Shown: piece by piece, positions 1-62,141 of the stretch | Layout of the letters: each line of letters starts with the position of its first letter | Numbering within the stretch: the first letter of the stretch is position 1 | NCBI RefSeq assembly: GCF_008298015.1 | Contig: NZ_VTPX01000019.1 | Coordinates: 1-62,141 of the forward strand | Length of the DNA: 62,141 bases | Reading direction: 5' to 3' | Origin: Salinicola corii | GTDB taxonomy: Bacteria; Pseudomonadota; Gammaproteobacteria; Pseudomonadales; Halomonadaceae | Made by a program: the position numbers and the translations under genes | The notes under the pieces: generated by a model | Databases searched by the model: none | What the model saw: only the letters and a program-made list of their open reading frames with translations | What the model was told of the DNA's origin: nothing

Positions 1-2
1 AT

Positions 3-468
3 GGAATGAGTTGCCTGCATCAACATGATGGCAGCTCTCTCTTCGGCGCAGAGATGGTGATAGCAATGAGTCATGACAACACCTTAGCTAACAGTTCGGG
101 TGTTGCACTTGGTTATCGAGACCGCCAAATTTGAAAGTGAAGCAATGGTGATTAAAACCGTCAATGGCGAAAAATGTGAGCACATTGATTATATCGATGT
201 TTTTGTTTCAGCTCTCCAGTTGGGGCAAATACTTCTATATGAGCTTGATGACGTAACCCGTGAAGAGTCCAATAATCTTTGGATGAGGAATGTTAGTTTT
301 AAAACTTTGCAAAAGACAGATGTGCCTCTGGGAAATAACCTGGATGTTACCCTGGAAAATACAAGCCTAGTGAACAAAGACGATGCTGAATGGCGAAGCG
401 CAGATATCGTTGCGAGCTTGGATCATATTCAGGTTAGGTGTTCTGTTGCTCATCAATTAAATCGTTGA
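3..468 (+). pseudogene. AvrD/AfsA-like condensing enzyme, C-terminal part, frameshifted
   Basis: Two overlapping frames read as one protein. The frame open from the left edge runs to a TGA at 132-134 and ends GVALGYRD-RQI. A second frame, open from 88, continues KFESEAMVIKTVNGE and ends at 468. Skipping one base at about 123 joins them as LGYRD-AKFESEAMV without loss of sense. The block IDYIDVFVSALQLGQILLY followed by NNLWMRN resembles, from memory, the hotdog-type AvrD family (syringolide synthesis; AfsA-related), but this assignment is tentative. The ATG at 145 could start a shorter intact protein of about 107 residues. The 5' end lies outside the window. It sits 7 bp upstream of the KASIII gene in the same operon. 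Confidence 0.45.
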
Positions 469-475
469 GGTCATT

Positions 476-1480
476 ATGGGCGTAAAAATAATCGGACTGG
501 GTGCATCTGTGCCGCTGAAACTAGTGACAAATGAAGAATTATCGAGGGTACTCGATACGAGTGATGAATGGATCACAACGAGAACGGGAATAAAGAGAAG
601 GCATCATTCTTCTTCGAGTGAAACAACTAGTTATCTTTCATACAAAGCCGGTGTTGCGGCGTTAAGGAGCGTCACCCATTCCGATGACAGTGATGTCGAC
701 ACACTGATTGTTGCTACGTCCACGCCTGACAGAAGATGCCCCGCCACTGCACCTAAAGTTGCAGCGATGCTGAGACTTGGGAAAATTAGAGCACTTGATA
801 TTAATGCAGTATGCACAGGTTTTATCTACGCTCTGGAATTGGCCGATGCTCTGATCCGATCAGGAAAATCCAAAAAGTTAATGCTAATTGGTGCAGATGT
901 GTTTACTACCATATTGAATAAGCAGGACAGAACGACATATCCATTATTTGGTGATGCTGCCGGGGCAATGATTTTAACCAACAGCGATGACGACAATATT
1001 CTTTCAACTTACACAGGCAGTGATGGCGAATATGAAAATCTGATTACGATTCCTGATGGCGGCACCGAATCCGCACTCCGCCCAGATGGTGTCAATGCAG
1101 ATGTATTTTTCAGAATGGAAGGTAAAGAAGTTTTCCTGAAAGCCATTGCGCATATGAAAGAATCTGTAAGTGAAGCGCTGAACTTAAGTGGGTTGTCTAA
1201 AGAAAACGTGGATTATATTGTTCCCCATCAGGCTAATAAAAGAATCATTGACACTATTTCTCAGCTATTTGAACTGAATAAAGACCAGGCTCTGATGAGT
1301 CTTGAAGAATACGGAAATACTTCGGCAGCTTCAATTCCTATCACTCTGGTCAGGCATGTTAAAGTAGGTACAATAAAACCTGGAAATAAGATCGTGGTGA
1401 CTGCGTTTGGAGGGGGGATTACCTGGGGAGCAGCTGTACTCCGCTGGCCCGATGAGAAAATTAATGCAAATGTAATCTGA
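476..1480 (+). CDS. 3-oxoacyl-ACP synthase III (FabH-like KASIII)
   Basis: 334 residues, the usual KASIII length. It condenses a primed acyl-thioester with malonyl-ACP. The catalytic triad is visible: Cys113 in DINAVCTGF, His251 in VPHQANKR and Asn281 in EYGNTSAAS. The C-terminal glycine loop FGGGITWGAA is present. ATG follows a GAGG ribosome site at 5 bp spacing. It is the second gene of the AT-rich cluster and is followed 18 bp later by a dedicated acyl carrier protein, so it probably makes a beta-ketoacyl-ACP for a specialised product rather than serving housekeeping fatty acid synthesis. Low GC and AGA/AGG codons differ from the chromosomal genes further on. Confidence 0.9.
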   Translation: MGVKIIGLGASVPLKLVTNEELSRVLDTSDEWITTRTGIKRRHHSSSSETTSYLSYKAGVAALRSVTHSDDSDVDTLIVATSTPDRRCPATAPKVAAMLRLGKIRALDINAVCTGFIYALELADALIRSGKSKKLMLIGADVFTTILNKQDRTTYPLFGDAAGAMILTNSDDDNILSTYTGSDGEYENLITIPDGGTESALRPDGVNADVFFRMEGKEVFLKAIAHMKESVSEALNLSGLSKENVDYIVPHQANKRIIDTISQLFELNKDQALMSLEEYGNTSAASIPITLVRHVKVGTIKPGNKIVVTAFGGGITWGAAVLRWPDEKINANVI

Positions 1481-1498
1481 AAAACTAGAGGTGTCCTA

Positions 1499-1744
1499 AT
1501 GGAAAATCTAATTTTTAGCCGCATTAAAGAGCTTCTCGTGGATAAATACTATGTTCCCGCAGAAAAAGTAACAGACAGTGTGGTATACGACGATCTTGGA
1601 TTAGATTCGCTGGTGCTACTGGAAATTTCAGTTACTCTCGAAAAAGAGTTTGGTCTTAAAATACCAGACGGGATTGTTTCATCTGAAATGGCTATTGAGT
1701 ATTCAGTTAAATCTATCCTTCGTAATAATGCGAATGTTACATGA
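1499..1744 (+). CDS. acyl carrier protein
   Basis: 81 residues, acidic and helical, the usual ACP size. The phosphopantetheine attachment site is Ser37 in the motif DDLGLDSLVLLE. The stop overlaps the start of the next gene (ATGA), which implies translational coupling. Its position right after KASIII suggests it carries the beta-ketoacyl intermediate of the cluster. A housekeeping acpP would normally sit between fabG and fabF, so this is a pathway-specific carrier. Confidence 0.92.
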   Translation: MENLIFSRIKELLVDKYYVPAEKVTDSVVYDDLGLDSLVLLEISVTLEKEFGLKIPDGIVSSEMAIEYSVKSILRNNANVT

Positions 1745-2313
1745 TCTATCTGATGAGGCATGGTGAAACGTCATTTAACGTAGAAGGAAGGCTTTTAGGC
1801 CAGACTAATATTCCGTTATGCCCAATCGGCGTTGAAAATGTTAAGCAGACAGCCAAGTTTCTAAGAAATCTGAAGATAGGTGTTATTTTCAGCTCTCCCT
1901 ATCTGCGTGCGATTCAGACTGCTGACATTCTGGCATCTGCGACTGGCACCATGGTGAGAGTAAATAAGGATTTTAGAGAGAGAAATCTTGGAATAATGGA
2001 CGGGCAGTACAAAAATAGTCCGGAATGGGCCGCTTTAGTCGCTCGGTTAGGTGAAAAGGAATTTATTCCACCTGAAGGTGAACCCGTGGATGCATGCATA
2101 GGACGATTTTCACGAGCGCTGGAGTTTGTGACGAAGGGCGCGTCAGGTAATGTGCTAATTGTTTCCCACGGTGGTGTCATCTCGCTTTATATGAGATACA
2201 TACTGAGGGTTGAATCCGAGCAGTCATTTCTGGACAACTGCGCTTTTCACGCGCTTGATACCGGTGCATATAAGAAATCATGCGTTGAGCAGTTAAATAC
2301 ATCATTTTTGTGA
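1741..2313 (+). CDS. histidine phosphatase family protein
   Basis: 190 residues of the phosphoglycerate mutase/CobC-type superfamily. The N-terminal RHG motif LMRHGETSFN carries the nucleophile His7, and a second catalytic His lies in LIVSHGGVIS. The size fits a small-molecule phosphatase rather than a glycolytic mutase. It overlaps the ACP gene by four bases. If the first gene is an AfsA/AvrD-type enzyme that condenses a beta-ketoacyl chain with a sugar or triose phosphate, a phosphatase here would remove the phosphate afterwards. That role is inference; the fold assignment is firm. Confidence 0.85.
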   Translation: MIYLMRHGETSFNVEGRLLGQTNIPLCPIGVENVKQTAKFLRNLKIGVIFSSPYLRAIQTADILASATGTMVRVNKDFRERNLGIMDGQYKNSPEWAALVARLGEKEFIPPEGEPVDACIGRFSRALEFVTKGASGNVLIVSHGGVISLYMRYILRVESEQSFLDNCAFHALDTGAYKKSCVEQLNTSFL

Positions 2314-2321
2314 GGATATAC

Positions 2322-2600
2322 ATGAGTTTAAATATTGTTGTTTTCATTATACCTGAGGCGGGTTTTTTTAAAGAATTTGGTCGTAAGCTTGCTATTTTGA
2401 AAGAACTTACCATAAATGAAAATGGTTGTGAAATCTTCGATGTGTACATTTTCGAAAATAAATATGTTCTGATTGAGCGCTGGGCCGATCAGGCAGCTAT
2501 TGATGCTCATATGAGAGAAATATATACAGAGGAATTTATCAACCAGACGAAAGCACACCTTGAAGGAATAGAGGTTTACAGACTAGAAAGTACTCAGTAA
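2322..2600 (+). CDS. ABM-domain (YgiN-like) monooxygenase
   Basis: 92 residues with the antibiotic-biosynthesis-monooxygenase ferredoxin-like fold: an early strand LNIVVFIIPEAG, the central GCEIFDVYIFENKYVLIERW, and the closing HMREIYTEEF helix. The ATG at 2322 is chosen because GAGGA lies about 7 bp upstream; the in-frame GTG at 2310 is poorly placed and overlaps the previous stop. Such cofactor-free proteins oxidise polyketide-like intermediates or degrade quinones, and some are only ligand-binding. Within this cluster it is a candidate tailoring enzyme. Confidence 0.75.
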   Translation: MSLNIVVFIIPEAGFFKEFGRKLAILKELTINENGCEIFDVYIFENKYVLIERWADQAAIDAHMREIYTEEFINQTKAHLEGIEVYRLESTQ

Positions 2601-2619
2601 CCAGACTTAAGAGGTCGGT

Positions 2620-4080
2620 ATGGCGGAAGCCCGGTTTAACAGAATGGAAATACATGTTTTGCTGACAGTATGTCTGTCGATGTTTATTATTCCATTGACG
2701 ATTACATCTTCGAGCATTCTGAATCTTTCAATAATGAACGATTATTCTCTGAAATATCAGGAGGCTCAATGGTTCATTAATATATTTATGGTCATGTACG
2801 CCGCCTTTCTGCCAGTGACCGGATCTATATCTGATTATGTTGGTAAAAAGAATGTGTTTTTATTTGGCCTTGCACTTTTAGCGATGGGTTTCCTGCTGGG
2901 CGGGCTGGCTAACAATTATATGCTTCTACTAGCGTCCCGTGCCGTTAGCGGCATAGCTGCCGCAGCAGTAACCACGTCGGCAACGTCTCTTCTGGCATCG
3001 CACGTTGATAAAACAAAGAAAGCTCGTGCATTCTCAATCTTTGGCGTGTTTCTCGGCATTGGGATGATCAGCGGTCCGCTTATTGCCTCGGGGTTGAGCT
3101 ATATTGACCACGGGTGGCTAATCTTCAGTGCTGGGATGGCCTCGTTTTTATTTGTCATGTTAATTTCACTGGTTTTAATTTCCGCAAAAGCTCATCGTGC
3201 CAGCCATCCTTTTGACTGGGTCGGCGGGTTTCTATTAACGGTGTTTTTGCTTTCTTCCGTTATGGTGGTGTCATTCCTGCCGGTCTGGACATTCAACAAT
3301 CCCCGGACACTGAGCCTGCTGCTGGTATCAGTTCTGATCGGGTCTCTGCTTTATCGGGTTGAAAGAAAATCAGAGTATCCGTTGATTGACATTCGTATTT
3401 TCAGAAATCGTGACTTCTCAGCGATGAGCATCACGTCTTTACTTCTTGGATTTGGGTATATTAGTGTGCTATTTTATTTCCCGCTATATCTGAGTAAAGT
3501 GACGGAATTTTCAGCCTTGCAGATGGGCTCAATCATGACGGCTGCGACATTGCCATCTCTTGTTTTTCCGTCAATTATCGCGAAATTCAGGAGCAAGCTC
3601 AGTGATGCATTTTTGTTAAAGGTTACGCTTTTTTTTCTGATCTCTTCGCCGCTTTTTTTGTCAAAAATCACAGGAAGTGAAAGTGTTTTATTACATCAAA
3701 TAGCAATGTTTTTGTTTGGGGCTTCTTTCGGTATATCGCTGTCTTATATTGACGGGGTGGCCGTTAACTCCGTTCCTGCTCATCAGGCAGGATTGGCCGC
3801 GGGCACATTTAATACCTTCAGAATTGGCGGGGAATCTATTTTCATTCCTCTGACTTCTTCGGTTGCCACATTATTAAATACCACCTTGGGCGGCAAGGTG
3901 GAGCACACACTCAATATGGGTTATCGATTCATTGGTAATGCACATGAAAGTTTTATTACATCTACGTCACTGCTGCTAATAGTGGTATCGGTTTTATGTT
4001 TTATTTTTTCAGTAGTGATTCTGAATTTTTGTCGTCTCAATAAAAATCGAGATCAAGTTCATGAAATTTCACAAGAGTGA
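2620..4080 (+). CDS. MFS drug/metabolite exporter, 14-TM type
   Basis: 486 residues, about 14 hydrophobic segments, of the DHA2 (EmrB/QacA) class. A motif-A-like loop, GSISDYVGKK, lies at residues 68-77 between the second and third helices, and the following stretch ASRAVSGIAAAAVTTSA fits motif B/C. It sits in the inner membrane and exchanges protons for a drug-like substrate. In a biosynthetic cluster it is the likely exporter or self-resistance pump for the product. RBS GAGG precedes the ATG. Its 3' end overlaps the next gene by 20 bp. Confidence 0.88.
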   Translation: MAEARFNRMEIHVLLTVCLSMFIIPLTITSSSILNLSIMNDYSLKYQEAQWFINIFMVMYAAFLPVTGSISDYVGKKNVFLFGLALLAMGFLLGGLANNYMLLLASRAVSGIAAAAVTTSATSLLASHVDKTKKARAFSIFGVFLGIGMISGPLIASGLSYIDHGWLIFSAGMASFLFVMLISLVLISAKAHRASHPFDWVGGFLLTVFLLSSVMVVSFLPVWTFNNPRTLSLLLVSVLIGSLLYRVERKSEYPLIDIRIFRNRDFSAMSITSLLLGFGYISVLFYFPLYLSKVTEFSALQMGSIMTAATLPSLVFPSIIAKFRSKLSDAFLLKVTLFFLISSPLFLSKITGSESVLLHQIAMFLFGASFGISLSYIDGVAVNSVPAHQAGLAAGTFNTFRIGGESIFIPLTSSVATLLNTTLGGKVEHTLNMGYRFIGNAHESFITSTSLLLIVVSVLCFIFSVVILNFCRLNKNRDQVHEISQE

Positions 4081-5605
4081 GAATAGTGTATTAATCGTTG
4101 GTGGTGGCCCTGTGGGCATGCTAGCCGCATTGGAGTTATCTCTTTTTGGTATCAAGGCAAGAATTATTTCCAAGCATGAGCGTTACTCGCCGCATTCAAA
4201 AGCGACGATCATCTGGCCCCGGGTACTGGAGCTACTCTCTCGCACTGGTGTCTCTGAGGGCGTTATTAATTCCGGTCATTACTTTGATCAAATGAATTAT
4301 TACTCGAACAAGAAAATGATTGGTAACATCTGCTTTGATCGTCTAAAATACACCAACTATCGCTATGGTATTACGATCCCTCAGTGGAAAACTGAAGAAG
4401 TTCTGGAGAACCGACTTAATGAAGAAGGTATCCAGATTGAATATGGTTTCGAGTTCATTAACGGCCATAACAGCCATGATCAGGTTAATGTAACGCTACG
4501 TAATCCGGATGGGAAGGTTACTCACGAATCCTTTGCGTGGGTTATTGGTGCGGACGGCTACTCGAGTAAAGTTAGGGAATGTTTTGGTTTCACTTTTGAT
4601 GGCTTCCAGATGGAGACCAGGCTTGCAATTACCGATGCAGAGCTAGTCAGCGAATCCACCAGTCGTGAGGTAGGGTATTACCTGCACCGCAAAGGTAATA
4701 TGGTGCTGGCCCCGATAGGAGATGGCCTCTTCCGCGTCGGGGCAAGTGTGCCTGCTGACTACAAGGGTGAAATTAACCGTGAGTTTTTCGAAACGATTTT
4801 AAGAGACCGTGCTCCGGGTAAGAAATCATTGGGGCATATGAATTTCTGCGGAATTTTTAACGCCCATGTTCGTTCAGCGTCGTCTTACAGAAATGAAAAT
4901 GTCTTTCTTGTGGGCGATGCGGCTCATGCAATGAGCCCTTCTGGTGCACAGGGAATGAACTGTGGGTTTCAGGATGTGGTGAACCTCGGGTGGAAACTGG
5001 CCGGTGTCATTCTCGGGAAGTACAAACCATCGCTTCTCGATTCTTATTCAGAAGAGAGAGTCAATGGTGTTAATCGCACATCTAAACTTTCAACATTTCT
5101 GGCTAACGTCAGCCTATATGAAAATCGACAGGCAATATTTGCCAGAGACGTAGCATTCAGAATGGCATCCCGAACCGGGCTAGTGGATAAATTTCTTTCG
5201 CCGCGTATTGCTCAAATAGATATTCCCCACGGCGAGCTTCCTGAAGGTAAAAATTTACTGGAGCCAGGAAGACGTATTCCGCTTGAATGGCACAGAAATT
5301 TGCTGTCTCCGCATCTCAGCCTGACAAAATATACGATTCTTTTCTGGCCGGGTGATCATTATATCTATTCGGAATGGCTAGCCTATTTCGAGAAAGCTTC
5401 TGAAGCTGTAAAAGGTGCATGTCTTATTAATCTGAGCGGAAAGGTTCTCGGGCTGTTAAAGGGGCTTCTGCCCAGTGTATCTGTGTGCATTGTTGTTCGT
5501 CCGGATGGTTTTATTAGTGATTTAATTGATATAAATGGAGGTGGTTGTAACGAAGTGTTTGGTGTTCTGAATGGTATAATTGATCAAAGTCGTCCACGAG
5601 GATAA
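4061..5605 (+). CDS. FAD-dependent monooxygenase (aromatic hydroxylase type)
   Basis: 514 residues. It shows the three group-A flavin hydroxylase signatures: the dinucleotide-binding VGGGPVGMLAA at about 13-23, the DG motif in VIGADGYSS, and the GD motif in FLVGDAAHAMSPSGAQG near residue 285. The C-terminal part has the thioredoxin-like extension seen in PheA/TfdB/RdmE proteins. It uses NAD(P)H and O2 to hydroxylate an aromatic or polyketide-like substrate. The start overlaps the MFS gene by 20 bp. It is probably a tailoring oxidase of the cluster. Confidence 0.85.
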   Translation: MKFHKSENSVLIVGGGPVGMLAALELSLFGIKARIISKHERYSPHSKATIIWPRVLELLSRTGVSEGVINSGHYFDQMNYYSNKKMIGNICFDRLKYTNYRYGITIPQWKTEEVLENRLNEEGIQIEYGFEFINGHNSHDQVNVTLRNPDGKVTHESFAWVIGADGYSSKVRECFGFTFDGFQMETRLAITDAELVSESTSREVGYYLHRKGNMVLAPIGDGLFRVGASVPADYKGEINREFFETILRDRAPGKKSLGHMNFCGIFNAHVRSASSYRNENVFLVGDAAHAMSPSGAQGMNCGFQDVVNLGWKLAGVILGKYKPSLLDSYSEERVNGVNRTSKLSTFLANVSLYENRQAIFARDVAFRMASRTGLVDKFLSPRIAQIDIPHGELPEGKNLLEPGRRIPLEWHRNLLSPHLSLTKYTILFWPGDHYIYSEWLAYFEKASEAVKGACLINLSGKVLGLLKGLLPSVSVCIVVRPDGFISDLIDINGGGCNEVFGVLNGIIDQSRPRG

Positions 5606-5608
5606 ATT

Positions 5609-6154
5609 ATGAATAATTCACTTGTTCAGCTTAAAGATGTTAGTGATTTTACTCCGGAGGAGTTCAGTGTTTATGAAAAGTTTCCATCGAACCTGACTCG
5701 CAGCCTGCTTTTGACAAAGTGTTCAGCAGGCCCTCATTTGGCGTTGGGCGGTGCAATTACTCAGGGCTATCTCAATGATTATGAGCGTGAAATTATTGTG
5801 ATGCGCGTGGCAAAACTCGTGGATAGTGAGTTTGAACGCCTGATCCATTATCCATTAGCAATTAAAGCTGGGTTATCGGAACAGGAAATTAGTGATATCG
5901 AAAGCGGCAATTACGACGCGATGGAACCCTGCCGTCAGGCTATGGTTCACTACATAACCGAGTGTATTAACGATGGCAAAGCCTCGCCTGCTGCGTTTCG
6001 CAAGCTTAACGAATTCTATTCTCAGGGCGAGATCGCGGATGCAACACATTTGGCCGGGCACTGCTGGATGACCGCTATGTATCTTTCAAGTCTGGGTGTT
6101 CCCCTGGATGAACAGGAAACCTCATGGTCACGCCTTACTGAGCTAAACAACTGA
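5609..6154 (+). CDS. carboxymuconolactone decarboxylase/AhpD-like protein
   Basis: 181 residues, all-helical. The central block EIIVMRVAKLVDSEFERLIHY followed by AIKAGLSEQEI is the CMD-family core, with Glu and His in the E-x3-H arrangement. The CxxC pair that gives AhpD its peroxidase activity is absent, so a redox role by that mechanism is unlikely. It starts 3 bp after the monooxygenase stop and is presumably co-translated. Function in the pathway is unknown; lactone chemistry is possible but not shown. Confidence 0.7.
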   Translation: MNNSLVQLKDVSDFTPEEFSVYEKFPSNLTRSLLLTKCSAGPHLALGGAITQGYLNDYEREIIVMRVAKLVDSEFERLIHYPLAIKAGLSEQEISDIESGNYDAMEPCRQAMVHYITECINDGKASPAAFRKLNEFYSQGEIADATHLAGHCWMTAMYLSSLGVPLDEQETSWSRLTELNN

Positions 6155-6165
6155 GGAGATGACCC

Positions 6166-7140
6166 TTGATTTATTCTCACCTTGGTAATTCCGGCCTTGT
6201 TGTTTCGCGAATAGCGCTCGGATGCATGTCATTTGGAGAAGCATCCTTAGGGGCACACCTCTGGACTTTGGACTTTGAGAGTAGTAAAAAAATCATTGCT
6301 AAAGCGCTAGATTTGGGGGTTAATTTTTTTGACACAGCAAATATCTATTCATTGGGTTCGAGTGAAGAGATTTTGGGAGAATGCCTGAAACGACATGCAA
6401 GGCGTGATGATGTCGTGATTGCAACTAAGATCTATGAAAAGATGACTGACTCACCACAGTCAGGTGGGTTATCACGGAAGGAAATATTTTTCCAAGTTGA
6501 TCAGAGTTTAAAGCGGTTGCAAACAGACTATATTGACTTGTATATTGTTCATCGATGGGATCCGAATACGCCAATCGAAGAGACAATGTCAGCGCTCAAT
6601 GATTTGGTCCGCTATGGTAAGGTTCGCTATATAGGTGCTTCCTCAATGAAGGCCTGGCAGTTTATTAAGGCGCAAAACGTTGCGCGTAATAATGGCTGGA
6701 CACCGTTCATTAGTATGCAGAATCATTACAACCTCATTAATAGAGAAGACGAGCGTGAAATGCTTCCTTACTGCTTCTCTGAGGGGGTTGGCGTCACGCC
6801 TTGGAGTCCACTTGCCCGGGGAAGGCTTGCCAGAAACGTGGAAACAATCCGAACACAGTCAGACAAGGTACAGTCATGGCTGTATGAGTCGGCTAAGGCC
6901 AGCGATGCAAAAATCATTACCGCACTTAACGAAATAGCTAAAAACAAAGAATGCAAGCCTGCGCACATAGCGCTCGCATGGCTGCTGTCCCGTCCCGGTG
7001 TGACATCTCCTATCATCGGGGCAACCTCAGTCGGGCAGCTCGCCGAGAATATCAAGAGTGTTGAAATTGTGCTGGATGAACACGAGATAGTTGCTCTAGA
7101 AGAGTTCTATACTCCTCATTCTCAAGCTGAGCTACAGTAA
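6166..7140 (+). CDS. aldo/keto reductase
   Basis: 324 residues, (beta/alpha)8 NADPH-dependent reductase of the YghZ/Kv-beta-like group. The tetrad is visible: Asp and Tyr in FFDTANIYSLG, Lys in VVIATKIYE, His in LYIVHRWD. The C-terminal cofactor segment SPIIGATSVGQLAEN is intact. The start is TTG at 6166, chosen because GAGGAG lies at 7 bp spacing; no in-frame ATG is available nearby. It lies 11 bp after the previous gene and would reduce a carbonyl of the cluster product. Confidence 0.88.
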   Translation: MIYSHLGNSGLVVSRIALGCMSFGEASLGAHLWTLDFESSKKIIAKALDLGVNFFDTANIYSLGSSEEILGECLKRHARRDDVVIATKIYEKMTDSPQSGGLSRKEIFFQVDQSLKRLQTDYIDLYIVHRWDPNTPIEETMSALNDLVRYGKVRYIGASSMKAWQFIKAQNVARNNGWTPFISMQNHYNLINREDEREMLPYCFSEGVGVTPWSPLARGRLARNVETIRTQSDKVQSWLYESAKASDAKIITALNEIAKNKECKPAHIALAWLLSRPGVTSPIIGATSVGQLAENIKSVEIVLDEHEIVALEEFYTPHSQAELQ

Positions 7141-7155
7141 AATTAGGAAGGCAAT

Positions 7156-8115
7156 ATGACGGTTCAAAAACCGGTTAATTCAGGGTTTGATGCGTCCTCA
7201 ACAGCATCTGATGTGCTCAAGGGCTTAAATCTGGAGGGAAAAACTGCCTTTATTACGGGTGGGCACTCTGGTCTTGGGTTTGAAGCAACAAAGGCTCTCT
7301 CCGCTGCGGGAGTACATGTTGTTGTGGGAGCTAGAGATGTGAAATCAGCTGCCTGCAACCTCAGTGAGCTGGACAACATCACTATTCTCCCTCTGGACCT
7401 TTCTGACATTGCTTCCGTCAGGAGCGTGGCCGCGCTTGTTTCTGCCAACCGTTATCAGTTCGATTACGTGCTGTGCAATGCCGGTGTCATGGCATGTCCT
7501 GAGCGCAGAGTGGGGCCGTACTGGGAATCCCAGTTTGCAACTAACCACATAGGCCATTATGTGCTGGTAAACTCAATTTGGAATAATATCCGTTCTGGTG
7601 GAAGGGTTGTCTGCGTTTCGTCAGCAGGACACCATAACTCGCCTATCCGGTGGGATGATATCCAGTTCACCGTCGGATACGATAAATGGCTTGCATACGG
7701 TCAGTCTAAAACCGCAAATGTATTGTTTGCGCTTCAACTGGATAATTACGGTAAAGAGTGCGGTGTTCGTGCGTTTTCATTGCATCCAGGGAAAATTTTC
7801 ACTCCGTTGCAACGCCACCTGACTAATGAGGAAATGGTTGACGAAGGGTGGATGGATAAAGATGGAAACCCGATCGATCCGACCTTCAAATCTACTGCTC
7901 AGGGAGCAGCAACCGAAGTCTGGGCGGCTACCAGCCCTAAGCTGAATGGTCTCGGTGGGCTCTATTGCGAGGATTGCGATGTAACTGCACTCGCATCTGA
8001 GTATCCTGCCCCCTTCGTAGGTGTCTGCGAATATGCGGTTGACCCAGAGGAGGCGATTAAATTGTGGAAATTCACGGCTAGTCTGACAGGGATTAATGTC
8101 TTTTCTGATAAATAA
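7156..8115 (+). CDS. short-chain dehydrogenase/reductase
   Basis: 319 residues of the retinol-dehydrogenase-like SDR group. Signatures are TGGHSGLGFEA for NAD(P) binding, the structural LCNAGVM, Ser in CVSSAGHH, and the catalytic YGQSK. It is the last gene of the AT-rich cluster, with AGGAAG upstream of the ATG. Together with the aldo/keto reductase it gives the pathway two carbonyl-reducing steps. No strong terminator follows; the composition changes from AT-rich to GC-rich over the next 200 bp. Confidence 0.88.
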   Translation: MTVQKPVNSGFDASSTASDVLKGLNLEGKTAFITGGHSGLGFEATKALSAAGVHVVVGARDVKSAACNLSELDNITILPLDLSDIASVRSVAALVSANRYQFDYVLCNAGVMACPERRVGPYWESQFATNHIGHYVLVNSIWNNIRSGGRVVCVSSAGHHNSPIRWDDIQFTVGYDKWLAYGQSKTANVLFALQLDNYGKECGVRAFSLHPGKIFTPLQRHLTNEEMVDEGWMDKDGNPIDPTFKSTAQGAATEVWAATSPKLNGLGGLYCEDCDVTALASEYPAPFVGVCEYAVDPEEAIKLWKFTASLTGINVFSDK

Positions 8116-8298
8116 CATCTTTTGAATGACGTAGGCTGGCCTTGGTAGTCTGCATTTTTTCGATAAAGCTTGTTGATTTTTTTTCGTTACCTCTCTCGCG
8201 TTAGTTGTCTTGATTGGTAGGCGATAATTAAAATGACCAGCTTTTTTGTGCGCTAAAACTCAAGCTCATTTTACCTATGCCATTTTTGGAATGACTTC
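8116..8298. other. AT-rich non-coding junction downstream of the cluster
   Basis: No gene is seen. The stretch is AT-rich with T runs (8154-8159, 8176-8183) and marks the composition boundary between the acquired cluster and the decayed chromosomal DNA that follows. No recognisable inverted repeat, integrase or attachment site was found by eye. Confidence 0.5.
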
Positions 8299-8409
8299 CT
8301 GCTTTTCGGCGTCGCCATGGCCTTGGGTTAATTAGGCTCCCGATTCCCGATGGCACTGGGCTATCTCGCGGCCTTGGTCAATGAGCATGGTCCGTCGGCC
8401 CTGACGTGA
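8299..8409 (+). pseudogene. remnant resembling a membrane-protein C-terminus
   Basis: One frame reads LLFGVAMALG, then a TAA at 8329, then LGSRFPMALGYLAALV and NEHGPSALT before a TGA at 8407. The hydrophobic, alanine-rich character suggests the last helix of a transporter. It carries an internal stop and lacks an N-terminal part, so it can only be a relic. The family is not identifiable from so little sequence. Confidence 0.3.
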
Positions 8410-8426
8410 AAGTCGGTTGGCGGCGG

Positions 8427-8474
8427 TCAAACGGCGGGGCCGACTCCAACGATAGCGACGTCACAAGCCGCCAT
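8427..8474 (-). pseudogene. relic of a flavoprotein N-terminus (copy 1)
   Basis: Read on the minus strand from an ATG at 8474: MAACDVAIVGVGPAV, then a stop. This is a damaged Rossmann-type FAD-binding start (DVxIxGxGPAG). The DNA is clearly similar to the fragment at 9515-9601, with the same spacing to a tetR copy reading the other way. The original arrangement was probably flavoprotein gene ← → tetR. Confidence 0.5.
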
Positions 8475-8588
8475 GGATCGATAGCCTAGGGCGTTTGTGC
8501 GGATATGACGAATCGATGTTTGTCCCAGGGGAAATGGGCGCCACTCAATCTGTTTAAGGTATCGTTGGCTACAAATAAAGAAGGATTT

Positions 8589-8608
8589 GATACGGACCGA
8601 TTCGTATC
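8589..8608. promoter_or_regulatory. relic TetR-type operator (copy 1)
   Basis: Inverted repeat GATACG (8589-8594) and CGTATC (8603-8608) with an 8-bp spacer, 38 bp upstream of the decayed tetR start. The half-sites match those of the better-preserved site at 9728-9757 upstream of the intact copy. Confidence 0.4.
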
Positions 8609-8646
8609 CAATGGCATCTTAATCTCAAGTGTCGTTTTCGACAAGG

Positions 8647-9238
8647 ATGTCATTGATGTCTACAGCTTCCTCTTAATGAGGCTCAGACGGTCACCTAGTG
8701 CCACGGCTTCGCCCAAAGCGATGGAGCTGGAGATCAAGGATGGGATCCATCATACCACCATTGAGCGAATCTCCGCCTTTTCGGCCAAACCGACCATTTA
8801 CCGGCGTTAACCGAATGTAGGTACCATCGTCATGGAATGCGTTTCTGGAAGATTGGGCCGGTCATCGCGTATGACTCGAACCTTCCTGTCGTGACGAATT
8901 TCCGTCATAGCGTCACGGTGCTGGTCGAAATCTTCAATGGGCCTTACGGCCGGTTGCTGCAGCACTTGCTGGGTGCGGCGCAGTCTGACCCTGAACTGGG
9001 CGAGGCGTTCGCCAAGCGCTGGATCGAGCCCAGGCGACAAATGGGGCGGGAGGCCATTGTCGAGGCCGTCAAGAAAGGAGAACTCGATCCGGAACTCGAT
9101 CCGGAATTGAGTATGGACCTCATTTATGGCGTGGTTTATTACCGGTTGACGGTCTCATTCAGCGCGATGGATGACGGCTTTATCGAAGCCATCGTGGATC
9201 GGGACCTGGGAGGCTATCTGGTCGGAAGGAGCGTTTGA
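8647..9238 (+). pseudogene. decayed TetR-family regulator (tandem copy of the gene at 9773)
   Basis: Aligned by eye with the intact regulator at 9773-10390, it shares RRSPSATAS, DGIHHTTIERI, KPTIYRR, GRLLQHLLGAAQSDPEL and PRRQMGREAIVEAVKKGEL. Lesions include a roughly 2-bp frameshift near the start, a TGG-to-TAA stop at 8808-8810 in the recognition-helix region, and another frame change around 8833-8855. The downstream half, open at 8837-9238, is the complete ligand-binding part but has no DNA-binding domain. Non-functional as a repressor. Confidence 0.85.
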
Positions 9239-9241
9239 AGC

Positions 9242-9285
9242 CGTTGTTATGGGGTAGGTGGGTCGTTGTTATGGGGTAGGTGGGT
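9242..9285. repeat. perfect 22-bp tandem duplication
   Basis: The 22-bp unit starting CGTTGTTATGG occurs twice without mismatch, at 9242-9263 and 9264-9285, immediately after the tetR relic. It is probably a replication-slippage product within decaying DNA. Confidence 0.9.
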
Positions 9286-9302
9286 TATCGTCGTGTTTGG
9301 TT

Positions 9303-9335
9303 CGCGGCGGCACTCAGGTGCCGCCGCGTTTTTTT
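9303..9335 (+). terminator. strong intrinsic terminator
   Basis: Perfect 11-bp GC stem (9303-9313 with 9318-9328), loop TCAG, then seven T at 9329-9335. It reads in the + direction, after the decayed tetR. It still looks functional even though the gene it served is dead. Confidence 0.9.
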
Positions 9336-9462
9336 ATACTGGGCATTCGCCGAGTGCAGTCACGCGCCCTAGGCACATTACCACCGTGGCGCCGAGTTTG
9401 AAGTGGCCCTTTTCGATCACAGTCGGCTCATCGAAACGGGTCGTCTGCAGCGTCAGCTTGAG
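9334..9462 (-). pseudogene. relic of the phosphatidylserine decarboxylase C-terminus
   Basis: The minus-strand frame reads [14 protein letters not shown], then [17 protein letters not shown], then a stop. This matches the intact psd at 10409-11254 ([14 protein letters not shown]...[16 protein letters not shown]), except that the GST self-cleavage motif has become GAT and an EMSR-type segment is missing. No upstream psd part remains; the frame runs into unrelated sequence. Confidence 0.75.
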
Positions 9463-9514
9463 GTCGAGATTGAAAAATGTCTGGAAGACGGCCTGCTCGC
9501 TGGGCTGGTCGATA

Positions 9515-9601
9515 CGAAACTCGACGTCCCTGACCAGAGAGTCTTTGGGCGGCCAGTCCGGCGGGGCCGGCTCCGGCGATGGTGACGTCATAACTCTCCA
9601 T
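9515..9601 (-). pseudogene. relic of a flavoprotein N-terminus (copy 2)
   Basis: From an ATG at 9601 on the minus strand: MESYDVTIAGAGPAGL followed by AAQRLSGQGRRVSY, after which the frame loses sense. The dinucleotide motif DVTIAGAGPAGL is perfect, so this is the first 30 or so residues of an FAD-dependent oxidoreductase, now fused by deletion to the psd relic. It lies divergent from the intact tetR, as in copy 1. Confidence 0.55.
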
Positions 9602-9727
9602 CGTAACTCTCCATGATGAGGCCTCGAGCAGTAATGCGTGTCGAACGAAGATGGGATGCCCGCGACAACGGGGTCGGCGGGATCTGGGTCGCGGCAGGGG
9701 TAACAGTTTTTTACTAAAAAATGATAC

Positions 9728-9757
9728 GATACGGTAATCATCCTATACTACCGTATC
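9728..9757. promoter_or_regulatory. probable TetR operator
   Basis: Perfect 9-bp inverted repeat GATACGGTA (9728-9736) and TACCGTATC (9749-9757) with a 12-bp spacer, 16 bp upstream of the regulator's start. The position between the flavoprotein relic and tetR fits an autoregulatory operator for a divergent pair. Confidence 0.6.
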
Positions 9758-9772
9758 TTTCAGGAGCTGTTT

Positions 9773-10390
9773 TTGACAAGGATGTCTTCCATGCCCGTCG
9801 TTTCTCCTGCACGCCCAGGTCGGCCACGCAGCGCCACGGCTTCTGCCGAGGTGATGCGAACAGCCTTGGAACTGGCGCTGGAGGGAGGAATTCACCATGC
9901 CACCGTCGAGCGGATAGTCAGCGTCTCGGGTGTGGCCAAGTCGACCATCTACCGACGTTGGCCAAATGCGGTTGCCATCGTCATGGATGCCTTTCTGGAA
10001 GCGGTAGGGCCGAGCATCGCCTACGATGACGAACTGCCCGTCGTTGCCAGTTTCCGGCGCAGCGTGCTGGCGCTGGCCGAGGTGCTCAATGGCCCTCATG
10101 GCCGCTTGCTGCAGTATCTGCTGGGCGCCGCCCAATCCGACCCCGTACTGAGCCGTGCCTTCGTCGAGCGCTGGATCGGACCGCGTCGCCAGATGGGCCG
10201 GCAAGCCATCGTCGGTGCCGTCGAGCGAGGCGAGCTCAGCCCGGAGATCGATCCGGACCTGAGCATGGATCTGATCTATGGCGCGGTCTACTACCGGCTA
10301 TCGGTCTCCTTTTGCGACATCGACCAGGATTTCGTCGAAGCCGTCATCGATCGGGCGCTGGGACCCTATGTACGGGACCGGCTCGACTGA
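9773..10390 (+). CDS. TetR/AcrR family transcriptional regulator
   Basis: About 200 residues. The N-terminal HTH comprises GRPRSATASAEVMRTAL, IHHATVERIVSVSGVAKST and IYRRWPN; the C-terminal part is the ligand-binding domain with GRLLQYLLGAAQ and PRRQMGRQAIVGAVERG. Two starts are possible: TTG at 9773, 6 bp after AGGAG, or ATG at 9782, which is too far from that site; TTG is preferred on spacing. A decayed tandem copy lies upstream. Its former target, a divergent flavoprotein gene, is gone apart from its first codons, so it may be an orphan regulator. Confidence 0.88.
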   Translation: MTRMSSMPVVSPARPGRPRSATASAEVMRTALELALEGGIHHATVERIVSVSGVAKSTIYRRWPNAVAIVMDAFLEAVGPSIAYDDELPVVASFRRSVLALAEVLNGPHGRLLQYLLGAAQSDPVLSRAFVERWIGPRRQMGRQAIVGAVERGELSPEIDPDLSMDLIYGAVYYRLSVSFCDIDQDFVEAVIDRALGPYVRDRLD

Positions 10391-10408
10391 TAGCCGGTGT
10401 CAGCCGGT

Positions 10409-11254
10409 TCACGCTGTCCCTGGCAGCGCGCCCATCGTCTGCCCCATGCTGATCGGGCTGCCCTCGGGATCGAAGTCGCCAAAGGCGGTCTCTCTCCCCA
10501 GGCACATCACCACCGTGGAACCGAGCTTGAAGCGGCTCATCTCCCGTCCTTTCTCGATCACGATCGGCTCGTCGAAGCGGGTTGTCTGGATGCGGCCGCT
10601 CAGCGGCGTGACCTGACCGGCCCAGGTGGTTTCGATGGCGGCCACGATCATCGCGCCGACCAGCACCATGGCCAGCGGCCCGTGCTCGGTATCGAAGAGA
10701 CAGACCAACCGCTCGTTGCGCGCGAACAGCCCCGGTACATGGTTGGCGGTGGCGCTGTTGACCGAGAACAGCCGTCCCGGGACATAGGTCATCTCACGCA
10801 GTGTGCCGGTCATCGGCATATGTACCCGGTGATAATCCTTGGGCGATAGATAGACCGTGGCGAAGCTGCCCTGGCGAAACGGCGCCGCTCGCGAGACGTC
10901 GCCGCCCAGCAGGGCGCTGAGCGAGTAGGTCTGGCCCTTGGCCTGGATCAGGGTGCCGTGTTCGATACGACCGTAGCGTGACAGCACGCCATCGGCGGGA
11001 GACACCAGGCCTTCGCCGATGGGGCGGGCCTCGGGTTTGAGCGCGCGGGTGAAGAAATCGTTGAAGCAGGCATAGGCGCCAGGATCCGGCTGCAGGGCCT
11101 GGGTCATGTCGACGCCGTAGGTCTGGATGAAGCGCCGGATGAACAGGTCCTTGACCCAGGGGACCCGACTATCGGCGATCCGGCCGATCAGTCGCGAGAT
11201 CGCGTGGTGAGGTAACGGGTACTGAATTCTGGCGAAGAGTTCCTGGCGATCCAC
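10409..11254 (-). CDS. psd: phosphatidylserine decarboxylase proenzyme
   Basis: 281 residues. An inner-membrane pyruvoyl enzyme making phosphatidylethanolamine. The self-cleavage site is LGST near residues 244-247, where Ser becomes the pyruvoyl group. Upstream family blocks are [19 protein letters not shown] and [15 protein letters not shown]. The start is GTG ([17 protein letters not shown]). It is convergent with tetR (18 bp gap) and downstream of rhdA on the same strand, an order known from Pseudomonas. Confidence 0.95.
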
Positions 11255-11385
11255 GATGGTATCGATCCCGAGTTAGAGGGCGATACAAGGTAGCGGCACT
11301 ACCGTTGACGTGCAATAGACCACGAGCTTCGAGCAAAGGTGTGCGAACGTCCGGCGTTCGCAATGGCGGTTCTCGCGGCGAGCGG

Positions 11386-12216
11386 TCATTTCTCGATCGG
11401 CGTATCGTCGCGGTTGCCCCACTCCTTCCAGGAGCCGGGGTAGGCGCGGACGTTGTCGTAGCCGAGCGCCTTGGCGGCAAGCCAGGTCAGCCCGCTGCGG
11501 TGGTGGGTCTGGCAGTGGGTGACGATCTCCTTGTCCTGGGTCAGGCCGCGTGCCTCCAGTTCGGAGACCAACTCGGCGTAATCGCGCAGACGCAGGTCGC
11601 GGCTCTTGTCCATCACGTCGAGCCAATCGACATTGACCGCGCCAGGGATATGCCCGAGCTTGCGGTTGTCGCCTTTGAGACCGCGGTACTCCTCGTTGGA
11701 GCGCGCATCCCAGATCGCCAGTCGCGGATCGCCGAGACGCTCGATCAGCTCTTCACGGCGGATCTGCACGGCCGGGTTGAGGTAGGCGGCTTCGTACTCG
11801 CTCGGCGTCGAGGAGGCCGGCGTCGTGGAGACCGGTTGACCGTCGGCGCGCCAGGCGTGGATACCGCCATTGAGATACGAATAACGGCGATGTCCGATCA
11901 GTTCCAGCGTCCACAACAGACGGCCAGCCCAGCCGCCGCCCTCATCGTCGTAGGCGACGACGTGAGTCTCCGACGTCAGCCCGAGTTCGGAAAACAGCAC
12001 GCTCAGGGCTGCTTCTGATGGGACATCGTTGGGTATATCCCCTGAGCCTGCCAGCAGGCGGCGAGAGTCGAGAAAGATTGCGCCGGGCACATGGCCCGAG
12101 TCGTAGCTATCGGCCTTGAGTGGTACATCGATGATCAGTATATGGGGATCATCGAGATGTCGCGTCAGCGTGGCCGGATCCAGAATCAACGGCAACTGAG
12201 GAATTTCCGAACTCAT
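11386..12216 (-). CDS. rhdA: thiosulfate sulfurtransferase (tandem rhodanese)
   Basis: 276 residues with two rhodanese domains: an inactive N-terminal one (DSYDSGHVPGAIFLD, about 38-50) and an active C-terminal one with Cys235 in THCQTHHRSG. The CQTHHR loop is that of Azotobacter RhdA rather than the CGSGVTA loop of mercaptopyruvate sulfurtransferases. ATG at 12216 has AGGAG 7-8 bp upstream; the longer open frame upstream lacks coding character. It transfers sulfane sulfur from thiosulfate to thiophilic acceptors in the cytoplasm. Confidence 0.92.
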   Translation of the reverse strand: MSSEIPQLPLILDPATLTRHLDDPHILIIDVPLKADSYDSGHVPGAIFLDSRRLLAGSGDIPNDVPSEAALSVLFSELGLTSETHVVAYDDEGGGWAGRLLWTLELIGHRRYSYLNGGIHAWRADGQPVSTTPASSTPSEYEAAYLNPAVQIRREELIERLGDPRLAIWDARSNEEYRGLKGDNRKLGHIPGAVNVDWLDVMDKSRDLRLRDYAELVSELEARGLTQDKEIVTHCQTHHRSGLTWLAAKALGYDNVRAYPGSWKEWGNRDDTPIEK

Positions 12217-12432
12217 GAGCGGTGACTCCTGTCGTGATCGTGATGCGGCAATAGACATGATGATGGCACACGTGCCTGTCGCCAGGATAGCGTCACGGAG
12301 CGGATCCGCTATACTGCGCGCCGCTCGAGAGTGGCCTCCACCCGTTCGCAAGGTCGAATTCGGACGGGATTTTTCGGCCTGATGACCTTTCGGCCCTTTT
12401 CATTGGAACGATCCTCGTATACAAAATTCACG

Positions 12433-12451
12433 GACGCGAGCGGTTCGCGTC
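12433..12451 (+). other. hairpin in the leader of the purine permease gene
   Basis: Perfect 7-bp stem GACGCGA (12433-12439) and TCGCGTC (12445-12451) with a 5-nt loop, ending 22 bp before the AGGAG site. The purine-riboswitch core is not recognisable, so only a structural element is claimed. Confidence 0.4.
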
Positions 12452-12486
12452 ACCAATAACAATCATGATTGCCAGGAGATTGCTGC

Positions 12487-13815
12487 GTGCTCGAAAAAAT
12501 GTTCTCTCTGCGCTCGCTGGAAACGACGGTGAAGACCGAAGTGCTGGCGGGCGTCGCGACCTTCCTGGCGGCGATGTACATCATCGTGGTCAATCCCTCG
12601 ATCCTCTCCAGTGCCGGCGTGCCGTTCGCTGGCGCCCTGACGGCGACGGTGCTGATCAGTTTCTTCGGCAGCGTGATGATGGGGCTCTACGCGCGCAACC
12701 CGATCCTGGTGGCGCCGGGTATGGGGATCAACGCGCTGTTCACCTACACCATGGTGCTGGGGGCGGGTATCGAGTGGCAGACCGCGCTGGGCTGCGTGTT
12801 CTGGTCCGGTGTGCTGTTCGGGATTCTGGCGCTGTTCAACGTGCGCCGCTACGTGGTCGACGCCATCCCGGCGACGCTGCGTCATGCCATCGCCTGTGGC
12901 ATTGGCTTGTTCATCACCGTCATTGGCCTGGTCAATGCCGGGATGCTGGTCTCCAATCCGGCGACGGTGGTCGGTCTGGGCGAGATGACGCCGACGCTGG
13001 TGACGTTCCTGATCGGGTTGGGCATCACCGCCGTACTGGTCGCTCGTCGCATCCAGGGCGCGCTGATCCTGGGGATCGTCATCACCACGATACTCGCCAT
13101 TCCCATCGGCCGGCTGTGGGGCGATGCCAGTGCCATGTCGCCGACCGGGGCGCCGACGCTGGTCAACTTCCAGGGCCTCTTTGCCTGGCCGGATTTCGGG
13201 GCGCTGTGGCAGGTCGACTTCGTCGGCGCGTTGTCGGTGGCCTACTGGCCGTTCATCTTCGTGATCCTGTTCACCACCTTCTTCGACGCGATGTCGACCT
13301 TCATCGGCGTCTGTCAGGCCGGCAACCTGCTCGACGAGGATGGCGAGCCGCGCAACATTCGCCGTTCGATGATGGTGGACGCCTTCTCGGCGTTGATCTC
13401 CGCACCGCTGGGCACCAGCCCGGCCAACGCCTATGTCGAGTCCGCGGCCGGTATCAGTCAGGGCGGTCGGTCGGGTCTGGTCGCCGTGGTCGCCGGTCTG
13501 CTGTTCCTGCCGTTCCTGTTCCTGTCGCCGCTGCTGGCACTGGTGCCGGCCATCGCCACCGCGCCAGCCCTGATCATGGTGGGCGTCTTCATGCTCTCGC
13601 CGATCCGCACCATCGACTGGCAGCAGTACGACGACGCGATCCCGGCCTTCGTGGCGATGATGCTGATCCCGCTGACCTACTCGATCACCCACGGCGTGGT
13701 GTTCGGCTTCCTGACGTTCGTGGTGGTCAAGGTCGGCGTGGGCAAGGCAAAGGAAGTGCGCCCGGCCATGTGGGTACTGTTCTTGCTGTCCATTCTGATG
13801 TTGTTCGAGGGCTGA
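12487..13815 (+). CDS. AzgA-type purine (hypoxanthine/guanine/adenine) permease
   Basis: 442 residues with about 13 membrane segments, NCS2/AzgA family. Signatures are an N-terminal EVLAGVATFLAAMYIIVVNP, LVAPGMGINALFTY, and FTTFFDAMSTFIGVCQAGNL. It imports purine bases by proton symport. GTG at 12487 is preferred over a TTG at 12469 because AGGAG lies at 8-bp spacing. It is divergent from rhdA and stands alone, with a structured non-coding region after it. Confidence 0.88.
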   Translation: MLEKMFSLRSLETTVKTEVLAGVATFLAAMYIIVVNPSILSSAGVPFAGALTATVLISFFGSVMMGLYARNPILVAPGMGINALFTYTMVLGAGIEWQTALGCVFWSGVLFGILALFNVRRYVVDAIPATLRHAIACGIGLFITVIGLVNAGMLVSNPATVVGLGEMTPTLVTFLIGLGITAVLVARRIQGALILGIVITTILAIPIGRLWGDASAMSPTGAPTLVNFQGLFAWPDFGALWQVDFVGALSVAYWPFIFVILFTTFFDAMSTFIGVCQAGNLLDEDGEPRNIRRSMMVDAFSALISAPLGTSPANAYVESAAGISQGGRSGLVAVVAGLLFLPFLFLSPLLALVPAIATAPALIMVGVFMLSPIRTIDWQQYDDAIPAFVAMMLIPLTYSITHGVVFGFLTFVVVKVGVGKAKEVRPAMWVLFLLSILMLFEG

Positions 13816-14050
13816 TCCAGGGCTGATCCAGACTCCTTTTGCTTAATCAGCCTTCGTTAACGCGGCATGGGCACTCCCGAGCCAAGTTGGTTTGTTGTTG
13901 GTCAGGTTGATTTGCTCGAAGTCTCGCACCCTGGACGCCTTCCAGAACGGCGCTGAACGCAGAGCGTCGAGCCGGGTCTCGCGTCATGGATGACGAGAGA
14001 TTGCAGTGGAACTACGACTGCCGAGTCCAATCCAGCCTATGGCTCACCGT

Positions 14051-14096
14051 GACGAGGGGGCTTAACGCTCGCCCCCTCGTCGCTCCCCCTCTTTTT
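14051..14096 (+). terminator. hairpin with two competing 3' arms and a T5 tail
   Basis: GACGAGGGGGC (14051-14061) pairs perfectly with GCCCCCTCGTC (14071-14081) over 11 bp. A second C-rich arm, CCCCCTC at 14085-14091, could pair with the same G-run and is directly followed by TTTTT (14092-14096). Read in the + direction this may end the permease transcript. Confidence 0.45.
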
Positions 14097-14104
14097 GCGC
14101 CACA

Positions 14105-14234
14105 AGACGACGAAACCCTGAACGACTTTCCGCTTGCGCCTGGGTCGGCGCACAAGGACATCCCTGTCCAGGCGCGCCTCTTGTGGCATCCATGCCACAA
14201 GACCCGGCGCAACGGGAGCCGTTCAGCGTCGTCT
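14105..14234. ncRNA. candidate structured RNA or palindromic element (multi-helix)
   Basis: Nested complementary segments suggest one folded unit. The outer helix pairs 14105-14112 with 14227-14234 and 14118-14124 with 14220-14226. The inner helix pairs 14134-14140 with 14206-14212 and 14142-14146 with 14201-14205. Two hairpins lie inside: GGCGC 14147-14151 with 14174-14178, enclosing GGACA/TGTCC; and CTTGTGGCAT 14180-14189 with ATGCCACAAG 14192-14201. All listed pairings are Watson-Crick. The strand is unknown. It could equally be a REP-like DNA element. Confidence 0.45.
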
Positions 14235-14278
14235 CGAAAGGCGCCTGGGGCGGCGGCTTCGATAAACCTTGGTGACTC

Positions 14279-15322
14279 TCAGGACGCGGCGATGTCGTCT
14301 CTGATGCGCTGAAAGCTGGCGAAGCGCTGAGGATGGATCTCGCCGCGCTCGACGGCGTCGATAAGCGCACAGCCGGGTTCCCGGCGATGACGGCAGTCGC
14401 GGAAGCGGCAGCGGCCGAGAGAGGGGCGGAACTCGATGAAACCCTCGGCGAGCTCGTGCTCGTCGAGATGCCATAGCCCGAACTCGCGGATGCCGGGTGA
14501 GTCGATCAGGTCACCGCGACGCTCTCCATCGACCGTCGTTTCCAGCGGCAGCGGATAGAGGCGGGCCGTGGTGGTGGTGTGTTTGCCCTTGCGGGTATCC
14601 GTCGACAGCGCCCCGATCCGCAGGGTCTCGTCGGGAAGTAGCCTGTCGATCAACGAGGATTTGCCGACCCCGCTCTGGCCAACGAAGACGGAGGTTCGAC
14701 CCGCCAGTTGCGCCCATAACCCTTCCAGCCCCTGCTCGCCGCGCGCCGAGGCTTCGATTAGCGGATACCCCAGCTCGCGATAGCGTGCCAGCATCGCGCG
14801 CAACGGCCCGCCCTCGGCTGGCAGCAGATCGCTCTTGTTGAGCACCAGCACGGGGGGAATCCCGGTGCTCTCGGCGGCGACCAGGTAGCGGTCGATCAGA
14901 TTGGGGTGCGGTTCCGGCTCGACTGCCACCACGATCAGGATCTGGTCGATATTGGCGGCCACCGGCCGCAGTTGACCGTGGACATCGGGGCGCTCGAGCA
15001 CGCTGTGACGCTCGCCGCGGGCGACCACCACGCCGCTGCCGTCGTTGGCCTGGCGCCAGATCACCTGATCGCCGGTCACCAGGCCTTCGAGATTGGCGCG
15101 GAGATGGCAGCGGTGCAGTCGAACCTGGTCGCCCTCGACGGATTCGACCTCCAGCGAGCGGCCGAAATGGGCGGCGACCCGGCCCGGGCGCTCGGCGCCG
15201 TACTCGCCGGCGTCGAGGCGCTCGCTGTCGCGCTCGTCCTTCTTCGAGGCGCGTTCGGCACGCTCGGCCTGGATCTTCTCGACCCGCCAGCGCTGCTGGC
15301 GGGTCAGTTTACGGCGGCTCAT
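14279..15322 (-). CDS. rsgA: ribosome small-subunit-dependent GTPase
   Basis: 347 residues. A circularly permuted GTPase that checks late 30S maturation. It has an N-terminal OB-fold, then NKSDL (G4), GQSGVGKSSLIDRLL (G1), DSPGIREFGL (G3), and a C-terminal zinc knuckle CRFRDCRHRREPGC. The permuted G4-G1-G3 order is diagnostic. The basic N-terminus (MSRRKLTRQQRWR) is typical. It is divergent from orn, the conserved neighbour. Confidence 0.96.
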   Translation of the reverse strand: MSRRKLTRQQRWRVEKIQAERAERASKKDERDSERLDAGEYGAERPGRVAAHFGRSLEVESVEGDQVRLHRCHLRANLEGLVTGDQVIWRQANDGSGVVVARGERHSVLERPDVHGQLRPVAANIDQILIVVAVEPEPHPNLIDRYLVAAESTGIPPVLVLNKSDLLPAEGGPLRAMLARYRELGYPLIEASARGEQGLEGLWAQLAGRTSVFVGQSGVGKSSLIDRLLPDETLRIGALSTDTRKGKHTTTTARLYPLPLETTVDGERRGDLIDSPGIREFGLWHLDEHELAEGFIEFRPSLGRCRFRDCRHRREPGCALIDAVERGEIHPQRFASFQRIRDDIAAS

Positions 15323-15492
15323 GATGGGTGTCGGCTCGCGGTTGTCTGAGGCTCAAGAGGGGAGTGAAGCCACCTCTGGTGTTTGCCCCTTCCTCGTGTC
15401 ACGGGGGTAGAATGGCGGCATTGTAGCCGTTACCGACCTGCCGTGTCCGCCCGCGTCCGTGTGGCCGGAGGACACCGACCCTGGAGTTGTTC

Positions 15493-16062
15493 ATGTCTGA
15501 ACCATCCGCCGCTGGCGCCCGCAGCGATCTTCTGGTCTGGATAGACCTGGAAATGACCGGCCTCGACCCCGATCGGGAGCGAATCATCGAAGTGGCGACC
15601 CTGATCACCGACGACGAACTCAATCTGATCGCCGAAGGCCCGGTACTGGCGGTGCATCAACCGGATGCCCTGCTCGATGGGATGGATGAATGGAACCAGA
15701 AGACGCATGGAGAATCCGGACTGGTTCGGCGGGTCCGGGAGAGTGTCATCGATACGGCGGAAGCGGAGCGCCGCACGCTCGAGTTCCTGGCCACCTATGT
15801 CCTGCCCGGCAGCTCTCCGGTCTGCGGCAACAGCGTCCACCAGGACCGGCGCTTCATGGAGCGCGAGATGCCGGCGCTCAACAACTTCTTCCACTATCGC
15901 AATCTGGACGTCTCGACGTTGAAGGAACTGGCCAAGCGCTGGAATCCGGCGGTGGCCAACGGCTTCATCAAGCAGAACACCCATCAAGCACTGGACGACA
16001 TTCGCGAGTCGCTGGCGGAGCTCAGGCACTACCGCGAAACCTTCCTGAAACTGCCCGCGTGA
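15493..16062 (+). CDS. orn: oligoribonuclease
   Basis: About 189 residues. A DEDDh 3'-to-5' exonuclease that degrades 2-5 nt RNAs and pGpG, so it also closes the c-di-GMP degradation pathway relevant to the PilZ protein encoded at 36146. Asp18 and Glu20 lie in [10 protein letters not shown]; further acidic residues are in [10 protein letters not shown] and [14 protein letters not shown] at 15493 is the family start; an in-frame TTG 6 bp upstream is less likely. Confidence 0.96.
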
Positions 16063-16097
16063 TCGTCGATGGGGCGCCGGTCGTCCGCGGCCACGCC

Positions 16098-17189
16098 TCA
16101 GGCGCTGACGATGCGCGCTTCACGCTTGATCCGCTGTTCCTCGAGCGCCCAGCGCACATGCTCGCGAACCAGGTCGGAGGGGTACGCCAGGCGAGCTCGC
16201 AGGGCATGCTCGACGCGCTCGCTCCAGGGCGCATTGCCCAGGCCGATCGCCAGGTTGCGCAGCCAGCGCTCGTAGCCGATGCGTCGGATCGGGCTGCCTT
16301 CGGTGCGCTTGAGAAATTCGCTCTCGCTCCAGGCGAACAGGTCGATCAGCTCGGCGCGGTCCAGGTCATGGCGCGGCGCGAAATCCGGCTCTGCGCTGGC
16401 GCGAGTGAAGCGGGTGAAAGGGCAGAACAGCTGGCAGTCGTCGCAGCCGTAGACCCGATTGCCCATGGCCCGACGAAACTCGAGGGGAATGCTGCCGTGA
16501 AGCTCGATGGTCAGGTAGGAGATGCAGCGCCTGGCATCGATCACCTTGTCGTCGATGATGGCATCGGTCGGGCAGGCGGTCTGGCAACTGCTGCAGGAAC
16601 CGCAGTGTTCGCGCTCGAAGGGCGGGTCCACCGGTAGCGGCAGGTCGGTATAGAGCTCGCCGAGGAAGAACAGCGAGCCGGCCTGCGGATCGAGCAGCAT
16701 GGCGTTCTTGCCGAACCAGCCCAGTCCGGCCTTCTGGGCCAGGGCGCGCTCCATCACCGGGGCGGAGTCGACGAAGGCGCGATAGCCGATCTGGCCGACT
16801 TCTTCCTCGATCTTGCGCGCCAGCTGGTCCAGGCGCTTGCGGATCAGCTTGTGATAGTCGCGACCCAGGGCGTAGCGTGAAACATACGCCTTGTGCGGCT
16901 GTCCCAGTGTTCTGGTGGTCTCGACCTCGGGCGGCAGGTAATCCATGCGGGCGCTGATCACACGCAGCGTGCCGGGCACGAGTTGCTGCGGTCGCGTGCG
17001 CTTGCTCCCGTGCCTGGCCATGTAGTGCATCTCGCCGTGGTGCCCGGCCTCCAGCCAGCGCTGCAGATAGCGCTCATGGGTCTGCAGATCGGTATCCGTG
17101 ATACCTATCGCCTGGAAGCCGAGCTCTCGTCCCCACTGTTTGACGCGTGAGGCGAGGTCGTTGAAATCGACGCTGGATGGTTGTGACAT
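16098..17189 (-). CDS. queG: epoxyqueuosine reductase
   Basis: 363 residues. The last step of queuosine synthesis on tRNA, using cobalamin and two 4Fe-4S clusters. The cluster ligands are in CGSCSSCQTACPTDAI and in CDDCQLFCPF. ATG at 17189 (MSQPSS) is chosen as the first good family start; a longer frame begins 15 bp upstream. It overlaps no neighbour, is convergent with orn and divergent from nnr. Confidence 0.95.
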   Translation of the reverse strand: MSQPSSVDFNDLASRVKQWGRELGFQAIGITDTDLQTHERYLQRWLEAGHHGEMHYMARHGSKRTRPQQLVPGTLRVISARMDYLPPEVETTRTLGQPHKAYVSRYALGRDYHKLIRKRLDQLARKIEEEVGQIGYRAFVDSAPVMERALAQKAGLGWFGKNAMLLDPQAGSLFFLGELYTDLPLPVDPPFEREHCGSCSSCQTACPTDAIIDDKVIDARRCISYLTIELHGSIPLEFRRAMGNRVYGCDDCQLFCPFTRFTRASAEPDFAPRHDLDRAELIDLFAWSESEFLKRTEGSPIRRIGYERWLRNLAIGLGNAPWSERVEHALRARLAYPSDLVREHVRWALEEQRIKREARIVSA

Positions 17190-17313
17190 ACCGCAGGGAC
17201 GCAAGCAGGGGTGGGAGTGTCGGGTGCGCTACCCTACACCACTAATGAGCCGAGCGGCAGATATGGCACCACCCAATCGGCAAATTCTCTATCGAAAGAT
17301 GACAGGAGTCACG

Positions 17314-18831
17314 ATGACCGCCTCTTCTTTTCAGCGCCCGCTCTATCTCGCCGATCAGGTCCGTGAACTGGATCGCCGCGCCATCGATGCCGAGGGTGAC
17401 GGCTTTGCCTTGATGCGCCGCGCCGGAGAGTCGGCCTACGAGGTGTTGTGTGCCCGGTGGCCGGGCATACGTCGCGTCTGCGTGCTGTGCGGTGGAGGCA
17501 ACAATGGGGGCGATGGCTATATCGTCGCCGCGCTGGCTGCCGCCGATGGCGTGGCGGTCGACCTGGTGGCGCTGAAGCCGGTGGCCGAGCTCGAGGGCGA
17601 TGCGCGGCGAGCAGCCGAGCTGGCGGCGGAAGCGGGGGTCGTGCCGGTTGCGTGGAATGACGAACTGACGCTGGATGGGGAGTTGATGGTCGACGCGATG
17701 CTGGGGACCGGGGCCCACGGCGCGCCGCGTCCCCCCTATGCCGCGGCGATTTCGGAGGTCAACGCCAGTGGCTGCCCGGTCATGGCGCTGGATGCGCCGT
17801 CGGGCGTCGATGTCGATACCGGTCATATCGAGACGGAAGCGGTGGCGGCGACGCTGACGGTCACGTTCGTTGGCGACAAGCTGGGTCTGCATACCGGTGC
17901 GGCCCTCGACGTGGTCGGCGATGTGATATATGCCCCGTTGGGCGTCGATCCACGGTCGCATGGCGGCATCGCGCCGGTCGCCTGGCTGCAGACGCGTCAA
18001 GATCTGGCCCGGGCCCTGCCACCGCGGAGGCCCGGCAGCCACAAGGGGATTTACGGCCATGTGCTGGTCGTGGCCGGCGCCCCGGGCATGGGCGGAGCGG
18101 CGCTGATGACCAGCGAGATGGTGGCGCGCGTCGGTGCCGGCAAGGTCAGTCTGGCCACCGACGCCGCGCACGTCTCCGCCAGCCTGACCCGGTTCCCCGA
18201 GATCATGGCGCGAGGCGTGCGTGGTGCGCCGGATCTGGAGGCGATGATCGAGTCCGCCGACACGGTGGCCATCGGCCCGGGCATCGGTAACGGTGCCTGG
18301 GGACAGGCGGCGCTGCGCAGCGTGCTCGACGCCGGCAAGCCCTGCGTGGTCGACGCCGATGCGCTCAACCTGCTGGCTCGCGAGGAGAGCGGTATCCACC
18401 GCGACGACTGGGTGCTGACGCCGCATCCCGGGGAGGCCGGGAGGCTGCTGGGAATTTCCACCGCCGAAGTGGAGCGGGATCGGCGCGATGCCGTGATCGC
18501 CCTGCAACGACGCTGGGGCGGCACTGTCGTGCTCAAGGGAGCCGGTACGCTGGTCTACGACGGCGATCGGCTCACGCTCTGCCCGTTCGGCAATCCCGGC
18601 ATGGCCAGCGGCGGGATGGGCGATGCGCTGACCGGTATCATCGCCGGGCTGTCCGGCCAGCTCGCCTCGCTCGGAGAGGCTGCGAGGATCGGGGTGCTGC
18701 TCCATGCCCTGGCGGCGGATGCGGCAGCGCTGGATGCCGGCGAGCGTGGTCTGCTGGCGACTGATCTGGCATCCTATGCGCGAACTTTGGCCAACCCCCA
18801 ACCTGTCTCGAGTCATGCCGATCACGCTTAA
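17314..18831 (+). CDS. nnr: bifunctional NAD(P)H-hydrate epimerase/dehydratase
   Basis: 505 residues. The N-terminal epimerase domain (about 1-215) carries VLCGGGNNGGDGYIVAA; the C-terminal ADP-dependent dehydratase carries HPGEAGRLLG and GNPGMASGGMGDALTGIIAG. It repairs damaged NADHX/NADPHX. ATG at 17314 has AGGAG at 5 bp; the open frame continues upstream to 17098 but overlaps queG and is not coding. The 3' end overlaps tsaE by 17 bp. Confidence 0.95.
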   Translation: MTASSFQRPLYLADQVRELDRRAIDAEGDGFALMRRAGESAYEVLCARWPGIRRVCVLCGGGNNGGDGYIVAALAAADGVAVDLVALKPVAELEGDARRAAELAAEAGVVPVAWNDELTLDGELMVDAMLGTGAHGAPRPPYAAAISEVNASGCPVMALDAPSGVDVDTGHIETEAVAATLTVTFVGDKLGLHTGAALDVVGDVIYAPLGVDPRSHGGIAPVAWLQTRQDLARALPPRRPGSHKGIYGHVLVVAGAPGMGGAALMTSEMVARVGAGKVSLATDAAHVSASLTRFPEIMARGVRGAPDLEAMIESADTVAIGPGIGNGAWGQAALRSVLDAGKPCVVDADALNLLAREESGIHRDDWVLTPHPGEAGRLLGISTAEVERDRRDAVIALQRRWGGTVVLKGAGTLVYDGDRLTLCPFGNPGMASGGMGDALTGIIAGLSGQLASLGEAARIGVLLHALAADAAALDAGERGLLATDLASYARTLANPQPVSSHADHA

Positions 18832-19294
18832 CGACGAAGCCGCCCAGGTGGCCTTTGGTGAAATGCTGGGCCAGGCCCTGGCCGGTCGCGGCCAGGTTCA
18901 TCTGATCGGTGACCTTGGCGCCGGCAAGACCACGCTGGCACGGGGCATACTCAGGGCTTATGGCCATGTCGGGGCGGTCAAGAGTCCGACCTACACGCTC
19001 GTCGAGCCCTACGAGACCGCGTCGGCCCGGATCTTTCATTTCGACCTCTACCGCCTCGGCGATCCCGAGGAGCTGGAATTCATGGGCGCTCGCGACATGC
19101 TGGGCAGCGATGCGCTGTGCCTGATCGAGTGGCCGAGCCGTGGCGCGGGTTGGTTGCCGGTCCCGGATCTGGAGGTTCGTCTGCAACTGGTATCCGATGG
19201 CCGGCGGGTGTCGGGAACTGCTTACAGTCAACAGGGACGAGCCGTCCTGGCAAGAATGCCGGCGTGCTTGAGTCACAAGGAAGATGAATGCTGA
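18815..19294 (+). CDS. tsaE: tRNA threonylcarbamoyladenosine ATPase
   Basis: 159 residues. Works with TsaB/TsaD in making t6A on ANN-decoding tRNAs. The P-loop is GDLGAGKTTLARG, followed by VKSPTYTLVEPY and the FHFDLYRL motif typical of the family. ATG at 18815 lies inside the 3' end of nnr, in line with the conserved nnr-tsaE-amiB overlap; the stop overlaps the amidase start. Confidence 0.95.
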   Translation: MPITLNDEAAQVAFGEMLGQALAGRGQVHLIGDLGAGKTTLARGILRAYGHVGAVKSPTYTLVEPYETASARIFHFDLYRLGDPEELEFMGARDMLGSDALCLIEWPSRGAGWLPVPDLEVRLQLVSDGRRVSGTAYSQQGRAVLARMPACLSHKEDEC

Positions 19295-20916
19295 AAGACG
19301 TTCGAGAGATGTCGCCCTCGGTCACGACCGCTCGTCGCGATGTCCCGCCACGAATCGCCGGTAGGCTTGGGTATGCGCTACTACTGTTGCTGCCGCTGAT
19401 CTCCTCGCTGGTCAGGTTGGCCGAGTCGGCCATGAGCCGTCTCATGGGGCGCCGGATAGGCTGTCTTGCGAGGCATGGGCGCGGAACGATGACAGCGCTG
19501 GTGTCCCTCTGCTGCCTGGGCGCGGCCGCGCAAGCGCAGGCGGTGGAGGTCCACAACATGCGCCTGTGGTCCGCGCCGGACCACGTCAGGCTGGTGTTCG
19601 ACATGTCGGGGCCGGTCAATGCCAATGTCTTCACGCTGGATAGTCCCGACCGCGTCGTGATCGATCTCGACAGTACCGACCTGGATTTCGATGTCGACAA
19701 GCTCGATCTTGACGACAGCGCCATCTCCAAGGTGCGCACCGGCGTGCGCGAAAGCGGTGGGTTGCGTGTCGTGCTCGACGTCAATCGGAGCGTGGCACCC
19801 AAGAGTTTCACGCTGCCGCCCAACGAGCAGTACAGCGATCGTTTGGTGGTCGATCTCGACTATCCTGGCGCCAGCGCGGTCAAGGATCCCATCGATCCTA
19901 TCGAGGCGATGATCCGGGACCAGGAGATCGCCGCGCAGCGGGCGCAGAAGGAGGCCGTTGCCGAGGGCAATCCGGAGCAGGCCGAGACGGTAGCGTCCGC
20001 CGTCGAGGCCCAGCCACATCCCAAGCGTGACATCATCGTCGCCGTCGACCCCGGTCATGGTGGTGAGGATCCCGGCGCGATCGGCCCTAACGGCACGCGC
20101 GAGAAGGATGTGGTGCTGGATATCGCGCGCAAGGTCAAGCAGCGCTTCGACCAGACGCCGGGGTTCAAGGCGTTTCTGACCCGAGACGGCGACTACTACA
20201 TCGGCCTGCGCCAGCGCACCCTGATCGCACGCCAGCAGAAAGCCGATTTCTTCGTGTCGGTGCATGCCGATGCGGTGCGCAGCAGCCAGCCGTCCGGAAG
20301 CTCGGTCTACGCGCTGTCCCAAGGGGGGGCGACTTCGGAGACCGCACGGTGGCTGGCGGCGAGCGAGAACCAGTCCGACCTGATCGGCGGTGTCGACGGC
20401 AGCCTGAGTCTGGACGACAAGGACGAGGTGTTGCGCGGCGTGCTGCTCGATCTGACCATGACTGCGACGATGAACGACTCGCTGGCGACCGGCGGGCAGG
20501 TGATCGACCAGCTCGGGCGGATCAACAAGCTGCACAAGTCGAGCGTCGAGCAGGCCGGCTTCGTGGTGCTGAAGTCACCTGACATTCCGTCGCTGCTGGT
20601 GGAAACCGGGTTCATCTCGAACCCGCGTGAAGAGGCCCAGCTCAAGTCGTCCGCGCATCAGGCCAAGCTGGCCCAGGCGATCTACGAGGGGATCGTGGCC
20701 CACTTCCGCCAACATCCGCCGCCCTCGAGCCTCCTGGCGTGGCAGCGCGATCAGGGGCGTGGCGGCGCCAGCAACGAATACCGCGTTCAGAGAGGGGATT
20801 CGTTGTCTCAGGTGGCGGCGAGCCACAACATCAGCATGAAGGCGCTGAAGCAGGCCAATGGGCTGGATAGCGACATTCTGCGGGTTGGGCAGGTGTTGAC
20901 CATTCCAGGAGGATGA
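19288..20916 (+). CDS. amiB: N-acetylmuramoyl-L-alanine amidase (AmiB/AmiC type) with LysM
   Basis: 542 residues. A cell-division amidase splitting septal peptidoglycan. The order is a long N-terminal region with a hydrophobic export signal ending at [10 protein letters not shown]; an AMIN domain ([10 protein letters not shown]); an Amidase_3 domain with [21 protein letters not shown] and [11 protein letters not shown]; and a C-terminal LysM repeat ([13 protein letters not shown], about 496-540). The N-terminal 75 residues are longer than usual, so the true start may be an internal ATG nearer the signal peptide. Confidence 0.93.
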
Positions 20917-20953
20917 CGATGACAATCCATGCAACAGCAGCAGGAGACTGTCG

Positions 20954-22936
20954 GTGAGCGAGTCATCACGCATCCGCATACTCGATCCCAGACTGGCCAA
21001 CCAGATCGCCGCGGGGGAGGTCGTCGAACGTCCGGCGTCGGTGGTCAAGGAGATCGTCGAGAACGCCATCGATGCCGGCAGCCAGCGTATCGAGGTCGAA
21101 CTCGAGGCGGGCGGTTCCCGGCTGATTCGGGTGCGCGACGATGGCATCGGCATCGGCGAGGGGGACCTGCCGCTGGCGCTGTCCCGGCATGCGACGAGCA
21201 AGATCGCCTCGCTCGACGATCTCGAGGATGTCTCCAGTCTGGGGTTCCGCGGCGAGGCGCTGGCGTCGATCAGCTCAGTCTCGCGGCTGGAGCTGATTTC
21301 CAACGCCGCCGACGACCCCTCCGGCGGCTGGCGCGTGGTGGCCGAGGGGCGCCAGATGGAGCCCCGGGTCACGCCCGCACCGCATCCGCGGGGCACCTCG
21401 GTACTGGTGCGCGACCTGTTCTTCAATACGCCCGCGCGACGCAAGTTCCTGCGCACCGAGAAGACCGAGTTCGGTCACGTCGAGGAGGCGTTCCGCCGCC
21501 TGGCCCTGTCCCGTTTCGATATTGCCTGGGTGTTGCGGCACAACCAAAAGGTCGTGCATCAGTTGCCTGGCGTGGCATCGGATCAGGCCGGGCGCGAGCG
21601 CCGAATCGGTACCTTGTTGAGCCGGCGCTTCCTGGACGAGGCGCTGCATGTCGATCTGGAAGCCACGGGGCTGCGGTTATGGGGCTGGGTGGGGCAGCCG
21701 ACCCACTCGCGCGCCCAGGCCGACCAGCAGTACTTCTTCGTCAACGGACGCATTGTCCGCGACCGCCTGGTCGCCCATGCCATTCGCCAGGCCTATCGCG
21801 ACGTGATGTTTCACGGCCGGCATCCGGTATTCGTGCTCTACCTGGAACTCGATCCGCGGGTGGTGGACGTCAATGTCCACCCGACCAAGCATGAGGTGCG
21901 CTTCCGCGACGGTCGTCTGGTCCACGATTTTCTGTTCTCGAGCCTGCACCGCGCGCTGGCATCGGTGAAGCCCAACGACGCCATGGCGGAAGGCGGCCAG
22001 GAGGGCGCGGACGAGTCGGCCGGCGGGGGAGCGACCGCATCGGTCTCGCCACGGCAGGGCAGTCAGGCATACCCTCTGGAGGGAGATGATTCTCCGAGCT
22101 GGCAGCAACAGCGGATGACGCTGGCCGGGCAGCATTCGCTGGGCGGGCAAGCCGGGCAGAGCCGGCCCGGTACACAGCGCATTCGCGAATTCATGGCCGG
22201 TTATCACGCGCTGCACCCGGATCATGAGTCGACGCTTCTGATGCCGCGGGAAGGAGGCGCTGGCGCGCCTGGAGGCGAGGCGGCCAGCGTCGCCCAGGGG
22301 GAGCGCCCCCCGGTAGCTGTGACCACCTTGCCGGCTATGGACGACACCCAGGCACCACCGCTGGGATATGCGGTGGCGCAGCTGCATGGCGTGTACATCC
22401 TGTCGCAGACCGAGCGCGGCATGGTGATCGTCGACATGCATGCCGCCCACGAACGCATCGTCTACGAGCGCATGAAGCAGCAGATTCATTCGGGCGCACT
22501 CGATGCCCAGCCGCTGCTGGTGCCGGTCTCCATGGCGGTCAGTGCGGGTGAGGCCGAAGTGGCGGATCAGGAGCGCGAGGCATTTGCCCGGCTGGGGGTC
22601 GTGCTCGACGCCGCCGGCCCGGAGACACTGCTGATCCGTCAGGTTCCGGCGCTGCTGGCCGACGCCGACATCGAACCGCTGGTGCGGGATATGCTCGGTG
22701 ATCTCGAGAAGTTTGGCCGTTCCGATCGTCTCGAGACCCGCATCAACGAGTTGCTCAGCACCATGGCCTGCCACGGCAGCGTGCGCGCCAACCGCCTGCT
22801 GACGTTGCCGGAGATGAACGCGCTGCTGCGGGACATGGAGCGAACCGAGCGCAGCGGGCAGTGCAATCACGGCCGTCCCACCTGGACCGAGATGTCGATG
22901 GCACAGCTCGATAAGCTGTTTCTCCGGGGGCAGTGA
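20954..22936 (+). CDS. mutL: DNA mismatch repair protein MutL
   Basis: 660 residues, GTG start. The N-terminal GHKL ATPase shows [17 protein letters not shown] and [11 protein letters not shown]. The linker (about 340-470) is poor in hydrophobic residues. The C-terminal domain contains [14 protein letters not shown], which fits the D-x-H-A-x2-E-x4-E endonuclease motif. MutL here is therefore probably a nicking enzyme, as in MutH-less bacteria, rather than the E. coli type. It sits between amiB and miaA in the conserved order. Confidence 0.96.
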
Positions 22937-22940
22937 CCGC

Positions 22941-23921
22941 GTGGACGCCGCCAGTTCCGATTTTTCTGTGCCAGCGCGTTCGCGTGAGGATGACCGACCG
23001 CTGGCGATTCTGTTGCTCGGTCCCACCGCCGCGGGCAAGACGGACAGCGCCATCGCACTGCACGAACGGCTGGGGGCCGAACTGATCAGCGTCGATTCCG
23101 CCATGGTCTACCGGGGCATGGACATCGGCACGGCCAAGCCGTCGTCGGCCGAGCTGGCCCGGGCGCCGCATCGTCTGATCGACATTCGCGACCCGTCAGA
23201 GATCTATACCGCCGCCGATTTCCGCCGCGACGCGCTGGCCGAGATGGAGAAAATCAGCGCCTGCGGCAAAATGCCGCTGCTGGTGGGTGGGACGATGATG
23301 TACGCCAAGCGTCTCATCGACGGGGTCGCGACCATGCCGGAAGCCGATCCGGCACTGCGCGAGCAGCTGCGCCAGCGCGGCGAGCGCGAAGGGTACGAGG
23401 CCCTGCACGCGGAGCTCGCCCAGGTGGACCCGCAGGCCGCCGAGGCGATTCACCCGCGCAACCGGCAACGCCTGATCCGGGCGCTGGAAGTGTTCCGGCT
23501 GAGTGGGGTGACGCTCTCCGAGCACTGGCGGCGCCAGCAGCGTGAAAACTTTCCCTGGCGGCTGTTGTCCATAGCTCTCGCGCCTGCCGAGCGTAGCGTG
23601 CTGCACGAACGCATCGCTTGGCGTTTCGATGCCATGCTGGCTGGTGGATTTGTCTCGGAAGTGGCTACATTGAAACAGCGAGGCGATCTTCACGCGGATC
23701 TGCCATCGATGCGCAGCGTCGGCTACAGGCAGGCTTGGGAGCATCTCGAAGGTGCCTACGATCTCGACGCGCTGCGTGAGCGTGGCGTCGCTGCCACGCG
23801 TCAACTGGCCAAGCGTCAGCTGACCTGGTTGCGGCGCTGGCCCGATCTGCACTGGGTCGACAGCTGCGGATCGAACGTGGACGAGCGGATTGCGAAAATC
23901 GTGCGTGAGCACGGCAGTTAG
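22941..23921 (+). CDS. miaA: tRNA dimethylallyltransferase
   Basis: 326 residues, GTG start 4 bp after mutL. It adds dimethylallyl to A37 of UNN-decoding tRNAs. The P-loop is [13 protein letters not shown]; the substrate motifs are [17 protein letters not shown] and [10 protein letters not shown]. The first 22 residues are a variable extension before the conserved core, so a start slightly downstream cannot be excluded. Confidence 0.95.
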
Positions 23922-24048
23922 CGTAAAATGGCGGGCTTCGTCGAGACCTATACTCGCGGCAAGCGATGCCGCCGGTGTGATGCCGAGTCAGAACGAATCG
24001 CCGCCCAACTAAAACAGCACTACTCATAACAGTATTAGGGAGAGCAAC

Positions 24049-24300
24049 ATGTCCAAAGGACAGTCCCTTCAGGATCCGTACCTGAACATTCTGCGCAAGG
24101 AGCGCATCCCGGTTTCCATTTTTCTGGTGAACGGCATCAAGCTGCAGGGACAGATCGAGTCGTTCGATCAGTTCGTCATCCTGCTGCGCAACACCGTCAG
24201 TCAGATGGTCTACAAGCATGCCATTTCGACGGTCGTGCCGTCCCGTAACGTCCGGTTGCCGCCGCAGGATCCCAACGCAGCGCCCGGACTCGATAGCTAA
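24049..24300 (+). CDS. hfq: RNA chaperone Hfq
   Basis: 83 residues. The conserved core [13 protein letters not shown], Sm1 ([19 protein letters not shown]) and Sm2 ([10 protein letters not shown]) are complete, with a short C-terminal tail. It forms a hexamer that pairs small RNAs with mRNAs. The 127-bp gap after miaA probably holds its own promoter; ATG follows GGGAG. Confidence 0.98.
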
Positions 24301-24314
24301 TCGAGAGGTTGTGA

Positions 24315-25637
24315 TTGTTTTTCGAACGTCCCGACGCCGGCGAAACGGCGATTCTGGTCCATGTGGACTTTCAGGACGAGCAGGAGCGCGAAGATCCGGG
24401 TGAACTCCTGGAACTGGTGCGCTCCGCCGGGGCGGAGTCGGCTACCCTGATTCAGGGCAGTCGACGCCGCCCCGATCCTCGTTCCTTCATCGGCAGTGGC
24501 AAACTCGACGAGGTCAAGGCCGCGCTCGAGGCCCATCATGCCGAACTGGTCATTTTCAATCATGCCCTGTCTCCCTCCCAGGAGCGTAACCTCGAGCGTG
24601 CGCTCAAGTGTCGCGTGCTCGACAGAACGGGTCTGATCCTCGATATCTTCGCGCAACGCGCGCGAACCCATGAAGGCAAGCTCCAGGTCGAACTGGCCCA
24701 GCTCGAATACATGTCCACGCGACTGGTGAGAGGCTGGACGCACCTCGAGCGCCAGAAAGGCGGTATCGGTCTGCGTGGCCCGGGTGAAACCCAGCTGGAG
24801 ACCGACCGCCGCCTGCTGCGTGGACGGATCAAGTCGATCCACCGGCGGCTGGAAAAGGTGCGCAAGCAGCGCGACCAGAACCGTCGGGCCAGGGCGCGGG
24901 CGGAGGTCCCCAGCGTATCGTTGGTGGGTTACACCAACGCTGGCAAATCGACCCTGTTCAATGCGATCACGGCGTCCGAGGTGTATGCCGCCGATCAGCT
25001 GTTCGCGACTCTCGACCCGACCCTGCGGCGGCTCGACGTGCCGGACGTCGGCGATGTGGTGCTGGCGGATACGGTGGGGTTCATTCGACACCTGCCCCAC
25101 AAGCTGGTCGAGGCGTTCCAGGCCACGCTGCAGGAGGCCACCGAGGCCAGCCTGATCGTGCATGTGATCGACGCCGCCGACCCCGACCGCGAACTCAATG
25201 TCGCCCAGGTCGACAGCGTGCTGGCGGAGATCGACGCCGACGAAGTGCCCCGACTGCTGGTGATGAACAAGATCGACCTGTTGGGGACATCGCCGCGCAT
25301 CGAGCGCGACGAGCATGGATTCCCTCAAGTCGTCTGGCTCTCCGCACGCGATGGCGAGGGGCTCGAGCTGCTGCGCGAGGCACTCGGCGAGTGGCTGGCC
25401 GAGGATATCCTGGATATCCGCTTGACGCTGACACCCGAGCAGGGTCGACTACGAGCGGCTCTGCACGAATTGCAGGCCGTGCAAGACGAAGCGTTCGACG
25501 AGCACGGTCGTTCGAATCTGGAGATTCGCTTGCCCCGGCGGGAGTTTATGCAGATGATGGCTCGCTTGGGTGAACACGCCGACGATTACTTGCCCACCTC
25601 GGAGAAAACACCGGTTGCCGATTGGGAACGGGTTTGA
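24315..25637 (+). CDS. hflX: ribosome-splitting GTPase HflX
   Basis: 440 residues. An N-terminal HflX domain with GRRRPDPRSFIGSGKLDEV-type sequence, a coiled linker (HRRLEKVRKQRDQN), and a G domain with GYTNAGKSTLFNA, DTVGFIRHLP and MNKIDL. It rescues stalled ribosomes, for example under heat stress. The start is a TTG at 24315 preceded by AGAGG at 6 bp, 14 bp after hfq. Confidence 0.96.
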   Translation: MFFERPDAGETAILVHVDFQDEQEREDPGELLELVRSAGAESATLIQGSRRRPDPRSFIGSGKLDEVKAALEAHHAELVIFNHALSPSQERNLERALKCRVLDRTGLILDIFAQRARTHEGKLQVELAQLEYMSTRLVRGWTHLERQKGGIGLRGPGETQLETDRRLLRGRIKSIHRRLEKVRKQRDQNRRARARAEVPSVSLVGYTNAGKSTLFNAITASEVYAADQLFATLDPTLRRLDVPDVGDVVLADTVGFIRHLPHKLVEAFQATLQEATEASLIVHVIDAADPDRELNVAQVDSVLAEIDADEVPRLLVMNKIDLLGTSPRIERDEHGFPQVVWLSARDGEGLELLREALGEWLAEDILDIRLTLTPEQGRLRAALHELQAVQDEAFDEHGRSNLEIRLPRREFMQMMARLGEHADDYLPTSEKTPVADWERV

Positions 25638-25666
25638 GGTGAGAAAAACGACGCAGGGAGCTTCGT

Positions 25667-25747
25667 GGTCCGAGAGTCGGACCCGAATGATGCAGGGTAA
25701 CGAGGGTTCGATGTCAATTCGAACAAGCCCTTTGCACGCGAGTGCAA
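25667..25747. other. three consecutive hairpins in the hflX-hflK gap
   Basis: Stem 1 pairs GGTCCGA 25667-25673 with TCGGACC 25677-25683. Stem 2 pairs GTTCGA 25706-25711 with TCGAAC 25719-25724. Stem 3 pairs TTGCAC 25732-25737 with GTGCAA 25742-25747 around a GCGA (GNRA) tetraloop. They occupy the 193-bp leader of hflK; no T-run follows any of them. Confidence 0.4.
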
Positions 25748-25830
25748 CGCCACGGCGGCTCACGCTCCCGATGCCATGCGTAATGCTTTGGCCTGACGCA
25801 ACGCTTTGACTGCATCATTGGAGACTAGGT

Positions 25831-27060
25831 ATGGCTTGGAATGAGCCTGGTGGTGGCAATAACCAGCAGGACCCCTGGGGCGGCGGAGGGGGCCGACGCC
25901 CGAGTGGTAATGGTGGCAACAACGGTGGTGGCAATCAGGGGCCGCCAGACCTCGACGAAGCACTGAAGAAATTTCAGGACAAGATCAATCGGCTTCTGGG
26001 GGGGCGCGGCAAGCGTTCCGGTTCCGGCGGCGGGGAGGGATCCGGCGGTGGTGGCAAGCGCAACCCGTTCGTGCTGCCGATCCTGGTATTGATCGTCGCG
26101 GTCGTGATCTGGGCCGGTTCGGGTTTCCACCTGATCGACCAGTCCGAGCGCGGCGTGGTGTTCCGCCTCGGCAAGTACACCGACACCCTGAATCCTGGCC
26201 TGCACTGGAATCCGCCGATCATCGACCGGGTGGACAACGTCAACGTGACCAGCATTCGTTCCGCCACGCAGACGGACTCGATGCTCACCAGCGATGAAAA
26301 TATCGTTCGCGTCAGCGTGTCGACCCAGTATGTGGTGAGTGATGCGCATGCCTTCCTGGTCAACGTCAACGAGCCGGAAATGACGCTGCAGAACGCGATG
26401 GACTCCGCCCTGCGCCAGGAAGTGGGCAACATGCATCTGCAGGAGATTCTGACCACTGGCCGTGATCGGCTGGGGCAGCGTATCTTTGATCGTCTGACGG
26501 CCTACATGGACGCCTACGGAACCGGCCTGCGCCTGCAGACGGTCAACGTCGAGTCGACCGCGCCGCCGGATCAGGTCCAGAACGCCTTCGACGACGTCAT
26601 CCGTGCCCGCGAGGAGCGCCAGCGCTCGATCAACCAGGCCAATGCCTACAGCCAGGCCGTCGTGCTCGAGGCCAAGGGACAGAAACAGCGTCTGGTCGAG
26701 GAGGCCAATGGCTATAAGGCGGCAGTCGTGTCGGACGCCACGGGCCAGACCAATCGCTTCAACTCGTTGCTGGGCGAATATCGCCAGGCCCCGGACGTGA
26801 CGCGGCAACGTCTCTATCTGGAAACCATCAGCCAGGTGCTGAGCAACACGCCGAAGGCGCTCGTCGATCTGGGTGACAGCAATGCCGTGACGGTACTGCC
26901 GCTCAACCAGATGCAGGCGGGTGGCAACACCAGTGGCAAAAGCGATTCCTCGTCGATGAGCATGCAACAGCTCGAACAGATATCACGTCAGGTAGTCGAT
27001 CACATGAACAGTGGCTCGCAGCAGCCGACGCGTAGTACCAGCCTGCGGGAGGGTCGCTAA
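25831..27060 (+). CDS. hflK: FtsH protease modulator HflK
   Basis: 409 residues. A glycine- and asparagine-rich N-terminus (about 1-75), one membrane segment (NPFVLPILVLIVAVVIWAGS), then a periplasmic SPFH/band-7 domain beginning FHLIDQSERGVVFRLGKY and a helical C-terminus. It forms with HflC the cage around FtsH. The stop shares its last base with the hflC start (TAATG), so the two are translated together. Confidence 0.96.
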   Translation: MAWNEPGGGNNQQDPWGGGGGRRPSGNGGNNGGGNQGPPDLDEALKKFQDKINRLLGGRGKRSGSGGGEGSGGGGKRNPFVLPILVLIVAVVIWAGSGFHLIDQSERGVVFRLGKYTDTLNPGLHWNPPIIDRVDNVNVTSIRSATQTDSMLTSDENIVRVSVSTQYVVSDAHAFLVNVNEPEMTLQNAMDSALRQEVGNMHLQEILTTGRDRLGQRIFDRLTAYMDAYGTGLRLQTVNVESTAPPDQVQNAFDDVIRAREERQRSINQANAYSQAVVLEAKGQKQRLVEEANGYKAAVVSDATGQTNRFNSLLGEYRQAPDVTRQRLYLETISQVLSNTPKALVDLGDSNAVTVLPLNQMQAGGNTSGKSDSSSMSMQQLEQISRQVVDHMNSGSQQPTRSTSLREGR

Positions 27061-28025
27061 TGTTTAATAACCGCGCCCTGATTGGCGTCATCGTCCTGGC
27101 GTTGCTGGCATGGTTCGCCAGCGCCAGCTTCTACGTCGTCAACGAGACCGAACGTGGCATCAAGCTGCGTTTTGGTGAAGTGATCGAAAACGATATCGGA
27201 CCAGGTCTGCATTTCAAACTACCGGTATTCAACACGGTACGCATCTTCGATGTGCGCGTGCAGACGGTCGACTCCAGCGCGACCCGATACCTGACCGCGG
27301 ACTCCAAGGCGGTCATTGTCGACTCCTTCGTGAAGTGGAAAATAGCCGATCCGCAGCAGTTCTATGAAGCGACGCGAGGCAATATCCAGGTCGCCGAGAA
27401 CCTGATTGCGCCTCGAACCGATGAAGCCTTGCGTAACAAGTTCGGTCAGACCGAAATGTCCTCCATCATTCAGGAGCGAATCGCTGCCGAAAGTAAGGAC
27501 AAAGGGCTGCCGGGCAAGAACAAGGGGCCTGACACCGTCGAGGGCGCTCGGGAAGAGCTCATGGTCGAGCCGGTGCAACAGCTCGATCAGGCGATGCGCG
27601 ACGAGCTTGGTGTCCATATTCTCGACATTCGCGTCAAGCGCATCGAGCTTCCTCCCGAGGTGACCCAGGCCGTCTACGAGCGGATGAACTCGGAGCGCGA
27701 GCAGGCAGCACGGACCTATCGTGCGGAGGGCTCTCAGCAGGCGGAGGCGATTCGTGCCGATGCCGATCGTCAGCGTCAGGAAATTCTGGCCAACGGGCGC
27801 CAGGAAGCGGAGACCACCCGGGGTGAAGGCGATGCCCAGGCGGCGAAGATCTATGCCAGCGCCTACCAGCAGGCACCGGATTTCTTCTCCTTCTACCGCT
27901 CGATGCAGGCCTATCGCGACAGCTTCAGCGGCGAAGGGAAGGACTTGCTGGTGTTGAGTCCCGACAACAGCGACTTCTTCCGTTATCTGAAAAATCCGAC
28001 CCCTGACGGGACCTCGGCGCCGTGA
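27060..28025 (+). CDS. hflC: FtsH protease modulator HflC
   Basis: 321 residues. An N-terminal membrane helix (ALIGVIVLALLAWFASASFY), SPFH domain (YVVNETERGIKLRFGEV) and a long coiled-coil region (REQAARTYRAEGSQQAEAIR). Partner of HflK in the inner-membrane FtsH assembly. Followed by a clear terminator. Confidence 0.96.
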   Translation: MFNNRALIGVIVLALLAWFASASFYVVNETERGIKLRFGEVIENDIGPGLHFKLPVFNTVRIFDVRVQTVDSSATRYLTADSKAVIVDSFVKWKIADPQQFYEATRGNIQVAENLIAPRTDEALRNKFGQTEMSSIIQERIAAESKDKGLPGKNKGPDTVEGAREELMVEPVQQLDQAMRDELGVHILDIRVKRIELPPEVTQAVYERMNSEREQAARTYRAEGSQQAEAIRADADRQRQEILANGRQEAETTRGEGDAQAAKIYASAYQQAPDFFSFYRSMQAYRDSFSGEGKDLLVLSPDNSDFFRYLKNPTPDGTSAP

Positions 28026-28102
28026 GTCGCGACAGCCGCGAATAGTGCGGAAAACGGACGTCCGCGGGATTTTTCCGCGGGCGTTTCGTGGTAATATCGC
28101 CT

Positions 28103-28126
28103 AGCCGGGTTTCGCCCGGCTTTTTT
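28103..28126 (+). terminator. intrinsic terminator after hflC
   Basis: AGCCGGG (28103-28109) pairs with CCCGGCT (28115-28121); six T at 28121-28126. A weaker hairpin (CCGCGGG...TTTTT...CCGCGGG) lies just upstream. Confidence 0.88.
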
Positions 28127-28304
28127 GTGCGGGCTGTATCCGTGCCATCACGCTCGGCTACGACGAGTCAGGCGAGTCTGGGATGCGCCGCGTGGCCACG
28201 CCTCATGGTGCTTCGGCCGCGACTATCACGGGGTGGGCAAGGGAGTGCGCAAGCTCGCCTTGGCACCCGATCACCACCGAACCACCGCTTGGCAGGACAA
28301 GCTC

Positions 28305-29486
28305 ATGACGATCGCTGACCGCTGGTTGCTTCCCGACGGCATGGATGAAATATTGCCGCCGCAGGCAACCCGGATGGAGGAGTTGCGTCGGACGCTGCTC
28401 GACCTGTACGACCGCTGGGGCTACGACCTCGTCATGCCACCGCCGGTCGAGTTTCTCGACTCGCTGTTGACGGGCACCGGCACCGATCTGGATCTGCAGA
28501 CGTTCAAGCTGACCGATCAGTTGACCGGCAGGATGATGGGGGCCAGTGCCGATGTCACGCCGCAGGTGGCACGCATGGATGCCCACTCGTTGAAGCGCCA
28601 GGGGCCGGTTCGACTCTGTTACTGCACGACCGTGTTGCGCGCTCAGGCGGACAAGCACCAGGGTGGCCGTAGTCCGATGCAGGTCGGCGTCGAGCTATTC
28701 GGGCATGCCGGCCTCGACGCCGATGTGGAAGTGCTGAGGCTGGCGCTCTCCAGCCTCGCGGCGGCGGGCGCGCGGGAGACGCACCTGGCGCTGAGCCACA
28801 TCGCGATCTATCGCGAGCTGGTGCGCGGCATTGGCTGGAGCGAAGACATCGAGCGGGCGCTTTTCGATGCCATCGAGCGCAAGGCGTACGTCGTCATCGA
28901 CGAACTGGTGGCCGCGAATGTCGCCGATCCCAAGCTGGCGCGCATGCTCAGCGAGCTGCCGAGACTGCATGGCGGCGCGGAGATTCTCGAGCACGCCAGA
29001 CTGGCACTGGCCGATGCGCCGGAAGCCGTGCGTGAAGCGCTCGACCAGTTGGTGCGGTTGCATCGCGGTGTGGTGGCCGAGCACCCTGAGGTATCTTTCT
29101 ACTTCGATCTGGCCGAGCTTCGTGGCTATCAGTATCACACCGGGATGGTGTTTGCCGCCTATGTGCCGGGATACGGTCAGGCTCTGAGCAAGGGTGGACG
29201 TTACGACGATACCGGGAAGGCGTTCGGTCGAGCCCGTCCCGCTACCGGTTTTTCCATGGATCTCAAACAGTTGGCGACCCTGGCCGAGCGCGAGCCGCCA
29301 ACCAATGGCATCTGGGCGCCGAACCGCGAGGATGCGGCGTTGAATGACACCATCAATCGTCTGAGGGCACGGGGAGAGCGCGTGATCCAGGCACTGCCCG
29401 ACCAGCGGACCGGTCCGGGTGCACACCGATGCAATCGCCATTTGGTGCTCCAGGACGGAGAGTGGCGTACCGAGCCGCTGGATTGA
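28305..29486 (+). CDS. hisZ: ATP phosphoribosyltransferase regulatory subunit
   Basis: 393 residues, a histidyl-tRNA-synthetase-like protein that activates short HisG. It shows LLPDGMDEILPPQA, the class II-type VTPQVARMDA and YYHTGM-like LRGYQYHTGMVFAAY. ATG at 28305 is preferred: GCAGGA lies upstream, and the 60 codons before it have no HisZ similarity and span the terminator region. The usual purA neighbour follows. Confidence 0.93.
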   Translation: MTIADRWLLPDGMDEILPPQATRMEELRRTLLDLYDRWGYDLVMPPPVEFLDSLLTGTGTDLDLQTFKLTDQLTGRMMGASADVTPQVARMDAHSLKRQGPVRLCYCTTVLRAQADKHQGGRSPMQVGVELFGHAGLDADVEVLRLALSSLAAAGARETHLALSHIAIYRELVRGIGWSEDIERALFDAIERKAYVVIDELVAANVADPKLARMLSELPRLHGGAEILEHARLALADAPEAVREALDQLVRLHRGVVAEHPEVSFYFDLAELRGYQYHTGMVFAAYVPGYGQALSKGGRYDDTGKAFGRARPATGFSMDLKQLATLAEREPPTNGIWAPNREDAALNDTINRLRARGERVIQALPDQRTGPGAHRCNRHLVLQDGEWRTEPLD

Positions 29487-29493
29487 CCGATGA

Positions 29494-30867
<1,374 letters not shown>

Positions 30868-30888
30868 TTGCCCGCGCTGCGTGCTGCA

Positions 30889-30933
30889 CCCAACGACGAG
30901 ACCCGCTGCCTGGCAGCGGGTCTCGTCGTTGGG
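30889..30933. repeat. 22-bp perfect inverted repeat between purA and the SEL1 gene
   Basis: Arm 1 is 30889-30910 and arm 2 is 30912-30933, exact reverse complements separated by one base. No T-run flanks it on either strand, so it is not a standard intrinsic terminator. It lies between two convergent genes and could stop transcription by structure alone, or be a cruciform element. Confidence 0.85.
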
Positions 30934-30981
30934 TGGGGTGGGTCGGGGTGGTGTCGATGCCGGACCGGCACATCGCGCGCC

Positions 30982-33735
30982 CTAGGAGGGCTTGCCTGCA
31001 GCGTCGGCGATAGCCGGATCCTCGAGCAGATCCTGCAGCGTCCTGATGGCGGTTTCGCTGTCGCTCTCCATCACCCCGTCGAGCCAGATCATCGCCTGTT
31101 GCTGGTTGACGAACTCCACGCCTCGCGCCTGGAGGTAGGCCTGAGCCAGCGACACGCGGGCGGACCGATGCCCCTGCCGTGCGGCCTCGACCAGCAGTTT
31201 GGCGCCCTTGTGTGGATCGCGCGGCAGCACGTCGCCACTGAGATAGGCTCGGCCAAGGGCCGCTTCGGCGCCGGCATGGCTGCTTTCGGCGGCGGCGGTC
31301 AGCAGGCGTTCGCCGCGATTCACGTCCTGGGCGATGCCACCTTGCCCCTCCAGATAGGCCGTACCGAGTGAAGCCTGAGCGGAGGCGTTGCCGTTGTCGA
31401 CCGCGCGAGAAAGCCACTCGACGGCCCGCGTCGGGTCCTGATCGACGCCTTTGCCCTCGAGATAGGCCTGTCCCAGCAGACGCTGGGCATTGTCGTCGCC
31501 GCGCTGTGCCGCTCGCTCCAGGTAGCGCACGCCTTTGGCGGGGTCGGCGGCGACACCGGTGCCGTTGAGGTAGGCTTCGCCCAGCGTCACGCCGGCGGAG
31601 CCGTGGCCGGCATTGGCGGCCCGAGCCAACAGCCTGACGCCGCGCTGCGGATCGGCCGCTACGCCGTCGCCGCGCAGCAGCAGCTCGCCGAGATCCGCCT
31701 CGGCCCCCACGTGGCCGGCGGCGACCGCGCGTTCGAAGTAGCCGGCGGCGCGCGCCTTGTCGACCCCGACGCCCAGTCCGTCGGCATACAGACGACCGAG
31801 CGAGGCGGTGGCACCGGGATGGCCTTCCTCGGCGGCGCGTGACAGCCATTTCCTGGCGCTGGCGTAATCGACTCGCACGCCCCGTCCACCGAGATAGGCC
31901 CGGCCCAGGTCCGCCATGGCCGGCACTTGCCCCATCCGCGCCGCACGGATCAGGTCGTCGATATTGCCCTGCTCACCGCTGGCACGATAGGTGCGCGCCA
32001 GTGCCTGCTGGGCGGAAGGGTGGCCGGCGCGAGCGGCGCGCTGGAGCCAGCGTTCCGCGTGATCGAGGTCGGGCGGAACGCCGACCCCGTCGCGATAGGC
32101 CCTGCCGAGTACGACCATCGCGTAGGCATCGCCCTGGTTGGCGGCTTGCTTGAGCAGCTTGACGCCTTGCCGGGCATTGCCGGATAGCTTGCCCTCGAGC
32201 ATGCCCCGGCCGAGCCGGGTCTTGGCGGTGGTGTCGTCGGGGTCCTGCTCGATGGCTCGGCCCAGCCACTGCCGAGCCTTGGCAGGATTGTGCTGAAGTC
32301 CTTTCCCGTCCAGGTAGGCGATCCCCAGGGTGCGTGCGGCACCGCCCTGGTTCTGGTCGGCCGCCTCGGTCAGTAGCGAGACGCCGCGCACCGGATCGGC
32401 CGGTATGCCCTCGCCTTGGAGATAGGCTTGGCCTAGGCGCGCCGTGGCGTAGGGGTGGCCCAGTTCGTGGGCGCGTTCGAGATAGTCGACGCCCTGTCCC
32501 GGTTGGGCCTGGACCTTGTCGCCGTCGAGATAGGCGCTGCCCAGCAGCGCCAGCGCATAGGCGTCGTCCTGCTGCGCCGCCCGTGTCAGCAATCGAATGC
32601 CGTGTTGGGGGTTCTCCGCCAGCACATCGCCCGTCAGGTAGGCCTGGCCCAGGGTGCGGGCGGCATCGGGCTGGCCGCGGCCGACGGCGTCCGCAAGCCA
32701 CTTTTCGGCCAGCTCCGGGTCGGGTTCGACCCGACCCTCGCCGAGGTAGGCTTGCCCCAGCCAGTAGGCGGCATCCTCATTGCCGGACTCCGCGGCACGT
32801 CGGAGCATCTCGAGCCCGCTGGCGGGATCCCGCTGCGTCACCAGCAGGTGACCGGCGGCCGCCAGCGCCTGGGGATCGCCGCTGTCGGCGGCCCGGCTCA
32901 GCCACTGCCGCTGGCGTGTCGGTTGGGGAAGCAGGCCGTCCTCGGCATAGAGACGCGACAGCGCCAGCATCGCGCCGACATCGTCGCTCTCGGCACGGGG
33001 CGTCATCGCCTGGGCGTAGCGTTCGGCGTAGGCGCGGGCCTGGCCCGGATCATTGCCGAAAGCGCCGCCGGGCGAGTAGTTCTCGGCCAGCGTCTGGAGG
33101 GCGCGGGGCTCGTTCTGCGCCGCTGCCTTCTCTAGCTGCGCGCGGGCGGCGTCGATGTCCTTCGGCACCCCCTCGCCGGAGAGCTGCATCTCGGCGAGTT
33201 CGATGCGCGCGCCGGGGTTGCCGTCGTGATCCACGGCCTGCTGAAACAGGTTCCACGCCAGTGCCGGGTCGCGCTTGACGCCGTCGCCGGTGCGATAGAG
33301 TCGACCCAGCTTCAACGAGGCATTGTCGAGGCCGCTGAACGCGTAGGGAACCGCCCGGCGATAGTATTGGGCGGCGAGGGAGGGATCGGGAGGAACGCCC
33401 TCGCCGTCGTCATAGATTCTGGCCAGTTCGTAGCTGGCCTCGGGATGCGTCCGCGCCATTGGCTCGAGCAGTTCGATGGCCTCGAGGCTCTGTCCCTGGG
33501 TTTCGAGGCTGCGGATGTACTCCACCCGATTCCAGTCGGTGGAGGGCATCGATTCGATGTAGCGGTGCGCGAACAGCTCGCGGTCCTGGGCTGCGATCGG
33601 TTGGGTCTGGGCGGGTTGCTGGCTCGCGCAAGCGGTCAGCAGCACCACCGATGCCAGTCCCAGCATGAAGCGGCTGCCGGAGAAGCGCCGCGTCTTGGAA
33701 AGGAAATGCATGGCGTCGGGCGTCGGTATCGTCAT
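30982..33735 (-). CDS. SEL1/TPR-like repeat lipoprotein (AlgK-like, giant)
   Basis: 917 residues. A lipoprotein signal with lipobox LLTACAS near residue 35, then about twenty-one SEL1 repeats of about 36 residues with the pattern A..LG.AYL.G.GV..D...A..WL.RAA..G. AlgK of the alginate system is a SEL1-type outer-membrane lipoprotein of roughly half this size that organises the export complex; this protein is last in the Alg8/Alg44 operon, so a similar scaffold role is inferred. ATG at 33735 has AAGGAG upstream. Confidence 0.8.
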   Translation of the reverse strand: MTIPTPDAMHFLSKTRRFSGSRFMLGLASVVLLTACASQQPAQTQPIAAQDRELFAHRYIESMPSTDWNRVEYIRSLETQGQSLEAIELLEPMARTHPEASYELARIYDDGEGVPPDPSLAAQYYRRAVPYAFSGLDNASLKLGRLYRTGDGVKRDPALAWNLFQQAVDHDGNPGARIELAEMQLSGEGVPKDIDAARAQLEKAAAQNEPRALQTLAENYSPGGAFGNDPGQARAYAERYAQAMTPRAESDDVGAMLALSRLYAEDGLLPQPTRQRQWLSRAADSGDPQALAAAGHLLVTQRDPASGLEMLRRAAESGNEDAAYWLGQAYLGEGRVEPDPELAEKWLADAVGRGQPDAARTLGQAYLTGDVLAENPQHGIRLLTRAAQQDDAYALALLGSAYLDGDKVQAQPGQGVDYLERAHELGHPYATARLGQAYLQGEGIPADPVRGVSLLTEAADQNQGGAARTLGIAYLDGKGLQHNPAKARQWLGRAIEQDPDDTTAKTRLGRGMLEGKLSGNARQGVKLLKQAANQGDAYAMVVLGRAYRDGVGVPPDLDHAERWLQRAARAGHPSAQQALARTYRASGEQGNIDDLIRAARMGQVPAMADLGRAYLGGRGVRVDYASARKWLSRAAEEGHPGATASLGRLYADGLGVGVDKARAAGYFERAVAAGHVGAEADLGELLLRGDGVAADPQRGVRLLARAANAGHGSAGVTLGEAYLNGTGVAADPAKGVRYLERAAQRGDDNAQRLLGQAYLEGKGVDQDPTRAVEWLSRAVDNGNASAQASLGTAYLEGQGGIAQDVNRGERLLTAAAESSHAGAEAALGRAYLSGDVLPRDPHKGAKLLVEAARQGHRSARVSLAQAYLQARGVEFVNQQQAMIWLDGVMESDSETAIRTLQDLLEDPAIADAAGKPS

Positions 33736-33839
33736 GTGCTTGTCTCCTTCTGGTCCGGCCTTCGTCCCTGAAGCGGGCCAGGAATGGTCATGGGTCGAGT
33801 CCGGAGCTCGAATACGGATGTCGGGGATTGACGGCGGCG

Positions 33840-35132
33840 TCAGGTGTCGGGCTCGAAGGCGGCGAGTTCCGTTCTTTCGGGTTCCGGCAGTGCGCGGGGC
33901 TGGGCCTGCGGGTCCATGAAATAGAAGGTGACGTAGCCGCCGGCACTGCGGTTGTCGACGGGCCGCTTCTGGCTGACGTAGTGGGCGACTCGGTCGTCAT
34001 CGCGATGACTGAGATAGATCTCCATCCAGGCGAGATACTGCTCGTCGTCGAGGAATCCGTAGTACTGGGCGTGGGTCGCCAGATCCCCTAGCGCCGCCGG
34101 ATCGTCGAACGTGTCCAGGGCAAACTGGACCGCGTCGTCGAGGGTGTGGCCGCGGTACTCGAAGTCGAACAGGTCGTAACCCTGGCGGTAGGCCACCTGC
34201 ATGATGTTGACCAGATAGAGCAGGGCGTAATTCTGGTAGTGGCTGGCGCGGCGGCCGCGAGCCATCTCGTGGGGCAGGGCGCCACGGGGCGTCAGGTCGT
34301 TGAGTGCCGAGTAGATCGCGCTGATGCCGAACTGGAACAGCTCATCGTCGTCCGTCAGCACGCCGATCATGCTGGCGTAGAGCGCCCGGCGGTAGAAGTG
34401 GTTGTTGCAGCAGCTCGGCTCCCCGCCTTTGATGGCGGAGTGCTTGTGGGCCAGCGCGTTGAGCCAGTGATTGATACGCTCGATCGCCTCCTGGTGCTTG
34501 TCCGCGACGACCGGACGCACGATCGAATAGGCCATCGCCGCGGCAAACATCATCGACTCCGTCGAGTACCAGCCCTGGGGCTCGAGACGGTCATAGTGGA
34601 ACTGGCTCAAGGCGTCGTGAGTCGCCCACTTGTCCAGAAACCGGACCAGGCAGTCGGCGTAGTAGTCGTCGCCGGAGGCCACGTAGGCCCCGGCCAGGTT
34701 GGAGACGGTGTCCTCGAAATCGAACAGCGGCTCGGAGGCCAACTCCCACGCCTTGGGCTGCGGGTAGTAGCCGGGAATCCGGATCACGCTGTCCAGCGTC
34801 GGCTTGGAGAGTTCCTGACGACAGCTGGGACCGTGCATCAATTGATCCCGGTTGTACTGCAGCAGATCGTTATCGGTGTGCTTCAGCAGCGCCATTCGGG
34901 CCTGAACGTCGAAATAGGAGGCATCCGGATCGGTGACCGTGTATTTCGACAGATCCAGCTTCTGACGCTCGGCGTAGCTCATCGTCCGACTCGCCTGGCC
35001 TGCCTGGGCGGGTTTGTCTGGCGTCGCTTCGGCCGCTTGCGTCGACGGCGGCAGACCGATAGCCGTCAGACCCAGCAGCAGGACGAAGCCGTGGCGCAGA
35101 CCGAAGCGGCCTGCGATTGAGATCCGGTTCAT
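33840..35132 (-). CDS. alginate lyase (AlgL/PL5-like) family protein, periplasmic
   Basis: 430 residues. A signal peptide (GFVLLLGLTAIGLPPSTQA) then an alpha-toroid domain. Family landmarks are CNNHFYRRALYASMIGV (compare NNHSYW of AlgL) and LPHEMARGRRASHYQNYALL (compare LPNELKRRQRALAYHNYAL), supplying the Asn/His/Arg/Tyr catalytic set. In alginate makers AlgL clears stray polymer from the periplasm. PL5 relatives such as Smlt1473 also cut polyglucuronate. Here it sits between the PL14-like lyase and the SEL1 gene, so it probably edits or clears the operon's own polymer. Confidence 0.82.
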   Translation of the reverse strand: MNRISIAGRFGLRHGFVLLLGLTAIGLPPSTQAAEATPDKPAQAGQASRTMSYAERQKLDLSKYTVTDPDASYFDVQARMALLKHTDNDLLQYNRDQLMHGPSCRQELSKPTLDSVIRIPGYYPQPKAWELASEPLFDFEDTVSNLAGAYVASGDDYYADCLVRFLDKWATHDALSQFHYDRLEPQGWYSTESMMFAAAMAYSIVRPVVADKHQEAIERINHWLNALAHKHSAIKGGEPSCCNNHFYRRALYASMIGVLTDDDELFQFGISAIYSALNDLTPRGALPHEMARGRRASHYQNYALLYLVNIMQVAYRQGYDLFDFEYRGHTLDDAVQFALDTFDDPAALGDLATHAQYYGFLDDEQYLAWMEIYLSHRDDDRVAHYVSQKRPVDNRSAGGYVTFYFMDPQAQPRALPEPERTELAAFEPDT

Positions 35133-35160
35133 GGAAGTCGACTCCCTGTAGAAGGATCGA

Positions 35161-36063
35161 TCACGCCTTGGGGGTCATCAGCGTGAAGTCGGCAAAATCG
35201 ACGGTCTGGTTCCTTGGCGTGCGCCAATCGCTGCCATGGCCGCCGAAGAAGGTCGAGAACATCAGCCCGTCGATGTGCACGTCATCCGTGGTGCGATAGA
35301 CGATGCCTTGCTGCTCGAGTGTCGGTTGGCCATCGATCCAGACACGTGCAACACCGTTCTGGCGATCGGGGTCGTTCAGCACGATCTCCTGTTCCACGGT
35401 GACCCACTGGCCTGGCGTGAAGTGCCACAGGCCGCGGCCCACCGATTCGCCGTAGTCGGCGTCCTTGTTGACGATGTATTCGTAGAGTTCGCCCTGACCC
35501 TGCTTGCGCCACATGAAGCGCATCGAGAAGCCGTTCTTGCCGGTGACCTCGTCGCCGCCGGTGGGGCCGTCGCCCCCGTAAAGCCCCGGCAGCTTGCCGC
35601 CCTTGACGAAAGCGAAGCCGGTTGGGAAGCGAACCCGATAGCGCAGGCAGGCCCGGTCGGCCTGGCGCAGCGCGGGGACTGGCATCACGAAACCGGCGCC
35701 GCCCTCTTCGGCATCGCTGGGCGAGGAGGTGCCGGCGGGGTAGTGGACGCGCAGGGCGGATGAGTCCAGCCCGCTGTCGGCGCGATCCAGGACCTGCAGG
35801 TTCTGCTCGCCCCAGCGACGCTGGCCACCCAGGCCGTCCGCGACCCACGTTTTCGGGTCGGCCTTGGCCCCTGCATCCAGGGCCAGGGTCCGTACCGGTG
35901 CGTAACGCGATGAACAGGCACCGACCTGCGGTTTGGCGAGCGCATCGTCGCTGGCCGCCAGGGCGGGCAGCGAGGTCAGCGTCAGCGCGCCGGCGGTCAG
36001 AATGGCTGCGCTCAACGGGGTCGTCAGACGGCGTTGGAGGTCTTCGAGTCTGGACAGAATCAT
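35161..36063 (-). CDS. polysaccharide lyase, PL14-like, secreted
   Basis: 300 residues. A signal peptide (about 1-35, ending LTSLPALAAS) then a beta-jelly-roll. The motifs FVKGGKLPGLYGGD, GFSMRFMWRKQGQGELYEY and GQWVTVEQEIVLND are those of PL14-like lyases, whose members cleave alginate or beta-1,4-glucuronate. ATG at 36063 follows AAGGAGACGAAC; the longer frame upstream overlaps the alg44-like 3' end. A secreted lyase inside a synthesis operon suggests length control or release of polymer. Confidence 0.75.
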   Translation of the reverse strand: MILSRLEDLQRRLTTPLSAAILTAGALTLTSLPALAASDDALAKPQVGACSSRYAPVRTLALDAGAKADPKTWVADGLGGQRRWGEQNLQVLDRADSGLDSSALRVHYPAGTSSPSDAEEGGAGFVMPVPALRQADRACLRYRVRFPTGFAFVKGGKLPGLYGGDGPTGGDEVTGKNGFSMRFMWRKQGQGELYEYIVNKDADYGESVGRGLWHFTPGQWVTVEQEIVLNDPDRQNGVARVWIDGQPTLEQQGIVYRTTDDVHIDGLMFSTFFGGHGSDWRTPRNQTVDFADFTLMTPKA

Positions 36064-36145
36064 GTTCGTCTCCTTGGGCGATGGGTGCCTTGCGATAGGT
36101 ATCGCGTCGGATCGGTGGCGGTGGCATGACCGATTTGCCATGCGA

Positions 36146-37597
36146 TCAGTTCATCGCGCTCTTCAGGCCCTGGGTCATGCCGTCGGCGGCGCGTCCCCAG
36201 AGCGACTGCACTCCCTGGAACATCGCCCGGCCGGCCTGATAGCTCCATTCGGCGGCGGTATCGAGCATCGGCGCCTCGGTGAAGCGCACGTCGACCGGCG
36301 TACCGACCGCACTGGCCGGTAGCGGCGCCTCCGGCACCAGCAGCACGCTGGCCACGTTCTGCTGCTGCCGGACCCAGTCCGGAAAACCGGCGCGAGGTTG
36401 GCGCTCGACGTCGAGCGCCACGCTGCGCACGCGAGCGGGAATGGGCTCCGACGCGTTGGGCAGGGCGATGTAGGCCTGCTGGTGATTCTCGATATCGCCG
36501 ATGTCGTCCATGTGCACCAGCGCCTCGACCATGACGTCGTTGTCGTGGGTGCTGACCAGGGTCATGACGCGGTCGCCCTCGTTGACGTAGGTGCCACCGG
36601 CGGCGCTCAGCGCCCAGGCGACCTCACAGTCACACGGGCTGTAGATGGTGTTGGCCGAGACCCGCGCCTTGTAGGCGTCGATGCGCGAGCTTTCGTAGTC
36701 GCGTGCGGTCTCGAACTGTTCGACACGGGTCCTGGCGATTGCCGGTGGCAGGGTTTCGTAGCCCAGCTCGCCGCCCGACGGATTGGACGAGGTGGCGACG
36801 CTGACCTTGCTGTTGCCGGCGTTATCGAGACTCTGCTGCAGGTTTTCGATCAGTCGCTCGTTGTAGTCGAACGAGGCCTGGGAGAGCAGCAGATCGTTCT
36901 GCAGTTCGGCGTTGTCGACGTCGATCAACGGCTGATCACGCTCGACCCTGTCGCCGGCCTTGAGATCGAGATCCTTCAACTGGCCGGCACCGGGCGCCAG
37001 AATGTCCGTGCGCGGCGCGGTCACCGCAGCGAAACTGGGCTCGATCAGAAAGACGTTGCGATAGACCGTGGCGGCGACGGTGACCATCAGGACGCCCGCC
37101 GCGACCAGCAGTGCCAGATAGCGGAACATGGGAACGCGGCGCTTCGGCTTGGTGGCCGGCGTCGCCACGTTGCCCTGTCGTTTGCGGGGCGTCTGGGAAT
37201 CCTGCTGATCGACCAGGCCGTCGAGGCTGACGTGGCGTCCGCTCATCTGGGCGCGAATCACCCGACGCAGGATGTCGCGCTGGCGGGGTTCCATCTGCGT
37301 GAACTCGAAGGCGATGCACTGTCGACGACCCTCGCCCATCTCGCGCCGCGGACGCGCCATGGCGGGAAGCGCGAATTCGATGCCGCTGGCGGCCAGCATC
37401 AGCGCGACGGGAATCTCGCGGTCGCGCTCGAAATGCATCGAGGTCTCGGCGGAAAAGCCTCCCAGCGAGAGGTCATGACCCTTGACCACATGACCATCGC
37501 CCAGACGTACGTGAAAGGGCATGGCGACCCGCACGTGGCGGCGTTCGTCGCGGCGCTCGTGGCGCAACTGATCCGGATCCTGGTGGTGATCTGTCAT
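36146..37597 (-). CDS. Alg44-like c-di-GMP receptor and membrane-fusion protein
   Basis: 483 residues. A cytoplasmic PilZ domain at the N-terminus, with RxxxR at Arg19-Arg23 and D42-L-S44-L-G-G47 (DxSxxG), the two c-di-GMP-binding signatures. One membrane helix (FRYLALLVAAGVLMVTVAAT) follows near 158-178, then a periplasmic HlyD/biotinyl-lipoyl-like region (ILAPGAGQLKDLDLKAGDRV). This is the Alg44 layout, about 90 residues longer than the Pseudomonas protein. It would couple c-di-GMP to polymerisation by the adjacent glycosyltransferase. Confidence 0.88.
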   Translation of the reverse strand: MTDHHQDPDQLRHERRDERRHVRVAMPFHVRLGDGHVVKGHDLSLGGFSAETSMHFERDREIPVALMLAASGIEFALPAMARPRREMGEGRRQCIAFEFTQMEPRQRDILRRVIRAQMSGRHVSLDGLVDQQDSQTPRKRQGNVATPATKPKRRVPMFRYLALLVAAGVLMVTVAATVYRNVFLIEPSFAAVTAPRTDILAPGAGQLKDLDLKAGDRVERDQPLIDVDNAELQNDLLLSQASFDYNERLIENLQQSLDNAGNSKVSVATSSNPSGGELGYETLPPAIARTRVEQFETARDYESSRIDAYKARVSANTIYSPCDCEVAWALSAAGGTYVNEGDRVMTLVSTHDNDVMVEALVHMDDIGDIENHQQAYIALPNASEPIPARVRSVALDVERQPRAGFPDWVRQQQNVASVLLVPEAPLPASAVGTPVDVRFTEAPMLDTAAEWSYQAGRAMFQGVQSLWGRAADGMTQGLKSAMN

Positions 37598-37624
37598 GCA
37601 TGAGTCTCCTTGTAAATCCCTGGT

Positions 37625-39577
37625 TTACTGGCGGTTCTGGGCCAGTACCTTGTCTTCTCCGCGGCGTTCGTCCAGCGACAGCGACAGCTCCGTCAAACGG
37701 ATATCTTGTCCGCCGATCCGGAGTCGGCAGGGGCGCGGTTCGTTGCACTGCAACCGTCCGGCGCTGGCGAGCGTGGTATCGCCTGAAGTGATCTGAGCGG
37801 ACAGGCCTGGGTCGATCTGCAGGACGCTCGGGTGGTCGGGATCGTCATGACCGTGGATGTCGGTGCCTCGGATTCTGTCCAGTGAAGCGACGGCGGCGTT
37901 GAAACCGCCATCGATTCGAAAGTGCCCCGGCGGCAGCTGCACGCTGCCATCCTGCGGCACATCGGCGAGCGCCAGTGCCAGCCAGCGGTTGTCGTCGGCG
38001 TCGGTCGATGCCGGCCTGGCCCCAACCATCGCCGCGACCGAGAGACGATCTGCCGGTGCCATGACGCCGCCGAAGACGGCCAGTGCGAATACCAGCGCGC
38101 CGAAGTAGAGGGTGTGGATGAGATGGCCGCCGAGGCGCTGATGGCGCGCGGCGCGTGGATCGTCGGGCTCGCCCGCCGAAATGCCCTGGCGCGACCAACG
38201 CTGTCGATTGAAGCGGAAGCTGACGTAGGTCTTGAGAACCGCCCCGCTGAGCTGGTTGTAGTAGAGCATCGGCACCCATAGCGCGCTCCAGCGGCCCCGC
38301 TGCCAGGCCAGCACCAGACTGGTCAGTCCGCGGGTCATCACAATCCAGAGCAGGTAGGCGAAGATGAATGAGGGGCGCACGAACAGCGTCAGCAGGATGG
38401 CGATGGTCGGGCCGATCAGCGTGGTCCACATCGATAGCCGCTGATCGACCAGGCTCCACCAGGTGAACCACCCCATCCGACTCGGCCCCAGGGCGATGGC
38501 CCGGCCGTTGGTGCGCAGCATGTTGCCGAACCAGCGACGCATCAGGTCCTGCGTCGATTTGAAGAAGCGCCGGCGATCCGGCAGCTCCTCGAAACCGGTG
38601 ACATGGACGTCGGGCAGGTAGAGCATCTTCCAGCGATGCTTGAGCAGCCAGAACCAGGTCGACTTGTCGTCTCCGGAGAGAAACTTGAAGTTGCCGAAGC
38701 GCCAGTGCTCGACGTGATCGTTCTCGACCAGTTCGATGAACTCCGGCTCGGTGGCGAGGTCGGCACGAAACGCGCTGTAGCGACCGGTCAGCACTAGCAG
38801 TCGTTCGGAGACCGCGGTCGAGCTCATCACCAGATGACGCTGGGCGTAGCGCAGGTCGTACCACTCCTTGGTCATGTCGTTGCCGATGACGACGGCGCTG
38901 TTGTTGGTGGTGATCGCCCCCAGGTCTTCCCGGGCCAGGAAGAACGACAGCGAGCGTTCCAGCGTCCCCGGTTCGATGCGGATGTCGCCGTCCATGCTGA
39001 CCAGCAACGAGCGGGGCGTCGGCATGCAGCGAGAGATGGCCCGCAAGACTTCGGCCATGGCCGAGCGTTTGCCGTCGCCTTTCTGGAACATGTAGCGAAC
39101 GCTGACATTGGCGGGCCAGCCATGCTCGTCCATGACCTGGTCGATGATGTCGACGTCGCTGCGGTCGGCGATGGCGGCGAACAGCGTGGTCGGCACACCG
39201 TAGTCGGCCGCATCCCGGATCAGCGCGTCATAGACGGCGAAAGTCACTTCGGTATCGATCCGAAACGATGTGCACAGGATATAGAGGGCGTCCGGGGTTT
39301 CGTTGGCACCGACGGCATCGGCCTCCGCCCGTAGCCGTGGAAACATGCGGCGGTTGTACCAGACCGACCGGATCGCCTGGACGAACCACCACGAGTAGCG
39401 CCAGGCGCCGATCAAGCCCACGGCGAAGAGGAAGCTCTTCGACCCGGGATGGAAGACCTCGTCCGGCAGATGCGTTACCAGCAGCAGGACCAGCGTGGCG
39501 AGCAGCAGCATGACCGTGGCTTCGGTCGCCACCGATGCCTTGCTGGGTCTGGCTCGGGTGTAGTGGATGTGGCTCAT
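37625..39577 (-). CDS. Alg8-like processive glycosyltransferase with C-terminal extension
   Basis: 650 residues. A GT2 synthase embedded in the inner membrane: N-terminal helices (about 20-70), catalytic loop with SMDGDIRIEPG (Asp196/Asp198), LSGDD at 300-304 and the TQDLMRRW motif near 342-349, then more helices to about 525. This matches Alg8 (494 residues) up to there. The last 125 or so residues are extra and contain VQLPPGHFRIDGGF, reminiscent of the first turn of beta-helix carbohydrate enzymes. ATG at 39577 has AGGGGA upstream. It polymerises a nucleotide-activated uronic acid; the donor is discussed under ugd. Confidence 0.88.
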   Translation of the reverse strand: MSHIHYTRARPSKASVATEATVMLLLATLVLLLVTHLPDEVFHPGSKSFLFAVGLIGAWRYSWWFVQAIRSVWYNRRMFPRLRAEADAVGANETPDALYILCTSFRIDTEVTFAVYDALIRDAADYGVPTTLFAAIADRSDVDIIDQVMDEHGWPANVSVRYMFQKGDGKRSAMAEVLRAISRCMPTPRSLLVSMDGDIRIEPGTLERSLSFFLAREDLGAITTNNSAVVIGNDMTKEWYDLRYAQRHLVMSSTAVSERLLVLTGRYSAFRADLATEPEFIELVENDHVEHWRFGNFKFLSGDDKSTWFWLLKHRWKMLYLPDVHVTGFEELPDRRRFFKSTQDLMRRWFGNMLRTNGRAIALGPSRMGWFTWWSLVDQRLSMWTTLIGPTIAILLTLFVRPSFIFAYLLWIVMTRGLTSLVLAWQRGRWSALWVPMLYYNQLSGAVLKTYVSFRFNRQRWSRQGISAGEPDDPRAARHQRLGGHLIHTLYFGALVFALAVFGGVMAPADRLSVAAMVGARPASTDADDNRWLALALADVPQDGSVQLPPGHFRIDGGFNAAVASLDRIRGTDIHGHDDPDHPSVLQIDPGLSAQITSGDTTLASAGRLQCNEPRPCRLRIGGQDIRLTELSLSLDERRGEDKVLAQNRQ

Positions 39578-39736
39578 CGGGTTGTCCCCTGGAGTCGTTC
39601 CTGGGTTGCGTTCCTCGACCCGAGTCCTTGCGTCAGGCGCGCAGACACGAAGTCCCCCTGATCGATGCCGTGGCACCGATCGGGAACGTCATGAGAGTCG
39701 AGGGGGCGGCGACGTCAGCCGCCGACGGGGCGGTTA

Positions 39737-41149
39737 TCAGAGTGTGTAGGCGACGCTCGGGCTCGTTCGCTCGGCCGGTGATGCCGCTGCGGTAGCGACG
39801 GCGACAGGCTGGGCGATGAGCAGCGAGTCGGCACGACCCACCGCGAAATAGAGCAGGCCGGCGGCGCGCACGCTCTCGGGATCGAACAGGTTGCGTCCGT
39901 CGATGATCACCGGGGTGGTGAGCCGCTCCCGCAGGCGGCGGAAGTCGACCGTGCGGAAGGCCTTCCATTCGGTGCAGATCACCAGGGCGTCGGCGCCCTC
40001 CAGGGTGTCGTCCCGGCGCTTGGTCAGTGCCAGGTCGTCGCGTTCGCCGTAAATACGTCGGCACTCATCCATGGCCTCGGGATCGTGGGCGCGAACCTTG
40101 CCGCCGGCGGCCCAGACCGCCTCCATCAGTTTGCGGCTCGGGGCTTCGCGCATGTCGTCGGTATTGGGCTTGAAGGCCAGCCCCCATATGGCGATGGTCT
40201 TGCCCTGCAGTTCCCCATCGAGCGCCTGGGAAAGCTTGGTGAACAGGTGGGTCTTCTGACGGTTGTTGACCGATTCGACCGCGTCGAGCAGTTCGGCCTC
40301 GTAGCCGACATCGCTGGCGGTGCGCGCCAATGCCTGCACGTCCTTCGGGAAACACGAGCCGCCATAGCCACAGCCTGGATAAATGAAGCTGTAGCCGATG
40401 CGCGGATCGCTGCCGATGCCCCGGCGCACGTTCTCGATGTCCGCACCGAGCCGTTCCGCCAGATTCGAGATCTCGTTCATGAAGCTGATCTTTGTCGCCA
40501 GCATGGCGTTGGCAGCGTACTTGGTCAGCTCGGCGCTGCGGATGTCCATGAACATCAGCTTTTCCTGACGCCGGTTGTAGGGCGCGTAGCACTCGCGCAT
40601 CAGCGGCTCCACGCGGGGGGAGTCGCAGCCGACCACGATGCGTGCACCCTGGGAGAAATCCTCCACGGCCGAGCCCTCCTTGAGAAACTCCGGGTTCGAG
40701 CAGACGTCGAAGGGAATATCCACGTCGCGTTGCCGCAGCCGCCGGGCAATGGTCCCCGACACGCGGTCCGCCGTACCGACCGGTACCGTGGACTTGTCGA
40801 TCACCAGCTTGTACGCCTGCATGTGGGTGGCAATGGTGTCGGCCACGTTGAGCACGTATCTGAGATCGGCGCTACCGTCCTCGTCCGGCGGCGTGCCGAC
40901 GGCGATGAACTGCAGCGTCCCGAAATTGACCGCCTCGACCGGGTCGGTGGTGAACAGCAGCCGTTGGTCCGCCACGTTCTGCTTGATCAACGCCTCCAGG
41001 CCCGGTTCGTAGATCGGTACGACGCCGTTCTTCAGGCCGTTGATCTTGTCCTGATCCACGTCCATGCACATGACTTCATGCCCGGCATCGGCGAGGCACG
41101 TCCCGGTGACCAGGCCGACATAGCCCGTTCCAAAAATGGTGATCCGCAT
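39737..41149 (-). CDS. ugd: UDP-glucose 6-dehydrogenase
   Basis: 470 residues. NAD-binding [10 protein letters not shown] at residues 7-16, the sugar-nucleotide features [25 protein letters not shown] and [14 protein letters not shown], and the catalytic Cys266 in [12 protein letters not shown]. These match UDP-glucose dehydrogenases; AlgD (GDP-mannose) proteins differ in these blocks. It makes UDP-glucuronate. As first gene of the operon it probably supplies the donor sugar for the Alg8-like synthase. ATG at 41149 has AAGGAG. The last 25 residues are a loose Ala/Ser-rich tail. Confidence 0.92.
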
Positions 41150-41204
41150 GATCGCTCTCCTTGCTGATATTCGTATCGTGACCAGGTTTCGTGATCTGGA
41201 CGTC

Positions 41205-41220
41205 GGCATTCACTGCGCCA
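41205..41220 (-). promoter_or_regulatory. possible sigma-54 promoter for the polysaccharide operon
   Basis: On the minus strand TGGCGCAGTGAATGCC has the GG-N10-GC spacing of a -24/-12 element, with two departures from the TGGCAC-N5-TTGC consensus. It lies about 56 bp upstream of the ugd start. Weak evidence on its own. Confidence 0.25.
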
Positions 41221-41258
41221 CCGAGGTGGAGTTGCCGATTCTTGATATCTCTCCGTGA

Positions 41259-41269
41259 CCCCCCCCCCC
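41259..41269 (-). repeat. 11-base C run (G11 on the operon's coding strand)
   Basis: Eleven consecutive C on the + strand, 110 bp upstream of the ugd start. Such a homopolymer can change length by slippage; it lies in the leader or promoter region rather than in a gene. Confidence 0.85.
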
Positions 41270-41746
41270 GCGCTCCCTTGCCAGGTGTCCGGAAGATGAG
41301 GGGGACCGTTTGGCCTTGTGTTCCGTGACATCCGTACTGTCCCATCGGCGATGGGTGTTACAGCCGATGACAAACAGCGTTTCCGAAAGGGTGGGACAAC
41401 GGTAGGTTCGAAGTGGCGAAGAGGCAATTCAGGAAAATCTCATGTAAAAGGACGTGCGATTTTCGTGTCGCTCCATTGCACAGGGCGTGTCTTTACGCAG
41501 ACACCACTTGTTGCCGAATGCCAACGGCGGACGCTCGCCGAAAAACGCCCTGAGTATCGAAAAGGCTTCATAATGTGTCTTTAGGAAAACAAGGTTTCTT
41601 GGCGTTTCGTTTTGTATTTTTATGTCATTGCGAGATTCGGCGACGTCCTCGAGCGGATCTGAATGACGGTTGTCCGGAAAGAAGAGGGCGAACCGCTCGG
41701 AGAATGGCGAGCCATGCGTCGGTAAGGGTTCACAGCGTATATAAAG

Positions 41747-41763
41747 AGGACTAAAATGGTCCT
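41747..41763 (+). promoter_or_regulatory. probable operator of the suf regulator
   Basis: Inverted repeat AGGAC (41747-41751) and GTCCT (41759-41763) with a 7-bp AT-rich centre, embedded in ATAAAG...ATAT. It lies 36 bp upstream of the Rrf2-type regulator's start and overlaps a plausible -10 region, the usual place for IscR-like binding sites. Confidence 0.5.
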
Positions 41764-41799
41764 ATATGGAGACTGTCAGGGTCGAGAGGGCATCGAGGC

Positions 41800-42279
41800 G
41801 TGCTGAAGCTATCGAAATTGACGGACTATGCGGCAGTGATCATGGCGCAGATCGCGCGTGACCCCGATCAGGCGCACACCGCGTCGGAACTGGCGGCGCG
41901 TGTGAAACTGCCCCATCCCACGGTGGGGAAGACCCTCAAGATGCTGTCCAAGGGCGGATTGCTCGAGTCCCGCCGAGGTTCCCACGGCGGCTACGTGTTG
42001 TCCCGCTCACCGTCTGACATCACGGCCAGCGACATCATCGCCGCGATCGAGGGGCCGATCGGCATGACCGAATGCAGCCATGCCGACGGCGACTGCGAGT
42101 TGCTCGACACCTGTGGCGTCGCCGGCAACTGGCAGCGGGTGTCGCAGGCCATACGCACCCTGCTCGACGGTGTCACCTTGGCGCACCTCGCGCAGTCCAG
42201 TCCGCTCAAGCTGCCGGTGCAGCTACCCATTCAAAGCGTGACGCTTCCCTCGGCAGGCGAGGCGTTGCGCGAACATTAA
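41800..42279 (+). CDS. Rrf2-family SUF operon regulator (IscR-like)
   Basis: 159 residues, GTG start. A winged helix-turn-helix with LSKLTDYAAVIMAQIA and SRRGSHGGYVLSRSP. Three Cys in ECSHADGDCELLDTCG are placed as in IscR for a 2Fe-2S cluster, so it would sense cluster status and control the sufBCDST genes downstream. An inverted repeat in front of the gene suggests autoregulation. It matches the SUF-specific Rrf2 subgroup of gammaproteobacteria. Confidence 0.9.
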   Translation: MLKLSKLTDYAAVIMAQIARDPDQAHTASELAARVKLPHPTVGKTLKMLSKGGLLESRRGSHGGYVLSRSPSDITASDIIAAIEGPIGMTECSHADGDCELLDTCGVAGNWQRVSQAIRTLLDGVTLAHLAQSSPLKLPVQLPIQSVTLPSAGEALREH

Positions 42280-42387
42280 GAAGGCGCGGCAATGGCAGGA
42301 CCAGCGGTGGTGACGGTTCGTTGCTTCCTGGTCCCGTCCGGGATTGTGCCTTCGTCATAAGGCTCTCGGTGGAGAGGAGAGAAGACC

Positions 42388-43830
42388 ATGGCTAGCGAAG
42401 AGATGGAGCAGTTGGTCCGTCGCGAATACAAGCAGGGATTCGTGACCGACATTGAAAGCGATACCGTGCCGCCCGGCCTGGACGAGAGCACGATCGCTTT
42501 CATATCCCAGAAAAAGGGCGAGCCGCAGTGGATGCTGGAGTGGCGCCTCGAGGCTTACTATCAGTGGCTCAAGATGACGCCTCCCTCCTGGGCACACCTG
42601 GAGTACCCGCCGATCGACTATCAGGCGATCTCCTACTTCAGCGCGCCCAAGAAGCCGGAAGATCGCCCGCAGAGCCTGGACGAGGTCGATCCCAAGCTGC
42701 TGGAGACCTACGAAAAGCTGGGGATCCCGCTGCATGAACGGGCGGCGCTGGCGGGGGTCGCGGTCGATGCGGTGTTCGACTCCGTGTCCGTGACCACGAC
42801 GTTCAAGGAAAAGCTCCACGAAGCGGGCGTGATCTTCTGCTCCATTTCCGAGGCGATCCGCGAGTATCCGGAACTGGTCCGTCAATACCTGGGCACCGTG
42901 GTGCCGCAGGCGGACAACTACTTCGCGGCATTGAACTCCGCGGTGTTCACCGACGGCTCCTTCGTCTACGTGCCGGAAGGCGTGAAGTGCCCGATGGAGC
43001 TCTCCACCTATTTCCGGATCAATGCCGCCAATACGGGGCAGTTCGAACGTACGTTGATCATCTGCGACAAGCAGGCCCAGGTCTCCTACCTCGAGGGCTG
43101 TACCGCGCCGATGCGCGACGAGAACCAGTTGCACGCGGCGGTGGTCGAGCTGGTGGCGCTGGAAGATGCCTACATCAAGTACTCCACCGTTCAGAACTGG
43201 TATCCGGGGGACGAGGACGGCAAGGGTGGTATCTACAACTTTGTCACTAAGCGTGGCGACTGTCGCGGCGATCGCTCCCGGATCAGTTGGACCCAGGTCG
43301 AGACCGGCTCTGCGATCACCTGGAAGTATCCCTCCTGCATGCTGCGCGGCAAGGAGAGCATCGGCGAGTTCTACTCGGTGGCGGTGACCAACGGCCGCCA
43401 GCAGGCGGATACCGGCACCAAGATGATCCACATCGGCGAGAACACCCGCTCGACGATCGTCGCCAAGGGGATCGCCGCCGGCCGCAGCGATCAGGCCTAT
43501 CGCGGGCTGGTCAAGATCGGGCCGCGGGCCAAGGGCGCGCGCAACTACACCCAGTGTGATTCGCTGCTGATCGGCGACCGGTGCGGTGCGCACACCTTCC
43601 CCTACCAGGAGATCGGCAACAGCACCGCGACCGTGGAGCATGAGGCGACCACCTCCAAGATTGCCGACGATCAGCTGTTCTACTGTCGCGCCCGGGGTAT
43701 CGACGAGGAGGATGCCGTCAGCATGATCGTCAACGGCTTCTGCAAGGACGTCTTCCAGGAGTTGCCGATGGAGTTCGCCGTCGAGGCCGAAGCACTGCTC
43801 AATGTCACGCTGGAAGGGTCGGTGGGCTGA
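42388..43830 (+). CDS. sufB: Fe-S assembly scaffold SufB
   Basis: 480 residues. Core SufB beta-helix with [27 protein letters not shown], and the C-terminal [21 protein letters not shown] block used in the SufB-SufD interface. Forms SufBC2D, which builds nascent Fe-S clusters. It follows the regulator by 108 bp, with GGAGAGGAG before the ATG. Confidence 0.96.
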
Positions 43831-43904
43831 TTCGCGACCCATCGCCCAAGTCATCCAATTTCGGGAGGCTGCGTCGACGGCCTCTCTCGTATCAAGGGTT
43901 TCAC

Positions 43905-44657
43905 ATGCTCGAAGTCAAAGATCTTCATGTCACGGTCGAGGACAAAGCGATCCTCAAGGGCCTCAACCTGACCATCAACGCCGGCGAGATTCACGCCATC
44001 ATGGGGCCCAACGGTGCGGGCAAGTCGACGCTGTCGGCCGTGATCGCCGGCAAGGACGGCTATGAAGTGACCCAGGGCACCATTCTCTTCGAGGGCCAGG
44101 ACGTCCTCGAGATGGAGATCGAGGAACGTGCTCGTGCCGGGTTGCTGCTGGGCTTTCAGTACCCGATCGAGATTCCCGGGGTCAAGAACATCTATCTGCT
44201 CAAGGCCGCGCTCAATGCGCAGCGTGCCGCACGGGGCGAGGGCGAGATTCCGGCGCCGGAGTTCATGAAGCTGGTGCGCGAGAAGAGCGCCGAGATGAAG
44301 CTGGACCCGAGCTTCCTGCAGCGTGCGGTCAACGAAGGTTTCTCCGGCGGCGAGAAGAAGCGCAACGAAATCCTCCAGATGCTGGTGCTGCAACCGAAAC
44401 TGGCGATGCTCGATGAAATCGATTCCGGTCTCGACATCGACGCCATGAAGGTCGTGGCCAGCGGGGTCAATTCGCTGCGTAGCGCCGATCGCGCCATCCT
44501 GCTGGTGACCCACTATCAGCGCCTGCTCAATCATATCGAGCCGGATCGCGTCCATGTCCTGGTCGATGGCCGCATCGTCAAGAGCGGCGACAAGGAGCTG
44601 GCGCTGGAGCTCGAAGCCCGTGGTTACGATTGGGTGCTGGAGGAGTCTGCTGCATGA
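43905..44657 (+). CDS. sufC: Fe-S assembly ATPase SufC
   Basis: 250 residues, an ABC-type ATPase. Walker A GPNGAGKSTLSAV, signature FSGGEKKRNEIL, Walker B LAMLDEIDSGLDID. Powers conformational change in SufBC2D. It overlaps sufD by four bases (ATGA). Confidence 0.97.
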   Translation: MLEVKDLHVTVEDKAILKGLNLTINAGEIHAIMGPNGAGKSTLSAVIAGKDGYEVTQGTILFEGQDVLEMEIEERARAGLLLGFQYPIEIPGVKNIYLLKAALNAQRAARGEGEIPAPEFMKLVREKSAEMKLDPSFLQRAVNEGFSGGEKKRNEILQMLVLQPKLAMLDEIDSGLDIDAMKVVASGVNSLRSADRAILLVTHYQRLLNHIEPDRVHVLVDGRIVKSGDKELALELEARGYDWVLEESAA

Positions 44658-45991
44658 GTGCACCGGAACGCTTTCTCGAGCGTCTGACCCAGCGTCGTGC
44701 GGACGACCCGAGCTGGGTCGCGGCACGTCGTCAGGCTGGCGCTGCGCGATTCGAGGCGATGGGCTTCCCCACGCGGCGTGATGAAGCGTGGAAGTATACG
44801 GACGTGCGCCGTATCGCCGAAGGCGACTTCGCGCTGGCGACCGACGCCACATTCGATGGCGCCCACTTCGAGGCGCAGCGTCTGGATATCGATGCCTACC
44901 GGCTGGTGCTGGTCGACGGCCTGTTCAGCGCGGAACTCTCCGAGCTCGAGGGTCTGCCCGATGGCGTCCAGGTGGAAGCGCTATCGCAGGCCGTCTCCGC
45001 CAATCATGAAGCGGTGGGGGGCGCTCTCGGGCGTCTGGCCGGCGTCGATTTTTCCCCGTTTACCGCATTGAACACCGCCTTTGCCGACGAAGGTGCCATC
45101 GTGCGCCTCGCCCCCGGCGTGGTGGTCGACAAGCCGATCTACGTGCTGCTGCTGTCCCGTGCCGGCGGGCAGGCGGTGATGAGCCACCCCCGGGTGCTGA
45201 TCGAGGCGGGCGCCCGCAGTGAAGCGACGGTCATCGAGCACTACTCGGGTGAACCCGAAGCCGCCAACTTCACCAACGTGGTGACCGAGGTGCTGCTCGA
45301 TCGCGGAGCCATCATCAATCACTACAAGCTCCAGGAAGCCGCACTGACGGATCTGCACGTGGCCAGCATTCACGTCGACCAGAGTCGCGACAGCCGCTTC
45401 AACTCGTACAACCTCAACCTCGGCGGGGCGCTGGTACGCACCGACCTGGTGACCGATCTCAATGGCGAGGGTGCCGAAGCCGCCTACAATGGGCTGTTCT
45501 TCGTCCAGGGACGCCAGCACGTCGACAATCACACCCTGGTCAATCACAACTCGCCGCGGACATTCTCCAACGAGAACTACAAGGGCGTTCTCGATGACCG
45601 GGCCCATGGCGTGTTCAACGGCAAGGTTTTCGTCAAGCAGGACGCGCAGCAGATCGAGGCGTATCAGAACAACGCCAACCTGCTGCTGTCCGACCGCGCC
45701 GAGATCGACACCAAGCCGGAACTGGTCATCTACGCCGACGACGTCAAGTGTTCCCACGGCGCCACGACCGGTCAGCTCGACGAGGATGCCGTCTATGCCC
45801 TGCGCAGTCGCGGTATCGATGAACCGATGGCGCGGGCGCTGCTGACCCTTGCCTTCGTGGGCGAGGTGATGGACAAGGTGCGGCTCAACGTCATCGCCGA
45901 GCGCGTCGAGCGGGCCGTTGCCGGCCGCTTGCCGGAGCGCTTCAATCTGGCGGATCTGGTCGAAACTGCCGAGGCGATTCAGGAGGCGTGA
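44654..45991 (+). CDS. sufD: Fe-S assembly protein SufD
   Basis: 445 residues. A SufB paralogue: RRDEAWKYTDVRRIAEGDF at the N-terminus, FNGKVFVKQDAQQIEAYQ and YADDVKCSHGATTGQLDEDA at the C-terminus, where the interface Cys and His lie. ATG at 44654 overlaps the sufC stop; the longer open frame lies within sufC. Confidence 0.96.
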   Translation: MSAPERFLERLTQRRADDPSWVAARRQAGAARFEAMGFPTRRDEAWKYTDVRRIAEGDFALATDATFDGAHFEAQRLDIDAYRLVLVDGLFSAELSELEGLPDGVQVEALSQAVSANHEAVGGALGRLAGVDFSPFTALNTAFADEGAIVRLAPGVVVDKPIYVLLLSRAGGQAVMSHPRVLIEAGARSEATVIEHYSGEPEAANFTNVVTEVLLDRGAIINHYKLQEAALTDLHVASIHVDQSRDSRFNSYNLNLGGALVRTDLVTDLNGEGAEAAYNGLFFVQGRQHVDNHTLVNHNSPRTFSNENYKGVLDDRAHGVFNGKVFVKQDAQQIEAYQNNANLLLSDRAEIDTKPELVIYADDVKCSHGATTGQLDEDAVYALRSRGIDEPMARALLTLAFVGEVMDKVRLNVIAERVERAVAGRLPERFNLADLVETAEAIQEA

Positions 45992-45992
45992 C

Positions 45993-47234
45993 ATGACGTC
46001 GATCACCGATCTGACGCTGGATCTGGCGGCGGTACGCCGGGACTTTCCGATTCTCGAGCGGGAGGTCCACGGCAAGCCCCTGATCTATCTCGACAACGCC
46101 GCGACCAGCCAGACGCCGGTGGCGGTCATCGACAGTCTTGGCGACTATTACCGTCGCTACAATGCCAATATCCACCGCGGCCTGCACACCCTGGCCGACG
46201 AGGCGACCGCCGCCTTCGAAGGCGTGCGCGCGACGGTGCAGCGGCACCTCAACGCCTTCGAGCCGCGCGAGATCGTCTTCACCCGAGGGACCACCGAAGC
46301 GATCAATCTGGTGGCCAACAGCTGGGGGCGGGCCAATCTGCGTGCCGGCGACGAGGTCGTGGTGTCGCTGATGGAGCACCACTCCAATATCGTGCCCTGG
46401 CAACTGCTCGAGCGCGAGTTGGGTATCGTGATCAGGGTCATCCCGGTCGATGCACGAGGCGTGCTCGATCAGGAGGCCTATCGCGAGCTGCTGGGCGAGC
46501 GGACCAGGCTGGTCTGCGTCAACCATGTCTCCAACGCGCTGGGCACGATCAACCCCATCGCCGAGATGGCGCGTGACGCCCATGCCCACGGTGCCTTGAT
46601 TCTGGTCGATGGCGCCCAGGCGGTGCCACATCAGGCCGTCGACGTGCAGGCCCTGGATGCCGACTTCTACGCTTTCTCGGGACACAAGGTGTACGGGCCC
46701 ATGGGGGCCGGCGCGCTCTATGGCAAGGCGTCGATTCTCGAGTCCATGCCTCCCTGGCAGGGTGGCGGGGAGATGATTTCGCGCGTCTCCTTCGAGCGCG
46801 GTACCGAGTTCGCCGCCGTCCCGCATCGCTTCGAGGCCGGTACGCCGTCGGTGGCCGACGTGATCGCCATGGGCGCGGCCCTCGACTGGGTCAGCGCGCT
46901 TGGTATCGAACGTCTGGCGGCCTGGGAACAGTGGCTGCTGGATCACGCCACCCAGAAGCTCGAACGGATCGACGGCTTGACAATCATCGGTACCGCGCCG
47001 CAAAAAGCGGGGGTGATCTCGTTCGTGGTCGATGGCGCGCATGCGCAGGACATCGGGCTGTTGATCGACCAATTGGGCGTGGCGATTCGCACCGGGCACC
47101 ATTGTGCCCAGCCGGTGTTGAATCATTTCGGTGTCGAGGCGACCTGTCGGGCCTCTCTGGCGGTCTACAACACGCCGGAAGAGGTCGATGCCTTCGTCGA
47201 GGCGTTGCAGCGCGTGCTGGGTATGCTGCGGTGA
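45993..47234 (+). CDS. sufS: cysteine desulfurase SufS
   Basis: 413 residues, a PLP enzyme releasing sulfur from cysteine. Start motif YLDNAATSQTP, PLP-lysine in FSGHKVYGPMG, and active-site Cys in RTGHHCAQPVL. ATG at 45993 follows AGGAGG and the sufD stop by 1 bp. The usual partner sufE or sufU is not in this operon. Confidence 0.96.
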   Translation: MTSITDLTLDLAAVRRDFPILEREVHGKPLIYLDNAATSQTPVAVIDSLGDYYRRYNANIHRGLHTLADEATAAFEGVRATVQRHLNAFEPREIVFTRGTTEAINLVANSWGRANLRAGDEVVVSLMEHHSNIVPWQLLERELGIVIRVIPVDARGVLDQEAYRELLGERTRLVCVNHVSNALGTINPIAEMARDAHAHGALILVDGAQAVPHQAVDVQALDADFYAFSGHKVYGPMGAGALYGKASILESMPPWQGGGEMISRVSFERGTEFAAVPHRFEAGTPSVADVIAMGAALDWVSALGIERLAAWEQWLLDHATQKLERIDGLTIIGTAPQKAGVISFVVDGAHAQDIGLLIDQLGVAIRTGHHCAQPVLNHFGVEATCRASLAVYNTPEEVDAFVEALQRVLGMLR

Positions 47235-47286
47235 GCCGGCTCTGGCTCCCGGCGTGTTCGGGCCGGCAATTCTGTCAGGAGTGACG

Positions 47287-47850
47287 ATGGATCCCCTAAG
47301 CCAGGTCTACAAGGGCCAGGAGATGCCGCTGCAGCGTGATGTCGATGCCATCTCGATTCCGTTCGGCAAGACGGTCGCGCTGGTCGAGGACAGCACGGTC
47401 GTGGTGATGCAGGCCAAGGGCAGCTCGGTCAGCGTCAGCCACGAAGGGCGTCTCTATCTGATCGAAGGGCATGACCTCGATGCGCTGGGTCTCGAGGCGC
47501 TCGAGCGTCCCACGCTGGACCCGGGCGCCAGCGAAGAGGAGATGGAAGCTTTCGTCTGGGCGCAACTGCGGACCTGCTTCGATCCGGAGATACCGGTCAA
47601 CATCGTCGATCTGGGGCTGGTCTACGGCTGTCGCATCGAACGCCTGCTCACCGGCGAGTGCATGGTGACCATCCGCATGACGCTGACCGCGCCGGGTTGC
47701 GGGATGGGCGATGTCATCGCCGAAGACGCCCGCCGCAAGATTCTGGGTGCGCCGCAGTTCTCCAAGGTCCACGTGAAAATCGTTTTCGATCCCCCCTGGA
47801 GCCGTGAGATGATGAGCGAAGAGGCGCGTCTTGAACTGGGAATGTTCTAG
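47287..47850 (+). CDS. sufT: SUF-associated protein SufT
   Basis: 187 residues. An N-terminal extension then a MIP18/DUF59 domain with DPEIPVNIVDLGLVYG and TLTAPGCGMGDVIAEDA followed by FDPPWSREMM. SufT helps mature Fe-S proteins under high demand. Last gene of the operon; a weak 6-bp hairpin (CCGGCT/AGCCGG, 47882-47898) follows. Confidence 0.93.
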   Translation: MDPLSQVYKGQEMPLQRDVDAISIPFGKTVALVEDSTVVVMQAKGSSVSVSHEGRLYLIEGHDLDALGLEALERPTLDPGASEEEMEAFVWAQLRTCFDPEIPVNIVDLGLVYGCRIERLLTGECMVTIRMTLTAPGCGMGDVIAEDARRKILGAPQFSKVHVKIVFDPPWSREMMSEEARLELGMF

Positions 47851-47997
47851 GGACTTTACAGACGGAGCCTGACGAACGTTCCCGGCTTGCACAGCCGGTT
47901 TCTGGCAGAGCAACGAACGCGATATGCTGATCGACATCTCAACGCGCCACCGGATTTCCGATAGAGGCCTTCAGCGGCCGCTTCTCGTTCACCGACC

Positions 47998-48666
47998 ATG
48001 CTCCTCCCCATGTTCTGGCTGCTGAAGGGCGTGCTCAAGGCGCTGCTGGCCAGCCTGTCGTTGCTGGCCGTCAGTATCGTGGTGATCAATCTCTGGATAC
48101 TGCAGAAAACCCACGCGCGTATCGAACATGAGGTGCCGCTGTGCGCGGTGCAGCCCGTTGGCCTGGTCTTCGGTACCGCGCAGTGGCTACGCCAGGGCGG
48201 TTCCAATCCCTACTATCAGGCCAGAGTGGAAACCTCGGCGGAGCTGCTGCGGCTGCAACGCGTTCAGCACTTGCTTCTCTCCGGCGACAATCGCACGCGC
48301 TACTATAACGAACCGATCAGCATGTGGCGTTCCCTGCGGCATCGTAACGTCGACGATGCCAACATGACGCTCGACTATGCCGGCTTCAGCACTTTCGACA
48401 GCGTCGTTCGGGCCAAGGAGGTTTTTGGCGCCGACCGGTTGATGCTGATTTCACAGGATTGGCATCTACCACGCGCGCTTTTCATCGCCGACGCGTTGGG
48501 CATCGAGTCCACTGGCTGCGCCGTGCCCGACGATGGCATCAAAGGGGAGTGGCGGCTGCGCCTGAGAGAGTGGCTGGCGCGTGCCGCGACGTTCGGGGAT
48601 CTTTATCTGTGGGGGCGCGAACCGTACTTCCTCGGGCCCTTCGAGCCGATCCGGCTGTCGTCATGA
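47998..48666 (+). CDS. SanA/YdcF-like DUF218 membrane protein
   Basis: 222 residues. One N-terminal membrane helix (LKALLASLSLLAVSIVVINL) and a Rossmann-like DUF218 domain with VGLVFGTAQWL, LLLSGDNRTRYYNEP and LMLISQDWHLPRALFIA. SanA-type proteins sit in the inner membrane facing the periplasm and affect envelope permeability; the exact role is unknown. Two ATGs (47998, 48010) are possible starts. Confidence 0.82.
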   Translation: MLLPMFWLLKGVLKALLASLSLLAVSIVVINLWILQKTHARIEHEVPLCAVQPVGLVFGTAQWLRQGGSNPYYQARVETSAELLRLQRVQHLLLSGDNRTRYYNEPISMWRSLRHRNVDDANMTLDYAGFSTFDSVVRAKEVFGADRLMLISQDWHLPRALFIADALGIESTGCAVPDDGIKGEWRLRLREWLARAATFGDLYLWGREPYFLGPFEPIRLSS

Positions 48667-48694
48667 ATGCGGCGGGGCCGCCGTTCACCCGCGC

Positions 48695-49135
48695 CTAGCG
48701 CTGGCGCTGCTGAAGCTTGTTGATTTCCCGGATCAGCGCGCGGCAATTTTTCCAGCAGCGTTCCAGTGTCGGCTCGAGGGCTTCCGGCAGGGGGTGGGTG
48801 AAGGCCGTGCCCAGCGCCTGCATCAGAACGCGCTCCTGCTCGAGCAGTTCCCCCAGCAGCACGGCGCTGTCATTACCGACGAAGCTCTTGATGCGACTCC
48901 AGAGCCAGAGGTAATCATCGCGCTCGACGTCGGCATCCCGTGGCAGGATGTCGAGATGCTCGCGCACCAGTTGCTGTAGCTCGCGCATGGCAGCCCCACG
49001 TTCCTCGTAATGGGGTTTCAGGGCATTACGCAGCGCCGGACGCAGGCGATCGAGATTGTCCTGAAAATAGTCGAGACTGTCGGCCAGCGCTTCGAGCACG
49101 CTGTCCATCGCCACTTGGCGATTGTCGAGAAACAT
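48695..49135 (-). CDS. small all-helical protein of unknown function
   Basis: 146 residues, charged and predicted almost entirely helical (MFLDNRQVAMDSVLEALADS; heptad-like LRPALRNALKPHYEERG). No signal peptide and no family recognised. ATG at 49135 is firm: a full AGGAGGTG lies 7 bp upstream. It is the last gene of the rimK group, 111 bp after rimK on the same strand. Confidence 0.7.
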   Translation of the reverse strand: MFLDNRQVAMDSVLEALADSLDYFQDNLDRLRPALRNALKPHYEERGAAMRELQQLVREHLDILPRDADVERDDYLWLWSRIKSFVGNDSAVLLGELLEQERVLMQALGTAFTHPLPEALEPTLERCWKNCRALIREINKLQQRQR

Positions 49136-49246
49136 GTGCGGCCACCTCCTGAGGTGACACAAATTGTGCGGCCGGAAACACTGTTTTGCTACCCCTGGGG
49201 GCAGAAAAATTTAGCATTTCCGGCTATTTGTTTAATTTCTTCTCAT

Positions 49247-50155
49247 TCAGCCCTTGGGCTTTGGTGGCGCCTTGCGCGGCGTGCTGGCATTTTTCTCCAG
49301 ATGCTCGACGATCAGTCCCGCGATGTCCTTGCTGGTCGCCGTCTCGATACCCTGCAATCCGGGAGAGGAGTTCACCTCCATGATCACCGGGCCGTGGTTG
49401 GAGCGCAGCAGGTCGACACCCGCCACGGCCAGCCCCATGGCCTTGGCCGCCCGAATGGCGGTGGAACGCTCTTCCGGGGTGATCCGGATGACGCTGGCAG
49501 TACCGCCACGATGCAGGTTGGAGCGAAACTCGCCATCGGGAGCCTGGCGTTTCATCGACGCCACGACTTTTTCGCCGATGACGAAGCAGCGGATATCGGC
49601 GCCCTTGGCCTCCTTGATGTACTCCTGCACCATGATGTTCGCCTTCATGCCCATGAAGGCCTGGATGACCGATTCCGCCGCTTGATTGGTTTCCGCCAGA
49701 ACTACGCCGATCCCTTGAGTCCCTTCCAGCAGCTTGATCACCAGCGGTGCGCCCTTAGCCATGGTGATCAGGTCAGGGATGTCGTCGGGTGAGTGGGCAA
49801 ATCCGGTCACCGGGAGCCCCAGCCCCTTGCGCGACAGCAATTGCAGCGAGCGTAGCTTGTCGCGGGAGCGTGTGATGGAGACCGAGTCGTTGAGTACGTA
49901 GGTACTCATCATCTCGAACTGGCGCAGTACGGCGCAGCCGTAGAAGGTTACCGACGCGCCGATGCGTGGCACGATCGCGTCGAAGGGTTCGAGCTCAGCG
50001 CCCTTATAGTGGATCGAAGGGCGATGCGACGCGATATTCATGTAGCAGCGCAGCGTGTCGACGACTCTGACACTGTGGCCACGCTGCTCGGCGGCCTCGA
50101 TCAGGCGGCGCGTCGAGTAGAGGTTGCGATTGCGTGACAAAATGCCGATATGCAT
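49247..50155 (-). CDS. rimK: ribosomal protein S6--L-glutamate ligase
   Basis: 302 residues, an ATP-grasp enzyme that adds glutamate to the S6 C-terminus and can make poly-glutamate. It shows [33 protein letters not shown] and [15 protein letters not shown]. In Pseudomonas RimK activity responds to c-di-GMP, which would link it to the PilZ-controlled polysaccharide operon in this window; that link is inference. It follows the retropepsin gene by 50 bp. Confidence 0.94.
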
Positions 50156-50205
50156 GCGCGAGAGGCTCCGAGAGGTGGGTTGTGATGGCGGTGGCGAGAG
50201 AGACG

Positions 50206-50643
50206 TCAGGGTTCACCGTGAAGGAACGCAGCGCCCGGAGCAACCAGGAGCCGGCGCATGGCGCGTCTTCCGAGCAGCATGGGATGACGCATGTTGCTGC
50301 GATCGGTCAGGGTCAGTTCGATAGGGAAGTCCAGGCTACCGAGGATGAGGCGGGTGCGGATGACGTAGCGCCACTCTTGCTGGCCGTTGGAACTTCTGAC
50401 TCTCCGCCGGTCGTGCAGCGGCAACTGGCATTCGTGGTGCGCGATGGGTTGCCCGCTCGACCGGGTAATGAACCGGATCCAAGGATGTCCATTCTCTTCG
50501 TAGGGCTCGATCTGTTCGGCATGTAACGCCGAGGTACGGGCGCCGGTATCCGCCTTGCAGCAGAGTGTCATGTGCAAGTCTGGAAGCGTGACCATTTCAC
50601 GTCGGCCAATGATCGCTTGGGCCTGATAGGGCATTGCTTTCAT
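50206..50643 (-). CDS. retropepsin-like ATP-dependent zinc protease (RimB-type)
   Basis: 145 residues. A single-domain aspartic-protease fold with active-site motif [13 protein letters not shown] and the second family block [12 protein letters not shown]. This family sits next to rimK in many gammaproteobacteria (rimB in Pseudomonas) and is thought to counteract or modulate S6 modification. It starts 4 bp after the DUF3549 gene ends. Confidence 0.87.
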
Positions 50644-50647
50644 GAAA

Positions 50648-51661
50648 TCATGCGTTCCATTGTCTGACGAGCCGGCCTAGGGAGGAGTCCATCGGCGCCT
50701 GACGTAACATCATCAATATGGGCAGCCGCAGGCGAGGGATCAATGCCAAATCACGCACGACGGGACGAAAGTCGGCATCCGGACTCTCGGCCAGACGCTC
50801 CAGAAACCGTTCCAGGCGGGCTTCGTGCTCGAGATGGTGCCAGCCGCGGGCGGCAATCGCGGCGAGGCAGTCGGCGGCCATCAGGGCGTCGTCATCGAGG
50901 ATTCGCTCCAGCCAGCCGCTGACTCTGGCGTCGTCGCTACCCAGCAGGGCCCTCAACAAGGCGCAGAAGACTTCGATGTCCCGGTTCTCGTGAGCGCTCT
51001 TGAGCATGCTCCATAGCTTGGGCAGCAGTTCTTTCGGGGTGTCGCCATGTTCCAACAGGTAGCACAGCGCTAGAATCACCTCCCGCGGCATGGCGTCGAA
51101 TCTCTTTACCAGCGCACTGGTTACTGCTGGATCCTTGGCGACGATCTGGTCGGCTAGCCCCTGAAGGCCCAGCATCTGCCAGTCGAGCGACTCGTCGCCG
51201 ACGAGATAGCGACGTGTCATGTCGGAGGAAGCGGAGGGTGGTTGCCCGAAATGACGAGACAAGCGAGCATGCAGCAGCGCCCTCTGGTGTAGCTCCGGTT
51301 CGAAGGCCAGCGGGTTGTTCTGCATCAGATTGTCCGGCGCCAGATCATCGCTCGCAGACGCCGCGCGTGTGCCCAGAGTCTGCAGCAGACGGTCGAGAAA
51401 CTCATCGCGTGGCGCGGGCACCAGTTGACCCTGCTCATCCAGTGGTAGGGAGAGGAACCAGATCGCTGGATCCGCTTCGAGCGCTGGCCAGCTTAACGCA
51501 CAAGCCAGCTGGGCACGGCCGTTCCAGGGTAGTGGCCAGGGCGCCTGCTCCCGTTCGAATGCGGCGAAAGTGGTCTGCTTCATAGGGGTGACGCGACGGC
51601 CCAGGGTCGATAACGCGACCTCCGCGCCGCTGCCCGTGAAGAAATCGCTGAGCGTTTGCAT
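50648..51661 (-). CDS. DUF3549 family protein
   Basis: 337 residues. The N-terminus MQTLSDFFTGSG followed by LSTLGRRVTPMKQTTF and FEREQAPWPLP is typical of DUF3549; the rest is helical, HEAT-like (LVKRFDAMPREVILALCYLL). ATG at 51661 is preferred over a 33-residue upstream extension of non-coding character. Function unknown. First gene of the rimB-rimK group. Confidence 0.82.
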   Translation of the reverse strand: MQTLSDFFTGSGAEVALSTLGRRVTPMKQTTFAAFEREQAPWPLPWNGRAQLACALSWPALEADPAIWFLSLPLDEQGQLVPAPRDEFLDRLLQTLGTRAASASDDLAPDNLMQNNPLAFEPELHQRALLHARLSRHFGQPPSASSDMTRRYLVGDESLDWQMLGLQGLADQIVAKDPAVTSALVKRFDAMPREVILALCYLLEHGDTPKELLPKLWSMLKSAHENRDIEVFCALLRALLGSDDARVSGWLERILDDDALMAADCLAAIAARGWHHLEHEARLERFLERLAESPDADFRPVVRDLALIPRLRLPILMMLRQAPMDSSLGRLVRQWNA

Positions 51662-51866
51662 GATAGGTGGTCGTCGTCTCCATCGAGGCGCGCACTGTAA
51701 CTTGCCGCGATGGTGCTGGATAGATCCTGGCCAAAAATTGATCAACCTGCTCTGAGACATGCATTACGCCACATCGGGGTAGGTGTCCCAAGTTTATCCA
51801 CAGGCTCCTTCAGGTTTTTTGTGAGCAACCGGAAAAGATTCCACACCCACCATTTCAGGAGGAAGA

Positions 51867-52193
51867 ATGACCTCGCACGACAGATTGGCTCACGCCTTGC
51901 GTGAATTGGAAGCGACGCTGATAAACGTCGGTCTGTGGGAGGCATCGCGACCGCAACCGTCGGCGTTCGAGAGCCAGCAGCCATTTTGTGTCGATACCAT
52001 GTCGATGCCGCAATGGCTGCGTTATGTCTTCATCGCTCGTCTTCAGGCTCTGGTCGATGCCCGTGCCACATTGCCCGCGACTTGCGCCGTGGCGCCAGCA
52101 ATGGAGGTTTGGCTCAAGGACGAGCCTGCCTCGAGAAGAGATCCGGTGGTCCGTGAACTTGCCACTGTCGATCGTATCGTCACCCAGGCGTGA
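51867..52193 (+). CDS. YqcC family protein
   Basis: 108 residues. Family features LRELEATLINVGLWEA, QQPFCVDTMSMPQWLRYVF and LPATCAVAPAMEVW are complete. Function unknown; often next to truC. AGGAGGAAG precedes the ATG. Divergent from the DUF3549 gene; ends at a bidirectional terminator. Confidence 0.88.
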   Translation: MTSHDRLAHALRELEATLINVGLWEASRPQPSAFESQQPFCVDTMSMPQWLRYVFIARLQALVDARATLPATCAVAPAMEVWLKDEPASRRDPVVRELATVDRIVTQA

Positions 52194-52232
52194 CCGGTCA
52201 CGGTCGAGCTCCATTCGCCGAATCCGAAGCAC

Positions 52233-52261
52233 AAAAAAACCGGGCCCTCAGGCCCGGTTTT
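52233..52261. terminator. bidirectional intrinsic terminator
   Basis: AAAACCGGGCC (52236-52246) pairs with GGCCCGGTTTT (52251-52261) around CTCA, with an A7 run on the left and T4 on the right. It serves yqcC on + and the OmpW-like gene on -. Confidence 0.9.
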
Positions 52262-52281
52262 CGATATCGACTGCCGTTCGC

Positions 52282-52836
52282 TTAGAAGCGAGCGGTGACA
52301 CCGGCACCGACGGTGACCGGGTCGAGATCGATGTCACGACCGCCACTGATGTCGGCGCTGACATCGGTGTACTGGGCGAAGGCGTTGAAGCCGAAGTTGT
52401 CGGTCACGTTCAGATCGACACCCAACTGGCCCGCTGCACCCCAGGAGTCGTCGACGCTGCCGACGCCGCTCTCGTCAGAGAACGTGGTGTAGTTGACACC
52501 GACGCCAGCGTACGGCTGAACGCGGGAATCGAGACCACCCAGCGGATAGTATTGCGCCATCAGGTTGATCGGGACCTGCTTGAAGGTGCCGCCTTCGGCG
52601 TGGACCTTGGTCTCGGTCATGGAGCTCAGCTCGACGCCGATCTTGTCGTGAACCATGTAACCCAGGCCCAGATAGGCACCTTTGTCGTTGTCGCCAGCAT
52701 AACCATCGTCGGTATCGGTCTTGGCAACACCCAGACGACCGTAGAAATCACCAGCGCCATAGGCAAAAGCGGCTTGAGTTCCGAATGCGCAAGCGCCGGC
52801 AATCACCATTGCAGAAAACAGTTTGGTCTTGGTCAT
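52282..52836 (-). CDS. OmpW-like outer-membrane beta-barrel protein
   Basis: 184 residues. A signal peptide (LFSAMVIAGACAFGTQAAFA), eight alternating amphipathic strands, and a C-terminal VTVGAGVTARF with terminal Phe for outer-membrane insertion. The GVELSSMTETKV and PINLMAQYYPLGG segments fit OmpW-like small-molecule porins. The acidic loops suit a halophile. Preceded by AT-rich DNA likely to hold its promoter. Confidence 0.82.
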   Translation of the reverse strand: MTKTKLFSAMVIAGACAFGTQAAFAYGAGDFYGRLGVAKTDTDDGYAGDNDKGAYLGLGYMVHDKIGVELSSMTETKVHAEGGTFKQVPINLMAQYYPLGGLDSRVQPYAGVGVNYTTFSDESGVGSVDDSWGAAGQLGVDLNVTDNFGFNAFAQYTDVSADISGGRDIDLDPVTVGAGVTARF

Positions 52837-53088
52837 GATAAGTACTCCCTTTCTTTCATCATGAAGCCGTGTTACCGGCCTTCACATTCTATGAGACAAC
52901 GTCGTCATGATAGGAAACGGTGTTTTTTATGTCCAGTAAAATTTTGAAACAGCGTTTTTTTACATTCCTGCAGCTTATGCACCTACCTGTGCGCAGCCGT
53001 CTTTCTACCTCTAGGATTACCCTAGTCGCTGATGGCTGACGTTGCCAATACGAGACGAGTCGACGAATCGATCACGAGAGGAGCACCC

Positions 53089-54078
53089 ATGAATAGACGC
53101 CGAAAGGATTGGATGTTGTCGATCGTGGTTCCGGTCATGAACGAGGAAGCCGCGATCGACCGGTTTCTGCAGGCAGTGGACCGGGAACTCGGTGAAAAGC
53201 TACCGGCACTGGAGATACTGTTCGTCGACGACGGTTCTACCGATGGAACGCTCGAGAGGCTCCGCGGGAGCGCCTCCAGCGACCCTCGGGTTCGGGTGCT
53301 GTCCTTGACGCGAAATTTCGGCAAGGAAGCTGCCATGACCGCTGGCCTCGATCACGCCCGCGGAGATGCCGTCGTGCCAATGGATGTCGATCTTCAGGAC
53401 CCCCCTGCGGTGATTCTGGAATTCATTCGTCTGTGGCAGGAAGAGGGCTACGACATGATTTACGGCATTCGTGGCTCCCGAGAGGAAGATACCCAGGCTA
53501 AGCGGGCCTATGCCGGCCTTTTTTATCGCTTTTTCAACCGTCTGGCCGAAACGCACATTCCCAGTAACGCGGGGGATTTCCGGCTGATGGATCGTCGCGT
53601 GGTGGAAGCCATCAAGCGGTTGCCCGAGCGCAACCGGTTCATGAAAGGTCTGTTCAGCTGGCCGGGATACCGCTCCATCGGTGTCTCCTACGATCGGCCG
53701 GCTCGGGAAAGCGGGGAGAGCAAGTTCAATTTCTGGAAGTTGTGGAATTTCGCCATAGACGGGTTCGTCAGCTTTTCTACCTGGCCACTGCGTATCTGGA
53801 TGTACTTCGGCGCCGTCATCGCAGGGCTCGCCTTTCTTTATATCCTACTCCTCGTCGGACGCGTGATCGTGGTGGGCAATGACTTGCCAGGTTACGCCTC
53901 GCTGATGACCGCGATCCTGTTCTTCGGCGGCATGCAGTTGTTGTCCGTCGGCATTCTGGGGGAGTACGTCGGGCGTCTTTTCATCGAAACCAAGCAACGA
54001 CCGCTCTATCTGGTCGCTGAGGACAGTTTGGTGACCGGCCAGGAAGGCTTGGTCGACGACGTGTCCGACGCCTCGTGA
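53089..54078 (+). CDS. GtrB-type prenyl-phosphate glycosyltransferase
   Basis: 329 residues. A GT2 domain with VVPVMNEEAAIDR, LFVDDGSTDGT and MDVDLQDPPAV, then two C-terminal membrane helices (IWMYFGAVIAGLAFLYILLL and LMTAILFFGGMQLLS). Such enzymes load a sugar onto undecaprenyl phosphate for O-antigen or cell-surface modification. ATG at 53089 has GAGAGGAG. The stop overlaps the GtrA gene, its usual flippase partner. Confidence 0.9.
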   Translation: MNRRRKDWMLSIVVPVMNEEAAIDRFLQAVDRELGEKLPALEILFVDDGSTDGTLERLRGSASSDPRVRVLSLTRNFGKEAAMTAGLDHARGDAVVPMDVDLQDPPAVILEFIRLWQEEGYDMIYGIRGSREEDTQAKRAYAGLFYRFFNRLAETHIPSNAGDFRLMDRRVVEAIKRLPERNRFMKGLFSWPGYRSIGVSYDRPARESGESKFNFWKLWNFAIDGFVSFSTWPLRIWMYFGAVIAGLAFLYILLLVGRVIVVGNDLPGYASLMTAILFFGGMQLLSVGILGEYVGRLFIETKQRPLYLVAEDSLVTGQEGLVDDVSDAS

Positions 54079-54467
54079 AGCGTCGGCTCACGCGCGAAGC
54101 GAAGACCGCCGTACGGTTCGGGCTGGTGGGAAGTCTCGCGACGGCAGCGCACTTGTCGGTTGCAGCCGTCCTCAGTGCCCTGTGGCCGGCGCTGTCGGAA
54201 TTTCTGGTCAATCTGTGCGGCTTCCTGGTCGCCTTCCAGATCTCACTGATTGGTCACAGACGCTTGACGTTTCGGCGTCGGGGAAAGGCCAGGCGCTTCT
54301 TCGCGCTGGCGCTATCGGGGTTGGCTCTCAACAACGGTGTCCTGGCCATGCTGTTGGCTTCGACCCGAATTTCGGGGTTCTGGGCCATCGGCATCGCGAC
54401 GCTCACCGTTCCAGTGATTACCTACATCGGCTCACGCCTGTGGGCCTTTCGCGACCATAACCGCTGA
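54075..54467 (+). CDS. GtrA family membrane protein (flippase-like)
   Basis: 130 residues, GTG start, four hydrophobic segments (for example VGSLATAAHLSVAAVLSAL). The AVRFGLVGSLATAAH beginning and SRLWAFRDH end are GtrA features. It is proposed to flip undecaprenyl-phosphate-sugar. The start overlaps the gtrB stop. No third, serotype-specific transferase gene follows, so the acceptor is unknown. Confidence 0.88.
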   Translation: MKRRLTREAKTAVRFGLVGSLATAAHLSVAAVLSALWPALSEFLVNLCGFLVAFQISLIGHRRLTFRRRGKARRFFALALSGLALNNGVLAMLLASTRISGFWAIGIATLTVPVITYIGSRLWAFRDHNR

Positions 54468-54565
54468 GATCCGATACGAAGTGGCTGCAGGCGACGATAG
54501 GGACAGGATCGACACCGGTTCGGCTTACCCTGCCGCTTGTGATTGCTCGTGTAGCAACAGGCACG

Positions 54566-54587
54566 AAAAGGGCTCCCGCGGGAGCCC
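54566..54587 (-). terminator. intrinsic terminator after putP
   Basis: GGGCTCCC (54570-54577) pairs with GGGAGCCC (54580-54587); on the minus strand it is followed by TTTT (54569-54566). Confidence 0.75.
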
Positions 54588-54610
54588 CTTGAGCATGTCA
54601 TGCCCGCTGG

Positions 54611-56101
54611 TTAACGGGAAATCTGCCGATACTCTCCGGCATCGTTGGTCATGTTGCTCACTACCAGAATCGCGATGAAGGACGCGATGAAGCCGGGGAT
54701 GATCTCGTAGACGCCGGGACCGCCCATGAACTCGCCGTTCCAGCCCAGTGAAATCCACACGATGACGGTGAGGGCGCCTACCACCATCCCCGCGATGGCG
54801 CCGGCGCCGTTGGTGCGCGACCACATCAGCGACAGGATGATCAGCGGGCCGAATGCCGCGCCGAAGCCCGCCCAGGCATTGCTGACCAGCCCCAGCACCT
54901 GAGAGTTGGGGTCGGAAGCGATGACGGCCGCGACCAATCCCACCAGCACGACGCTGAGTCGACCTACGCCCACGGTCTCCTTCTCCGTCGCCTGCTTGCG
55001 CAGGAACAGGCGATAGAAGTCCTCGGTCAGCGAGGAAGACGCCACCAGAAGCTGACTGGAGATGGTACTCATGATCGCCGCGAGCAGGGCCGCGTAAAGG
55101 AAGCCGGTGATCAGCGGATGGAACAGCAGATTGGCCAGGATGATGAAGATCGTTTCCGGATCCTGAACTTCCAGGCCGTTGCGGATCGCGTAGGCGCGAC
55201 CGAATATACCCAGGGAGATCGCACCGATCAGTGAGATCAGCATCCAGCTCATGCCGATGTTGCGGGCCACGGGAACATCCTTCAACGATCGAATGGCCAT
55301 GAAGCGCACGATGATGTGCGGCTGCCCGAAATAGCCCAGCCCCCAGGTTACCGCCGAGAGCCAGCCGATGAAGGTCAGGCCGTCCGTCCAGGACAGCAGC
55401 GTGGGATCGACCTCGTTCAGGGTTTGTGATGCCTGGGAGAAGCCGCCGCCGCCTTCCCCGAAGATGACGACCGCCGGCATGATCACCAACGCGAGCATCA
55501 TGATGCAGCCTTGCACAAAGTCCGTCATGCTCACCGCCAGGAAGCCGCCGACGACCGTGTAGACGAGTACTACCCCCAAGGTGATGACAACGCCCGCGGC
55601 GTAATCGCTGAGACCTCCAATGTTGATCACCCCGGAAAACGCGCTTTCGAACAATTTGCCGCCTGCCACCAGGCCCGATGCCGTATAAACCGCGAAGAAG
55701 ACGACGATGACGACGGCGGATACCGTCCTCAGCGACATCGCTCGGGTGGGAAAACGGTTGGCCAGGAACTCCGGAATGGTGATCGCATTGCCATAGTGAA
55801 CCGTCTGTTCACGAAGGCGTGGTGCGACCAGAAGCCAGTTGAAGAATGCCCCCACGAACAGGCCGATCCCGATCCATGCCGATCCGAGGCCGGAGACGAA
55901 CATCGCCCCGGGCAGACCCAGCAGCAACCAGCCGCTCATGTCCGAAGCGCCGGCCGACAAGGCCGCGACCTGCGGGCTGAGCGTTCTCCCCCCCAGCATG
56001 TAATCCTCGGATGTGGATGTGGATGTGCGCATGGCATAGAGGCCGATGGCGATCATGAGCACGAAGTAAGCGATAAGGCTTATCCAGACACCAATAGCCA
56101 T
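54611..56101 (-). CDS. putP: sodium/proline symporter
   Basis: 496 residues, SSS family with about 13 helices. DYMLGGRTLSPQVAALSAGA and DMSGWLLLGLPGAMF, plus ITIPEFLANRFPT, are characteristic of PutP. It imports proline with Na+, both as carbon source and osmolyte. It follows putA on the same strand after 220 bp; ATG has AAGGAG upstream. Confidence 0.95.
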   Translation of the reverse strand: MAIGVWISLIAYFVLMIAIGLYAMRTSTSTSEDYMLGGRTLSPQVAALSAGASDMSGWLLLGLPGAMFVSGLGSAWIGIGLFVGAFFNWLLVAPRLREQTVHYGNAITIPEFLANRFPTRAMSLRTVSAVVIVVFFAVYTASGLVAGGKLFESAFSGVINIGGLSDYAAGVVITLGVVLVYTVVGGFLAVSMTDFVQGCIMMLALVIMPAVVIFGEGGGGFSQASQTLNEVDPTLLSWTDGLTFIGWLSAVTWGLGYFGQPHIIVRFMAIRSLKDVPVARNIGMSWMLISLIGAISLGIFGRAYAIRNGLEVQDPETIFIILANLLFHPLITGFLYAALLAAIMSTISSQLLVASSSLTEDFYRLFLRKQATEKETVGVGRLSVVLVGLVAAVIASDPNSQVLGLVSNAWAGFGAAFGPLIILSLMWSRTNGAGAIAGMVVGALTVIVWISLGWNGEFMGGPGVYEIIPGFIASFIAILVVSNMTNDAGEYRQISR

Positions 56102-56122
56102 AAAGACGTCTCCTTTCTCTTA

Positions 56123-56152
56123 ATTATTAGAGAGTTATTAGGTGGTTGTTAG
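56123..56152 (-). repeat. three 8-bp direct repeats spaced 11 bp upstream of putP
   Basis: ATTATTAG (56123-56130), GTTATTAG (56134-56141) and GTTGTTAG (56145-56152), start-to-start 11 bp, about one helical turn. They lie 22-51 bp upstream of the putP ATG, so they could be half-sites of a regulator such as the AraC protein at 59680. Confidence 0.5.
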
Positions 56153-56170
56153 ATAGTCACCAGACCCGAT

Positions 56171-56227
56171 GCGATGCCGCCGACCGGCCTGGGATACGCA
56201 GGCCGGAGCCCTGGCGGGGCGCATCGC
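56171..56227 (-). other. nested hairpins between putA and putP
   Basis: An inner stem CCGGCCTG 56184-56191 with CAGGCCGG 56199-56206 lies within an outer pairing GCGATGC 56171-56177 with GCATCGC 56221-56227. A further 8-bp stem (56310-56317 with 56323-56330) overlaps the putA stop. None has a T-run; they may attenuate putA-putP read-through. Confidence 0.45.
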
Positions 56228-56321
56228 GACTGGAGAGCGTTTGCGCGTTAACCCACTGTTGGTGTTGTTTTCGATCATGCAGAGCTTCCTTCAGCTTGTT
56301 GTTGTTGATGACGAGTGGCAA

Positions 56322-59300
56322 TCACTCGTCTCCCATCGCGAGCAGCGAAGCATTCCCGCCCAGCGCGGCCGTGTTGATGGTGCGCGTCTTCTCGGTGGCG
56401 AAGCGCAACAGATAGTGCGGCCCGCCCGCTTTCGGGCCGGTGCCGGAGAAACCCTGCCCGCCGAATGGCTGCACTCCGACGACGGCGCCGATGATGTCGC
56501 GATTGACGTAGACGTTGCCGACGCGGATACGACTGGCGACATGGTTGGTGAAGTTCTCGTTGCGGCTGTGGACGCCGAACGTCAGGCCGTAGCCCTTGGC
56601 ATTGATGGCATCGATGACCTCCTCGAGCTGATCGGCACGATAACGGGCGATGTGCAACAGGGGGCCGAACTGCTCGGCTTGCATCGATTCGATGCCGTCG
56701 ATGGCGAAGGCCATGGGGGCGACGAAGGTGCCGTTGTCGGTCTGTGCCGGGTCGAGTCTGGCCTCGGCCAGCAGGCGCCCCTCGGCCTGCATCTTCTCGA
56801 CGTGCGCGAGCAGGCCCTTGCGGGCCTCTTCGTCGATGACCGGGCCGACGTCGGTGCCGAGGTCCCGAGGGTCGCCAATCCGTAGTTCCTCCATGGCGCC
56901 GCGCAGGATCTCGATGACGCGGTCGGCGATGTCTTCCTGCAGATAGAGAACGCGAAGGGCGGAACAGCGCTGGCCGGCACTCTGGAAAGCCGAGTGGACG
57001 ACATCCGCGACGACCTGCTCGGGCAGGGCGGTGGAGTCGACGATCATCGCATTCATGCCGCCTGTCTCGGCGATCAACGTGGGCAGCGCGGCGTTTGCCC
57101 TGGCGGCTAGTGCCCGGTTGATGACCTGTGCGGTATCGGTGGAGCCGGTGAAGACCACACCGGTAATCCGCGGGTCGCTGCTCAGTACGCTGCCCACGGT
57201 AGGGCCATCGCCGGGCAGAAGCTGCACCACATCCCTCGGCATTCCGGCCTCGTACAGCAGTTCGATCACGCGGTTGGCGACCAGCGAGGTCTGTTCGGCG
57301 GGTTTGGCCAGCACGCTGTTGCCGGCGACCGCTGCCGCGACCAGCTGTCCGGTGAAAATGGCGACCGGGAAGTTCCACGGGCTGATCGCGGCGAACACGC
57401 CCTTACCGCTCATCATCAGTTCGTTGGACTCTCCGGTCGGCCCCGGCAGCACGGTCGGCTCGGCGAACAGCTCGCGGGCGCGGGCGGCATAGTAGCGACA
57501 GAAGTCCACCGCCTCGCGAATCTCGTCGACCCCATCGGTCAGCAGCTTGCCGCCCTCGCGTGAGCAGAGCGTCATCAACTCCGCCAGATGGGTCTCCATC
57601 AGGTCCGCGTGACGCTCGAGAATGGCCGCGCGCTCGTCGACCGGCGTCTCGCTCCAGCGGGGGAAGGCTTGCCAGGCGATGTCGACGGCCTGTAGGGCCT
57701 GCTCGCGTGTCGCCCACTGCACGCTGCCAACCGCCTGGCGGCGGTCGTAGGGGCTGGTGACTCGCTGGCGCTGGCTCTCGTCGTCGGCGATGTCGACGCC
57801 CAGCAGCGGCTTGGCGTGATATTCCCGATCCATGAACTCCGCCATGCGATCGACGAGCGGCTGGTATTCACTGTTGATGTTCAAGTTGACGCCTTTGGAG
57901 TTCTTGCGTGCCGGACCGTAGATGTCCCTCGGCAACGGAATCTTGGTGTTGGCAAAGGTCGGATAGGGCTTGAGCGTGGCCACCGGATGGACACAGAGCG
58001 ACTCCACCGGGACCCTGGGGTCGACCAACTGATGGACGAACGACGAGTTGGCGCCATTCTCCAGCAGTCGACGTACCAGGTAGGGCAGCAGGTCCTTGTG
58101 GGCGCCGACCGGGGCGTAGACGCGGCAGTAGGTACCCTGTGGCGCTCGCGTCAGTGCGGCGTCATAGAGGGCTTCGCCCATGCCATGCAGACGCTGGAAT
58201 TCGAAAGCGCGCCCGGCATCGTTGGCCAGCTCGAGGATGGTCGTGATGGTGTGGGCGTTGTGGGTCGCGAACTGGGGGAAGATGCGGCCGCGGGTGTTCT
58301 CGGACAGCAGAAACCGGGCGCAGGCGAGATAGGCGACATCGGTACAGGCCTTGCGGGTATAGACCGGGTAGCCATCGACCCCGAGCTTCTGCGACTCTTT
58401 GATCTCGGTATCCCAGTACGCGCCCTTGACCAGGCGCAGGGGAATTTCGTCGCCCTGCTGGTCCGCCAGGCGATTGATGTAGTGGAGTACCGGCAAGGCG
58501 CGCTTGGCGTAAGCCTGGACCACCAGGCCGAAGTGGCCCCAGCCGCGGCAGACATCGCTTTCGAAGACGGCGCGGAAAACCTCCAGCGAGAGTTCGAGAC
58601 GGTCCACTTCCTCGGCGTCGACGGTCAGCGCCACATGACGCTCCCGAGCCATCTCGACCAGTTGCTTGACAGTGCCGACCAGTTCGTCGAGAACTTGGGT
58701 GCGGCGGCCGAACTCGTAGCGCGGATGCAGTGCGGAGAGCTTGATCGAGACGGACGGGGCCGGCGTGCTGGCGTCCAGCTTGAGGCTGGTTTCGCCCACC
58801 TGGCGGATCGCCGAGGCGTAGTCGTCGAAATAGCGCTTGGCATCCTGGCGGGTACGGGCCGCCTCGCCCAGCATATCGTAAGAGTAGGTGTAGCCCTTGT
58901 TGAACAGCGGCTTGGAACGCTTGAGCGCCTCGTCGATCGTGCGACCCAATACGAACTGTTGCCCCATGATCTTCATCGCCTGGTACATCGCACTGCGAAT
59001 GACCGGCTCGCCCATGCGATTGACCATACGGTTGATGAAGTTGGCCGGCTTGCCTTCCCGTGGCTTGTCCATCTGGATGACATTGCCCGTCATCAGCAGG
59101 CCCCAGGTCGAGGCGTTGACGAACCAGGATTCGCTCTGCCCCAGGTAACGTTTCCAGTCGGCGACGCCCAGCTTGTCTTCGATCAGCGCATCGGCGGTGG
59201 CCTTGTCGGGGATCCGCAGCAGCGCCTCGGCCAGGCACATCAGTAGCACGCCTTCCTGGGTGTCGAGACTGTACTGCTGGAGCAGTTCGTCGATGGAGTC

Positions 59301-59513
59301 GACGGCCGTATCCATGGTGCGAACATCACGAACCAGTTGCGCCGTCTTGTCACCGATGCGTGCGAAATCCGCCTCGTCGGCGTCCAGCATCTCGCACAGC
59401 TGTTCGAGGTAGGCTTCCTCGTCAATGATATAGTGGTCGCTGATCCTGGCGAACAGGGCCTCCAGCGAAGTCTGCCAGGTGGCGGCGTCCAGCATTTGGT
59501 CGGCTTTTAGCAT
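56322..59513 (-). CDS. putA: bifunctional proline dehydrogenase/P5C dehydrogenase
   Basis: 1063 residues. The N-terminal proline dehydrogenase (FAD barrel; KGAYWDTEIKESQ, RSAMYQAMKIMG) extends to about 530; the C-terminal aldehyde dehydrogenase carries FAAISPWNFPVAIFTGQL, catalytic Glu in IAETGGMNAMIVDS and Cys in SAGQRCSALRVLY. It oxidises proline to glutamate. It starts directly with the helical arm (MLKADQMLDAATW) and lacks the ribbon-helix-helix domain of E. coli PutA, so it cannot repress its own operon; the AraC-type gene upstream probably does the regulating. Confidence 0.96.
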   Translation of the reverse strand: MLKADQMLDAATWQTSLEALFARISDHYIIDEEAYLEQLCEMLDADEADFARIGDKTAQLVRDVRTMDTAVDSIDELLQQYSLDTQEGVLLMCLAEALLRIPDKATADALIEDKLGVADWKRYLGQSESWFVNASTWGLLMTGNVIQMDKPREGKPANFINRMVNRMGEPVIRSAMYQAMKIMGQQFVLGRTIDEALKRSKPLFNKGYTYSYDMLGEAARTRQDAKRYFDDYASAIRQVGETSLKLDASTPAPSVSIKLSALHPRYEFGRRTQVLDELVGTVKQLVEMARERHVALTVDAEEVDRLELSLEVFRAVFESDVCRGWGHFGLVVQAYAKRALPVLHYINRLADQQGDEIPLRLVKGAYWDTEIKESQKLGVDGYPVYTRKACTDVAYLACARFLLSENTRGRIFPQFATHNAHTITTILELANDAGRAFEFQRLHGMGEALYDAALTRAPQGTYCRVYAPVGAHKDLLPYLVRRLLENGANSSFVHQLVDPRVPVESLCVHPVATLKPYPTFANTKIPLPRDIYGPARKNSKGVNLNINSEYQPLVDRMAEFMDREYHAKPLLGVDIADDESQRQRVTSPYDRRQAVGSVQWATREQALQAVDIAWQAFPRWSETPVDERAAILERHADLMETHLAELMTLCSREGGKLLTDGVDEIREAVDFCRYYAARARELFAEPTVLPGPTGESNELMMSGKGVFAAISPWNFPVAIFTGQLVAAAVAGNSVLAKPAEQTSLVANRVIELLYEAGMPRDVVQLLPGDGPTVGSVLSSDPRITGVVFTGSTDTAQVINRALAARANAALPTLIAETGGMNAMIVDSTALPEQVVADVVHSAFQSAGQRCSALRVLYLQEDIADRVIEILRGAMEELRIGDPRDLGTDVGPVIDEEARKGLLAHVEKMQAEGRLLAEARLDPAQTDNGTFVAPMAFAIDGIESMQAEQFGPLLHIARYRADQLEEVIDAINAKGYGLTFGVHSRNENFTNHVASRIRVGNVYVNRDIIGAVVGVQPFGGQGFSGTGPKAGGPHYLLRFATEKTRTINTAALGGNASLLAMGDE

Positions 59514-59679
59514 TGTTGAACCCCATGATAATCAGCGTTGGCAATGGCGGCCGCTCGCTGGAAGCGTGCGGTGGACTGCGCCAATGGAAAAGGAGTGGTG
59601 GCTGACTCTATCGTGAAACAGGGCGGCGGTACTTGCCAATTATCCGGGGGGTATTTGCGAAAAAGGCTGGGTCATCGCG

Positions 59680-60462
59680 CTAGCGAGAGGGGCGTCGCAA
59701 CTGCATGGGCGGGTGGCCATAGCGACGGCGAAAGGCGTTGCTCAGGGCGCTTTGATTGGCAAATCCGGTGCGTTCCGCGATATCGGCGAGCGGCATGTCG
59801 CTCAGCATGGCCAGTTCACGGGCCCGGTTCAATCGCAGCCGCATCACGAACTGATAGGGTGTGACGCCGGTCTGTTCGCGAAAGCGCTCGGCGAAGTGCG
59901 CTTCGCTCAGGCAGGCGAGACGGGCCAGGTCGGATACGCTCAGGCGCTGGTCCAGCCGCTCGAGGACGAACTGCTCGAGTCGCTGGACGTCGAGCGATCG
60001 ACCGCTTCGCCTGGCCAGCGGGGGCGAACCCAAGGTCGTGCCGAGGCGGGCACGCAGTGAGCTGAGCAGGGTGGTGACCAGCAGATCCCCGGGCGCGTGA
60101 CTGGCTTGGCTCATTTCGTTGATCAGGAACTGCAGATAGTGCTGGAGCGATTCATCGAGAGAAAAGTAGCCTGGACGGTCGAACAGGGCTCTCGATGACC
60201 GGTTCATGCCCGTCAGGGGAGAGGCGTCGTCCGGCAGATCGATGATCAACTGACGGTTATCCCCGATTCCCTCGTAGTAATGTTCGATATTGGCGGGGAC
60301 CAGGCAACCGGAAAGCGGTGCCACGACGCCCCCTTGGCCGGCGATCTCGAACTCCGCATAACCGGACAGCCCAATCACGATCTGGTGATAGTCGTGGTGG
60401 TGGTGCTGGATGGCGTTGTCGAGCGGTGCCAGCCGGATGATATCGGTCATGGTGTTCGCCAC
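59680..60462 (-). CDS. AraC family regulator, probably of put genes
   Basis: 260 residues. An N-terminal cupin-like sensing domain (HHHHDYHQIVIGLSGYAEFE) and a C-terminal double HTH (SVSDLARLACLSEAHFAERF; LADIAERTGFANQSALSNAF). PruR-type proline-responsive activators of Pseudomonas have the same neighbourhood, just upstream of putA on the same strand, with 166 bp between. The start could be GTG at 60462 or ATG at 60450; no ribosome site decides. Confidence 0.85.
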   Translation of the reverse strand: MANTMTDIIRLAPLDNAIQHHHHDYHQIVIGLSGYAEFEIAGQGGVVAPLSGCLVPANIEHYYEGIGDNRQLIIDLPDDASPLTGMNRSSRALFDRPGYFSLDESLQHYLQFLINEMSQASHAPGDLLVTTLLSSLRARLGTTLGSPPLARRSGRSLDVQRLEQFVLERLDQRLSVSDLARLACLSEAHFAERFREQTGVTPYQFVMRLRLNRARELAMLSDMPLADIAERTGFANQSALSNAFRRRYGHPPMQLRRPSR

Positions 60463-60474
60463 AGCATGGCTGGC

Positions 60475-60846
60475 TCAGGCATGATACTCGCCTCCTTGGA
60501 GCGACTGGTGGGCAGCCAGATGATCGCGCAATGCTGCCAGTTCTTCCCGACCGCTGCGGGAAAAGAGCGACCCGCCCTGAGCGGCCTGCCAGGGGCGACC
60601 ATGAGTTTCCATCAGGTGTTGGCTGCGGCGGCGCAGATTCTCCAGGTAGGCATCGTGTCGGATCGGGTAGCCGATCAAGGTGTGCCAGCGCGCTTCGCTG
60701 GCGCGGTTGTCCAGTACCGCGTCGAAAAGGTCGAGAAGATCCTGCGCCTGTGTTCGGTAACGTGGAGTGCGCGATAGCATTAGCGCAGCCACGGTGGCCA
60801 GGCTGATCAGCAGGCAGATGAGGAAGACCACGAAGAAAAGTGGCAT
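60475..60846 (-). CDS. small single-pass membrane protein, unknown
   Basis: 123 residues. One N-terminal helix (MPLFFVVFLICLLISLATVA) then a soluble part rich in Arg, Glu and Leu (AQDLLDLFDAVLDNRASEAR). No family recognised. ATG at 60846 has CGGAG at 7 bp; the longer open frame upstream runs through a palindrome and is unlikely. It precedes the AraC gene by 12 bp and may be co-transcribed. Confidence 0.65.
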   Translation of the reverse strand: MPLFFVVFLICLLISLATVAALMLSRTPRYRTQAQDLLDLFDAVLDNRASEARWHTLIGYPIRHDAYLENLRRRSQHLMETHGRPWQAAQGGSLFSRSGREELAALRDHLAAHQSLQGGEYHA

Positions 60847-60963
60847 GCAGATGCTCCGGATGCGCGGCAACCGGCATAGCTTACCACGCCGGCCGCGGCG
60901 GCCCCCATAGGTCTGCTGAAGCGGTGCTCGAAGACTCATGCCCAGCTCGGTGTCGATCTCGCG

Positions 60964-60986
60964 GATGTCGGCGATAGGCCGACATC
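60964..60986. other. hairpin upstream of the small membrane protein gene
   Basis: Perfect 9-bp stem GATGTCGGC (60964-60972) and GCCGACATC (60978-60986), loop GATAG. No T-run. The rest of 60987-61126 shows no gene. Confidence 0.5.
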
Positions 60987-61126
60987 GAGACAAGCGCAGC
61001 CGATCTTATCTCGTGAGGCTGTTATTAGTTGGCTTCGGTGTCTGTCACGACAGTACTCGACAAGCGTGAAGAGCAAACCTGCCGACGGCAGGGAGCCGTG
61101 CGCATGCGCATTGCCACCACCCGGAT

Positions 61127-61154
61127 AAAAAATCGCCGCGCAGGGCGCGGCGAT
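61127..61154 (-). terminator. intrinsic terminator, minus strand
   Basis: ATCGCCGCGC (61132-61141) pairs with GCGCGGCGAT (61145-61154), loop AGG; on the minus strand a T5-T6 run follows (61131-61127). It lies 136 bp downstream of the gene ending at 61290. Confidence 0.85.
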
Positions 61155-61289
61155 AACGATCATTGCAGTAAGCTCGAGAATTCGCATAGCGACTGCTATT
61201 CAGTATCTCTTGATCATTGAGAGTGGTTGTTGATGAAAAAGTTCCTCACCTCGGACGAGACAGCCGAAGCTTTCACGCTGAGGAAACCA

Positions 61290-61730
61290 TCAGGGTAGTG
61301 CTTTGGCGCCTGTGGTGACTGGCGCGCTCTCGGCCCATTGCCTGACCTGGCCGGTCTCGGCCACCCAGAACACGATGACTCCCTGGCGTAGACAGAAGTC
61401 CTTCATCCCTGCCATCCGGCGGCGAAAATCCGTGGTGTCTGGCAGCGCCAGCGATACTTGGGTCGTGTCATCCGGCATTTCGCTGTCTCGAATGAGATAG
61501 AAGAAGGCTTGGGTAATCTCCATCCAGGGGTCCTGACCGACCTCGAGGCTAAGTTCGCCCCGACAATCGACGACGAGACGCTTCTGGCCGAACACCGGGA
61601 TGGCTTCGAGATCGATTTCCGAGCGAGTGCCCAGGCGGTTGGCTCCACACCGATAGCCATTGCTGGCAAGCCAGCGGGACATCGCCTGAACGACATGAGT
61701 ATGATTTATGGATGCCATCGTTTTTGTCAT
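61290..61730 (-). CDS. hypothetical protein, possible PD-(D/E)XK-like fold
   Basis: 146 residues. The arrangement RSEIDLEAIPVFGQKRLVVD, then CRGEL, then WMEITQAFFYLIRD recalls restriction-like nuclease folds (acidic residue, strand, D-x-R/K, helix with Q). Lys of the usual D/E-x-K is replaced by Arg, so activity is doubtful. No partner methylase or helicase is present. Starts at 61730 or 61718; neither has a clear ribosome site. It is the last gene before AT-rich DNA and an insertion sequence, so it may be part of a transferred segment. Confidence 0.55.
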   Translation of the reverse strand: MTKTMASINHTHVVQAMSRWLASNGYRCGANRLGTRSEIDLEAIPVFGQKRLVVDCRGELSLEVGQDPWMEITQAFFYLIRDSEMPDDTTQVSLALPDTTDFRRRMAGMKDFCLRQGVIVFWVAETGQVRQWAESAPVTTGAKALP

Positions 61731-61739
61731 GAATTTAAT

Positions 61740-62015
61740 TAATGTTATGAAATGACGTGATTAGCTTCTAGTTTGATACTTCAGTGATAAGATTAACATA
61801 AATCTGTTCATCGACAGATGCATAGTTCGTATAGGGGCACACCTGTTCTGCATGATGTGCCACCAGCAACGTTTTCGCCTGAGAACGGGCGCCTTATAGC
61901 TGATTTTTCAGCGATCTTAGGTTTTAGAAACTGTAATTTCGGCTATCGCAATGAAAAGTCAGGAGTGAGACGGGGCGATATCTCGCGAAGTTCCGCGAAT
62001 TGTGCGGCAGTGCTC
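61740..62015. other. AT-rich non-coding stretch next to the insertion sequence
   Basis: About 276 bp with lower GC than the flanking chromosome. No gene, repeat or promoter is convincingly seen. Confidence 0.5.
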
Positions 62016-62141
62016 TGATCTTGCCCAGCACTGGTGGACACCGACTTAAGCGATCATTTGAGCCTCGAAGGCCTCTGGGCTGATCATCCCGATAGCACTG
62101 TGTCGGCGCTGCCGGTTGTAGTCCAACTCGATGTACTCGAA
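62016..62141 (-). mobile_element. IS3-family insertion sequence, 3' end only
   Basis: The terminal inverted repeat begins TGATCTTGCCCAGC at 62016 and runs to about 62040 (ending GGTGGACA), the TGA...CCC form of IS3-type ends. The rest lies beyond the window, so target duplication cannot be checked. Confidence 0.8.
62046..62141 (-). CDS. IS3-family transposase OrfB, C-terminal 31 residues (partial)
   Basis: The minus-strand frame from the right edge reads FEYIELDYNRQRRHSAIGM then ISPEAFEAQMIA and stops at 62046. This is the end of the rve-type DDE integrase domain: the family's YN..R.H...G..SP..FE signature. The catalytic residues lie outside the window. Confidence 0.92.
   Translation of the reverse strand, partial: FEYIELDYNRQRRHSAIGMISPEAFEAQMIA

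What the first reader, a model, noticed from the sequence alone, without database searches (positions are those of the whole stretch)
30982..41149. Alginate-type synthase operon rewired to UDP-glucuronate: candidate c-di-GMP-controlled polyglucuronate system
Seen: one minus-strand operon ugd, alg8-like, alg44-like (PilZ with RxxxR and DxSxxG), PL14-like lyase, PL5/AlgL-like lyase, giant SEL1 lipoprotein. Known: in alginate, Alg8 uses GDP-mannuronate from AlgD, and algE, algG, algX, algI/J/F are in the same operon. Here AlgD is replaced by a UDP-glucose dehydrogenase, and the epimerase, acetylation genes and porin are absent. PL14 and PL5 families both include enzymes active on beta-1,4-glucuronate. 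Inference: the polymer is a glucuronan-like chain made from UDP-GlcA, un-epimerised and trimmed by its own lyases. I know of no described system with this exact gene set.
Basis: partly seen in the sequence, partly recalled or inferred. Interest (0 to 1): 0.9.

Follow-up and report, generated by a model that had tools for sequence, protein, structure and literature searches.

The report
Bacterial polyglucuronate synthase operon (predicted)
A salt-loving bacterium carries a conserved six-gene operon that looks like the machine for making alginate but is paired with a supply of a different sugar acid, so it probably makes polyglucuronate, a polymer whose bacterial genes were reported as unknown.

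Summary
In detail: ugd, alg8-like, PilZ-HlyD (alg44-like), PL14, PL5 and Sel1-lipoprotein genes lie at 41149-30982, minus strand, of a Salinicola contig. The set is common: 72 of 80 named relatives of the synthase carry all six genes; 52 of 151 sampled family genomes carry the synthase. The UDP-glucuronate reading passed the available tests. The genome has no GDP-mannose dehydrogenase. Across 138 typed Alg8-family loci, residue 259 is Asn in 85 and Glu in 53. A UDP-glucose dehydrogenase is nearby in 74 of the 85 and a GDP-mannose one in none; in the 53 the numbers are 0 and 40. A non-orthologous UDP-glucose dehydrogenase in two alphaproteobacteria, and galU in another locus, point the same way. 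MBOAT and ALGX families are absent genome-wide. The only AlgE-family porin gene is unlinked, and only 2 of 52 carriers have one, so the outer-membrane exit is unknown. Best explanation: a c-di-GMP-gated glucuronan system, sister to alginate. Neither product nor donor is shown. A 2023 paper calls glucuronan biosynthesis genes unknown, so this is directly testable.

The parts
39737..41149 (-). ugd: UDP-glucose 6-dehydrogenase, donor supply (ORF opens at 41209; natural start probably 41149)
   Evidence: 2y0e 547 bits, GMD 1mfz 196 bits; dehydrogenase tree
37625..39577 (-). Alg8-family processive GT2 synthase, N259 type (numbered in the 683-aa ORF that opens at 39676; start probably 39577), with an extra C-terminal beta-rich domain
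36146..37597 (-). PilZ - membrane helix - HlyD protein, Alg44-like co-polymerase and predicted c-di-GMP receptor
   Evidence: motif in 77 of 80; tblastn finds its counterpart after alg8 in some Pseudomonas-type loci at only 51-70 bits
35161..36141 (-). PL14 polysaccharide lyase; start perhaps 36063, which opens with a signal-like segment (by eye)
   Evidence: GGK[LIM][PA]G in 75 of 76, F[ST]xRxxW in 73 of 76, YxY in 76 of 76
33840..35132 (-). PL5 (AlgL-superfamily) polyuronate lyase, A1-III-like
   Evidence: NNH in 78 of 78 and H[YF]QN[YF] in 77 of 78
30982..33735 (-). 917-aa Sel1-repeat lipoprotein, AlgK-like periplasmic scaffold (inferred)
   Evidence: AlgK model NF038194 149 bits, below its cut-off of 700; lipobox-like motif in 59 of 68 relatives examined

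Best explanation
The operon encodes a synthase-dependent, c-di-GMP-gated system for a beta-1,4-linked polyglucuronate (glucuronan). Ugd oxidises UDP-glucose to UDP-glucuronate. [quoted passage not shown] The operon holds no epimerase or acetylation gene, so the chain is probably plain. Two periplasmic lyases (PL14, PL5) clear or trim it, and a Sel1 lipoprotein scaffolds its passage. Shown here: gene content, conservation, dehydrogenase type, no GDP-mannose dehydrogenase found, co-segregation of synthase residues with dehydrogenase type, fold class, conserved motifs. Inferred: donor identity, linkage, homopolymer, c-di-GMP binding, roles of lyases and lipoprotein, location of the product.
For: Dehydrogenase is UDP-glucose type by bit score and tree (branch of length 3.41, support 100/100, to the GDP-mannose type). 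No GDP-mannose dehydrogenase in the genome. Of 85 distinct N259-type loci 74 have a UDP-glucose dehydrogenase nearby (72 of them within the full six-gene set) and 0 a GDP-mannose one; of 53 E259-type loci 0 and 40. GMP genes 0 of 88 against 20 of 53, MBOAT 0 against 19 (before duplicates were removed). Residue 295 is V or C in 85 of 85 and T in 53 of 53. Caenispirillum and Thalassobaculum carry alg8-alg44-pl14-pl5-sel1 with a non-orthologous UDP-glucose dehydrogenase in another operon position. One unnamed locus (L144) has GalU directly upstream. Smlt1473, a lyase recalled to be PL5, cleaves poly-GlcA (PMC8511899, passages). The predicted fold is close to hyaluronan synthase, UDP-GlcA-bound states included. 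[quoted passage not shown]
Confidence: 0.7

Rival explanations
1. The synthase makes a GlcA-containing heteropolymer (for instance alternating GlcA and HexNAc, hyaluronan-like) rather than a homopolymer.
For: The 13 best Foldseek matches are hyaluronan synthases; Smlt1473 also cleaves hyaluronan at pH 5 (PMC8511899, passages).
Against: Sequence places it in the Alg8 family, whose known member makes a homopolymer of one uronic acid; no hit to any PDB chain by sequence at E up to 10, hyaluronan synthases included; no HexNAc-specific gene in the operon.
Confidence: 0.12
2. It is an alginate (mannuronan) system that takes GDP-mannuronate from elsewhere, ugd serving another pathway.
For: GDP-mannose can be made (GMP_PMI); databases name relatives Alg8 or mannuronan synthase (PMC4523562, passages); a mannosyltransferase heads the VIA list.
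Against: No GDP-mannose dehydrogenase in the genome; 0 of 85 N259-type loci have one nearby; a second ugd stands in the Wzy-type cluster; no MBOAT or ALGX match.
Confidence: 0.04
3. The polymer is polygalacturonate, iduronate-containing or another UDP-GlcA derivative, or a neutral glucan made from UDP-glucose.
For: UDP-GlcA can be epimerised, and galU is linked in one locus.
Against: No epimerase in the operon; two uronate-lyase genes in the operon; no BcsB in the genome.
Confidence: 0.1

Closest known systems
Alginate biosynthesis system of Pseudomonas and Azotobacter (algD-8-44-K-E-G-X-L-I-J-F-A, order recalled)
   Same: Alg8-family synthase, PilZ-HlyD Alg44-type partner, PL5 lyase, Sel1/TPR lipoprotein, dehydrogenase gene next to alg8.
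   Different: UDP-glucose instead of GDP-mannose dehydrogenase; an extra PL14 lyase; no AlgE, AlgG, AlgX, AlgI/J/F in the operon; different residues at 259 and 295, mostly also 277, 293, 197.
Bacterial glucuronan producers (Sinorhizobium meliloti M5N1CS, Peteryoungia rosettiformans)
   Same: Predicted product class, beta-1,4-polyglucuronate.
   Different: Their glucuronan is O-acetylated and the genes were stated to be unknown in 2023 (PMC10180729, passages); no named genome of theirs was examined here.
Hyaluronan synthase (Chlorella virus HAS, Xenopus HAS1)
Pseudomonas acidic polysaccharide (Pap) of P. ogarae F113
   Same: Contains a UDP-glucose dehydrogenase (PapA).
   Different: Wzx/Wzy-type assembly on a lipid carrier, no Alg8/Alg44 among its listed genes (PMC7716237, passages).

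Membership tests
Alginate biosynthesis system | GDP-mannose 6-dehydrogenase (AlgD) supplying GDP-mannuronate | tested here: not met
   PF00984 search of the genome: 3 genes, two UDP-glucose type and one degenerate copy on the UDP-glucose side
Alginate biosynthesis system | Alg8-family GT2 synthase | tested here: met
   The profile of its relatives finds the synthases that stand beside AlgD-type genes in the order at 432-508 bits
Alginate biosynthesis system | Alg44: PilZ - one TM - periplasmic membrane-fusion domain | tested here: met
   Pfam PilZ and HlyD_3 in that order; motif 77 of 80; c-di-GMP binding itself not testable
Alginate biosynthesis system | AlgE outer-membrane porin in the system | tested here: not met
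   None in the operon; PF13372 gene unlinked on C17 and matched in only 2 of 52 carriers at E up to 1e-5
Alginate biosynthesis system | Acetylation machinery AlgI (MBOAT), AlgJ/AlgX (ALGX) | tested here: not met
   No match in the genome at E up to 1; control genomes ring over cut-off in 3 of 14 for MBOAT but 0 of 14 for ALGX, so the ALGX search has no positive control; AlgF not searched
Alginate biosynthesis system | AlgG C5-epimerase | tested here: inconclusive
   No hit at 60 bits or more in any of the 88 N-type loci with one query, which rang in only 6 of 53 E-type loci; whole genome not searched
Alginate biosynthesis system | AlgK lipoprotein | tested here: inconclusive
   NF038194 149 bits, below the 700 cut-off; Sel1 repeats are generic
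Synthase-dependent c-di-GMP-controlled exopolysaccharide systems | Inner-membrane processive GT2 with a c-di-GMP receptor, a repeat scaffold and a degrading enzyme | tested here: met
   By sequence and predicted fold: (activity and ligand binding not testable)
Synthase-dependent c-di-GMP-controlled exopolysaccharide systems | Dedicated outer-membrane porin | tested here: inconclusive
   None in the operon; no plausible recurring co-directional flank gene among the 25 largest clusters, no gene caller used; no BcsS match; porins of other families not searched
UDP-glucose 6-dehydrogenase | Clade and best solved relatives are UDP-glucose dehydrogenases | tested here: met
PL5 and PL14 lyases | Pfam domain over cut-off with conserved motifs | tested here: met
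   (catalytic role of these residues recalled)
Hyaluronan synthase | Two-donor synthesis of GlcA-GlcNAc | not testable with these tools
   Fold similarity only
Bacterial cellulose system | BcsB co-catalytic subunit | tested here: not met
   PF03170 without a match in the genome; control rings in E. coli

The most novel reading that the evidence does not exclude
The operon is the founding member of a polyglucuronate machine that keeps its product inside the cell envelope: with no outer-membrane porin found and two co-located lyases, it would fill the periplasm of salt-adapted bacteria with c-di-GMP-regulated oligo- or polyglucuronate, a charged counterpart of the osmoregulated periplasmic glucans, rather than exporting a matrix polymer.
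Probability: 0.15. Interest if true: 0.85.

Novelty: new variant of a known kind. Interest (0 to 1): 0.76.

Why it matters
A 2023 paper on bacterial glucuronan states that the genes and loci for its biosynthesis remain unknown (PMC10180729, passages). This gives a concrete, widely conserved candidate gene set in culturable Halomonas, Salinicola and Billgrantia species. It also offers a natural test of donor and sugar choice in the Alg8 family, because residues 259 and 295 switch with the dehydrogenase type in every typed locus that has one nearby, and 277, 293 and 197 in most. It warns that 'Alg8', 'mannuronan synthase' and 'alginate lyase' labels in these halophiles are probably wrong.
Full report
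What is there. The window lies on contig C10 of a 4.66 Mb, 30-contig genome listed as 100 % complete. Its nearest named relatives are Salinicola; in the nearest locus (L009) the synthase is 97 % identical. Reading the minus strand from 41149 down to 30982 there are six genes with gaps of 159, 27, 4, 28 and 104 bases: ugd, an Alg8-like GT2, a PilZ-HlyD protein, a PL14 lyase, a PL5 lyase and a 917-aa Sel1 lipoprotein.

It is a conserved unit. One pattern scan of the species-genome collection found 392 relatives of the synthase, of which the best 80 were kept. tblastn with the six window proteins finds all six in 72 of the 80 loci. The order is the window's except in Caenispirillum (L016) and Thalassobaculum (L076), where the dehydrogenase gene sits between alg44 and pl14. 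Of the other eight, three are cut by contig ends (L024, L028, L068); L066 has 10 kb upstream of the synthase without ugd and a contig end just after it; four are alg8-alg44-(pl14)-pl5 sets of alphaproteobacteria (L073, L075, L077, L080). In a sample of 151 genomes of the window's family 52 have the synthase, and within its genus 10 of 18. Some strains carry two operons (Onishia niordana L044 and L059, Halomonas salinarum L050 and L061). In the flanks of 71 halomonad loci, purA stands convergently downstream in 54; among the 25 largest clusters of flanking frames I saw no plausible further co-directional gene, but no gene caller was used.

Which sugar nucleotide. The window dehydrogenase scores 547 bits to UDP-glucose dehydrogenase 2y0e and 196 bits to GDP-mannose dehydrogenase 1mfz. 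For comparison, the dehydrogenase next to alg8 in a Pseudomonas-type locus (L117) scores 823 bits to 1mfz and 216 to 2y0e. In a tree of 42 dehydrogenases (a subset of the 107 collected) the two types are separated by a branch of length 3.41 with support 100/100. The genome holds three genes of the family: the window's ugd; a close paralogue on C27 that stands, with a GMP_PMI gene, at the end of a glycosyltransferase/Wzy-type cluster (named by eye); and a diverged copy on C24 beside a galU-like gene, without the usual GGSCFPKD motif and on a branch of length 4.27. There is no GDP-mannose dehydrogenase, so GDP-mannuronate cannot be made by the known route. ALGX and MBOAT families give no match.

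Synthase and dehydrogenase travel together. Relatives were collected from the order (35 of 390 genomes), the phylum (23 of 398) and the family of G485 (23 of 297; I take it to be rhizobial because its locus pairs with a Rhizobium plasmid locus), with named plasmid loci. In the quick Alg8 tree of 67 of the 118 sequences, all loci with a UDP-glucose dehydrogenase lie on one side of a branch, together with eight lacking a nearby dehydrogenase (SH-aLRT 95), and those with a GDP-mannose one on the other, with three lacking one (seven labels corrected). Comparing 74 UDP-linked with 28 GDP-linked synthases gave 19 differing columns. Extended to 138 typed loci (L187 was too short; three loci taken as duplicates by equal contig length or place were removed), residue 259 is Asn in 85 and Glu in 53. 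Of the 85, 74 have a UDP-glucose dehydrogenase nearby (72 in the six-gene set, L028 cut before sel1, and L127 where it is about 4 kb away beyond other genes), none a GDP-mannose one, 11 neither. Of the 53, 40 have a GDP-mannose one, none a UDP-glucose one, 13 neither, of which 11 are stretches of 12 kb or less. Residue 295 is Val or Cys in all 85 and Thr in all 53; 277, 293 and 197 differ in most but not all. Before removal of duplicates GMP genes were found in 0 of 88 and 20 of 53, MBOAT in 0 and 19, PL14 in 78 and 0 (many E-type stretches are only about 4.5 kb, which lowers their counts). The 24 new loci had not been used to choose the residues: by alignment 22 are E-type, 12 of them with a GDP-mannose dehydrogenase and none with a UDP-glucose one; one is N-type (L170, fetched wider as L190) with neither; L187 is unreadable. 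These loci are related by descent, so the counts overstate independence. The separate events seen are: a ugd of the 2y0e kind (BceC, name recalled) in Halomonadaceae; a ugd of another kind in Caenispirillum (best 4a7p, 489 bits; GDP-mannose type 175 bits) and Thalassobaculum (joined with it at 98/90; a UDP-glucose dehydrogenase model leads); and galU (TIGR01099, 338 bits, over cut-off) directly upstream of alg8-alg44-pl5 in L144. The four-gene tree makes Caenispirillum sister to the halomonads (90/99), so the same machine is found with two non-orthologous UDP-glucose dehydrogenases.

What is missing. No outer-membrane exit was found. The Alginate_exp gene on C17 lies among unrelated genes, and of 52 synthase carriers only two have a PF13372 match. 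BcsS gave no match. Porins of other families were not searched. The Sel1 lipoprotein may scaffold an unknown porin, or the product may stay in the envelope; this is the most novel reading left open.

Prior knowledge. Eight word searches of the open-licence paper library and one for Pap listed no title or abstract start describing this gene set as a polyglucuronate system. PMC10180729 (2023, passages) states that genes and loci for glucuronan biosynthesis remain unknown. PMC4523562 (2015, passages) lists 'alginate biosynthesis protein Alg8' and 'alginate lyase precursor' in Halomonas smyrnensis AAD6, whose locus is L074 here, without further interpretation. Subscription papers and preprints were not searched.

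Verdict. A real, conserved and probably mislabelled operon; UDP-glucuronate as donor is likely (about 0.9), a glucuronan homopolymer probable (about 0.7). It works like the alginate system but fails that system's tests for AlgD, AlgE and the acetylation families, so it should not be filed as alginate.

Noticed in passing
[not shown]
   Followed up: partly
G000:C24:346185-349463 (L083): A diverged UDP-glucose-dehydrogenase-like gene beside a galU-like gene, with GGPNFSRD where active enzymes have GGSCFPKD; possibly a non-catalytic paralogue.
   Followed up: partly
G000:C27:226000-237728 (L161): A second EPS cluster of apparent Wzx/Wzy type (named by eye) with its own ugd and a GMP_PMI gene.
   Followed up: partly
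L029, L033, L039, L040: In several Billgrantia strains a second pl14-pl5 pair follows the Sel1 gene; six other loci (L007, L010, L011, L012, L071, L078) have an extra pl5.
   Followed up: no
L190 (G930:C42): Locus with GGDEF-EAL, a small BcsS-like protein (20 bits, below cut-off), alg8, an alg44-position protein without a Pfam match, and pl5 in a row.
   Followed up: partly
L118 and L121 (G377, G191): Two genomes of family f21 carry a second GDP-mannose-type alg8 cluster with MBOAT and GMP genes besides the usual one.
   Followed up: no
L127, L146, L147: N259-type synthases outside the operon context: L127 has an HlyD protein gene (PilZ below cut-off) just upstream; L146 and L147 have an efflux-type outer-membrane lipoprotein gene nearby, named by eye.
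   Followed up: no
window 476-8115: A run of plus-strand genes resembling a small secondary-metabolite cluster (ketoacyl synthase III, MFS transporter, FAD monooxygenase, aldo-keto reductase; named by eye).
   Followed up: no
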